Of a stretch of DNA of 37,731 bases, positions 1 through 37,731 are shown in pieces; position 1 is the first letter of the stretch, and the number at the start of each line of letters is the position of its first letter. The notes below the pieces were generated by a model. That model made no database searches. It worked only from the letters and a program-made list of their open reading frames with translations, and was not told the DNA's origin. This DNA comes from Solirubrobacteraceae bacterium (GTDB taxonomy: Bacteria > Actinomycetota > Thermoleophilia > Solirubrobacterales > Solirubrobacteraceae). The stretch lies in contig JAUYGN010000044.1 of the NCBI GenBank assembly GCA_030690545.1, forward strand, positions 1 through 37,731, given 5' to 3'. The translations under genes and the position numbers were made by a program.

Positions 1-714
1 GCCCGGAGCGCCCACCCAGCCGCCCCGGCGAGCGGCTCGCAGCGACCGCGACGGACCCGACGGCGGACGCTGCAGGAGCACCGCCGGACGCAGGCGCCGG
101 TCGGCGAGCATCCGGTCCAGCAGCGGCATCAGCGGCCAGTAGCTCACGAACACGGTGCTGCCGGGGCGCAGTCGGGACGGGAGACCGAGCTCGCGCACCA
201 CGGTGACCGCATGCTGGCGCGCCCCGCGCACCCGCGAGCCCCGCGGCGGGGAGGGACGATCGGCGGGCGGCGCATCGCGCCGCTCGACGACGTCGAGGCC
301 GGTGGCGGCCGCCACGGCCGCGGCGAGAAGGCGGCTGCGACGGTCGTCTCCGGCGAGCGTCAGGACGTCGACGTCGAAGCGCTCGACGGCGCGCCGCAGC
401 GCCTCGGCCCGGTAGACCAGCGTCGCGAGCGCCCATTCGATCTCGAGCTCCCACAACCACGACAGGCACAGCCCGTCGACCGTCAGCGCCTCGTCGACCA
501 GCTCCCGGCAGCGCGCCAGCGTAGCCAGGCTCGCGTCATGGATCTGCAGGCACACCTCGGGGTCGAGCCCGTCGTGGGCGAGCACCCCGTCCGGCAGATC
601 GATTCCATGGGCGGGATCCGGATCGAGGACCAGGTCGGACCCCGCGACGAGCCGGCGAGGATCGAGTCCGCGGGACGTGGCATGCACACGCATCGTCCTC
701 GTCGGACGGCTCAT
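1..714 (-). CDS. Partial protein of unknown function, 3' end outside window
   Basis: An uninterrupted reading frame runs from an ATG at 714 leftward off the window edge, giving 238 visible residues. A second in-frame ATG lies at 693; neither has a strong ribosome-binding site, so the start is uncertain. The visible part is soluble-looking, with no signal peptide or membrane segment. It contains a Trp/Glu-rich helix (LSWLWELEIEWALATLVYRA) and, near residue 190, a strand-like stretch FVSYWPLMPLLDRML. The alternation of hydrophobic strands and Arg-rich helices is compatible with a glycosyltransferase-like or capsule-synthesis fold, but I recognise no diagnostic motif and assign no function. It is divergent from the MBOAT gene that begins at 860. 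It is real rather than a shadow in that it stays open for over 700 bases with normal high-GC codon use. Confidence 0.6.
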   Translation of the reverse strand, partial: MSRPTRTMRVHATSRGLDPRRLVAGSDLVLDPDPAHGIDLPDGVLAHDGLDPEVCLQIHDASLATLARCRELVDEALTVDGLCLSWLWELEIEWALATLVYRAEALRRAVERFDVDVLTLAGDDRRSRLLAAAVAAATGLDVVERRDAPPADRPSPPRGSRVRGARQHAVTVVRELGLPSRLRPGSTVFVSYWPLMPLLDRMLADRRLRPAVLLQRPPSGPSRSLRAARRGGWVGAPG

Positions 715-859
715 GCGCGAGGCAACGTTCGCAGGCAGGTCAGATGGCTCATACTCGCTCGGCTCGCGCCTCGGCGGACTGGTGCCGACAGGGTAGAGCG
801 CGGTGCGCCCGCGCGACCGGCCCAGCAGGTCTCACCGCCAACTCTTTACGCTTGCGCCG
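715..859. other. Divergent intergenic region, 145 bp
   Basis: This gap lies between the leftward partial gene and the rightward MBOAT operon, so it should hold promoters for both. On the + strand a weak sigma-A-like pair can be drawn: TTCGCA near 729 and CATACT near 750. The match to consensus is poor. No inverted repeat longer than 6 bp stands out. Its last bases, just upstream of the TTG at 860, resemble the bases before the second MBOAT copy only over about ten positions. Confidence 0.3.
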
Positions 860-969
860 TTGCTCTTCCCGGCGGCCGTCTTTCTCCTCATCTTCCTGCC
901 GGCGACAGTCGCCGTTTACTGGACTGTTCCAGCACGGATGCGGATCGCGGTCCTGCTCGTCGCCAGCTA
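855..969. repeat. 115-bp segment nearly identical to 10048-10162 (5' end of MBOAT copy 1)
   Basis: By direct comparison this segment and 10048-10162 match at 113 of 115 positions; the only differences are at 907-908. It spans the start codon and the first 36 codons of each MBOAT gene. Even unusual low-GC codons (GTTTACTGGACTGTTCCA) are shared. From 970 onward the two genes differ at many third codon positions. Confidence 0.9.
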
Positions 970-2260
970 TGCCTTCTACCTCAGCTGGAACCCCGTCTAC
1001 GGGCTGCTGCTCGCATCCAGCACCGTCGCCAACTACGCGATCGCACGCGCGATCCCGGACTCCCCACACCCCAAACGCCTGCTCACGCTGGGCATCGTCA
1101 TCAACCTCAGCGTCCTCGCCTTCTTCAAGTACGCCGGCTTCCTGTCAAGCGCCGGCGCCGACCTGCTCGGCTGGCTCGGCGCCGACACCTCGGGCTTCGA
1201 CGGCCTCGACATCCTCCTCCCACTCGCGATCAGCTTCTTCACCTTCGAGATGATCAGCGTCCTGATCGACACCTACCGCCGCGACGTCCGCGTCGACAAC
1301 TTCCTCGTCTTCGCGACCTACAAGGCCTACTTCCCCAAGCTCGTCTCAGGACCGATCACCCGCTACCGCGAGCTCGCCCCACAGCTCCTGCGCCCAGCAC
1401 CGCTGACCTTCGAGCGCTTCCAATCCGGCCTCGCGCTATTCACGCTCGGCCTCGCCACCAAAGTCGCACTCGCCGACAACCTCGCCGTCCCCGCCGACCG
1501 CGCCTTCGCCGACCCCAGCACCGCCAGCGCCCACGTCATGGCCGTCGGCCTCGGCGCCTTCGGCCTACAGATCCTCTTCGACTTCGCCGCCTACACCACG
1601 ATGGCCCGCGGCGCCTCACGCATGCTCGGCCTCGAGCTCCCGCTGAACTTCCGCTACCCCTACGGCTCCGCCAGCCCATCAGAGTTCTGGCGACGCTGGC
1701 ACATCACCCTCTCGCGCTGGCTACGCGACTACCTCTACATCCCACTCGGCGGCAACCGCAAGGGCAAGCTGCTGACCTACCGCAACCTCATCATCACGAT
1801 GATCCTCGGCGGACTATGGCACGGCGCCGGCTGGCAATTCGCCGCCTGGGGCGCCCTACACGGCACCTTCCTCGCGCTGTCGCACGCCCTGCGCGGACGC
1901 ATCACCAACCCCTCCCCCCTCCTACGCCTCGGCGGCGCACTGACCACCCTCAGCGCCGTCTACTTCGCCTGGATCTTCTTCCGCGCCGACTCGATCGGCG
2001 CCGCCCTCGACGCGATCAACACCCTCACCGCACTACCAACCGAATCGCCACGCACCCTCCTGCTCGCCCCACTCGCCGCCACCGCACTGATCCTCGCCAG
2101 CTGGACCATGCCACGCCTCGCCAACCACGCACGCCGACTCGCAGCACGCAACGCCCGCCTACGCCCAATCGCCATCGCCACCGTCACACTCGCCTGCTGG
2201 ATCACCGCCATCACCCTCTCACGCTCCAGCCTCGCCCCCTTCGTCTACTTCGAATTTTGA
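860..2260 (+). CDS. MBOAT-family membrane O-acyltransferase (AlgI/DltB-like), copy 1
   Basis: This 466-residue polytopic protein belongs to the membrane-bound O-acyltransferase family, which passes acyl groups across the membrane to extracytoplasmic glycans (AlgI for alginate, DltB for teichoic acid). Family signatures are plain: the block SEFWRRWHITLSRWLRDYLY followed by IPLGGNRKG, and the catalytic-region histidines in GLWHGAGW and ALHG. Length is typical of AlgI/DltB. I place the start at TTG 860 because the duplicate at 10053 begins at the same TTG and similarity ends just upstream. It is followed after 37 bp by an SGNH partner gene. Codon use is odd: between about 1000 and 2250 the gene prefers C- and A-ending codons (CTC, CTA, CCA, GCA), while its duplicate and neighbours prefer CTG, CCG and GCG. 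The donor substrate cannot be read from sequence; acetyl or aminoacyl are both possible. Confidence 0.93.
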   Translation: MLFPAAVFLLIFLPATVAVYWTVPARMRIAVLLVASYAFYLSWNPVYGLLLASSTVANYAIARAIPDSPHPKRLLTLGIVINLSVLAFFKYAGFLSSAGADLLGWLGADTSGFDGLDILLPLAISFFTFEMISVLIDTYRRDVRVDNFLVFATYKAYFPKLVSGPITRYRELAPQLLRPAPLTFERFQSGLALFTLGLATKVALADNLAVPADRAFADPSTASAHVMAVGLGAFGLQILFDFAAYTTMARGASRMLGLELPLNFRYPYGSASPSEFWRRWHITLSRWLRDYLYIPLGGNRKGKLLTYRNLIITMILGGLWHGAGWQFAAWGALHGTFLALSHALRGRITNPSPLLRLGGALTTLSAVYFAWIFFRADSIGAALDAINTLTALPTESPRTLLLAPLAATALILASWTMPRLANHARRLAARNARLRPIAIATVTLACWITAITLSRSSLAPFVYFEF

Positions 2261-2268
2261 CCGGCCGC
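2255..2268. repeat. Junction motif shared with 11448-11461
   Basis: TTTTGACCGGCCGC covers the MBOAT stop codon and the bases after it. In copy 2 the identical 14-mer at 11448-11461 contains the overlapping TTG start of the SGNH partner. Here the TTG is followed by a short frame that ends at a TGA near 2299-2301, so it is a relic of that overlapping start. Homology between the two loci stops just after it. Confidence 0.8.
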
Positions 2269-2297
2269 ACACCACTCACCACCCTCGCGAGCCTGCC

Positions 2298-3362
2298 TTG
2301 AGCCACCCTCGGACACTGCTGCTCTGCGCCGGCTACATGGCGCTGCTGGTGATCGCCGCCGTGGCGGCCGACCGCGTCATCGCCAACCGGACGATCCCCA
2401 ACCCCGGCACCTTCGTCCCGGCCTACCGCTCCTTCCAGGAGTTCTTCGCGGGCGAGAAGCTGCGCCAGGTCGACGAGGTCGGAGGCCTTCCGTCGGTCTT
2501 CATCGGCAACTCGCGGACGGTCTTCGGCGTCGACCCGCTGGTCTTCGACAGGTCCGCTCGCGCAGGCGGGGCGCGGATCGCGTCGTACAACCTCGCGATG
2601 CCCACCGTCGACCCGCGCTTCTGGCCGTTGTTCTTCGGGGACTACTACGCCGAGCGAGCGCCCGAGCGGGTGCTGTACGGGATCACGGCGCGCGACATGG
2701 ACGCGCGCAACACGTCCGCCGAGGCCTACCAGGCCGCGTTCCTGGCGAGCCCCGGGTTCGCGAACCGCAACCGCTCGGGCATCTGGAAGCAGGCCGAGGA
2801 GGTGCTGGCGCAGATGTACACGCTGCGCGGGCGCGTGGAGGAGACGATCCGCTTCAACCGGCGCGACTTCTTCCGGCTCGCCGGTCAGCGCGACCGCCTG
2901 CGCCAGTACACGCTCGCCAACGCACGCGGCCACTCGGCGTTCCCGGCGCGCTACACGAAGCCCGAGAGCCTGCTGCTCCGCGAGCGCGAACGCTACGCCG
3001 GACGGGTGGACGGCAACCGGCTGCGGCCGGCAAGGGACAGGATCCACGCGCTCGAGCAGCTGCACCGCTGGGTGCGCGCGCACGGCGGCTGCCTGACCTT
3101 CTTCACCCTGCCCGTCTACTACGACCCCGAGCCGTGGGGCACGGAGGCGATGCGCCGCGACCTGGCCCGGCTCATGCGCAGGCTCGTGCGAGCGCTCCCG
3201 GGCACGGACTTCGTCGACGTCGGCGATCGGCTCCAGCGCAGCTACACGGTCAAGGAGTTCGGCGACCCCGACCACCTCAACGCGCGCGGCGCGGAGCGAT
3301 TCTCCGCCGACCTCGCGAACGCACTGGCCCCCACGCTGGGGCGCGGCTGCGGCGGCCCGTGA
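2298..3362 (+). CDS. Membrane-anchored SGNH-like protein, DltD/AlgX-type partner of MBOAT copy 1
   Basis: The 354-residue product has one N-terminal membrane anchor (about residues 6-26, LLLCAGYMALLVIAAVAAD) and an extracytoplasmic domain with SGNH hydrolase landmarks. These are the nucleophile block IGNSRTVFGV near residue 70 and the C-terminal D-x-x-H block (DPDHLNARG) near residue 323. Proteins of this layout sit next to MBOAT genes as DltD, AlgX/AlgJ or PatB and complete O-acyl transfer to the glycan outside the membrane. The start is a TTG; no better in-frame start gives the complete anchor. Its stop overlaps the GTG of the flippase gene (GTGA). It resembles the protein at 11450-12490 across its length, but far less closely than the two MBOATs resemble each other. 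Substrate is unknown. Confidence 0.85.
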   Translation: MSHPRTLLLCAGYMALLVIAAVAADRVIANRTIPNPGTFVPAYRSFQEFFAGEKLRQVDEVGGLPSVFIGNSRTVFGVDPLVFDRSARAGGARIASYNLAMPTVDPRFWPLFFGDYYAERAPERVLYGITARDMDARNTSAEAYQAAFLASPGFANRNRSGIWKQAEEVLAQMYTLRGRVEETIRFNRRDFFRLAGQRDRLRQYTLANARGHSAFPARYTKPESLLLRERERYAGRVDGNRLRPARDRIHALEQLHRWVRAHGGCLTFFTLPVYYDPEPWGTEAMRRDLARLMRRLVRALPGTDFVDVGDRLQRSYTVKEFGDPDHLNARGAERFSADLANALAPTLGRGCGGP

Positions 3363-5011
3363 CGGACGACGCCGCAGGGCCGGCAGCGAGATCGCCGCTC
3401 GAGGGCGGACCCCCCGCGCAGCACGGCGAGCAAGAGGGCTCGCTCCCCGGACCGGCCGTGGCCGGGCTGGCCGGGACGCCGCCCGGACGGCAGCGCAGCG
3501 CGATCGACGACGCCTCGGTGATCACGGCCGCGGCCTACGCCGCTCAGGTCCTCACCTTCTTCGCCGGGCTGATCCAGAAGGGACTGCTGGGCCCCGTCGG
3601 GACGGGCTACTGGGCGCTGATGCAGTCCTTCTGGCAGATCTCGAAGGTCGTGTCGGCCGGCGCCTTCGACGGGACCGGCCGGCAGATCCCCCTCTACCGC
3701 GGTCGCAGGGACTACGCCGGGGCGGCGGCCGTCTCGGACACCGGGTTCTCGTTCTCGCTCGTCGCGATGGCGGTGCTCGGCCTCGTCGTCACGAGCTTCG
3801 CGCTCGCGTTCGGCTCCGATTGGGCGCCGGAGATCCGCTTGGGCCTCGTGCTGCTCGGCGTGACCGGTCCGCTGCGCTGGCTCGGGGACGCGCACGAGGT
3901 GCTGCTGCACGCCACCCGCCGGTTCCGGCCGGCGTCCGTGGCGACGGTGCTGCAGGCGGTCGTCGCGCTGACCGCGCAGACCGCGCTCGTCGTCGCGTTC
4001 GGCTTCTACGGCATGTTCGCCGGCGTCGTGCTGGCCACGCTCGTCTCGCTCGCGTACTACGCGCGGATCGGCGTGACGAGCCTGCGGCGCCCGGCCTTTC
4101 GCTTCCGCGTCGAGCGCTCGCGCCTGGGGGAGCTCGTCGCCTTCGGCCTGCCGATCATGGTCTTCGGCCAGCTCTGGCTGCTGTTCATGGGGATCGACGT
4201 GCTGATCATCGCCGGCTTCATCGACGTCGAGAGCCTCGGCTACTACGCGCTCGCGGTGTCGGTGACGAGCTACGTCATGCACCTGCCGCGCAGCGTCGGG
4301 CAGGCGCTCTTCCCGCGCATGGCCGAGCTCTTCGGCGCCACGGGCGACGTCAGCTCGCTGTCGCGCTACGTCGGCGAAGCGCAACGGCTGCTCGCCTACA
4401 TGCTCGTCCCGGTGTTCGTCGCCGGCGCGTACTTCGCGATCCCGGTGCTGATCCGCCATGCGCTGCCGGAGTTCGAGCCGGCGATCGACGTCGTCCACAT
4501 CATGGTCGCCGGGAGCTTCATCATGGCGCTCTGCAGCCTGCCGATCAAGGCAATGCTGACAGCGGGACGGCGGCGCGCGCTGATCGTGCTCGTCGCGCTC
4601 TGCCTGGGCGTCAACGCGAGCGCCAACTACGTCGCCGTGGCCGTGCTCGAGAAGGGAATCGAGGGCGCGGCGGTGGCGACGGTCGCCAGCTACCTGTTCG
4701 CCTTCCTCGTGACGAGCGGCTACGGGCTGACGATGATGATCGGCGCGCGCCGGGCGCTCGCCCACATCGGTGAGCTGCTGCTCGCGTTCGCCTACGTCTG
4801 CGGCGCCCTGTGGGCGATCGAGACGCTCGTCGGCGACGGCGCCGGCCCGCTGGTCGGCGACGCGGCGACGGCCGCCGCCAAGCTCGCGCTGTTCCTCGTC
4901 GCGCTGACGCCGTGGCTGATCGTCGCGCAGGTGCAGCTCGGCGGCCTCAGCCGGGTGGCTGCGGCGCTGCGCTCGGTGCTCGGCGCGCTGGCGCGCCGGC
5001 GCGGACGCTGA
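3359..5011 (+). CDS. Polysaccharide flippase, Wzx/MOP superfamily
   Basis: A 550-residue integral membrane protein with about 12-14 hydrophobic segments and the pattern of lipopolysaccharide/exopolysaccharide flippases. These move polyprenyl-diphosphate-linked repeat units to the outer face of the membrane. The first segment begins near residue 55 (ITAAAYAAQVLTFFAGL). The preceding 50 residues are a Gly/Pro/Ala-rich cytoplasmic tail, longer than usual. GTG 3359 is chosen because it overlaps the preceding stop (GTGA), implying translational coupling with the SGNH gene. A downstream start would shorten the tail without losing a membrane segment. It ends 16 bp from the convergent carrier-protein gene. 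It is the only flippase in the window and thus the likely exporter for the locus. Confidence 0.88.
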   Translation: MTDDAAGPAARSPLEGGPPAQHGEQEGSLPGPAVAGLAGTPPGRQRSAIDDASVITAAAYAAQVLTFFAGLIQKGLLGPVGTGYWALMQSFWQISKVVSAGAFDGTGRQIPLYRGRRDYAGAAAVSDTGFSFSLVAMAVLGLVVTSFALAFGSDWAPEIRLGLVLLGVTGPLRWLGDAHEVLLHATRRFRPASVATVLQAVVALTAQTALVVAFGFYGMFAGVVLATLVSLAYYARIGVTSLRRPAFRFRVERSRLGELVAFGLPIMVFGQLWLLFMGIDVLIIAGFIDVESLGYYALAVSVTSYVMHLPRSVGQALFPRMAELFGATGDVSSLSRYVGEAQRLLAYMLVPVFVAGAYFAIPVLIRHALPEFEPAIDVVHIMVAGSFIMALCSLPIKAMLTAGRRRALIVLVALCLGVNASANYVAVAVLEKGIEGAAVATVASYLFAFLVTSGYGLTMMIGARRALAHIGELLLAFAYVCGALWAIETLVGDGAGPLVGDAATAAAKLALFLVALTPWLIVAQVQLGGLSRVAAALRSVLGALARRRGR

Positions 5012-5027
5012 CGCTGACGCCGGGCGT

Positions 5028-5288
5028 TCAAGCCTGCTCGGCGATGAAGCGCGAGAACGGGCCGATCGCGCGCAGCCGCTCGGGCTCGAGCTCCTCGAAG
5101 TCCACCTCGATCGCGAAGCGGGCCTCGACCGCGGCGATGATCTCCAGCATGCCCAGCGAGTCGATCAGGCCGGCATCGATCAGGTCGAGGTCGTCGGCGA
5201 CGCCCTCCGATGCGCGACCGCTGTCGGCGAGCGCGGGCGCGAGCTCGTCGAGCACGACGGCACGGACGGCTTCGGCGGTGACGTTCAT
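5028..5288 (-). CDS. Acyl/aminoacyl carrier protein, DltC-like
   Basis: This 86-residue acidic four-helix carrier protein has the phosphopantetheine attachment motif GLIDSLGMLEII; the Ser of DSLG is the modified residue, around residue 44. The following stretch AVEARFAIEV matches the layout of D-alanyl carrier proteins (DltC) and other stand-alone peptidyl carriers. Its ATG overlaps the stop of the adenylation gene (ATGA), so the two are co-translated and very likely partners: the adenylating enzyme loads an amino acid onto this Ser. There is no thioesterase or condensation domain nearby, so the loaded group is probably delivered to a membrane acyltransferase (the MBOATs at 860 or 10053), as in the Dlt pathway. 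A fatty-acid ACP is less likely because no fatty-acid genes are present. Confidence 0.9.
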   Translation of the reverse strand: MNVTAEAVRAVVLDELAPALADSGRASEGVADDLDLIDAGLIDSLGMLEIIAAVEARFAIEVDFEELEPERLRAIGPFSRFIAEQA

Positions 5289-6910
5289 TCGTCCTCCAGG
5301 ATCGCCGCCAGCGCGGCGCGGTCGGTCTTGCCGTTGGGGTTGAGCGGAAGCGCGTCGAGCGCATGGATCCGCCGCGGGACCATATGGGCGGGCAGGATCG
5401 CGCGCAGCCGGCCGCGCACGGCGGCCGGCTCGACGCCGGCGCCCGCGACGAACGCCTCGATCCCGTCGACGCCGACGTCGGTGCGCGGCCAGCCGAGCGC
5501 CGCGACCGCGTCGACGCCGGCCGCCTCGCGCAGCGCCGCCTCGACCTCGCCGAGCTCGATCCGCACGCCGCGCACCTTGACCTGGTCGTCGCGACGCCCG
5601 AGATAGGCGATCGGGGCCCCGCCCGGCGCGGGGCGGCGCACGACGTCGCCGGTGCGGTAGTGGACCTCGTCGCGGCCCGGCGGCACGACGTAGGCGAGCG
5701 CGGTGCGTTCCGGGTCGTCCCAGTAGCCGAGCGTCACCTGCGGCCCCCGCACGAGCAGCTCGCCGACCTCACCGGGCGCCACCTCGCGCAGCTCGGCGTC
5801 GACGATCACGACGCCGAGGTTGGGAAGCGGATGGCCGATCGGGACGATCCCGCGCTCGCACTCGGCCGGTGACGTGCTCGCGTCGAAGCGGTACAGCGTG
5901 CAGTCGACGGTCGCCTCGGTCGGGCCGTAGAGGTTCTCGACCGTCGAGCCGGGCGCCGCCGCGCCCCACGCCCGCGCGACCTCCAGCGGCAGCGGCTCGC
6001 CGGCGAACAGGCTCCAGCGCAGGTGGGGGTAGCTCCCCGGCTTCAGCGCTCCGAGCCGGCGCATGAAGATCGCCACCGAGGGCACCGAGAACCACACGGT
6101 CAACCGCGCCTCGCGCAGGTAGCGGCCCGGGTTGATCAGCGTCCTGGAGGACGGGCAGCAGACGCACGCGCCGCGCTCCCAGGCGACGAACATGTCGAAG
6201 ACCGAGTTGTCGAACGTCAGGTCGTGCGTCTGCGAGAAGCGGTCGTGCTCGTCGATCGCGTAGCGCTCGACGAGCGTGTCGACGTAGTTGGGCACGTTGC
6301 GATGGGCGACCATCACTCCCTTCGGCTGCCCCGTGCTCCCGGAGGTGAACAGCAGGTAGGCGATCGCGTCGGGATCGGCGGCGACCGGCGCCCACGACGA
6401 CGCCGGCTCGAGCTCGCGCGCCCCGACGACGCGCCGGCCCGGCAGGCGCTCGGCCAGCTCGGCGGCGCGCACGTCGTCGTGGTCGGGCGCGACGATCACC
6501 CGCGGGCCGTCGCCGCCCGCCCCGCCGAGGACGTCGGGCAGCTGCTCGGCCGACGCGTCGTCGACGACGAGCGCCGCGCAGCGCGAGCGCAGCAGCATCG
6601 TGCGCGTGCGCGCCGGCGGCAGCGTGCGGTTGAGCGGCACGTAGCCGTGGCCGTGCATGAGCACCCCGAGCAGGCCCGCGAACGCCGTCGCGCTGCGATG
6701 CGCGAAGACCGCCGTCAGCGCCGGGGCGTGTCCTCCGCCCGCCGCCTCGCGAGCGAGCGTCGCGGCGATCGCCTGCGCGCGCTCGCGCAGGCCGGCGTAG
6801 CTGTAGGTCTCGCCGGCGACCTCGAGCGCGGGGCGCTCCGGAAAGGCCTCGGCGCTGCGGAGGAACCCGCGCTGCAGGCTGCGTGGTCGCGTGCCGCGAG
6901 CGTTCGTCAT
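5285..6910 (-). CDS. Stand-alone amino-acid adenylation enzyme (DltA-like / NRPS A-domain)
   Basis: A single-domain 541-residue AMP-forming ligase. The core motifs appear in order: A3 LLFTSGSTGQPKGV near residue 186, A4 with FDNSVFD, A5 NLYGPTEATVD near 325, A7 YRTGD near 418, A8 GRRDDQVKVRGVRIELGE near 436, and A10 NPNGK near 523 with the catalytic Lys. The Asp of FDNSVFD is the residue that binds the alpha-amino group in amino-acid-activating enzymes, so the substrate is probably an amino acid. Hand alignment to GrsA gives pocket residues D-N-F-F-L-A-L-V-D. The region TVWFSVPSV and FAGEPLP resembles DltA, but the Cys of DltA (PSFxxxC) aligns with Met here. The ATG at 6910 overlaps the upstream methyltransferase stop, and its own stop overlaps the carrier start. 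Substrate identity is open. Confidence 0.92.
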   Translation of the reverse strand: MTNARGTRPRSLQRGFLRSAEAFPERPALEVAGETYSYAGLRERAQAIAATLAREAAGGGHAPALTAVFAHRSATAFAGLLGVLMHGHGYVPLNRTLPPARTRTMLLRSRCAALVVDDASAEQLPDVLGGAGGDGPRVIVAPDHDDVRAAELAERLPGRRVVGARELEPASSWAPVAADPDAIAYLLFTSGSTGQPKGVMVAHRNVPNYVDTLVERYAIDEHDRFSQTHDLTFDNSVFDMFVAWERGACVCCPSSRTLINPGRYLREARLTVWFSVPSVAIFMRRLGALKPGSYPHLRWSLFAGEPLPLEVARAWGAAAPGSTVENLYGPTEATVDCTLYRFDASTSPAECERGIVPIGHPLPNLGVVIVDAELREVAPGEVGELLVRGPQVTLGYWDDPERTALAYVVPPGRDEVHYRTGDVVRRPAPGGAPIAYLGRRDDQVKVRGVRIELGEVEAALREAAGVDAVAALGWPRTDVGVDGIEAFVAGAGVEPAAVRGRLRAILPAHMVPRRIHALDALPLNPNGKTDRAALAAILEDE

Positions 6911-7740
6911 CCGCCGTCGGCCGGCGAGTGCCAGGCGACGAGCGTCGTGGCGTTGCGCGGGTTGACGCCCATCAGCTCCGGTCGTACGGCATCGATCCGC
7001 AGGCGGCCCGCGCGCTCGGCGTCGCGCACGAGCGCGACGAGGTTCCGGTTGTAGCCGTGCTGCTCGGCGTACTCGCGCGAGCTGCCCTGCCGAGCGTGGC
7101 CGCCGACCTGCCAGCCGACCGGCTCGAAGTGCAGGCACGTCACGGTCTCGGCCAGATCGGCGATCGCGTCGATCACGGCCGGCGACAGCTCGGGCAGCTG
7201 CTCGATGCTGTGGCCGGTGAAGACGACGGCCTCGCGCGCGCGGCCGAGCGCGGCCAGGCTCGGAGCCTCGTAGTCGAACTCGAGCGAGCGGAAGCGCAGC
7301 TCGGGATCCAGGCCGGCGAGCCGCGCGGCCGTCTGGCGCCCGGCTTCGGTCAGCTCGGCGCCGACGTAGAGCGCGTCGCGCGGACCGCCCGCCAGCCACG
7401 TGCCGAGGATGTGCCAGCCCCAGCCGGAGCCGAGCTCGACGACGAGGTCGGTCTGCGGGGTGCAGGCGTCGAGCACCGCCTCGACGGCCATCGCCTGCAG
7501 CGCGCCGAAGGCGAGGCTGCGCGGCAGCGTCAGCGGCGCGCCCTCGAGGATGGCGTCGTGCGGCTCGAGGCCGTCGCCGGGATGGGCGTAGGCGCGCACG
7601 ACGCGGGCATGGATGCGGGCCAGCCCCGCCGCGGTGCCCTCGGCTTCGATCTCGCGTTCGACGAGGCGCTGCACCGCGGGCCACTTCTGCTCGCCGTACT
7701 CGCGCTCGACGCGCTCTCGGGTTCGGGCCGTGGCGGTCAC
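6907..7740 (-). CDS. SAM-dependent methyltransferase-like protein, first gene of the adenylation/carrier operon
   Basis: The 277-residue product has a class I methyltransferase core: motif I VVELGSGWGWHI at about residue 104, an acidic end of strand 2 (YVGAELTEAG), and later strands VVFTGHSIEQL and VTCLHFEPVGWQ. I choose GTG 7740 (VTATARTRERVE) because residues upstream of it have no domain-like character and because it leaves a 53-bp divergent promoter region. The stop overlaps the ATG of the adenylation gene (ATGA). The position suggests it modifies either the aminoacyl substituent or the sugar that receives it. The His-Ser-Ile-Glu motif after strand 4 is typical of a loose methyltransferase family of unknown targets. 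Specificity is not known. Confidence 0.8.
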   Translation of the reverse strand: MTATARTRERVEREYGEQKWPAVQRLVEREIEAEGTAAGLARIHARVVRAYAHPGDGLEPHDAILEGAPLTLPRSLAFGALQAMAVEAVLDACTPQTDLVVELGSGWGWHILGTWLAGGPRDALYVGAELTEAGRQTAARLAGLDPELRFRSLEFDYEAPSLAALGRAREAVVFTGHSIEQLPELSPAVIDAIADLAETVTCLHFEPVGWQVGGHARQGSSREYAEQHGYNRNLVALVRDAERAGRLRIDAVRPELMGVNPRNATTLVAWHSPADGG

Positions 7741-7773
7741 GCGTCGCAGCTTACCTGCGGGCTGGCGGCACAC

Positions 7774-7788
7774 CGCGTACCGTACGCG
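7774..7788. promoter_or_regulatory. Perfect 15-bp inverted repeat in a divergent promoter region
   Basis: CGCGTAC-C-GTACGCG is a perfect palindrome with a single-base centre at 7781. It lies in the 53-bp gap between the divergent methyltransferase operon (start 7740, -) and the TylF-like gene (start 7794, +), six bases before the ATG of the latter. Its size and place fit an operator for a dimeric repressor controlling both directions. GC-rich DNA makes short palindromes common, so this is a candidate only. Confidence 0.4.
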
Positions 7789-7793
7789 CGCAC

Positions 7794-8456
7794 ATGATCG
7801 AGCTACCAGACTTCTCACGCAGCTGGGAGCACGAGAACGGCTTCTACCTCTCGTGCGACGTCTCGCGGATGAGCAAGCTGCTCGCGCACTACGAGCTGCT
7901 CAAGAGCGTCGCGGGATTGCCCGGCGCGATCGTCGAATGCGGCGTGTTCAAAGGCGCCTCGCTGGTGCGCTTTGCGATGTTCCGCGACCTGCTCGGCACC
8001 GCCGCGGCCAAGCCGATCATCGGGTTCGACACGTTCGGCGCCTTCCCGCCGACCGCGTTCGAGGCCGACCGCGAGGTCCGCGAGCGCTTCGTGGCGGGCG
8101 CCGGCGAGTCGAGCATCGGCATCGACCAGCTCCGGCAGGTCCTGAGCCACAAGGGGACCGACCGTCACGTCGAGCTGATCGCCGGAGACATCGTCGAGAC
8201 CGTGCCCGAGTACGTCGCGCGTCATCCCGAGCTGCGGATCTCGCTGCTCAACCTGGATACCGACATCCACGAGCCGGCGGTCGTGATCCTCGAGCACCTG
8301 TATCCGCGGATCGTTCGCGGCGGCGTCCTGCTGCTCGACGACTACGGCACGTTTCCCGGCGAGACGGCGGCCGTCGACGAGTTCTTCGCCGGTCAGGACG
8401 TCACGATCGAGAAGCTGCCGCTCGCGATGACCCCCTGCTTCGTGCGCAAGCGCTAG
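7794..8456 (+). CDS. TylF/MycF-family sugar O-methyltransferase
   Basis: The 220-residue protein matches the TylF (macrocin O-methyltransferase) family, SAM- and Mg-dependent enzymes that methylate hydroxyls of deoxysugars and of capsule or O-antigen sugars. Diagnostic stretches are IVECGVFKGASLVRFA (SAM loop, about residue 46), IGFDTFGAFPPTAF (about 79), and LLNLDTDIHEPAVVILEHL (about 158), followed by RGGVLLLDDYG. The acidic residues of the last two blocks are the family's metal ligands. Length is slightly short of the usual 230-260 but no block is missing. It starts at a clear ATG and is followed 51 bp later by the secreted SGNH hydrolase. It probably O-methylates a sugar of the repeat unit. 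Confidence 0.88.
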   Translation: MIELPDFSRSWEHENGFYLSCDVSRMSKLLAHYELLKSVAGLPGAIVECGVFKGASLVRFAMFRDLLGTAAAKPIIGFDTFGAFPPTAFEADREVRERFVAGAGESSIGIDQLRQVLSHKGTDRHVELIAGDIVETVPEYVARHPELRISLLNLDTDIHEPAVVILEHLYPRIVRGGVLLLDDYGTFPGETAAVDEFFAGQDVTIEKLPLAMTPCFVRKR

Positions 8457-8507
8457 CGCCGGATAGCGGCGGCAAGGCGTACGACGTCTGTCATCCTCCG
8501 GGCGCCG

Positions 8508-10025
8508 ATGCAGCTCCGCCGCTCCGTCCGCCTTGCCGCCCTCGCGGCGTCCGTCGCCGTCGGGCTGTGCGGTGCGGCGACGCCGGGCCAGGCGCAGGCG
8601 CCGCGCTCGATGGCGGCGCTCGGCGATTCGCTGTCGGTCGGGCTGTACAGCGGTGCGCCGTGCCTGCCGGCGGCCCTCTGCCCGCAGAACTCGTGGTCGA
8701 CCGGAACCAACGCCGCCGTCGACAGCCACGTGCTGCGCCTCGCGCGCCTCGGCGCGGCGCCGACGGCGCACAACTTCGCCGTGTCGGGGGTCAAGGTGAT
8801 CGACCTCGGCAGCGCCAACAACCAGGCGCAGAAGGCGATCAACGCGGGCGTCGAGTACGTCACGATCATGATCGGCCTCAACGACTCCTGCCGCGAGACC
8901 GTGGCAGCGATGACGTCGGTCGCGACGTTCCGCGCGCAGTTCGCCGCCGGCCTGGGCAAGCTCGTCGCGGGACTGCCCGGCGCGCGGATCCTCGTCGCGA
9001 GCATCCCCGACGTGGAGCGTCTGCGCATGATCCTCAAGGACAGCCCGAGCGCGCGCGCGGAGTGGGCCGCCAAGCAGGTCTGCTCGGTCCTGCTCGAAGA
9101 CCCGCTGTCGACCGCGCCAGCGGTCGTCGTGCGGCGCGCCGCGGCGCGCCAGCGCGCGATCGACTTCAACCGCCAGCTGGAGGAGGTCTGCGCGCAGTAT
9201 CCGACCTGTCGCTACGACGACGGGGCGGTCTTCGGGTGGGCGTTCCAGCCGGCGCACTTCGGGACCTACGACTACTTCCACCTCTCGGCCGCCGGCCAGG
9301 CCGGCCTGGCGGCGCTCACCTACCCGCTCGCCTTCCCGTCGGCCTCGGCTCCGCCGCCGATCGTCACACCCCCGCCTGCGGTGGCCGACCCACCGCCCCC
9401 ACCGGCCGCGCGCTTTCCCGCCAAGCTGAAGCTCAAGCGCGCCGCGATCGCCGGCGGCAGGCTCGATGCGCTGCTGGGCGTCAGCGGACGGGCGACCGGA
9501 GCGCTGCGCGTCGAGTACCACAGCGCCGCGACGACGCGGGTCTTCCGGGTCGCGCTCGGGCCGGCGCGCGAGGGCGAGAAGAACGTCAAGCTGCTGCGCG
9601 CGCTGAGCGGCGCCCAGCGACGCACCCCGACCGGGATCCTGACCGTGACCTACAGCGGCAACCAGCGGGTGCTCGGCGACCTGCTGCGCGCACGCGCCGC
9701 CAATCGCCGCAGCCTGCTCAGGCGCACGTCGCTGTCGCTTGCCGGCGCGCGGCTGCGGGTCGCCGGCACCGTCGCCCCCGCGGTCCGCGGAGTCGTGCGG
9801 CTGCGGGTCACCTACACCGACGCCAGCGGCGCGGGCGCGGAGTGGTCGCATGCGGCGAGGATCGCCGCCGGTCGCTGGCGCGCCGACCGCGCGCTGCCCG
9901 CTGCCGCGAGCACCGACCCCAACGCCTACCTGACGCTGCAGTTCACCGGCGACCTGGCCGCCCGCGGCGGACCGCACCGCGGCGAGCAGGACGGCAGAGG
10001 GCTGGGCAACCTGCCCGTCAGCTGA
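8508..10025 (+). CDS. Secreted SGNH/GDSL hydrolase with C-terminal beta-rich extension
   Basis: 505 residues. A signal peptide occupies residues 1 to about 31 (hydrophobic LAALAASVAVGLCGAA, then QAQA). The catalytic domain has block I ALGDSLSVG (Ser near residue 41), the oxyanion Gly in NFAVSG, block III IGLNDSC with Asn, and block V DYFHLSAAG with the Asp/His pair. Six Cys are spaced as in secreted actinobacterial SGNH esterases with three disulfides (C..LC, DSC, VCS, VC..TC). After residue 285 a Pro-rich linker leads to about 200 residues of beta-type sequence (RLDALLGVSGRATGALRVEY and a second similar unit) that look like Ig-like adhesion modules. It is closely paralogous to the protein at 36744. 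Likely role: esterase acting on acyl groups of the secreted glycan or envelope. The substrate is inferred only. Confidence 0.88.
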   Translation: MQLRRSVRLAALAASVAVGLCGAATPGQAQAPRSMAALGDSLSVGLYSGAPCLPAALCPQNSWSTGTNAAVDSHVLRLARLGAAPTAHNFAVSGVKVIDLGSANNQAQKAINAGVEYVTIMIGLNDSCRETVAAMTSVATFRAQFAAGLGKLVAGLPGARILVASIPDVERLRMILKDSPSARAEWAAKQVCSVLLEDPLSTAPAVVVRRAAARQRAIDFNRQLEEVCAQYPTCRYDDGAVFGWAFQPAHFGTYDYFHLSAAGQAGLAALTYPLAFPSASAPPPIVTPPPAVADPPPPPAARFPAKLKLKRAAIAGGRLDALLGVSGRATGALRVEYHSAATTRVFRVALGPAREGEKNVKLLRALSGAQRRTPTGILTVTYSGNQRVLGDLLRARAANRRSLLRRTSLSLAGARLRVAGTVAPAVRGVVRLRVTYTDASGAGAEWSHAARIAAGRWRADRALPAAASTDPNAYLTLQFTGDLAARGGPHRGEQDGRGLGNLPVS

Positions 10026-10047
10026 GGCGCGCAACGCTCTAGTCTTC

Positions 10048-10162
10048 CGCCGTTGCTCTTCCCGGCGGCCGTCTTTCTCCTCATCTTCCTGCCGGCGACC
10101 ATCGCCGTTTACTGGACTGTTCCAGCACGGATGCGGATCGCGGTCCTGCTCGTCGCCAGCTA
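10048..10162. repeat. 115-bp segment nearly identical to 855-969 (5' end of MBOAT copy 2)
   Basis: Second member of the 113/115 match described for 855-969. It begins five bases before the TTG start at 10053. The equivalent upstream contexts are unrelated: the 3' end of an SGNH hydrolase gene here, and a divergent intergenic region at the other copy. Confidence 0.9.
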
Positions 10163-11453
10163 CGCCTTCTATCTGAGCTGGAACCCGGTCTACGGGCTGC
10201 TGCTGGCGTTCAGCACCGTCGCCAACTACGCGATCGTGCGGGCGATCCCGGACTCGCCGCAGCCAAAGCGGCTGCTCGCACTGGGCATCGTCGTCAACCT
10301 CGGCGTGCTGGCGTTCTTCAAATACGCCGGGTTCCTGTCAGGTGCCGGCGCCGACCTGCTCGGCTGGCTGGGCGCGGACACGTCGGGCTTCGACGGCCTC
10401 GACATCCTGCTGCCGCTGGCGATCAGCTTCTTCACGTTCGAGATGATCAGCGTGCTGGTCGACACCTACCGGCGCGACGTCCGCGTCGGCGGCTTCCTCG
10501 TCTTCGCGACGTACAAGGCCTACTTCCCGAAGCTCGTCTCAGGGCCGATCACGCGCTATCGCGAGCTCGCGCCGCAACTCCTGCGCCCGGCGCCGCTGAC
10601 CTTCGAGCGCTTCCAGTCCGGCCTGGCGCTGTTCACGCTGGGTCTCGCGACGAAGGTCGCGCTGGCCGACAACCTCGCCGTCCCCGCCGACCGCGCCTTC
10701 GCGGATCCCAGCGCCGTCAGCGCCCATGTGATGGCGGTCGGCCTGGGCGCCTTCGGCCTGCAGATCCTGTTCGACTTCGCGGCCTACACGACGATGGCGC
10801 GCGGCGCCTCGCGCATGCTCGGCCTCGAGCTGCCGCTGAACTTCCGCTACCCGTACGGATCGGCGAGCCCGTCGGAGTTCTGGCGGCGCTGGCACATCAC
10901 GCTGTCGCGCTGGCTGCGCGACTACCTGTACATCCCGCTCGGCGGCAACCGCAAGGGCCGGCTGCTGACGTACCGCAACCTGATCATCACGATGGTGCTG
11001 GGCGGGCTGTGGCATGGTGCGGGCTGGCAGTTCGCCGCCTGGGGCGCGCTGCACGGCATGTTCCTGGCGCTGTCGCACGCGCTGCGCGGACGCTTCGCCG
11101 ACCCCTCGCCGGTGCTGCGCTTCTGCGGCGCGTTGATCACGCTCAGCGCGGTCTACTTCGCCTGGATCTTCTTCCGCGCCGATTCGATCGGCGCCGCCCT
11201 CGACGCGATCGGCACGCTCGCCGCGCTGCCGTCCGAGTCGCCGCGCACGCTGCTGCTCGCCCCGCTCGCCGCCAGCGCGCTGATCCTCGCCAGCTGGGCG
11301 ATGCCATGGCTCGCGGCGCGCGCGCGTGAGCTGGCGGCGCGCGACATCCGCCTGCGCCCGGTCGCCGTCGGCGGCATCACGCTGGCCTGCTGGCTGGTCG
11401 CGATCAGCCTCTCGCGCTCGAGCCTCGCCCCCTTCGTCTACTTCGAGTTTTGA
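10053..11453 (+). CDS. MBOAT-family membrane O-acyltransferase (AlgI/DltB-like), copy 2
   Basis: 466 residues, the same length as the protein at 860-2260, with about 40 substitutions by hand comparison (roughly 90% identity). The family blocks are all present: SEFWRRWHITLSRWLRDYLY, IPLGGNRKG, GLWHGAGW and ALHG. Substitutions cluster in the last 130 residues and in membrane segments, while the catalytic region is unchanged. Codon use here is that of the surrounding genes (CTG, GTG, CCG). The TGA at 11451 overlaps the TTG start of the SGNH partner at 11450, so the pair is translationally coupled. This tight arrangement looks ancestral, and copy 1 keeps a relic of it. Likely function: transfer of an acyl or aminoacyl group across the membrane to the polysaccharide. 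Confidence 0.93.
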   Translation: MLFPAAVFLLIFLPATIAVYWTVPARMRIAVLLVASYAFYLSWNPVYGLLLAFSTVANYAIVRAIPDSPQPKRLLALGIVVNLGVLAFFKYAGFLSGAGADLLGWLGADTSGFDGLDILLPLAISFFTFEMISVLVDTYRRDVRVGGFLVFATYKAYFPKLVSGPITRYRELAPQLLRPAPLTFERFQSGLALFTLGLATKVALADNLAVPADRAFADPSAVSAHVMAVGLGAFGLQILFDFAAYTTMARGASRMLGLELPLNFRYPYGSASPSEFWRRWHITLSRWLRDYLYIPLGGNRKGRLLTYRNLIITMVLGGLWHGAGWQFAAWGALHGMFLALSHALRGRFADPSPVLRFCGALITLSAVYFAWIFFRADSIGAALDAIGTLAALPSESPRTLLLAPLAASALILASWAMPWLAARARELAARDIRLRPVAVGGITLACWLVAISLSRSSLAPFVYFEF

Positions 11454-12490
11454 CCGGCCGCGCGCTGCTCACCTGCTTTGGCTACGTCGCGCTGCTGGCA
11501 CTGCTGGCGGTCGGTGCCGACCGCCTGATCGCCTCGCGCGTCTTTCAGAGCCCGGGCGAGCTCGTCCCGGCCTACCGCGCCTTCCAGGAGCCGTCGGTCA
11601 GCGTCAAGCTGCACGACCTCGAGCAGGCCTCGGGGACCTTCGACACGCTCGTCCTCGGCAACTCACGGACGCTGTTCGGCGTCCGGCCCGACATCGTCGA
11701 TCGCGTGCTGGCCGACCGCGGGATCGCGCAGCGGTCCTTCAACCTGGCGATGCCGACGGTCGACGTCCGCTTCTGGCCGCGGTTCATGCGCGACTACTAC
11801 GACCGCCCCGCGCCCAAGCGCCTGCTGCTCGGCGTCATCCCCCGCGACCTGGACGCCCGCAACGTGCAGGCGGTGACCCAGATGAACGCGTTCTTCGCGA
11901 GCTCCGGCTTCGACAACCGCGACCGCAGCGCCGCGTGGCGCGGCGCGGAGGAGTGGCGATCGCGGATCTTCACGATGCACGGGCGCTTCAACGAGGTCCG
12001 CCGCGCGGGCATCGGCGGTCTGCTGCGCGGGGACGGCCTCGCGCCACCGCAGATCCGCGTCTCCGAGCGCGGATGGGGCCAGTTCGCGCCCGGCGTCGCG
12101 CCGAGCAAGCGCGAGCTCGCCGAGCAGGCGCGCCGGCTGGCTGTCCGCAGCGGCTCGCTGCGCCTCGCCGTCGGCGACGAGCAGATCGGCGCGCTGCGGC
12201 AGCTCGATCGCTGGATACGCGCGCGCGGTGGGTGCCTGACGCTGTTCACCGTTCCGGTGCTGTACGACCGCGAGCCGTGGGGCACGGTCGAGGTGCGGCG
12301 CGCGTTCGAGCGGACGATGCGCGCCTTCGTCCGGGCCAACCCGCGCGTGGGCTACCTCGATCTCGGCCCGCGGACCGAGGACGAGTACGGACTGGCGGAC
12401 TTCGGCGACGGCGACCATCTCGACCCAAGCGGAGCGGGCCGGCTCTCGCGCCAGCTCGCCGACGCGCTCGCCGAGGATCCGCGTTGCTGA
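11450..12490 (+). CDS. Membrane-anchored SGNH-like protein, DltD/AlgX-type partner of MBOAT copy 2
   Basis: 346 residues starting at TTG 11450, inside the end of the MBOAT gene. An N-terminal anchor (ALLTCFGYVALLALLAVGA) precedes an extracytoplasmic domain with LGNSRTLFGV near residue 70 and DGDHLDPSGAG near the C-terminus, the Ser and Asp/His positions of SGNH enzymes. Shared landmarks with the protein at 2298 include NLAMPTVD, RDLDARN, RARGGCLT and a matching YDxEPWGT. Overall the two are only moderately similar, unlike their MBOAT partners. In Dlt- and alginate-type systems such a protein accepts or transfers the acyl group outside the membrane. Different SGNH partners with nearly the same MBOAT suggest different acceptor sites or sugars. 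That is inference. Confidence 0.86.
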   Translation: MTGRALLTCFGYVALLALLAVGADRLIASRVFQSPGELVPAYRAFQEPSVSVKLHDLEQASGTFDTLVLGNSRTLFGVRPDIVDRVLADRGIAQRSFNLAMPTVDVRFWPRFMRDYYDRPAPKRLLLGVIPRDLDARNVQAVTQMNAFFASSGFDNRDRSAAWRGAEEWRSRIFTMHGRFNEVRRAGIGGLLRGDGLAPPQIRVSERGWGQFAPGVAPSKRELAEQARRLAVRSGSLRLAVGDEQIGALRQLDRWIRARGGCLTLFTVPVLYDREPWGTVEVRRAFERTMRAFVRANPRVGYLDLGPRTEDEYGLADFGDGDHLDPSGAGRLSRQLADALAEDPRC

Positions 12491-12508
12491 GCCGTCGAGG
12501 CGCGAGCG

Positions 12509-12530
12509 CGCCGCTGGCGCAGCAGCGGCG
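12509..12530. terminator. Candidate bidirectional terminator hairpin
   Basis: Perfect 8-bp arms CGCCGCTG and CAGCGGCG enclose a 6-base loop. The hairpin sits in the 66-bp gap between convergent genes ending at 12490 (+) and 12557 (-). No T-tract follows, as is common in GC-rich actinobacterial terminators. Confidence 0.45.
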
Positions 12531-12556
12531 TGGCGATCGAGGCGGCAGCAGCGCCG

Positions 12557-13888
12557 TCAGTCGACCGCGTGATCGGCCGCGCGCAGCAGGTCGTGCTCAC
12601 GCAGGCGGTCGGCGACCGCGCGCAGCTCCCAGATCGGGCGGTCGGTGGCCGTCGCGACCGCGAGCAGGTCGGCGCTCCCGTCGCAGCGGCTGAGCAGCTG
12701 CAGCATGTCCTGCAGCCCGCGCTGAGCGTGGGCGTCCTGCCCGCCGCCCGTCGTCGGGTACAGCCCGCGGCGGGACAGCTGCGGCTCGCCGTGCAGGACG
12801 GTGCCGGTCAGCGTCTCGTTCGCCTCGAGGGTCTCGACCACGCGCCAGTACGCCGCCAGGCTCTCCCCCAGCGCGTCCGCCGTGACGAAGCTCAGGTCGT
12901 CGAGCGACGTGTGGTACTCGGGGTTGGTGGCGTACATCGTGCGCATCAGCGAGCCGACCGGCAGATCGAAGCCCGGCGAGCAGAACTGACGCTCGTCGCT
13001 GCCGGCGGGGACGAAGTCCAGCACTCGTGCCACGGGTTGCGTGTGCGCCAGCACATGCTCGGCGGCGCGGTCGGCCAGCGAGCGTCCCCGGCGCGACCGC
13101 TTGTAGGTGAACGGCGCCGGATCGCCCGCGCAGGTGACGACGTAGCCGGCCACGAGCCGCTCGCGCAGCCGCTCGCCGAAGCGCGCCAGGTAGGCGAGCG
13201 ATCCGATCGTCTCGGGCCCGAACACGAAGCGGTAGGTGTGCCGCGGCGGCTCGCCGCGCTCGCGCATCAGCCGCGCCAGCTGGGACACGAGGACCGGCCC
13301 CGACAGCTCGTTGTTGGCCATCGACGGATGGCAGCAGTACGTCCAGAAGAGCACCTCGCCCTCCCCGCTGCCCTCGACGACGAGCTCGCCGAGCTCGACC
13401 TCCCCCGGCTCGAGGTCGGCGTCGATCCGCACCTCGTACTCGCCCGGCGCCAGCGCGCGGCGCACCTCGTCGGCAAGGCAGAAGCCCCATTGCTCCTGGT
13501 AGTAGGAGGTGCGGTAGGGAATCGCGGTCGGCCGGTCGGGGAGGCTGTGCAGGTGACCCTGCAGCTCGTCGAGCGAAAGTCGGCGATGGACCGGGACGCT
13601 GTAGCTCACGACGTGCAGCGAGCTGTCGCTCAGCGCGACGACGACCGCGCCGTCCGGTCCCTTGACCCACGCGTCGCGGATCGTCCATTCACGCGGGATC
13701 TCCCAGTCGAGCACCCGTTCGCCCGTCGCGAAGCGATGGCGCCGCAGCGGCCCGCTGACGCCCTCCAGCGCGTCGAGCGTCGCGCGGTACGCGGGCCCGG
13801 TCAGGCTGCGCGGCAGCGGGAACAGCTCGGTCGCCAGCGCGTGCATCTCGGCGCCGAGCGCCGTGAAGTCCGGGGCGCCGGCGCTCAC
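12557..13888 (-). CDS. DUF4910-type aminopeptidase-like protein
   Basis: 443 residues, beginning at GTG 13888 where it overlaps the upstream stop (GTGA). The N-terminal motif ALATELFPLPRSLTG and the sequence YYQEQWGFCLADE are hallmarks I associate with the DUF4910/DUF2172 aminopeptidase-like family, which has a zinc-peptidase fold related to M28. Probable metal ligands lie in TYCCHPSMANNELSG (His, Asn/Glu), in PETIGS and near the end in NPEYHTSLDDLSFV. The last 60 residues (RCDGSADLLAVA, then RPIWELRAVADRLREHDLL) look like the winged-helix tail of that family. These genes are often found in surface-glycan loci, where an amidohydrolase or deacylase role on amino sugars has been supposed; no activity can be read here. 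It is coupled to the AAC(3)-like gene, suggesting opposite or successive steps on one amino group. Confidence 0.75.
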   Translation of the reverse strand: MSAGAPDFTALGAEMHALATELFPLPRSLTGPAYRATLDALEGVSGPLRRHRFATGERVLDWEIPREWTIRDAWVKGPDGAVVVALSDSSLHVVSYSVPVHRRLSLDELQGHLHSLPDRPTAIPYRTSYYQEQWGFCLADEVRRALAPGEYEVRIDADLEPGEVELGELVVEGSGEGEVLFWTYCCHPSMANNELSGPVLVSQLARLMRERGEPPRHTYRFVFGPETIGSLAYLARFGERLRERLVAGYVVTCAGDPAPFTYKRSRRGRSLADRAAEHVLAHTQPVARVLDFVPAGSDERQFCSPGFDLPVGSLMRTMYATNPEYHTSLDDLSFVTADALGESLAAYWRVVETLEANETLTGTVLHGEPQLSRRGLYPTTGGGQDAHAQRGLQDMLQLLSRCDGSADLLAVATATDRPIWELRAVADRLREHDLLRAADHAVD

Positions 13889-14685
13889 CGCGCCGGCTCC
13901 GGGGCGCGGCCGCGGTGCCCGCGGCGCAGGAGGAAGTCGGGCTCGTCGGCGAGCCGCTCGCGCGCCCGCGTGACGACGGCGGCCGCGTCGACGGCGCACA
14001 GCCGCGGCCCGCGCGGCAGGGTCTCCGCGCGCGCGTGCCCGTCCTGCAGCAGCGCGTCGCCGAGCGGCTCGAGATCCGTCTCGACGTCCTCGTCGAGCCG
14101 CCGCACGAAGTACCGCGCGGTGACCTCGCGCGCGATCGGACCGTCGCGCACCTCGCCGCGGAAGTCCTTCAGGTAGCGATAGGGCACGCCGGCGGACTGC
14201 TCGGCGTGGTGGACGAGCGTGCACGCCTCGAAGCCGACGCCGACGAACAGCAGCTTCGCGCGCACGTCGACGAGGTGGGCGAAGACGCTCAGCGGCCCGA
14301 AGCAGTCCTTGTCGGCGACCGCGTAGAGCTCCCGGGCCACCGCTGCGGGGAGGTCGCCGAGCACCGCGCAGGAGAAGATCGGGTCGGCCGTGCGGCGCAC
14401 GCCCTCCTGGCGGCGGAAGTGCTCGGTCAGCAATCCGACGCGCGAGGGCGTCGCGCGGACGTCGAACGGCTCGCCCTCGCAGAAGCTGTAGCTGAACGCG
14501 GGCAGGATCAGCACGCCGCGCGCGACGCAGTCGCGCAATCCCCGCACCATCGTGTCGAGCTTCTCCGCCCGGGTGCGGCCCTCGAGGCGAAGGGCGTGCT
14601 GCATGCCGGCGTGAACGAACAGCGTGTCGTCGGCCTCGATGCCCAGGCGAGCTGCTGCGGCGGCGATGTCGGGCGCGGTGATCAC
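13885..14685 (-). CDS. AAC(3)-family N-acetyltransferase
   Basis: 266 residues from GTG 14685. The sequence follows the aminoglycoside 3-N-acetyltransferase family: DDTLFVHAGMQHAL near the N-terminus, then GVLILPAFSYSFCEGEPFD, FRRQEGVRRTADPIFSCAVLG, KDCFGPLSVFAHL and LLFVGVGFEACTLVHHAE. The last two contain the family's conserved acidic/His region. Chromosomal members in glycan clusters acetylate amino sugars rather than drugs, and the context here supports that reading. Only 25 bp separate its start from the divergent methyltransferase at 14711, too little for two complete promoters, so at least one must be driven from inside the other gene. An antibiotic-resistance role is possible but not favoured. 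Confidence 0.82.
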   Translation of the reverse strand: MITAPDIAAAAARLGIEADDTLFVHAGMQHALRLEGRTRAEKLDTMVRGLRDCVARGVLILPAFSYSFCEGEPFDVRATPSRVGLLTEHFRRQEGVRRTADPIFSCAVLGDLPAAVARELYAVADKDCFGPLSVFAHLVDVRAKLLFVGVGFEACTLVHHAEQSAGVPYRYLKDFRGEVRDGPIAREVTARYFVRRLDEDVETDLEPLGDALLQDGHARAETLPRGPRLCAVDAAAVVTRARERLADEPDFLLRRGHRGRAPEPAR

Positions 14686-14710
14686 CCGCTCAGCATGCCA
14701 TCCTTGCACC

Positions 14711-15559
14711 GTGTCCGGCAGCTCCGCACCCGTCGTCGATCGCGCGCTGGCGGCGATCCTGCGGCGCCTCAGCGTCGACTCCTTCGAGCTCGCCGAGGAC
14801 CACGACGCGGCGTACTTCCGCCACGGCATCGAGGACACCGCGCGCTACGTCGACCGCTTCGAGGGCACGCTCGACGTCCGCGGGCGCAGCGTCGTCGACG
14901 TCGGCTGCGGCTACGGCTCGTCGTGCTTCGCGCTCGTGCAGCGCGGCGCGACGCGCGTCGTCGGGATCGACGTCAGCCGCGACTTCATCGACTTCGCCGA
15001 GGCCGAGCTCGCGCGCAGCGCACCGGCGCTGCAGGCGGCGATCGAGTTTCGCCACGTCGAGCAGGAGGGCGCGCAGCTCGGCGAGCGCTTCGACGTCGCG
15101 ATGTCGAAGGACAGCTTCGAGCACATCGCCGACCCTGAGGCGTACCTCGACGTCATGAAGCGCTACCTGCGCCCCGGCGGCGAGCTCGCGATCGGCTTCG
15201 GTCCGCTGTGGCGCTCTCCCTACGGCGCCCACCAGAAGTGGATGTCCAAGCTGCCCTGGGCGCACCTGCTGTTCCCCGAGCGCGTGCTGATGGACCGCTG
15301 GCAGCGCCTCGGCTATCCCGACGGCGCGCGCACCCACCTGGAGATCACGGGCGGGCTGAACCGGATGACGCTGCGGCGCTTTCGCTCGATCCTCGACGAT
15401 CCCGAGCTCGAGCCGATCTTCCTGCGGACGAACCAGACTCACGAGCGCTCGGGCCGGATCCTCCGCGCGGCGGCGAAGCTGCCGGGCCTGCGCGAGCTCT
15501 GCACGTTCAACGTCTATGGCCTGTGGAGGTACCAGCCGGCCGCTGACGCCGTGACCTGA
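14711..15559 (+). CDS. Class I SAM-dependent methyltransferase
   Basis: 282 residues from GTG 14711, the first start that precedes the recognisable domain without running deep into the opposite gene. The fold's motifs are clear: SVVDVGCGYGSSCFAL (motif I, about residue 62), GIDVSRDFIDFAEAELA (acidic end of strand 2), FDVAMSKDSFEHI (motif II) and LRPGGELAIGFG (motif III). The rest (GAHQKWMSKLPWAHLLFP) is Trp-rich and may shape an acceptor site. The stop TGA overlaps the ATG of the O-antigen ligase gene by one base. It begins a + strand run that ends with the sugar dehydrogenase. The target is probably a sugar or lipid-linked intermediate; this is inferred from location. Confidence 0.85.
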   Translation: MSGSSAPVVDRALAAILRRLSVDSFELAEDHDAAYFRHGIEDTARYVDRFEGTLDVRGRSVVDVGCGYGSSCFALVQRGATRVVGIDVSRDFIDFAEAELARSAPALQAAIEFRHVEQEGAQLGERFDVAMSKDSFEHIADPEAYLDVMKRYLRPGGELAIGFGPLWRSPYGAHQKWMSKLPWAHLLFPERVLMDRWQRLGYPDGARTHLEITGGLNRMTLRRFRSILDDPELEPIFLRTNQTHERSGRILRAAAKLPGLRELCTFNVYGLWRYQPAADAVT

Positions 15560-16941
15560 TGATGAGCCGCATCGCGATCGGCGCCCCGACGACGCTCGGC
15601 GTCCAGATCGGCGGCGCGCTCGTGATCAGCATCCTCGGAGGCGCGCTGGTGGCCTTCGTGGGCGATCCCGTGCTGCTGCTCGCCGTCGTCGCCGCGGCCG
15701 GGCTGGTCGCCGCCGGGCTGCTGCGCCCGGCGCTGTTCCTCGCGCTCCTGCTGATCCTGCGCCCCGTGCTCGACGGGCCCGGTGGCAATGCCTTCTCCGA
15801 TGCGCCGTCGGCCAACCCGGCGGGTCTGCTCGGCCTCGTCCTGATCGCGGTGCTGGTGATCCTGCTCGTGACCAAGCGGCGCTTCGCTCCGCCGCCCGCC
15901 ACGCTCGCGTTCGTCGCGCTGCTGCTCGCGAGCGCGGTGGCGGCGTTCCTCGCGGTGCTGAGCGTCCGCAACATCGGCTTCACGCCGATCAGCGAGCTCA
16001 TCCGGCTCAGCGCGATGGCCGCGATCTACGTGCTGGCGAGCCAGATGGTCACGGACCCCAAGCGCCTGCAGGGCATCTTCGTCGTCGTCGGCCTGAGCGC
16101 GATCGTGCCCGCGCTCGTCGGCGTCTACGAGCTGATCGAGGGACCCGAGCCGGTCGTCGGCTTCGACATCGGGCGGATCAACGGGACGTTCGTCGGGCCG
16201 CTGCCGTTCTCGGCGTTCATCGCCGTCTGCGCGCTGGTGCTGGCATCGCTGCCGCGCGCGGCGCTGAGCCCCTGGATCCGCTGGCCGACGCTCACGCTCC
16301 TGCTCGTCACGCTCGTCGCCTCCTACAGCCGCGAGGGGTGGATCCTGTTCCTCGTCGGCTTCGCGCTGCTGCGCTGGCGCACGCGCCCGCAGCTCGTGCT
16401 GGCGACGGTGATCGCCTGCGCGATCGTCGTGGCCGCCGTGCCCAACGTGCAGCATCGCGTGCTGCCGAGCGCGACGACGCAATCGGGAACCGCGGCCTAC
16501 GACTCGCTGGACTGGCGCTTCGCCAACTGGCGTGGCCTGCTCGCCGAGTACGAGCGGCGCCCGCTGACCGGCTGGGGACTGAAGTCGACGCGTCACGTCA
16601 ATCCGCGCGCACCGGTCAGCGGGCGCGCGTACGCCGCGGCCGGCGGCGGCTACGAGGCCCACAACCTCGGCGTCCGGGCGCTCGTCGAGGGAGGCCCGCT
16701 CCTGCTCGCCGCCTACCTCGTCCTGCTCGGCGCGATCATCCTCGCGCTGCGCCGGATCGCACGCGACCGGGCCTGGCCACAACGCGACCTCGCCCGCGTC
16801 GTGCTGTGCCTGTGGATCGCGCTGGCGATCATCGCGTTCGCGGCAAATGATCCGTTCGAGCAGACCGCCATGATGTACGCTGTGCTCGCGCTGACGGGGG
16901 CTGTCGCAGGAGCGTATCGGCACTGGCGCGAGACCGCATGA
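15559..16941 (+). CDS. O-antigen ligase/polymerase family membrane protein (Wzy/WaaL-type), no. 1
   Basis: 460 residues with about 11 membrane segments and the Wzy_C signature region. This is a large outer loop after residue 290 with SYSREGW, then RPLTGWGLKSTRH, and the motif GYEAHNLGVRALVEGG, where the H-N residues are the family's conserved acceptor site. Such proteins polymerise polyprenyl-linked repeat units or ligate polymers to an acceptor. In this monoderm context a Wzy-type polymerase role is most likely. The ATG overlaps the preceding stop (TGATG), and its own stop overlaps the next ATG (ATGA), so it is coupled on both sides. A second protein of the same family lies at 29195-31309; which one polymerises and which ligates cannot be told. 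Confidence 0.88.
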   Translation: MMSRIAIGAPTTLGVQIGGALVISILGGALVAFVGDPVLLLAVVAAAGLVAAGLLRPALFLALLLILRPVLDGPGGNAFSDAPSANPAGLLGLVLIAVLVILLVTKRRFAPPPATLAFVALLLASAVAAFLAVLSVRNIGFTPISELIRLSAMAAIYVLASQMVTDPKRLQGIFVVVGLSAIVPALVGVYELIEGPEPVVGFDIGRINGTFVGPLPFSAFIAVCALVLASLPRAALSPWIRWPTLTLLLVTLVASYSREGWILFLVGFALLRWRTRPQLVLATVIACAIVVAAVPNVQHRVLPSATTQSGTAAYDSLDWRFANWRGLLAEYERRPLTGWGLKSTRHVNPRAPVSGRAYAAAGGGYEAHNLGVRALVEGGPLLLAAYLVLLGAIILALRRIARDRAWPQRDLARVVLCLWIALAIIAFAANDPFEQTAMMYAVLALTGAVAGAYRHWRETA

Positions 16942-18401
16942 CTCAGATCACTCAGGGACGCGCGCTGGATGACGTCACGCACGACGCGGGACACGAGCGC
17001 GCAACCATCGGTGCCCGTCGCGAGCTGGACTTCGGGCTGCGGCGCATGCTGGCCGCCGCGGACTGCGTGGCGCTGCTGGCGACGCTGGCGTTCGCGATGG
17101 TCGTCGTCGCCCACGACGGCGCGACACCCGAGCGGCTTGCGCTCGCCCTGCTCGCGTTGCCGCCGTGGCTGATGCTGCTCAAGCTCTACGGGCTCTACGA
17201 GCGCGACTCCAAGCGCGTCAGCCACTCGACGCTCGACGACATCCCGCACATCTTCCATGCGCTCCTGCTCGCCTCGCTCGGCCTGTGGCTGCTGTACAAG
17301 CTGGCCGCGCCCGACCAGCGGCTGATCCTCGGCGAGAGCGCGGTCTTCTTCGTCGCGGCGATGGTGACGGTCCCGCTCGCGCGCGCGGGAGCGCGCAGCC
17401 TGGCGGCTCGTTCCGCGCGCCCGGAGCGGGTGCTGATCCTCGGCGGCGGCCCGATGACGCGGGTGCTCGTGCGCAAGATTCGCGCCCACCGCGAGTACGC
17501 CCTGGACCCGATCGGCTACGTCGACGCGGCACCCGCGCGAGACGGCGAGCGCTTCGGATTGCCCTATCTGGGCACGATCGACGACCTCGACGACGTCTGC
17601 CGGACGACCGAGACCGAGCGGCTGCTCGCCGTCGCCGGGGCGATCGACCACGAGCGGCTCGCCGACGTCGTGCGCCAGATGCGCGTGCTGAAGGTTCGCG
17701 TCAGCCTCGTCCCCGACCTCGTCGACGTGCTCGGTCCATCGGTCGAGATCGACGACATCGAGGGGATCACGGTGCTCGGCATCAACCCGCCGGTGCTCAA
17801 CCGCTCCTCGCGGATGCTCAAGCGCATCATGGACGTCAGCGTCGCCGCGGTCGTCCTGCTGCTCAGCGCGCCGGTGCTGATCGGCGCCGCGATCGCGGTC
17901 AAGCGCAGCTCGCCGGGCCCGCTGCTGTACTCGCAGGAGCGCATCGGACGCCGGGGCCGGCGCTTCCGGGTGCACAAGTTCCGCACGATGGTCGCGGACG
18001 CCGACAAGCTCGGCGCCGATCTCGCGACGGAGAGCCGGCACCCGGTCTGGCTGCTGCTCGACCACGACCCGCGCATCACCGCGGCCGGGCGCTTCCTGCG
18101 CCGCACGAGCATCGACGAGCTGCCGCAGCTGTGGAACGTGCTGCGCGGGGACATGAGCCTCGTCGGCCCGCGCCCGATGCCGCCCAGCGTCCACGAGCAC
18201 ATCACGGGTTGGGGGGCGCAGCGGCTGGACCTCACCCCCGGTCTGACCGGGCTCTGGCAGGTGCTCGGCAGGACGGCGATCCCCTTCGAGGAGATGGTCA
18301 AGCTCGACTACCTCTACGCCGCCAACTGGTCGCTGTGGTACGACGTCCGTCTGCTGATCCGCACCCTTCCCGCGGTCGTCCGCGGTCGCGGCGCGAACTA
18401 A
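16938..18401 (+). CDS. Polyprenyl-phosphate sugar-1-phosphate transferase (WbaP/WcaJ type)
   Basis: The initiating enzyme of the pathway: it moves a sugar-1-phosphate, usually hexose, from a nucleotide sugar to undecaprenyl or similar polyprenyl phosphate. The 487 residues have the usual two-part form. An N-terminal part has four membrane segments and a Rossmann-like CoA-binding-type region (RVLILGGGPMTRVLVRKI, about residue 164). The C-terminal catalytic part runs from residue 295 with KRIMDVSVAAVVLLL, then SPGPLLYSQERIG, FRVHKFRTM, RTSIDELPQLWNVLRGDMS and VGPRPMPP, ending in LTPGLTGLWQV. The Asp-Glu of SIDELPQ is the catalytic pair in this family. It is complete. The start overlaps the previous stop by 4 bp. 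The sugar is not predictable. Confidence 0.95.
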   Translation: MTQITQGRALDDVTHDAGHERATIGARRELDFGLRRMLAAADCVALLATLAFAMVVVAHDGATPERLALALLALPPWLMLLKLYGLYERDSKRVSHSTLDDIPHIFHALLLASLGLWLLYKLAAPDQRLILGESAVFFVAAMVTVPLARAGARSLAARSARPERVLILGGGPMTRVLVRKIRAHREYALDPIGYVDAAPARDGERFGLPYLGTIDDLDDVCRTTETERLLAVAGAIDHERLADVVRQMRVLKVRVSLVPDLVDVLGPSVEIDDIEGITVLGINPPVLNRSSRMLKRIMDVSVAAVVLLLSAPVLIGAAIAVKRSSPGPLLYSQERIGRRGRRFRVHKFRTMVADADKLGADLATESRHPVWLLLDHDPRITAAGRFLRRTSIDELPQLWNVLRGDMSLVGPRPMPPSVHEHITGWGAQRLDLTPGLTGLWQVLGRTAIPFEEMVKLDYLYAANWSLWYDVRLLIRTLPAVVRGRGAN

Positions 18402-18423
18402 TGTCGTGAGTCAGAAGTTCGCA

Positions 18424-18476
18424 GCCGACGGTTGACGCCTGAGCCTTGGCATATCCTGCCATGACCGCCCGTCGGC
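18424..18476. promoter_or_regulatory. Long-range inverted repeat in the leader of the Wzz/BY-kinase gene
   Basis: GCCGACGG at 18424-18431 is the exact reverse complement of CCGTCGGC at 18469-18476. The arms enclose 37 bases and end ten bases before the ATG at 18486. The enclosed bases contain TTGACG and TATCCT, a poor -35/-10 pair with a short spacer. A leader stem that could mask translation, or an operator pair, is conceivable. Nothing else stands out in the 84-bp gap. Confidence 0.3.
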
Positions 18477-18485
18477 GGCCAGCGA

Positions 18486-20006
18486 ATGCTTGAGGATCAA
18501 AACACCCAGGAAGCGCCGCTCTACGCGTTCATGCAGACCCTCCGCAAGCGAGCGTGGGTCGTACTGCTCTGCGCGGTGCTCGTTCCCCTCGTCGCCTATG
18601 CGGTCACCTCACGCCAGGACAAGACCTACGAGGCGTCCGCCAAGCTGCTGCTGGGCAGCGACGCCGCCGTCGAGCAGGCGCTGCAGGGTGGCACCGCACC
18701 CGCAGTCGACCAGGGCGTCGCCGCGACGAGCCTCGACCTCGCCTCGCTGAACCGGATCGCCGTGCGCACCGCCAGCGCCCTCGGCGGCGTGACCCCCGAC
18801 GAGATCAGCGGAGCCGTCGAGGTCATCCCGCGCGGCGACTCGAGCGTCGTCGACATCCTCGCTACGGGTGGACGACGCGAGCAGGTCGCGCCGATCGCCA
18901 ACGCCTATGCGGACTCGTACATCGCCTTCCGCAGGGAGGACGCGCGCAGCGGGCTGCGGCGCGTCGAGGACGCGCTCAACAGCCAGATCTCGCGCGCGGT
19001 GCGGGCCGGTCGCGAGGGCCGCGCCAACGAGCTGCGCGAGAAGCGTGACGACCTGCGACTGCTGCAGACGGTGCAGTCCGGCGGAGCCGAGCTCGTCGAG
19101 CGCGCGGTGACCCCGCTCGGCGCCGCCAGCCCCAAGCCGCGGCGCGCCGCGATCATCGGCGCCGGCTTCGGGCTCATCCTGGGCATCGGCCTGGCCCTGC
19201 TCTTCGACGTGCTCAGCCGGCGCCTGACCGATCCCAAGGAGGCCGAGAGCCTCTTCGACAGCCCGCTGCTGGGGACGATTCCCAGCAGTCGGGCGGTACG
19301 CGACGCCAGCGCGAGCTCCCCTCCCCTGCCCGCCGTCGAACAGGCCGCCTTTCAGCGTGTGCGGACGAACATGCTCCACTACAACGACTACAACATCAGC
19401 TCGATCGCGGTCGTCTCCGCGCTGCCCGAGGAGGGCAAGAGCACCGTTGCGTGGAACATCGCGGTCGCCGGCGCCGAGGCTGGCGCGCGCGTCGTGCTCG
19501 TCGAGGGAGACCTGCGGCGACCGAGCTTCGTGCGCCGCATCGGAGTGCCCGACAGCGACGGCGTGACGGCGGTGCTACAGGGGGTGGCCCATCCCAAGGA
19601 CGTGATCCGGCGCCTGTCGCTGAACGGCAACACGAACGGCAGCTCCGCGGCGCGCACGCTCGACGTCATTCCCGCGGGTGAGGCGCACGCCAACCCGACC
19701 TACCTGATCGAGTCCGAGCGCATGGAGCGCCTCGTGCTCGACCTCGAGGAGCGCTACGACCTCGTCGTGATCGACACCCCGCCGGCGCTCGTCGTCTCCG
19801 ACAGCATGGCGCTCGTCGACCGCGTCAGCGGCGTCGTCGTCGTCAGCCGGATGGGACGCAACACGCGGGACGCCGCCGAGCAGCTGCGCCGCCACCTCGA
19901 GAACGCGCGCGCACCGGTGCTCGGCGTCGTGATCAACGGCGTCGGCCCGCTCGACGGCGTCGCCGGCTACGGATACGCCTACGAGCGGACCGCGAGCGGC
20001 CGCTGA
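18486..20006 (+). CDS. Wzz chain-length protein fused to BY-type tyrosine kinase, no. 1
   Basis: 506 residues. Two membrane segments (about 19-38 and 218-241) bracket a short extracytoplasmic Wzz domain (YEASAKLLLG near residue 52). A cytoplasmic BY-kinase follows: Walker A SALPEEGKST near residue 312, Walker A' VVLVEGDLRRPSF, Walker B DLVVIDTPP, and a tyrosine tail GYGYAYERTASGR. BY-kinases set polymer length through cycles of tail autophosphorylation. Oddities are a Glu-Gly-Asp in Walker A' where Asp-x-Asp is usual, and PEEGKST instead of the common PGEGKST. A Wzz-kinase fusion on one chain is uncommon in Firmicutes (which split CapA/CapB) but usual in actinobacteria and proteobacteria. A hairpin directly follows the stop. 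The second such protein is at 22241-23854. Confidence 0.9.
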   Translation: MLEDQNTQEAPLYAFMQTLRKRAWVVLLCAVLVPLVAYAVTSRQDKTYEASAKLLLGSDAAVEQALQGGTAPAVDQGVAATSLDLASLNRIAVRTASALGGVTPDEISGAVEVIPRGDSSVVDILATGGRREQVAPIANAYADSYIAFRREDARSGLRRVEDALNSQISRAVRAGREGRANELREKRDDLRLLQTVQSGGAELVERAVTPLGAASPKPRRAAIIGAGFGLILGIGLALLFDVLSRRLTDPKEAESLFDSPLLGTIPSSRAVRDASASSPPLPAVEQAAFQRVRTNMLHYNDYNISSIAVVSALPEEGKSTVAWNIAVAGAEAGARVVLVEGDLRRPSFVRRIGVPDSDGVTAVLQGVAHPKDVIRRLSLNGNTNGSSAARTLDVIPAGEAHANPTYLIESERMERLVLDLEERYDLVVIDTPPALVVSDSMALVDRVSGVVVVSRMGRNTRDAAEQLRRHLENARAPVLGVVINGVGPLDGVAGYGYAYERTASGR

Positions 20007-20022
20007 CCGACCCGCCGGTCGG
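20007..20022 (+). terminator. Hairpin immediately after the BY-kinase stop codon
   Basis: CCGACC-CGCC-GGTCGG forms a perfect 6-bp stem with a 4-base loop starting at the base after TGA. There is no T-run. It may be a weak terminator or an mRNA 3'-end stabiliser before the dehydrogenase gene 44 bp on. A TTGACT at 20026-20031 just beyond it could serve as a -35 element, but no convincing -10 is placed correctly. Confidence 0.35.
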
Positions 20023-20065
20023 ACCTTGACTTCGCGGCTGGCATCCAGCAGCGTAGGCGCCCCGC

Positions 20066-21127
20066 ATGACGAACTCCGCTCGATCTCAGGACTCGCCGAT
20101 CAGGCTCGGGCTCGTCGGGCTCGGCTACTGGGGACCGAACCTGCTGCGCGTGCTCGCAGAGATGCCCGAGGTCGAGGTTCGCTACATCTGCGATCACGAC
20201 GACGTGCAGTTGCAGCGCTACGCGCACCGTCATCCCCACGCGGGCGCGACGACCTCGTTCGACGACCTGCTCGCCGACGACGACGTCGACGCGATCGTAA
20301 TCGCGACCCCGATCTTCACCCACGCCGAGCTGGCCTCGCGCAGCCTGGCCGCCGGAAAGCACACGTTCGTCGAGAAGCCGCTGGCAGCATCGAGCGCGGA
20401 GGCGGGCGAGCTGATCGGCACGGCAACCCGGAGCGGGCTCGTGCTGATGTGCGGGCACACGTTCCTCTACAGCCCACCGGTGCGTGCGGTCAAGGGACTG
20501 CTCGACCGCGGCGAGCTGGGCGACATCCACTTCATCTCCTCGAGCCGCGTCAACCTCGGCCTGCACCAGCGCGACGTGAGCGTCGTCTGGGATCTCGGTC
20601 CGCATGACTTCTCGATCCTGCTGTACTGGCTCGGCCAGGCACCGGTGTCGGTACGAGCGGTCGGGCGCGACTCGATCGTGCGCGGGATCCCCGACGTCGC
20701 GTTCATCGACCTGACCTTCCCCGGCGGCGTGCTCGCACACGTCGAGCTGAGCTGGCTCGCGCCGAGCAAGCTGCGGCGCACCGTCGTGGTGGGCAGCGAG
20801 CGGATGGTCGTCTACGAGGACGGCGGCATGGAGCCCCTGCGCGTATTCGACCACGGCGTCGTCTACCGCGATCCGCAGACCTTCGGCGAGTACCACCTGT
20901 CCTACCGGACCGGCGACATCGTCAGCCCCAAGCTCGACAACGCCGAGCCGATCGCGCTCGAGCTGATCGACTTCCTGTCGCTGATTCGCAGCGGCGATGC
21001 TCGCCCCGGCCAGGCCGAGCTGGCCCGCGACGTCATCGACCTGATCGAGGCAACGGAGACATCGATGCGCGAGGACGGCGTTCAGATCGCCGTCAGCGAC
21101 ATCAGGGCAATGGCCGACGGGGGCTGA
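20066..21127 (+). CDS. Gfo/Idh/MocA-family NAD(P)-dependent sugar dehydrogenase
   Basis: 353 residues. The N-terminal Rossmann fold has LGLVGLGYWGPNLLRVL (GxGxxG, about residue 20), and the family's catalytic-region motif VEKPLA lies near residue 108 with the Lys of EKP. A C-terminal alpha/beta domain follows with GPHDFSILLYWLG, where the Asp/His pair aligns with the usual catalytic His, and FPGGVLAHVELSWL. The family oxidises ring hydroxyls of nucleotide sugars; members in glycan loci (WbpB/WlbA type) make 3-keto-UDP-sugars for amination. No aminotransferase is present in the window, so the route is incomplete here or the enzyme acts differently. Its last 26 bp overlap the convergent coiled-coil gene. 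Confidence 0.88.
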   Translation: MTNSARSQDSPIRLGLVGLGYWGPNLLRVLAEMPEVEVRYICDHDDVQLQRYAHRHPHAGATTSFDDLLADDDVDAIVIATPIFTHAELASRSLAAGKHTFVEKPLAASSAEAGELIGTATRSGLVLMCGHTFLYSPPVRAVKGLLDRGELGDIHFISSSRVNLGLHQRDVSVVWDLGPHDFSILLYWLGQAPVSVRAVGRDSIVRGIPDVAFIDLTFPGGVLAHVELSWLAPSKLRRTVVVGSERMVVYEDGGMEPLRVFDHGVVYRDPQTFGEYHLSYRTGDIVSPKLDNAEPIALELIDFLSLIRSGDARPGQAELARDVIDLIEATETSMREDGVQIAVSDIRAMADGG

Positions 21128-22244
21128 GCGGACGGAACGGAGCGCCCCCGCCCGGGCGCAGCTGCCAGCCGAGCTCACGGCACTGCGCGCAGGCAGCAGA
21201 CTCTCCCTCGAGGTCCCAGCCCGCGCCCTGCAAGTCGTCGCGCTCGCCCTCGTCGGGAACGCGGCCGCAGACCGAGCAGGCCCCCTGCCATCCGCGGGCA
21301 CGGGCACGGGCGACGCGGCCGCGCAGCTTTCCACCGCGCCCCGACGGCCGTTCGCGCGGCTCGGCCTTGGCCGCGGCCCGCGGTACGGCGATCGGCGGCG
21401 GAGGAGGCAGCGACCGTTCACGCTCGCGCGGCTCTTCGGAGCGCGATCCGAGCTCGGATGCGGGCGGCCGACGCTCGTCGTAGCCGTCGTGCGCGACCGG
21501 CGGGTCCTCGTCGGCCGCCGCGGAGCGCGCCGGCTCCACGCCGTGGGCGTCGCGCTCCGCATCGGGAGGGCCGGCGGGATCGGCCAGCAGCTCGTCGACC
21601 GTCCTGCGCACCTCGTCGCGGGTCTCGGCCAGCGCCTGCCGCGCGGTCGACAGCGCCTGCCCCAGCTCGTCGAGCCGGCGGCGCTGCTCGGCGAGCTCGC
21701 CACCCTGCTGGGCGATCAGCTGCTGAGCGACGGCCGCGGACTCGCGATGCTCGGCGAGCCTGCCCTCGAGCTCGTCGCGTAGCTGCTCGCCCTGCTCGCG
21801 GGCGCTCGACAGCTCGCGCTCGAGCTCGCTGATCGCCGCCGCTGCGGCTGCGTCGTCGCCGGGCAGGCCGGTCGTGTCGCTGGGCGATCCCGCGGCGGCG
21901 GATGAATCCAGGCCGAACGGTGCCGGCGCAGCTCCGGGCGGCGCCGGCGACCGTCGCTCGTCGCTCGCCTGTGCAGCGCTGGGCGGCGGAGCGCCGCTCG
22001 GTGCGGCCGCGGCGCCGCGCGCGTAGATCGTGATGACGTCGTCGGCGGCCACCGTGCGTAGCGATGGCTCGAGCGCGAGCCCGACCGCTGCCAGCCGCGC
22101 CTCGATCGCCTCGAAGGCGCCGTCGCCCGGGGCGGCGTAGCCGAAATCTCGCAGCAGCCGGCCGACCTTCAGCTTGGCCGGTCTGTTGCGACGGTCGACG
22201 GTCCGGCGCCAGCGCTGCTCGGGGGCCGCATCGCCCGGATTCAT
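21102..22244 (-). CDS. Coiled-coil protein with shared N-terminal domain and C-terminal CxxC pair
   Basis: 380 residues, function not recognised. Residues about 10-75 (RWRRTVDRRNRPAKLKVGRL, then LLRDFGY, EAIEARLAAVGL, EPSLRTVAADDVITIY) match the N-terminus of the 951-residue protein at 25732-28587, defining a shared domain. A Pro/Ala-rich linker and a coiled coil of about 90 residues follow (ELERELSSAREQGEQLRDEL onward). After a charged, Pro-rich stretch comes CSVCGR, then 30 residues later CAQCRE, a likely single zinc ribbon/knuckle. It starts at the ATG overlapping the stop of the Wzz/BY-kinase (ATGA), so the two are co-translated. Co-translation with a chain-length kinase suggests a cytoplasmic adaptor or localiser for the polymerisation machine. 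No signal peptide or membrane segment is present. Confidence 0.8.
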   Translation of the reverse strand: MNPGDAAPEQRWRRTVDRRNRPAKLKVGRLLRDFGYAAPGDGAFEAIEARLAAVGLALEPSLRTVAADDVITIYARGAAAAPSGAPPPSAAQASDERRSPAPPGAAPAPFGLDSSAAAGSPSDTTGLPGDDAAAAAAISELERELSSAREQGEQLRDELEGRLAEHRESAAVAQQLIAQQGGELAEQRRRLDELGQALSTARQALAETRDEVRRTVDELLADPAGPPDAERDAHGVEPARSAAADEDPPVAHDGYDERRPPASELGSRSEEPRERERSLPPPPPIAVPRAAAKAEPRERPSGRGGKLRGRVARARARGWQGACSVCGRVPDEGERDDLQGAGWDLEGESAACAQCRELGWQLRPGGGAPFRPLSPRRPLP

Positions 22245-23854
22245 CGCCGTGCCCCGCGCGCCCGGTCGGCGTCGGCCGCGAGCGTGTCGGCCGGCGTCGG
22301 ATAGTCGTAGGCGTACTCGGGATCGGGTCGCCAGCGATTGGCGACGACGCCGATCGGGCGTGCGCCGACGAGCACGAGCTGCTGGCTGAGCTCGGTGGCC
22401 GCGACGCGCGTCGTCTTGCCCAGCGAGCTGACGACGAGCACCCCGCTGACCCAGCCGGCGAGCGCGAGCCCATCCGAGACGCTCGCCATCGCCGGGCTGT
22501 CGATGATGACCGTGTCGAAGCGCTCCTCGAGCTCGCCCAGCAGCCAGCGCATCCGCTCGCTCTGCAAGAGCTCGGCGGGGTTCGGCGGCAGCGCTCCGCT
22601 GGGCAGTTCGTAGAGGACGCGCGGCGCCATCGAGACCGGCTCCAGCGCCGCCGGGACCTCGTTGAGCGCCTCGTCGAGATCGAATCCGGCGAGGACGAGC
22701 GCGAGGCCCTCCGGGCGGGCGCCGCGAACCCCGTGCGAGAGATCGCCCTTGCGCAGATCCGCGTCGACGAGGCAGACGCGGTCGCCCATCGCGGCCATCA
22801 CGACGGCCAGCACGCGCGCGACCGTCGACTTGCCCTCACCGGTCAGCGGGCTGGCGACGAGGATCGAGCCGTGCGGCCGCCCGGCCGGGAAGTAGCGCAG
22901 GTTCGCGCGCAGCGTCCGGAACGCCTCGACCTCGCGCCCGAAGCCGGAGGCGGCGGCACGCTCGGCGTCGGCGTAGGTCGCGCCCGCGCCGCCCGACAGC
23001 GACGAGCTGCGCGGCACGCGTGCGATGACGGGCATGCCGTAGATCTCCTCGAGCTCGTCGACGCGACGGACGCGGCGGTCCAGCCGCTCCAGCAGCCAGG
23101 CGACGAGCACGCCGGCCAGCAGAGCCAGTCCGGCGCCGATCACGACGTTGCGCGCCACGTTGCGCGGCTGCGCCGACCCGGGCTGCGGCGCCGGCCCGAC
23201 GATCGAGCGCGCGGCGCCGGCCTGCGCGCGGGCGCCGCTGACCTGGCCGACCTGCCGGCTGAGCTCGGTGAGGGTCGCCACGCGGCCGGGATCGACCTGA
23301 CGGCGCAGGCGCTCGAGCTGCTGGAGGACCAGATCGGCGCGCCGCACGGCGGCGTCCTGGCTGACGCCGACGTAGGCACGCGCGTAGGCGTTGGCGACCG
23401 ACGCCGCGCTCGCCGACGTTCCCGCCTCCGCCTCGATCTCGATCAGGTTGTCCCCGCGGGTGCCGACTCGCACGCGGTCGCCGAGCCCGCTGACCGTGAA
23501 GCCGCGCTGACGCAGATCGTCCTCGGCACGCCCGCGGACCGCCGGTAGGCGAGCGATTGCCGCCTCGGCCTGCAGGCTCGCGCTGTCGGCGCGCAGCGCC
23601 GGTCCGCCGAGCGCCGGCGCCACGAGCACCGTCGCGGTCGACTCGTAGCGCTGCTCGGACGCGAGCGCGAGCGCGAGCGCCCCACAGACGCCCGCGATCA
23701 TCGCGGCCGCGATCACCCAACGGCGATGCCTGACGGCGTGGCGCAGTTGCGCGAGGGCACCGCGCGAGGGCGCGCGATCGGCCGGTGCCCGGCCCGGCCA
23801 AGCATCCTGAGGGACGGAGTCGGCAGCGGCGTCCTGTTCCGTCAGCGAGCTCAT
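22241..23854 (-). CDS. Wzz chain-length protein fused to BY-type tyrosine kinase, no. 2
   Basis: 537 residues from ATG 23854. A 40-residue cytoplasmic tail leads to a membrane segment (WVIAAAMIAGVCGALALALA), a Wzz domain with YESTATVLVAPA, a second segment (NVVIGAGLALLAGVLVAWLL) and a cytoplasmic kinase. The kinase has Walker A ASPLTGEGKST near residue 340, canonical Walker A' CLVDADLRKGD, Walker B FDTVIIDSPA and a C-terminal Tyr cluster PEYAYDYPTP. Unlike the first copy, its Walker A' has the full Asp-x-Asp. The sequence IEIEAEAGTSASAASVANAY in the outer domain is the usual Wzz core. It is coupled to the downstream coiled-coil gene and divergent from the pseudokinase across 105 bp. Two such kinases may control two polymers or work as a heteromeric pair. 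Confidence 0.9.
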   Translation of the reverse strand: MSSLTEQDAAADSVPQDAWPGRAPADRAPSRGALAQLRHAVRHRRWVIAAAMIAGVCGALALALASEQRYESTATVLVAPALGGPALRADSASLQAEAAIARLPAVRGRAEDDLRQRGFTVSGLGDRVRVGTRGDNLIEIEAEAGTSASAASVANAYARAYVGVSQDAAVRRADLVLQQLERLRRQVDPGRVATLTELSRQVGQVSGARAQAGAARSIVGPAPQPGSAQPRNVARNVVIGAGLALLAGVLVAWLLERLDRRVRRVDELEEIYGMPVIARVPRSSSLSGGAGATYADAERAAASGFGREVEAFRTLRANLRYFPAGRPHGSILVASPLTGEGKSTVARVLAVVMAAMGDRVCLVDADLRKGDLSHGVRGARPEGLALVLAGFDLDEALNEVPAALEPVSMAPRVLYELPSGALPPNPAELLQSERMRWLLGELEERFDTVIIDSPAMASVSDGLALAGWVSGVLVVSSLGKTTRVAATELSQQLVLVGARPIGVVANRWRPDPEYAYDYPTPADTLAADADRARGARR

Positions 23855-23959
23855 GACTTGGCGCGCGAGTCTATCTCTCCCGATGCCGGATCCGAGCGTC
23901 TGAACGCTGCCACCCAGGCGGTAGGCTGCCCCGCAATGCGGGTCCGGGCGAGGCGGTAG
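23855..23959. promoter_or_regulatory. Divergent promoter region between BY-kinase and pseudokinase genes
   Basis: The 105-bp gap must carry the start signals for the leftward kinase/coiled-coil operon and the rightward pseudokinase gene. It contains a small perfect hairpin CCCGC-AAT-GCGGG at 23930-23942, 17 bases before the pseudokinase ATG. It could hinder or time translation of that gene. No strong -35/-10 pair is evident on either strand. Confidence 0.35.
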
Positions 23960-25723
23960 ATGCGACAGAGCGTATCGGAGGGTCGGCACGTCGGCGCGTA
24001 CCGGATCATCCGGTCCGTGGGGCCGGCCGTCGGCGGCACGCTGTTCGAAGCCGAGGACCTCGAACGCAAGCGTCTGGCGCTCCTGCGCGTGATCGCACCG
24101 CAGCTCGCGGCAAGCGCCGGGTTCCGCGCGCGCTTCATGCACGAGCAGAAGCTGGCCGCCGCCTTCTACCACCCGCACGTCCTGACGATCTTCGATGCCG
24201 GTGAGGCCGACGGGACGCTGTACGTGGCGACGCGACTCGTCGCGGGCAGATGGCTGGACGCGCTGCTCGCCGCCGGGGGCGCGCTGCAGTACGCGCGCGC
24301 GACCGAGCTCGTCGTGCAGCTCGCCGGCGCCCTCGACGAGGCCCACTCGCGCGGCCTCGTGCACCGCGGCCTGCGCCCGTCGAGCATCGTCGTCGCGAGC
24401 GAGCCGGCCGAGCATGCCTACCTCACCGACTTCGGCCTGACCGACGACACGTCGCAGTACGGCGGCCTCTCGCGCGCGCCGGCGGGGATGGCCCCGCCCG
24501 GCGCCGACTACGCCGCGCCCGAGCAGATCGCCGGTCGGCCCGTCGACGCGCGCACCGACGTCTACGCGCTCGGCTGCCTGGCGTTCAGGCTCGTGACCGG
24601 AGCGGTGCCCTACGAGGCCGACGACGAGCGCGACACGCTCGCGGCGCACCTCGGCGCCGCGCCCCCGTCGGCGGTCGCGCTGGCCCCGAGCGTCCCGCAC
24701 TTCTTCGATCGCGTGATCGCGCGGGCGATGGCGAAGGATCCCGCCGATCGCTTCGCCTCCGCCGGCGAGCTGGCCGCTGCGCTCCCGTCCAAGCCGCGCG
24801 TGCTCTCGCGCTGGCGATCGATGATCGAGGCGGGCACGATGGAGACCGGTGCCTTGGATGCAGCAGCCGAGGCCGTTCCAGCCGCGCCGGGGACGGCAGG
24901 ACGGGCGCCGGGCGCACCCGCCGCCGCCACGCCGCCGGTCGGTCCCGACTCATACGTGCTTCCCGAGCCGGGCGAGGACGTCCGATCCGATCCCTACGAC
25001 GCGCCCGAGCCGGGCGAGGACTTCGAGCCCGACCCCGACGACGCGCCCGAACCCGGTGAGGACTTCGGGCTCGAGCCCGACGACTCGCTGCCACCGACGA
25101 CTCGCGCGGACGTCCGCCGCGAGACGATCGGGTCCGCGACAGCCGAGCCCTCCCTGCCGCCCGCCGCTGACGAGCGTCGGCGAACGCGCCGGGCCCCGAG
25201 GCGCTGGTCGCGCCGCGAGCCGCTGGTCCTGGCGCTGATCGGGCTCTGCGTGGCCGGCGTCCTCGTCGTCGCCGGCGTGCTCACCGACGGCGGCGCCGAC
25301 CCACCGTCAGCCGCCGACCCGCGCCCGCCGCTGGCGAGCGTCGCCGGTCGCGCCGGCGACGATCAGGATGCGGGCGACCAACCGGCCGCGATCTCGCCGA
25401 CCTTGCCGGAACCCGCCGCGGACGAGCGGCTCAGCGTGAGCCCGTGGCCCCCGAACAGGCGCGCCTACACAGCGGTCGTCTACACCTCGCCGGGTGATCG
25501 CGCGGAGGCACTGCGGCGTGCTCGCCGGGCGGCAGCGCTTGGCTATCGCAGCGGGGTGCTGCGCTCCGACGACTTCTCGAACCTCGAGCTCGGGCTGTGG
25601 GTGACGTTCGCCGGTGTCTACGACGGCCCCGAGCGTGCGGAGCGCGCCGTCGCGCGCCTGCGCAGCGCCGGGATCGCTCGAGCGCCGTACGTACGACTCG
25701 TCGACGGTGGCTCCGGCTCGTGA
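23960..25723 (+). CDS. Membrane Ser/Thr kinase homologue lacking catalytic residues (pseudokinase) with SPOR domain
   Basis: 587 residues. Residues about 12-275 follow the PknB-type kinase fold (YHPHVLTIFDAGE, TDFGLT, YAAPEQIAG, TDVYALGCLAFRLVTGAVPY, AKDPADRF). Key residues are changed: the ATP-anchoring Lys aligns with Arg43, HRD reads His135-Arg136-Gly137, the loop Lys is Arg139 and the loop Asn is Ser142. The glycine loop is loose (VGPAVGG). DFG Asp157 remains. So phosphotransfer is unlikely. Next come an acidic repeat linker (see 24962-25087), one membrane segment (about 419-441) and an outer domain whose last 80 residues (YTAVVYTSPGDRAEALRRA onward) look like a SPOR domain, which binds denuded peptidoglycan. 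It may sense wall state and signal to the adjacent machinery by binding alone. Confidence 0.85.
   Translation: MRQSVSEGRHVGAYRIIRSVGPAVGGTLFEAEDLERKRLALLRVIAPQLAASAGFRARFMHEQKLAAAFYHPHVLTIFDAGEADGTLYVATRLVAGRWLDALLAAGGALQYARATELVVQLAGALDEAHSRGLVHRGLRPSSIVVASEPAEHAYLTDFGLTDDTSQYGGLSRAPAGMAPPGADYAAPEQIAGRPVDARTDVYALGCLAFRLVTGAVPYEADDERDTLAAHLGAAPPSAVALAPSVPHFFDRVIARAMAKDPADRFASAGELAAALPSKPRVLSRWRSMIEAGTMETGALDAAAEAVPAAPGTAGRAPGAPAAATPPVGPDSYVLPEPGEDVRSDPYDAPEPGEDFEPDPDDAPEPGEDFGLEPDDSLPPTTRADVRRETIGSATAEPSLPPAADERRRTRRAPRRWSRREPLVLALIGLCVAGVLVVAGVLTDGGADPPSAADPRPPLASVAGRAGDDQDAGDQPAAISPTLPEPAADERLSVSPWPPNRRAYTAVVYTSPGDRAEALRRARRAAALGYRSGVLRSDDFSNLELGLWVTFAGVYDGPERAERAVARLRSAGIARAPYVRLVDGGSGS
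24962..25087 (+). repeat. Three tandem 42-bp units coding an acidic 14-residue repeat
   Basis: Units at 24962, 25004 and 25046 encode PEPGEDVRSDPYDA, PEPGEDFEPDPDDA and PEPGEDFGLEPDDS. They lie in the cytoplasmic linker between the pseudokinase domain and the membrane segment. The regular Pro-Glu-Pro-Gly-Glu-Asp start and strongly acidic content suggest a flexible charged spacer or binding segment for basic partners. Confidence 0.85.
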
Positions 25724-25731
25724 CGGGCTCG

Positions 25732-28587
25732 TCAGCGACCGTTCGGGACGGCGGCGTCCCCATCCGACCGATCGGCTCCGATCGCCCCCACGACGCCCGT
25801 CAGCCGCTCGTCGATCGCCTGCAATCGTCGTCTCGCCTCGGCTCGCCGCTCGCGCTCGGACGCGACCGCGCGTCGTTCGGCGTCCGCTGCCTGGCGCTGC
25901 GCTTCGAGCGACTGCGCCAGCTCCTGCTCGAGCAGCGCCCGCGCCTGTTCGGCGTGCTCGGCCTGCGCGCTCGTCTCGGCGAGCGCCTGCTCGGATTCGG
26001 CGAGTCGGCGTAGGGCATCGGCAGCCTGCTGCTCGTGCTCGGCGACAAGCCGCATGTGCGCCTCGGCGATCTCCCGCTCCCGCTCAGCCTGCTCGCCGGC
26101 GAGCAGCTCCGAGCGGCGATCGTGCTCCGCCTCGCGCTGACTGAGCTCCTCGCCGAGCGCCGCGATCATCTGCTCGGCCTCCGTAGTGCGCCGTGCAGCC
26201 TGCTCGCGTTCGGCAGTCAGCTCCGTCGACGCCTGGGCGAGCTCCTGCGCCGCACGTCCCTGCGCATCGGCCAGCTCGCGGGCAGCTTCCTCGCTGACCC
26301 GCGTGAGCTCGCTCGCAGCTTCCTCGCTGACCCGCGTGAGCTCGCTCGCCGCTTCGTCGCGCGCCCGCGCCGCCTCGACGACCTCGTCACGCGCCCGCGC
26401 CACCTCGGCGGCCGCTGCGTCACGCGCCCGCGCCGTCTCGGCGGCGGCCTCGTCACGCACCTGCGCCACCTCGGCGGCGGCTTCGTCACGCGCGATGGCC
26501 GCCGCGCGCTCGATCTCCGCGACGCGTGATTCGAACGCGTCACGCGCCGTGACGTTCGCGAGCTCCAGTTCCTCCGCGCGCTGCTCTGCTTGCAGCCGGG
26601 CGGCCATCAGCTCCTGCGCTGCCTCGCTTGCCAGCAGCTTCGCGTGCTCGAGCTCCTCGCTGAGCTCGGCGACCTGCGCCGCAGCCTCTTCGCCTGCGCG
26701 CTCGCGTTCCTGACGCTCGGTCGCCAGCGCCTCGTCCGACTCCCTACGCGCCTGCTCGAGCTGATCGCCGGCCCGCTCGATCTCGCGGGCCGCATGCTCG
26801 CGCGCCTGCTCGGCCGCGAGCTGCAGCTCGGCGATCTGCCGCTCGAGCTCCTCCCGCATCCGTAGTCCGGCATCCTCGACGTCCGCCACGCGTGCGTCCG
26901 CCTCGTCGCGCACCCGCAGCAGCGCCCGTTCGACGTCGCTCGTGCGCTGCCGCGCGCGCTCGAGCTCGTCGCCGAGCTCGGCGGCCTGCGCGGAGGCCTC
27001 CCGCTCGACGCGCTCGCGCTCGCCACGCTGCTGCGCAACCTCCTCCGACAAGCGCGCACGGACCTCCTCGAGCTGCTGTGCAGCGCGCTCGCCCTCCTGT
27101 GCGACAGCCTCTTCGTGTCGCGCGACCTGCGCCGCGGCCTCCTCGCGGGCCTGCGCGGCAGCCCGCTCCATCTCGCTCAGACGTCGCTGCAGCTTCTGCT
27201 CGGCGCTCTGCAGCGCGCGTTCGGCTTCGCTTGCGCGCGCGTCGGACTGCTCGAGCTCGGCGGCGAGCTGGGCCACGCGATCGTGGAGCTCGCCCTCGGT
27301 CCGCTCGTGGTCGCTGCGCATCGCCGCCAGCTCCTGCGCCGACTGCTGACGCGACGCCTCGAGCTCCGCGACATGCCGATCGCGCTGCTCGGCGACGGCG
27401 GCGGTCTCGGCTTCGAGCACCGCGACGAGCTGCTGCCCGGCGTCGCGCGACGCCTCGAGCTCCTCCTCGAGCTCGCCGACGCGCTCGCTCGCCTGCCCGA
27501 GCGCTCGCGTGGCCTCCGCGAGACGCTCGTCGAGCTCTACCTGCCCCTGCACCGCCCGGTCGCGTTGGGCCTCGAGCTCGTCGATCCGCTCAGAGCCCGC
27601 CGAGACCACCTCGCCGACGGCGCGCTCGGCCTCCGCGAAGCGCTCCTCGAGCTGCGCCGCCTGCTCGGCGTGCTCGATCTCGAGCTCGGTGACGTTGCGC
27701 CGAGCCTCCTCGCGCTCCTCGCGGACCTCCTCGAGCGCGCGCTCGAGCCCCTCGATGCGAACTCCGGCGGCCACGAGCTGCTCGCTCGCCTGGTCGCCCT
27801 CGGCCTCGGCCCTCGCCAGGCGCTCCTCGAGCGCTGCGGCGCGCTTGACCTCGCGCGCCTGCGCCTCGACCTCCTCGTCGACGCGTCGCGAGAGCTCGGC
27901 GACCTGCTCGCGCTCGCGGTCGCGCTCGGCCCGCAGCTTCTCCATCTTGCGCGCGACGCGCGGCTTCTCCTCCCGCGCGGCGTGCTCGTCGCGCTCGCGC
28001 GCCTCCTCGAGCTCCTGCTGAGCACGTGCGAGCTTGCGGCCAAGCTCGGCGATTCGGTTCTCTGCGTGCAGGAACTCCCGGTCGTGCGCGTCGCGCGCCC
28101 GGCGCTGGGATTCGACGCTGCTCTTGAGCTGCGCGAGCAGCTCCATGCGCATGCCGTCGACGCGGTCCTTCTCGACGAGCGCGTCGAGCAGGAGGCCGCG
28201 CACCTCGGTGATCCGGCGTTCCGCGTCGGCGAGCAGGCGCTCGTCGCTCTGGCGGGAGGCGCTGCCCGAGCGTGCGTCGGACTCCGCGTGCTCGGGCGGC
28301 GAGCCCTCCTGCCGGGGGTGCGACGGGAAGGCGGCCTGCGTGCCGTGCGAGTAGATCGTGATGACCTCGTCGGCGGCAGCGAAGCGCAGCGACGGTTCGA
28401 CGAACAGCCCGACAGCCGCCAAGCGCGTCTCGATCGCCTCGCCGACGCCCGGCTGCAGCTCGGAGTATCCGAAGTCTCGAAGCAGCCGTCCGAGCTTCAG
28501 CTTCGCGGGTCGTTCACGCCGGTCGACGGTCCGCCGCCAGCGCGACTCGGCTCCCAGATCGCCGACGGCGCTGGGATCCCTCGTCAT
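25732..28587 (-). CDS. 951-residue coiled-coil protein with the shared N-terminal domain
   Basis: Function not recognised. Residues about 14-82 (RWRRTVDRRERPAKLKLGRL, LLRDFGY, EAIETRLAAVGL, EPSLRFAAADEVITIY) match the N-terminus of the protein at 21102-22244. After a 50-residue Ser/Pro/Glu-rich stretch, nearly the whole remaining chain (about 130-940) is heptad- and hendecad-patterned coiled coil rich in Glu, Ala, Arg and Gln. It contains a run of 11-residue repeats around residues 697-773. There is no signal peptide, membrane segment or motor domain. It lies 8 bp from the convergent pseudokinase stop and 54 bp downstream of the LPxTG gene on the same strand. Such proteins act as cytoskeleton-like scaffolds or polar organisers (compare DivIVA/Wag31, Scy, FilP in actinobacteria), but no homology to these is claimed. 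A filament would span over 100 nm if continuous. Confidence 0.82.
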   Translation of the reverse strand: MTRDPSAVGDLGAESRWRRTVDRRERPAKLKLGRLLRDFGYSELQPGVGEAIETRLAAVGLFVEPSLRFAAADEVITIYSHGTQAAFPSHPRQEGSPPEHAESDARSGSASRQSDERLLADAERRITEVRGLLLDALVEKDRVDGMRMELLAQLKSSVESQRRARDAHDREFLHAENRIAELGRKLARAQQELEEARERDEHAAREEKPRVARKMEKLRAERDREREQVAELSRRVDEEVEAQAREVKRAAALEERLARAEAEGDQASEQLVAAGVRIEGLERALEEVREEREEARRNVTELEIEHAEQAAQLEERFAEAERAVGEVVSAGSERIDELEAQRDRAVQGQVELDERLAEATRALGQASERVGELEEELEASRDAGQQLVAVLEAETAAVAEQRDRHVAELEASRQQSAQELAAMRSDHERTEGELHDRVAQLAAELEQSDARASEAERALQSAEQKLQRRLSEMERAAAQAREEAAAQVARHEEAVAQEGERAAQQLEEVRARLSEEVAQQRGERERVEREASAQAAELGDELERARQRTSDVERALLRVRDEADARVADVEDAGLRMREELERQIAELQLAAEQAREHAAREIERAGDQLEQARRESDEALATERQERERAGEEAAAQVAELSEELEHAKLLASEAAQELMAARLQAEQRAEELELANVTARDAFESRVAEIERAAAIARDEAAAEVAQVRDEAAAETARARDAAAAEVARARDEVVEAARARDEAASELTRVSEEAASELTRVSEEAARELADAQGRAAQELAQASTELTAEREQAARRTTEAEQMIAALGEELSQREAEHDRRSELLAGEQAEREREIAEAHMRLVAEHEQQAADALRRLAESEQALAETSAQAEHAEQARALLEQELAQSLEAQRQAADAERRAVASERERRAEARRRLQAIDERLTGVVGAIGADRSDGDAAVPNGR
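26284..26349 (-). repeat. Exact tandem duplication of a 33-bp unit within a hendecad repeat tract
   Basis: The 33 bases at 26284-26316 recur without change at 26317-26349. They encode the 11-residue units of the form SEEAASELTRV within the coiled-coil protein. Flanking bases from about 26266 to 26497 carry further diverged 11-residue units (RDEAAAEVAQV, RDEAAAETARA, RDAAAAEVARA, RDEAASELTRV, SEEAARELADA; one unit has 10 residues). Exact identity indicates a recent expansion and probable length variation between strains. Confidence 0.9.
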
Positions 28588-28641
28588 TCGCGTCTCCCCG
28601 TGCTGCCAGGCGTACCAGCGGCGGGCACTGGCCGCAGCCGG

Positions 28642-29052
28642 CTAGCCGAGGCGCTGCGAGATCCGACGCGCTCCGAAGCCGACACCGATCAGCAGCGCTC
28701 CAGCGCCACCGAGCAGGCCGATCGCCAGGCCGGTCGAGGGCAGCGCGGCCCGCGGAGCCTTGGCAGCAGCGACTGCCGGGGCGGGCGTGGCGGGCGTGGC
28801 GTCCGCACCGGGCGTGCCCGGGGCGCCTGGGGCACCCGGATCGCCTGGGGCACCGGGAGCGCCGGGAGCGCCCGGAGGACCCGGAGGTCCTGGCTGAACG
28901 ATGACGACCGACGGCCCGGTAGGACCACCGTAGGCACGGATCGAGGACGTGTTGGCCAGGGCCGGAGCAGATGCGAGCAGCACGGCTGCCGCCGTGCAGA
29001 TCGACGTACGAAGGACGATCCGAAACATGTGTGGACGCATAGGTGAGCTCAT
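28642..29052 (-). CDS. Small secreted collagen-like protein with LPxTG sorting signal
   Basis: 136 residues from ATG 29052; ATGs at 29040 and 29028 are alternatives. A signal peptide (IVLRTSICTAAAVLLASAPALA) is followed by a short Gly/Val segment, ten consecutive Gly-x-y triplets (GPPGPPGAPGAPGAPGDPGA onward) and an Ala/Pro spacer. A cell-wall sorting signal ends the chain: LPSTG, hydrophobic LAIGLLGGAGALLIGVGFGA and basic tail RRISQRLG. Sortase should therefore cut after Thr and link it to peptidoglycan. The collagen tract is too short for a long rod but could trimerise. It precedes the large coiled-coil gene by 54 bp, in the same direction. It may act as a wall-side anchor or receptor for the polymer; this is inference. 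No sortase gene is in the window. Confidence 0.85.
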   Translation of the reverse strand: MSSPMRPHMFRIVLRTSICTAAAVLLASAPALANTSSIRAYGGPTGPSVVIVQPGPPGPPGAPGAPGAPGDPGAPGAPGTPGADATPATPAPAVAAAKAPRAALPSTGLAIGLLGGAGALLIGVGFGARRISQRLG

Positions 29053-29061
29053 CGAGTTGGA

Positions 29062-29090
29062 ATCATGGCGGTTGGACCGGACGCACGCAA
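29062..29090 (-). promoter_or_regulatory. Candidate promoter of the LPxTG gene
   Basis: Reading the minus strand, TTGCGT (29090-29085) and CATGAT (29067-29062) are separated by exactly 17 bases. Transcription from it would begin near 29055, making the ATG at 29052 almost leaderless. The matches to consensus are partial. Confidence 0.25.
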
Positions 29091-29194
29091 GGCTGACGAG
29101 GTGATTTCGTCTCGGCGAGGGTATGAACTGCCCCTTCGCGACGGGACATCTGTCACCTGCTCGCTGCCGACGTGACGCACGGTCGCGCCTATCA

Positions 29195-31309
29195 TCACAC
29201 ACCGCACCCGTCCGCCGTCGGCAGGCGGCCGCAGACGCGCGCGAGCAGCGCTGCGCGGACCGCCGCGGGCGACGGGCGCTCGCCGCGACGGACCTGTGCG
29301 ATCGCCTCGATCGTCGTCGGCTCGAGCGGGTTCAGGCGACGCGCGCGCTCCAGCCGGGCCAGCGCGGCGGCGCGCCTGCCGATCAGCGCCTGCTCGATGC
29401 CGAGCATCTGCTGGGCGTACCAGTGCTCTGGCGTGCGCTCGACGGCACGCGCGAACGCGGCGCGCGCCCGGCTCCGCTCCCCGCGGCGGCTGGCGATCGT
29501 GCCCGCCAGCACGCTGGCCTCGTCGGAGAACGGGTTGAGCTCGCCGGCGCGCTCGAGCGCCTCGTAGGCGCGCTCGAGGTCCGTCGTCCATGTTCGCGCG
29601 GCGAAATCGACATGCTCGGCGGCCAGCCACGGTCGGATCGTCACGGCCGCAGTCGCGACGAGCGCGACGGCGGTGACGGCGGCGACGGCGATCCTGAAGC
29701 GGCGTCCCGACGAGCGGCGATCCGGCAGCGTCGTGGGATCGGCGACCCCCTGCGCGAGGCCGGCGGCCATGCCGAGCCAGGCGAATGCCGGCGCGGCGAC
29801 GGCGGGCATCGCCCAGAGCCAGTCGCCCGCGGCGTGCGCGACCCAGTAGCCGAAGCTGACGAGCGCCACCCCGGCGACGCCGCGATGCAGGCTGTTCGCG
29901 CCGCGCCGGCCGCGGGCTCCCCCGGCGACGGCCGCGACGAGGAAGCCGATCAGCAGCAGCGATCCGACGAGGCCCGTCTGGCTGGCGACCTCGACCGGAA
30001 AGCTGTGCGCATCGCGAGGCTCGTCACCCGGGCTGTCTCGCAGGCGCGCGTACGCGATCGCGAAGTTCCCCGAGCCCATGCCCGTCAGGGGGCGCCGCCC
30101 GAGCTCGTCGATCGCCACGCTCCAGAACTGCGAGCGGGCCGTCCGCAGGCCGTCCCCGAAATGCGTCGTACCGCCACCCGCCGTCGCACCGGCGGTGAAC
30201 TCGTCGAGGCCGCGCTGGACGAAGCCGAATGGATTGCCTGCCACGGCGAATGCGGCTGCGCCGGAGCTCAGCGCAAGCGCGATGCCGACGACCGCGATGC
30301 CGCGACGCGAGACGCGCGGCGCTCGCCAGCTCGCCACCCGCGCGAGCGGCAGCCTCGGCAGCGACAGCCGCGCGTGCGTGTCGATCACGGCGACCAGCGT
30401 GCCGATCGCGAACAGCACCGCCGTCGACGCGAGGATCGCCGACAGCGCCTCCTCCAGCGCGGCTCCAACGAGGTCGTTGTCGATCTGGGCGACCGCGAAG
30501 ACGTCGAGCAGGGGACCTGCCGACCACCAGGTGACGGCGGCGATCGGCACGACCGCGAGCAGCGTCCGGACCCGTCCCTCGACGAGCGCGAGATAGAGCG
30601 CCAGGGCGACCGCGCAGGCCGCGAGCGAGCCGCGACTCTGGGCGAGCAGCGCGAGTTGCACGAGCGCGCCGGCGCCGGCGAGCGTGATCCCGCGCAGCGG
30701 CCAGGGCACGTCGCGGCGCGCGGTCAGCCAGATCAACGGCCACAGCGCGCCCAGGAAGAGCGCGGCCGTCCCGTTCGGATAGCCGGTCGGGTCGGCCAGC
30801 CGCCCGCGGACGAACGACGAGGCCGGGATCGCGGCGTCGACGGTCTGCGCGACGACGACGATCCCGATCACCGCGATCGCGATCCCGTAGAGGCCGAGCA
30901 CGGCCGCCGCCGCCCGCGCGCGCCAGGGCCAGAGCGCGAACACGGCGAAGGCGGCGAAGCACAGCAGCGTGCGCCCGGTGCCCTCCCACGCGGCGCCGCG
31001 CGAGTCGGCCCACAGCACCGAGGCAGCGCTCCAGGCGACGAAGGCCCCCAGCAGCGCGAGCGCCGCCACCGTGGCTCGCGGCAGCGACCGCAGGCCGGCG
31101 CCGCGGCCCAGCACGATCGCCGCCAGCAGCAGCACGAGGCCCAGCGTCGCCGGGTAGAAGCTGATCTCGCGCGTGCCTCCGTCGGCGAGCGCGAGCGCGG
31201 CGAACACCGCCACGACGATCACGCCGGGGACGGCGAGCGTCACCTCGTAGCCCGCCCCGCTGCGCGACAGCCAGGCCGACGCACGGTAGCTCGCGGCGCT
31301 CCAGCGCAT
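29195..31309 (-). CDS. O-antigen ligase/polymerase family membrane protein with C-terminal TPR-like region, no. 2
   Basis: 704 residues if started at ATG 31309 (a TTG at 31360 would add 17 Arg-rich residues). About 12 membrane segments run to residue 560. The Wzy_C-type outer loop holds RRPLTGMGSGNFAIAYARLR and DAHSFPVEVASQTGLVG, where the conserved His lies, and LAQSRGSL matches the family's earlier Arg motif. The final 130 residues (AYEALERAGELNPFSDEASV, RARAAFARAVERTPEHWYAQ, ALARLERARRLNPLEP) form two or three TPR-like helix pairs, probably outside the membrane. Such ligase-TPR fusions occur in exopolysaccharide loci and in glycosylation ligases. It may be the ligase that hands polymer to a wall or protein acceptor, while the protein at 15559 polymerises; the reverse is possible. 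Confidence 0.87.
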   Translation of the reverse strand: MRWSAASYRASAWLSRSGAGYEVTLAVPGVIVVAVFAALALADGGTREISFYPATLGLVLLLAAIVLGRGAGLRSLPRATVAALALLGAFVAWSAASVLWADSRGAAWEGTGRTLLCFAAFAVFALWPWRARAAAAVLGLYGIAIAVIGIVVVAQTVDAAIPASSFVRGRLADPTGYPNGTAALFLGALWPLIWLTARRDVPWPLRGITLAGAGALVQLALLAQSRGSLAACAVALALYLALVEGRVRTLLAVVPIAAVTWWSAGPLLDVFAVAQIDNDLVGAALEEALSAILASTAVLFAIGTLVAVIDTHARLSLPRLPLARVASWRAPRVSRRGIAVVGIALALSSGAAAFAVAGNPFGFVQRGLDEFTAGATAGGGTTHFGDGLRTARSQFWSVAIDELGRRPLTGMGSGNFAIAYARLRDSPGDEPRDAHSFPVEVASQTGLVGSLLLIGFLVAAVAGGARGRRGANSLHRGVAGVALVSFGYWVAHAAGDWLWAMPAVAAPAFAWLGMAAGLAQGVADPTTLPDRRSSGRRFRIAVAAVTAVALVATAAVTIRPWLAAEHVDFAARTWTTDLERAYEALERAGELNPFSDEASVLAGTIASRRGERSRARAAFARAVERTPEHWYAQQMLGIEQALIGRRAAALARLERARRLNPLEPTTIEAIAQVRRGERPSPAAVRAALLARVCGRLPTADGCGV

Positions 31310-31402
31310 CGGACGGTAGGAGCGGCGCAGTCGGCCTCGCCGGTACCTCAGTGGGCGCAAGGGCGAACCGTAGCGCGCCCCGCGCGCGCCCGGCGTGTCG
31401 CC

Positions 31403-32635
31403 TCAGAGCAGGTCGTACGCACGCAGCAGCGCCGTCTCGGAGTGCTCCCAGGTCAGCCCGCGGGCGCGCTCGAGGGCGCGCCCGCCGAGCTGCGCGCGAC
31501 GCGCGCCGTCGCCGGCCAGCGCGGCGATCGCCGCCGCCATCGCGGTCGGTCGCGAATCGCGCACGAGCACGCCCGCATCGCCGATCGTGCGCTGCGTCTC
31601 GAGCAGGTCGCCGGCGACGACCGGCTTGCCGGCCGCCATGTACTCGGCGATCTTGACCATCGTCGAGCGCGTGTTCAGCGCGGTCGCGCGGGCCGGGTCG
31701 ACGCAGATGTCGGCGGCGCGAACGTGCCCGGCGACCTGCGCCGGGTCGACCCAGCCGGCGAAGCTCGCGTGGTCGCCGACGCCGTGGCGGCGCAGGCCTG
31801 CCTCGAGCGCCGCGCGAGCGTCGCCGTCGCCGACGACGTCCAGCCGCGCGCCGGCGAGCCCGTGCTCGCCGACGAGCAGGCCGAGGATCTCGGCGAGCGC
31901 CTCGACGCCGTCCTGCGTCGACAGCGCGCCGACGTACACGAGGCGCGGGTCGTCGAGCGCGCCGGGGCGCGTCGCGGGCGCGTCGACGAGCGTCGCCGCC
32001 GGTGGTCCGTTGCGCACGACGTGCACCGCGGCCGGGTCCTTTCGCCCGCGCTCGCGCGCGATCTGCGCGTGCGACTCGTTGGCCGCCAGCACGACGTTCG
32101 CGACGGCGAACGTCGCCCGCTCGCCGGCGCGCGCGAGGCGCACGAGCGCCCGTGCCCCCAGCTTCTCGGCGACGAGCTCCGGGAAGAGGTCGTGGTGGTC
32201 GAAGACGACACGGCGCCCGGCCAGCCGCGCGAGCGCGCCGGCGGCGAACAGCACGTCGGGCGGATTGTGCAGGTGCACGACGTCGGCGCCGCGCGCCAGC
32301 GCCCGCAGCGCGGCGCCGTGCAGGACGAGCGCGGCGACGAGGTACTCGAGCACGAACGACGCGCCGCCCGATCCCTGCGGCAGGCGGAAGCGGCGCACCT
32401 TGACGCCCGTCACCGTCTCGCGGCGCGCCTGCCCGCGCTCGCGCGGCGCGACGACGCGGACGCGGTGCCCGGCGGCGACGAGCGACTCGGCCTCCTGGCG
32501 CACCCGCACGTCGGTGGGGTAGGCGTTGTTCTCCAGCAGCATGACGATCCGCAGCGAGCGCGAAGCGGGCGCTACAGTCGTGCGCCCGGCGCGCCTCGCC
32601 GCCGTCGTCCCCGCTCCGCACGCCGACTCACTCAT
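31403..32635 (-). CDS. Glycosyltransferase, GT-B fold (GT4-like), no. 1
   Basis: 410 residues from ATG 32635. An N-terminal Rossmann domain has IVMLLENNAYPTDVRVRQEA (the nucleotide-sugar enzyme start usual in these loci) and VVHLHNPPDVLF. The C-terminal domain has LVYVGALSTQDGVEAL and the donor-binding stretch TMVKIAEYMAAGKPVVAGDL. The E of KIAEYMA corresponds to the EX7E-type position. The start is uncertain: the next in-frame ATG (32542, MLLENN) would remove the first strand, so the upstream one is preferred although it adds a 31-residue low-complexity tail. It shares the tetranucleotide CATG with the ATG of the divergent glycosyltransferase. Acts in the cytoplasm on the lipid-linked repeat unit; donor sugar unknown. 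Confidence 0.87.
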   Translation of the reverse strand: MSESACGAGTTAARRAGRTTVAPASRSLRIVMLLENNAYPTDVRVRQEAESLVAAGHRVRVVAPRERGQARRETVTGVKVRRFRLPQGSGGASFVLEYLVAALVLHGAALRALARGADVVHLHNPPDVLFAAGALARLAGRRVVFDHHDLFPELVAEKLGARALVRLARAGERATFAVANVVLAANESHAQIARERGRKDPAAVHVVRNGPPAATLVDAPATRPGALDDPRLVYVGALSTQDGVEALAEILGLLVGEHGLAGARLDVVGDGDARAALEAGLRRHGVGDHASFAGWVDPAQVAGHVRAADICVDPARATALNTRSTMVKIAEYMAAGKPVVAGDLLETQRTIGDAGVLVRDSRPTAMAAAIAALAGDGARRAQLGGRALERARGLTWEHSETALLRAYDLL

Positions 32636-33680
32636 GTCGCTCAACGTCCTGTTCGTCACGAATCTGTGGCCCGACGAGGCCCGGCCCTGGCATGGGCCGT
32701 TCGTCCGGCGCCAGGCCGATTCTCTCGTAGAGGCCGGCGTCGCACTCGACGCGCTCGTGATCCGCGGCTGGGACGACCGCAGCGCCTACCCGAAGGCAGC
32801 GCGCCGGATCGCCCGCCTGAACCGAGCCTGCCGCTACGACGTCGTCCACGCCCACTACGGCCACGCCGCGATCGTCGCGCGGCTGCAGCTGCGCGCGCCG
32901 CTCGTCGTCACGTACTGGGGCAGCGACCTGCTCGGCAAGCGCGCGCCGTCCGGCGCGGTGGCACCGCACAGCCGCCTGGAGGCGGCGACCTTCCGCCAAC
33001 TCGCCCGCATCACCGCCGCGACGATCACGCAGTCGCTGGAGATGGAGCAGGCCCTGCCCGCGAGCGCGCAGCGGCGCAACCACGTGCTGCCGGCCGGGAT
33101 CGAGCTCGAGCGCTTCCGCCCACTCGACCGCGACGAGGCGCGCGCGCGGCTCGGCTGGGAGGCGGACGAGCGCGTCGTGCTGTTCGCGGCCAACCCCGAG
33201 CTGCCGGTGAAGAACCACCCGCTCGCCGTCGCCGCCGTGGAGCGCCTGCGCGCGCACGTTCCCGACGCCCGCCTGGAGGTCGCCTGGGGCCGCCCGCCCG
33301 ACGAGATGCCGCTGCTCATGAACGCCGCCGATGCGCTGCTGCTGCCATCGCGCTCGGAGGGCTCGCCGAACGTCGTCAAGGAGGCGCTCGCCGCCGAGCT
33401 GCCGGTCGTCGCCACCCGCGTCGGAGACGTCGAGCAGCTGCTGGCCGGGCTGCCCGGCTGTCATGCCTGCCCGTCCGACGCCGACGCGCTCGCGCACGGC
33501 CTGCGGGACGCGCTCGCGCACGGGCGCGTCCCCGAGGGGCGCCTGGCGATGGCGCCGCTTGACATCGGCGCGGTGGCGCAGCGCACGATCGCGATCTACG
33601 AGGACGTGATCCGGGCCGCGCGCCTGCGCAGGCGACGACGTGCCGGCGCCAGCCACTCGCCCCAGCGCGACGGATCCTGA
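32634..33680 (+). CDS. Glycosyltransferase, GT-B fold (GT4-like), no. 2
   Basis: 348 residues. N-terminal strand and loop NVLFVTNLWPDEARPWHGPF, then YDVVHAHYGHAAIVA and VVTYWGSDLLG, then the C-terminal domain with VVLFAANPELPVKNHPLAV, MNAADALLLPSRSEGSPNVV and KEALAAELPVVATRVGD, in which the Glu pair (SEGxxNVVKEA) is the GT4 donor-binding signature. The ATG at 32634 is chosen because it lies one codon before the first strand. It overlaps the start codon of the divergent glycosyltransferase. The last 28 codons overlap the end of the convergent GT2 gene. It is the only + strand gene between 25.7 and 36.7 kb, so it must have its own promoter, which would lie inside the neighbouring coding sequence. 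Confidence 0.88.
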   Translation: MSLNVLFVTNLWPDEARPWHGPFVRRQADSLVEAGVALDALVIRGWDDRSAYPKAARRIARLNRACRYDVVHAHYGHAAIVARLQLRAPLVVTYWGSDLLGKRAPSGAVAPHSRLEAATFRQLARITAATITQSLEMEQALPASAQRRNHVLPAGIELERFRPLDRDEARARLGWEADERVVLFAANPELPVKNHPLAVAAVERLRAHVPDARLEVAWGRPPDEMPLLMNAADALLLPSRSEGSPNVVKEALAAELPVVATRVGDVEQLLAGLPGCHACPSDADALAHGLRDALAHGRVPEGRLAMAPLDIGAVAQRTIAIYEDVIRAARLRRRRRAGASHSPQRDGS

Positions 33681-34594
33681 AGGAACGCGACGAGTCCGTA
33701 CGGCGCCGCCCTCGCGGCAGCCTTGACGGCGTGCAGCGGCCGGCGCTCGGCGACGGCGCGGCGCAGCACCGCGCGCTCGCGCAGCGCGCGGTAGTGGCGC
33801 ATGCGCGCGCGCACGACGCGCCGCTGTCCGGCCGTCAGCGCGCCGCGCCGCAGCGCGCGGCCGTAGGTCGCAAGCGCCCCCTCGGACATCCCCGCGGCGT
33901 CGGACGAGAGGTTCGCGTCGTGCAGGCGGTAGACGGCGAGCGGCTCGCGCGTCGTGACGACCTCGTGGCCGGCCTCGAGCATCCGCAGCCAGAGGTCGTA
34001 GTCGTCGTAGCCCGGGCAGGCGGTCGAGAAGCCGCCGACCTCGTCGTAGGCGGCGCGGGTGAACAGCGCGCGGGCACAGATGCAGTTGCGCTCGATCATC
34101 TCGTCCAGGCCGACCTCGTCGATCGCACCCAGACGCGCCGCGTAGGTCTCGGCGGCGATCCCCGCGGGCGTCTCGACGAGCGCGTCGCAGGCGACGATCG
34201 CCGGCCGCCCGCCCGCGGCGCGAGCGCCGTCGAGCAGCTCGACGCAGCGAGCGAGGTAGTTCTCGCGCCAGCGATCGTCGTGGTCGAGCAGGGCGACGAG
34301 CTCTCCTCGCGATGCGGCGATCGCCGCGTTGCGCGCGCCGGCGACGCCGGCGTTGCACCGCAGCGCGACGACGCGCATCCGCGGCTCGCGGCGAGCGAAC
34401 GCCTGTGCGCGAGCGAGCGTGTCGTCGGTCGAGGCGTCGTCGACGAGCACCGCTTCCCAGTCGTCGAAGGTCTGCGCGACGATCGACTCCAGCGTCTCGT
34501 CCAGGCGAGCGCCCGAGTCGTGCATCGGCACGACGACGGTGACGCGCGGCGATCGCGGCATGGCGTCCATGGTAGGCCGGCCGCCGGCGCTCAT
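33596..34594 (-). CDS. Glycosyltransferase family 2 (GT-A fold)
   Basis: 332 residues. The GT2 core is clear: VTVVVPMHDSGARLDETLES, then VLVDDASTDDT, NAGVAGARNAAIAASRGELV, and the DxD-type metal site LLDHDDRW. ACPGYDDYDLWLRMLEAGHE is the downstream ED-like catalytic region. The last 90 residues are Arg-rich helices that could lie at the membrane surface. ATG 34594 is preferred since it overlaps the stop of the epimerase gene (ATGA); two further in-frame ATGs lie within 12 codons. The 3' end overlaps the convergent glycosyltransferase by 85 bp. Adds one sugar of the repeat unit; inverting mechanism is expected for the family. Confidence 0.9.
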   Translation of the reverse strand: MSAGGRPTMDAMPRSPRVTVVVPMHDSGARLDETLESIVAQTFDDWEAVLVDDASTDDTLARAQAFARREPRMRVVALRCNAGVAGARNAAIAASRGELVALLDHDDRWRENYLARCVELLDGARAAGGRPAIVACDALVETPAGIAAETYAARLGAIDEVGLDEMIERNCICARALFTRAAYDEVGGFSTACPGYDDYDLWLRMLEAGHEVVTTREPLAVYRLHDANLSSDAAGMSEGALATYGRALRRGALTAGQRRVVRARMRHYRALRERAVLRRAVAERRPLHAVKAAARAAPYGLVAFLQDPSRWGEWLAPARRRLRRRAARITSS

Positions 34595-35553
34595 GCGGGC
34601 CAGCGGTCACGCTCGCCGAGCATCCAGCGCGCTTCGCGCGCGACCGCGTCGGCGAAGCCCGGATCGGCGGCGAAGCCGAGCAGCCGTCGCGCGGCGCCGG
34701 CGTCGACGACGAGCCTTGACGGCGCGCGCCCGCTCTCGACGCTGCTCGCCGCCGGCTCGGCGCCGAGCGCGCCGGCGACCGTCTCGAGGATCGCCCGCGT
34801 CGAGCGGCCGACGCCCGATCCGAGGTTCAGCAGCGGCGGCGGGTCGACCCGCTCGTCGGTCGCGTTGACGATCGCGGCGGCGACCTCGGCGACGCCGACG
34901 TAGTCGCGCACGTCGGCGCCGTCGCCGTGCAGCGTCGCGGGCCGGGCGTCGGCCAGCGCCCGCACGAACGCGGGAATCGCGCGCGGCCCGAGCTCACCCG
35001 GGCCGAAGACCGTCGCGATCCGCAGGCAGCAGGCGTCGGGCGCGGCGAGCACGAGCGACTCGGCGGCGAGCTTGGCCTCCGCGTACGGCGTGGCCGGGCG
35101 CGCCGGGACCGACTCGTCGACGGGATCGTCGTGCCACGGGCCGTAGACGTCGGCGGAGCTCGCGAACACGATCCGCGCGCCGGCCGCCGCCGCGACGCGC
35201 GCGACGCGACCGGCGGCCGCCACGTTGACGGCGCGCTCGTGCGCGCCGCGGTCGGCGCCGGCGGGCGGCGGCTCGTAGCCGAGATGCACGAGGGCGGTCG
35301 CGCCGGGCAGCACGCGCGCGAGGACGTCCAGCTGCGCGGGCTCCCACCAGCGGCCGCCGGGGACCGCCTCGAGCGCCAGGCGCTCGCCGGGCAGATCGGC
35401 CAGCCGCCACGGCTGCTTGACGCACAGCCCGACGACATGCGCTCCGGCATGCAGCGCGAGCCGCACGACCCAGCTGCCGATGAAGCCGTCGGCGCCGAGC
35501 ACGACGAGCGTCCGTCCGCCGGCACCCGCCAGCCAGTCGGGCGGCGTGCCCAC
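34591..35553 (-). CDS. NAD-dependent epimerase/dehydratase (SDR family), no. 1
   Basis: 320 residues from GTG 35553, which overlaps the upstream TAG (TAGTG). The extended SDR fold has VVLGADGFIGSWVVRLAL (NAD-binding GxxGxxG, about residue 18), a catalytic Ser in FASSADVYGP and the Tyr-x-x-x-Lys pair in PYAEAKLAAE. The region DVRDYVGVAEVAAAIVNATD and NLGSGVGRSTRAIL is the usual substrate half. The sequence ALVHLGYEPPPAGADRGAHE, with a Pro-rich insertion, is atypical. Likely modifies a nucleotide-sugar (4-epimerisation, 4-reduction or dehydration). No exact reaction can be given. It is coupled on both sides in a - strand run of two SDR enzymes and one glycosyltransferase. Confidence 0.87.
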   Translation of the reverse strand: MGTPPDWLAGAGGRTLVVLGADGFIGSWVVRLALHAGAHVVGLCVKQPWRLADLPGERLALEAVPGGRWWEPAQLDVLARVLPGATALVHLGYEPPPAGADRGAHERAVNVAAAGRVARVAAAAGARIVFASSADVYGPWHDDPVDESVPARPATPYAEAKLAAESLVLAAPDACCLRIATVFGPGELGPRAIPAFVRALADARPATLHGDGADVRDYVGVAEVAAAIVNATDERVDPPPLLNLGSGVGRSTRAILETVAGALGAEPAASSVESGRAPSRLVVDAGAARRLLGFAADPGFADAVAREARWMLGERDRWPA

Positions 35554-36548
35554 TACCAATTGCGTACGGCGGCGCGCTCGGTCGGTGCGTCGCCGGCAGC
35601 GTCCTCGGCGCGCAGCCACGCGACGTAGCGCTCGAGGCCCTCGCGAATGCCGACCTGCGCCTCGAACCCGAGCAGCTGGCGGGCCCGCGAGGGATCGGCG
35701 AGGTGGTGCATGACGTCGCCCGGCCGCTCGTCGTCGTACTCGGCGCGCAGGCCGTTGGCCGCGAGCAGGTCGAGCAGGTGCTCGCTCAGCTGCGCGACGC
35801 TGACGCCCTCGCCGCGGGCGATGTTGATCGCCTGGCCGACGATCGCGTCGCTGGCCGCGGCGCCGACGATCCCGACCGCGGTCTCCTCGACCCAGGTGAA
35901 GTCGCGCGTCTGCGAGCCGTCGCCGAAGATCACCGGCGGCAGGCCGGCGAGGATGCGTGCTGCGAACTTCGGGATCACCTCGGCGCTGTTGCCGCTGGAA
36001 TGCTCGCGCGGCCCGTAGGAGTTGAAGGGGCGCACGACCGTCGCCTCGATGTCGTAGCGGCGCATGCATGCCTGCGCGTACAGCTCGCCCGCGGCCTTCG
36101 CGGCGCCGTAGACGGTCGTCGGCAGCAGCGGATGGTCCTCGGCCATCGGAAAGGTGACCGCCGATCCGTAGGCCTCCGAGGAGGACACGTAGACGAACCG
36201 CCCGACCCCCTGGCGCACGGCCGCCAAACAGGCCGTCAGCGTGCCCGTCGCGTTGCGCTCGTGAGAGTCCATCGGCTCGGCGAGCGACGCCCGCAGGTTG
36301 CCGCAGGCCATGTGCAGGACGAGCGACGCACCGGCAAGCTCGGCGTCGAGCAGGTCGGCGTTGCGCACATCGCCGACGACGAGGCGTGCGCCCTGCGCCT
36401 CTGCGGCTGCCAAGTTGCGCCGAGTTCCCGTGCTGAGATCGTCGATCACGACGACATCGGCACCGACCGCGAGCAGGCGCTCGACGACGTGGCTGCCGAT
36501 GAAGCCGGCACCCCCGGTGACCACGACACGCTCATCTCGCAGCTGCAC
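35553..36548 (-). CDS. NAD-dependent epimerase/dehydratase (SDR family), no. 2
   Basis: 331 residues if started at GTG 36548 (VQLRDERVVVTGGAG). A further GTG at 36578 is possible but would place the palindrome at 36559-36573 inside the gene. Motifs: VVVTGGAGFIGSHVVERLL, VVVIDDLSTGTRRNL (Asp for NAD ribose), catalytic Ser in VYVSSSEAYG, YGAAKAAGELYA (Tyr-x-x-x-Lys), RPFNSYGPREHSSG and GDGSQTRDFTWVEETA. This matches UDP-glucose 4-epimerase/dTDP-glucose dehydratase relatives. The absence of the dehydratase DE pair after TT makes an epimerase or decarboxylase-like reaction more likely; here the segment is SSSEAYG. It supplies a nucleotide sugar for the locus. It is the first gene of its operon. 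Confidence 0.9.
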   Translation of the reverse strand: MQLRDERVVVTGGAGFIGSHVVERLLAVGADVVVIDDLSTGTRRNLAAAEAQGARLVVGDVRNADLLDAELAGASLVLHMACGNLRASLAEPMDSHERNATGTLTACLAAVRQGVGRFVYVSSSEAYGSAVTFPMAEDHPLLPTTVYGAAKAAGELYAQACMRRYDIEATVVRPFNSYGPREHSSGNSAEVIPKFAARILAGLPPVIFGDGSQTRDFTWVEETAVGIVGAAASDAIVGQAINIARGEGVSVAQLSEHLLDLLAANGLRAEYDDERPGDVMHHLADPSRARQLLGFEAQVGIREGLERYVAWLRAEDAAGDAPTERAAVRNW

Positions 36549-36558
36549 CAGACGTACG

Positions 36559-36573
36559 CTATCGACTCGATAG
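36559..36573. promoter_or_regulatory. Perfect 15-bp palindrome before the epimerase gene
   Basis: CTATCG-ACT-CGATAG, ending 11 bases upstream of GTG 36548. Such AT-containing symmetry is unusual in this GC-rich window. Candidate operator or small leader hairpin for the epimerase-glycosyltransferase operon. Confidence 0.4.
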
Positions 36574-36650
36574 ACCACTTAGGCGGCTTTCGTGCGCAGT
36601 GTCACACTTGGGCCACGCCGAGGAGCGCCGCGCTGCTGCGCTCCCGCGTC

Positions 36651-36671
36651 ACGTTGGACGAACGTTGGACG
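36651..36671. repeat. Direct repeat of a 10-bp word with 11-bp period
   Basis: ACGTTGGACG occurs at 36651-36660 and again at 36662-36671, with one base between. It lies in the 195-bp divergent region between the epimerase operon and the SGNH-LamG gene. An 11-bp period places both copies on about the same face of the helix, as for tandem activator sites. The rest of the region (36549-36743) shows nothing else certain. Confidence 0.45.
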
Positions 36672-36743
36672 CCGCCGCCGGTAGCTGACCGGCCCGGAGG
36701 CGGCCGCATTGCAACGGCAGCTCGCCTGTGCCAGGGTGATCCG

Positions 36744-37731
36744 ATGGGCCGTGGCGCGCGATGCACACTATTCCTGGTTCTGCTCGCATCGCTGGCCACC
36801 GCCGGCTCGGCACGGGCGGCGCTGCCTACGTCGGTGGCGGCGTTGGGCGACTCCTACACGGTCGCGCTGTTCAGCGGCACGCCGTGCGCGGCGGCGGCGG
36901 TCTGCCCGGCGAACTCGTGGGCGACGGGAGGCACGCCCGCCGTCGACAGCCACGCTCTGCGGCTCGGCCGTCTCGGGGCGCCGCCGGCAGTGCACAACTT
37001 CGCGGTCTCGGGGCGCAAGGTGGCGGATCTCAACAGCGGCAACAACCAGGCGCAGCGCGCGATCAACGCGGGGGCTCAATACGTCACGATCATGCTCGGC
37101 CTCAACGACTCGTGCCGCGAGAGCGAGGCAGCGATGACGACGGTCGCGGCGTTCCGCGCACAGTTCGAGGCCGGGCTGAGCAAGCTCGTCGCGGGGTTGC
37201 CCGGCGCCCGGATCTTCGTCACGAGCATCCCCGACGCCGAACGCCTGCGCATGATCCTCAAGGACGACGCGAACGCGCGCTCGGCGTGGGCCAGCCAGCA
37301 GGTCTGCTCGGTCGTACTGGACGATCCGCTCTCCAACGCGGCGGCGGTCGTCGAGCGACGCCAGCGTGCACGCCAGCGCGTCATCGACTTCAACCGGCAG
37401 CTGGAGGAGGTCTGCGCGCAGTACCCGACGTGTCGCTATGACGGCGGTGCGGTCTTCGGGTGGGCATTCGAGCCAGCCGATTTCGTGACTCGCGATTACT
37501 TCCATCTCTCGACGCAAGGCCAAGCCAGCCTCGCCACCGTGACCTGGGCGGCGACCCATGACTTCGGCTCGCCGCCTCCGCCTCCGCCGTCGCCACCGCC
37601 GGAGGCCGGCGCGTCGTACTCCGAGCGCGTGATGACACACCCGTCACTGCAGTCCTACTGGCGACTCGGCGAGAGCTCCGGCACGACCGCGCGGGACCTC
37701 AAGGGCGGGCGCGACGGCACCTACGCCGGCG
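36744..37731 (+). CDS. Secreted SGNH/GDSL hydrolase fused to LamG-like domain, partial at window end
   Basis: 329 codons are visible from ATG 36744 to the right edge without a stop. A signal peptide (CTLFLVLLASLATAGSARAA) leads to a catalytic domain closely similar to that of the protein at 8508: AALGDSYTVALFSG (Ser near residue 39), NFAVSGRKV, MLGLNDSCRE, YDGGAVFGWAF and DYFHLSTQG. All six Cys are conserved. Instead of the beta-rich tail of its paralogue, a Pro-rich linker leads to SYWRLGESSGTTARD and GGRDGTYAG. This is the typical opening of a LamG/concanavalin-like carbohydrate-binding domain. So the same enzyme core is tethered to different binding modules. Likely an extracytoplasmic esterase on the secreted polymer; activity is inferred. 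Confidence 0.87.
   Translation, partial: MGRGARCTLFLVLLASLATAGSARAALPTSVAALGDSYTVALFSGTPCAAAAVCPANSWATGGTPAVDSHALRLGRLGAPPAVHNFAVSGRKVADLNSGNNQAQRAINAGAQYVTIMLGLNDSCRESEAAMTTVAAFRAQFEAGLSKLVAGLPGARIFVTSIPDAERLRMILKDDANARSAWASQQVCSVVLDDPLSNAAAVVERRQRARQRVIDFNRQLEEVCAQYPTCRYDGGAVFGWAFEPADFVTRDYFHLSTQGQASLATVTWAATHDFGSPPPPPPSPPPEAGASYSERVMTHPSLQSYWRLGESSGTTARDLKGGRDGTYAG

What the first reader, a model, noticed from the sequence alone, without database searches (positions are those of the whole stretch)
860..12490. A Dlt-like aminoacylation set embedded in a polysaccharide locus, with duplicated membrane steps
An amino-acid adenylation enzyme (5285-6910), its co-translated carrier protein (5028-5288), two MBOATs (860, 10053) and two membrane-anchored SGNH partners (2298, 11450) lie within 12 kb. 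These are the four part types of DltA/C/B/D, which attach D-Ala to teichoic acids. Here the set lies beside a flippase and methyltransferases, with no teichoic-acid genes, and the adenylation operon begins with a methyltransferase. The simplest reading is a pathway that puts an amino acid (perhaps methylated) on an exported glycan, with two alternative transfer branches. Family roles are established knowledge; the joint pathway is inference.
Basis: partly seen in the sequence, partly recalled or inferred. Interest (0 to 1): 0.8.

Follow-up and report, generated by a model that had tools for sequence, protein, structure and literature searches.

The report
Two acylation modules, one capsule-type locus
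A soil actinobacterium carries, in one exported-polysaccharide locus, an amino-acid-activating set and two membrane acyl-transfer pairs; the evidence favours two separate ways of decorating the sugar chain (one inside the cell on a sialic-acid-like sugar, one outside) rather than a second copy of the known D-alanine (Dlt) machine.

Summary
The genes described are real and correctly placed. Reading them as one Dlt-like pathway is only partly supported. No part reaches the curated DltA, DltB or DltC cut-offs. Both MBOATs carry the acyl-shuttle motif FxYxxF at their own C-terminus (FVYFEF). That is the AlgI/PatA, acyl-CoA-type architecture; DltB lacks the motif and borrows it from DltX. The closest adenylation-enzyme/carrier relatives (51-57% identity) lie in three genomes without such MBOATs, each near a cytoplasmic hexapeptide acyltransferase. 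Of 40 other actinobacterial loci with related MBOATs, none holds the adenylation enzyme and carrier. An adjoining contig carries a NeuB/PseI-like synthase, a PseF-PseG fusion and Kdo genes. A locus in a second Solirubrobacteraceae genome shares more than 20 reciprocal best hits; there the N-acyltransferase lies 57 bp from the adenylation gene. Best reading: enzyme, carrier and methyltransferase make an acyl-ACP for cytoplasmic N-acylation of a nonulosonic-acid-type sugar, while the MBOAT-SGNH pairs O-acylate the exported chain. The MBOAT-SGNH pair is truly duplicated, the MBOAT conserved and the SGNH diverged. A real Dlt-like link is not excluded.

The parts
860..2260 (+). MBOAT-1, acyl-shuttle motif FVYFEF at its C-terminus, WHG histidine (frame open from 803)
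   Evidence: PF03062 113 bits; DltB model 148 against cut-off 375; 91% identical to MBOAT-2; motif scan
2298..3362 (+). SGNH-1, membrane-anchored acyltransferase partner of MBOAT-1 (GNSRT and GDPDH blocks)
   Evidence: alignment with SGNH-2, 48%; 42% to the G145 partner; fold support weak
3458..5011 (+). Wzx-type flippase
   Evidence: PF13440 57 bits; reciprocal best hit in G145, 50%
5028..5288 (-). carrier protein (phosphopantetheine site DSL)
   Evidence: PF00550 27.8 bits; DltC model 23.4 against cut-off 52.35; ATGA overlap with the adenylation gene
5285..6910 (-). stand-alone amino-acid adenylation enzyme, pocket code DNFFLALVDK
   Evidence: TIGR01733 341.7 bits, over cut-off; closest solved structures 8K4R and IdnL7 6AKD; code by alignment
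6907..7740 (-). class I SAM methyltransferase, first gene of the MT-AL-ACP operon
   Evidence: model and fold search; 49% homologue directly after NeuB in L040
7794..8456 (+). TylF-type methyltransferase, divergent from the operon
   Evidence: PF05711 66.6 bits
8508..10025 (+). GDSL esterase-like protein; role in the system uncertain
   Evidence: PF13472 43.9 bits
10053..11453 (+). MBOAT-2, acyl-shuttle motif FVYFEF at its C-terminus
   Evidence: PF03062 112 bits; DltB model 148.8 against 375; motif scan
11450..12490 (+). SGNH-2, partner of MBOAT-2, TTGA overlap
   Evidence: 45% reciprocal best hit to the G145 SGNH; junction
12557..13888 (-). DUF2172/DUF4910/HTH_47 protein, the family of Cj1295
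   Evidence: PF16254 288.6 bits, PF09940, PF16221; 62% reciprocal best hit in G145; solved relative 3K9T
13885..14685 (-). AAC(3)-like N-acyltransferase, GTGA overlap with the DUF4910 gene
   Evidence: PF02522 109.8 bits; 52% reciprocal best hit beside AL-ACP in G145
14711..15559 (+). methyltransferase of the polysaccharide locus
   Evidence: PF08241 61 bits
15559..16941 (+). Wzy/O-antigen-ligase-type polymerase
   Evidence: PF04932 56.7 bits
16938..18401 (+). undecaprenyl-phosphate sugar-phosphate transferase
   Evidence: PF02397 209.5 bits
1..714 (-). N-terminal part of a roughly 580-aa protein; its C-terminal part begins contig C67, which links the window to the NeuB, PseF-PseG and Kdo genes
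   Evidence: both halves match G145:82661-84403; contig ends

Best explanation
The locus makes an exported Wzx/Wzy-type polysaccharide that probably contains Kdo and a nonulosonic-acid-type (pseudaminic/sialic-like) sugar, decorated by two separate acylation modules. Module 1 is cytoplasmic: the adenylation enzyme activates a small amino acid (or similar acid) and loads it on the carrier, the operon's methyltransferase methylates either the bound acyl group or the sugar, and the AAC(3)-like enzyme transfers the acyl group to an amino group of the sugar, the DUF4910 protein having removed or exchanged the acetyl group there (as proposed for C. jejuni Cj1295). Module 2 acts across the membrane: each MBOAT takes an acyl group, most likely acetyl from acetyl-CoA, onto the tyrosine of its own C-terminal FVYFEF and passes it to its SGNH partner for O-acylation of the exported chain. 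The pair is duplicated, with the same donor step and two diverged acceptor-side enzymes. Shown here: gene content, families, motifs, synteny, duplication. Inferred: every substrate, the direction of transfer, and the separation of the two modules.
For: (1) Both window MBOATs, and all 46 MBOATs examined, end in FxYxxF with a WHG histidine. PMC12148441 reports that DltB lacks this motif and uses DltX, while MBOATs with their own motif evidently use acyl-CoA. (2) No part reaches the DltA, DltB or DltC equivalog cut-off. (3) The closest adenylation-carrier relatives (51-57%) in G682, G760 and G626 have a hexapeptide-type acyltransferase right after the carrier (PF00132 shown for G626), and those genomes have no match to the window MBOAT (G760 is only 82% complete). 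(4) 0 of 40 other MBOAT neighbourhoods hold both AL and ACP. (5) AAC(3)-like and DUF4910 genes overlap in the window and both are reciprocal best hits in G145, where AAC(3) is divergent from, and 57 bp away from, AL-ACP. (6) Contig C67, which adjoins the window by a split gene, carries NeuB/PseI-like, PseF-PseG-like, KdsA, KdsB and KdsD-like genes. (7) The closest methyltransferase homologue (49%) follows NeuB in a Pse-type cluster with PseB-, PseC-, PseG- and PseF-like genes. (8) Cj1295, same domain family, is needed for 5-N-(2,3-di-O-methylglyceroyl) pseudaminic acid (PMC3068675, PMC6321876). (9) MBOAT copies: dN 0.05, dS 0.45; SGNH copies: dN 0.52, dS 0.64.
Against: The AAC(3)-like enzyme may simply use acetyl-CoA. 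DUF4910 genes in eight other actinobacterial loci have neither AAC(3) nor AL-ACP nearby, so the set is not obligatory. The window MBOAT-SGNH type occurs in only two genomes found here and both have AL-ACP in the locus, as Dlt-like coupling would predict; shared descent of the locus explains it equally well. NeuB, PseF and PseG homologues are below their equivalog cut-offs, so the sugar's identity is uncertain, and PseB/PseC were not searched for in this genome. The adjacency of C67 is inferred from one split gene, without sequence overlap.
Confidence: 0.5

Rival explanations
1. One reading: the carrier-bound (perhaps methylated) amino acid is handed to the MBOATs, passes via the fused shuttle tyrosine to SGNH-1 or SGNH-2 and ends as an ester on the exported glycan. 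A Dlt-like system without DltX, with two acceptor branches.
For: All four part types lie within 12 kb. DltB is the best named and best solved relative of the MBOATs. In G145, the only other genome with this MBOAT-SGNH type, AL-ACP is in the same locus. A 4'-phosphopantetheine arm is common to CoA and carrier, so an MBOAT with its own shuttle could in principle accept either.
Against: AL-ACP relatives at 51-57% occur without MBOATs and beside hexapeptide acyltransferases. Genomes G027, G037 and G040 have distant AL-ACP pairs and no MBOAT at all. Self-shuttling MBOATs characterised so far use acyl-CoA (PMC12148441). In G145 the MBOAT pair is 18 kb from AL-ACP, whereas AAC(3) is 57 bp away. None of 40 other MBOAT loci has AL+ACP.
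Confidence: 0.22
2. AL-ACP-MT makes an acyl group for a sugar other than the nonulosonate, for example an amino sugar of the Gfo/Idh (WlbA-like) branch or a hydroxyl, through an unidentified cytoplasmic acyltransferase; AAC(3) and DUF4910 are an unrelated acetylation/deacetylation pair.
For: In G682 the orthologous pair lies in a locus with a Gfo/Idh gene and hexapeptide genes, and no NeuB hit in the stretch scanned; the sugar-nucleotide oxidoreductase is well conserved between the window and G145 (67%); DUF4910 loci elsewhere lack AL-ACP.
Against: The nearest homologue of the operon's methyltransferase sits beside NeuB; AAC(3) is adjacent to AL in G145; no hexapeptide acyltransferase was seen in the window.
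Confidence: 0.2
3. AL-ACP-MT belongs to a small secondary metabolite (amino-acid-derived or formylated product) that only happens to sit inside the polysaccharide locus.
For: The closest solved relatives are natural-product enzymes (IdnL7); distant AL-ACP pairs go with luciferase-like monooxygenases and formyltransferases.
Against: Those distant pairs also sit among epimerase, chain-length-protein and glycosyltransferase-like genes; no other natural-product genes were seen in the window; a non-orthologous AL-ACP occupies the corresponding G145 locus.
Confidence: 0.06

Closest known systems
C. jejuni flagellin-glycan set around Cj1295 (5-N-(2,3-di-O-methylglyceroyl) pseudaminic acid)
   Same: DUF2172/DUF4910 protein, neighbouring N-acetyltransferase gene (Cj1296/7), nonulosonate synthesis genes and acyl carrier proteins in one glycan locus (PMC3068675, PMC6321876, PMC6338021 for Cj1308); that Cj1307 is an amino-acid-activating enzyme and Cj1296/7 AAC(3)-like is from memory
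   Different: Here the glycan is an exported Wzx/Wzy polysaccharide with Kdo genes, not flagellin; the acyl group is unknown; MBOAT-SGNH pairs are added
Dlt system (DltA/B/C/D and DltX)
   Same: Same four part types: adenylation enzyme, carrier, MBOAT, SGNH
   Different: No DltX-type separate shuttle needed, shuttle motif fused to the MBOAT; all equivalog cut-offs missed; divergent operons; pocket code differs (Ala instead of the DltA Cys at 301, the latter from memory); no teichoic-acid genes seen in the window
PatA/PatB, AlgI/AlgJ/AlgX, WssH/WssI MBOAT-SGNH O-acetylation
   Same: Adjacent MBOAT and SGNH genes; C-terminal FxYxxF; invariant His; polysaccharide setting
   Different: Unit duplicated with diverged SGNH; lies with an adenylation-carrier operon; donor untested
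AlmE/AlmF/AlmG glycine transfer to lipid A
   Same: Stand-alone adenylation enzyme plus carrier feeding an envelope glycan modification (AlmE, 4OXI, is among the solved relatives)
   Different: Acyltransferase type differs; here AAC(3)-like or hexapeptide enzymes rather than the AlmG type (AlmG from general knowledge)
IdnL7/VinM-type stand-alone adenylation enzymes
   Same: Second-closest solved structure (6AKD); small L-amino-acid pocket; F239, F278, L299, A301 and L322 shared in the printed alignment
   Different: N and D in place of C217 and T318, two of the three residues tied to Gly/Ala/Ser selection (PMC11253843)

Membership tests
Dlt system | DltA equivalog score | tested here: not met
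   219.8 bits against cut-off 559.85
Dlt system | DltC equivalog score | tested here: not met
   23.4 against 52.35 (TIGR01688) and 26 against 68
Dlt system | DltB equivalog score; shuttle motif supplied by DltX, not by the MBOAT | tested here: not met
   148 and 148.8 against 375; FVYFEF at both MBOAT C-termini
Dlt system | DltD SGNH partner | tested here: inconclusive
   no family hit; poor model, weak Foldseek similarity to DltD and to PatB alike
Dlt system | genes in one operon | tested here: not met
   MT-AL-ACP on the minus strand, MBOAT-SGNH pairs on the plus strand
Dlt system | D-alanine substrate and teichoic-acid acceptor | not testable with these tools
   pocket code DNFFLALVDK lacks a Cys at 301; no teichoic-acid genes seen in the window, whole genome not searched for them
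MBOAT-SGNH O-acyltransferase pair (AlgI/PatA type) | MBOAT domain with invariant His | tested here: met
   PF03062 over cut-off, WHG
MBOAT-SGNH O-acyltransferase pair (AlgI/PatA type) | C-terminal FxYxxF on the MBOAT | tested here: met
MBOAT-SGNH O-acyltransferase pair (AlgI/PatA type) | adjacent SGNH protein with Ser and Asp/His blocks | tested here: inconclusive
   adjacent, GNSR and GDxDH conserved in both copies, but no family hit and fold only weakly supported
MBOAT-SGNH O-acyltransferase pair (AlgI/PatA type) | acyl-CoA donor | not testable with these tools
   needs biochemistry
Cj1295-type nonulosonate N-acyl remodelling | DUF2172/DUF4910 protein | tested here: met
   PF16254, PF09940, PF16221
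Cj1295-type nonulosonate N-acyl remodelling | neighbouring N-acyltransferase | tested here: met
   PF02522, GTGA overlap
Cj1295-type nonulosonate N-acyl remodelling | nonulosonate synthase and CMP-transferase in the locus | tested here: met
   on adjoining contig C67, homologues below equivalog cut-offs; on one contig with the rest in G145
Cj1295-type nonulosonate N-acyl remodelling | novel N-acyl group on the sugar | not testable with these tools
   needs MS/NMR
Cj1295-type nonulosonate N-acyl remodelling | DUF4910 regularly linked to AL-ACP | tested here: not met
   linked in the window and G145, not in eight other actinobacterial loci; linkage is therefore not a general rule, and the locus is compared with, not filed under, this set

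The most novel reading that the evidence does not exclude
A carrier-fed MBOAT system outside the Dlt family: an MBOAT with its own fused shuttle tyrosine takes a methylated aminoacyl group from an acyl carrier and serves two different SGNH acceptor enzymes, putting amino acids on an exported, Kdo/nonulosonate-containing polysaccharide of a Solirubrobacteraceae bacterium.
Probability: 0.18. Interest if true: 0.75.

Novelty: new variant of a known kind. Interest (0 to 1): 0.5.

Why it matters
If module 1 works as proposed, it gives the adenylation-carrier-N-acyltransferase route for uncommon N-acyl groups on nonulosonic-acid-type sugars a testable gene set outside Campylobacter, and places such sugars together with Kdo in an exported polysaccharide of an actinobacterium. 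The duplicated MBOAT-SGNH unit, with a nearly fixed donor step and a fast-changing acceptor step, is a clean case for asking what sets acceptor specificity. If instead the carrier feeds the MBOATs, the rule that self-shuttling MBOATs use acyl-CoA would have an exception.

Tried and rejected
A general DUF4910-AAC(3)-AL-ACP linkage was tested in eight other actinobacterial DUF4910 loci and not found. Conservation of the methyltransferase with AL-ACP was tested: none of its eight homologous loci carries AL; in L040 it is linked to NeuB instead. Recent gene conversion as the sole cause of MBOAT similarity was considered: dS of the MBOAT pair (0.45) is only a little below that of the SGNH pair (0.64), so joint duplication with different constraint suffices; only the first 50 codons look converted (pS 0.12). 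The SGNH model from a two-sequence alignment was too poor to decide between DltD-like and PatB/AlgJ-like. The adenylation substrate could not be fixed from the pocket code (L322, V330 and D331 resemble serine codes known from memory; the rest resembles IdnL7); a small amino acid is the only claim made. A literature search for adenylation-carrier enzymes in nonulosonate pathways gave nothing on point.
Full report
Observation. The window is contig 79 of a 3.53-Mb draft genome. It belongs to the same family as G172, whose contig 1 has the same length (169,129 bases) as a record titled Solirubrobacteraceae bacterium isolate Chersky.15_14. The two proteins called SGNH have no family hit; the case rests on their position, hydrophobic N-terminus and conserved GNSR and GDxDH blocks, since the structure model was poor. 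The operon's first gene is a class I SAM methyltransferase by fold.

Is it Dlt? None of the adenylation enzyme, carrier or MBOATs reaches the DltA, DltC or DltB equivalog cut-off. The most telling feature is the C-terminus of both MBOATs, FVYFEF. The paper PMC12148441 reports that DltB lacks the FxYxxF shuttle and obtains it from DltX, whereas MBOATs that carry it, such as PatA, use acyl-CoA and pass the acyl group via the tyrosine to an SGNH partner. All 46 MBOATs examined here, the window's included, carry the motif and a WHG histidine. This is an argument from architecture; it does not prove the donor.

Where are the relatives? A search of 349 genomes of the class with the adenylation enzyme found only three genomes with full-length 51-57% homologues. 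In each the carrier is next to the adenylation gene and a hexapeptide-type acyltransferase follows (PF00132 for one of them). None of the three has a match to the window MBOAT. More distant pairs (35-37%) sit with luciferase-like monooxygenases and often formyltransferases, and three of those genomes have no MBOAT at all. Conversely, 40 neighbourhoods of related MBOATs from other Actinobacteriota (up to about 10 kb each side, some cut short by contig ends) contained no adenylation-carrier pair; two had a lone, weak AMP-binding hit. The window's SGNH type was found in only one other of the order's 232 genomes, G145, apart from a marginal hit in G177.

The second locus. In G145 the MBOAT-SGNH pair lies in a large polysaccharide locus (contig 66, read from 36 to 110 kb). 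More than 20 proteins are reciprocal best hits with the window or its neighbour contig C67, among them MBOAT, SGNH-2, flippase, AAC(3)-like, DUF4910, Wzy-like, sugar transferase, Gfo/Idh, glycosyltransferases, NeuB-like, PseF-PseG-like, KdsA, KdsB and KdsD-like proteins. There the AAC(3)-like gene is divergent from the adenylation-carrier pair at 57 bp, and the MBOAT pair is 18 kb away. The adenylation enzyme there is only 33-36% identical with a different pocket code, DLLYLALNAK, as if the activated acid had been exchanged while the rest of the locus stayed.

The missing half of the window's locus. The window's first ORF is cut by the contig end; it matches the N-terminal part of a 580-aa G145 protein, and the first ORF of contig C67 matches the rest. 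C67 carries a NeuB/PseI-like synthase, a protein with PseF-like and PseG-like halves, two further methyltransferase-like genes, a GNAT gene, and KdsA and KdsB above their equivalog cut-offs with a KpsF-family isomerase. The join is inferred, not sequenced.

Mechanism. DUF4910 proteins appear to include Cj1295 of C. jejuni (DUF2172 domain, as in the window protein), needed for a 5-N-(2,3-di-O-methylglyceroyl) pseudaminic acid and proposed to cleave the N-acetyl group there (PMC3068675; domain assignment in PMC6321876). In that locus a neighbouring gene, Cj1296/7, is listed as an N-acetyltransferase and Cj1308 as an acyl carrier protein (PMC3068675; PMC6338021). The nearest methyltransferase homologue outside the window follows NeuB in a Pse-type cluster. 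The simplest joint reading is therefore a methylated acyl-carrier used by the AAC(3)-like enzyme in the cytoplasm, with the MBOAT-SGNH pairs as a second, extracytoplasmic O-acylation. The linkage of DUF4910 to AL-ACP is not general (0 of 8 other loci), which limits confidence.

Duplication. MBOAT-1 and MBOAT-2 are 91% identical (87% in DNA over 1.4 kb) while the SGNH partners are 47-48% identical. dN differs tenfold (0.05 against 0.52) with comparable dS (0.45 against 0.64), so a joint duplication with a constrained donor step and a diverging acceptor step is enough. dS estimates in such G+C-rich genes are rough.

Verdict. Observation confirmed; the single Dlt-like pathway is one possible reading (about 0.2), a two-module locus is better supported (about 0.5). 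Novelty: a new variant of known kinds.

Noticed in passing
G000 contig C67 (L115:9121-11770) and G145 contig 66 (L106:5918-10257): KdsA and KdsB (above equivalog cut-offs in C67) and a KpsF-family isomerase, i.e. a Kdo pathway, inside exopolysaccharide loci of actinobacteria (Solirubrobacteraceae), where Kdo is not expected.
   Followed up: partly
window 8508-10025 and 36834-37730: Two GDSL esterase-like paralogues in the same locus, the second cut by the contig end.
   Followed up: no
L050:9631-10344 (G006, same genus): A truncated, degraded homologue of the adenylation enzyme (49%, in-frame stop, altered ATP-binding motif) immediately upstream of a coiled-coil-type gene resembling those of the window.
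   Followed up: partly
window 21102-22244 and 25732-28587 (minus strand): Two coiled-coil proteins that share an N-terminal region (WRRTVDRR.RPAKLK.GRLLRDFGY); function unknown.
   Followed up: no
G000 contig C51 (L054:4362-6801) and G006 contig 48 (L109:9590-12046): A third MBOAT with a different partner protein, in a setting conserved between two genomes of the genus, next to a cysteine-synthase-like gene.
   Followed up: no
L051, L052, L053, L096, L097, L099: A recurrent Thermoleophilia gene set: luciferase-like monooxygenase, adenylation enzyme with pocket code DLFFLCLIAK, carrier and often a formyltransferase, several within polysaccharide loci; looks like an undescribed formylated or oxidised aminoacyl modification.
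   Followed up: partly
L094:16063-19528 (G682): Two tandem adenylation enzymes (57% and 51% to the window's) with different pocket codes and one shared carrier.
   Followed up: no
window 23960-25723: Protein kinase-domain gene inside the polysaccharide locus.
   Followed up: no
L040:6116-7060: PylC-like ATP-grasp gene inside a pseudaminic-acid-type cluster, a possible alternative way to attach an amino acid.
   Followed up: no
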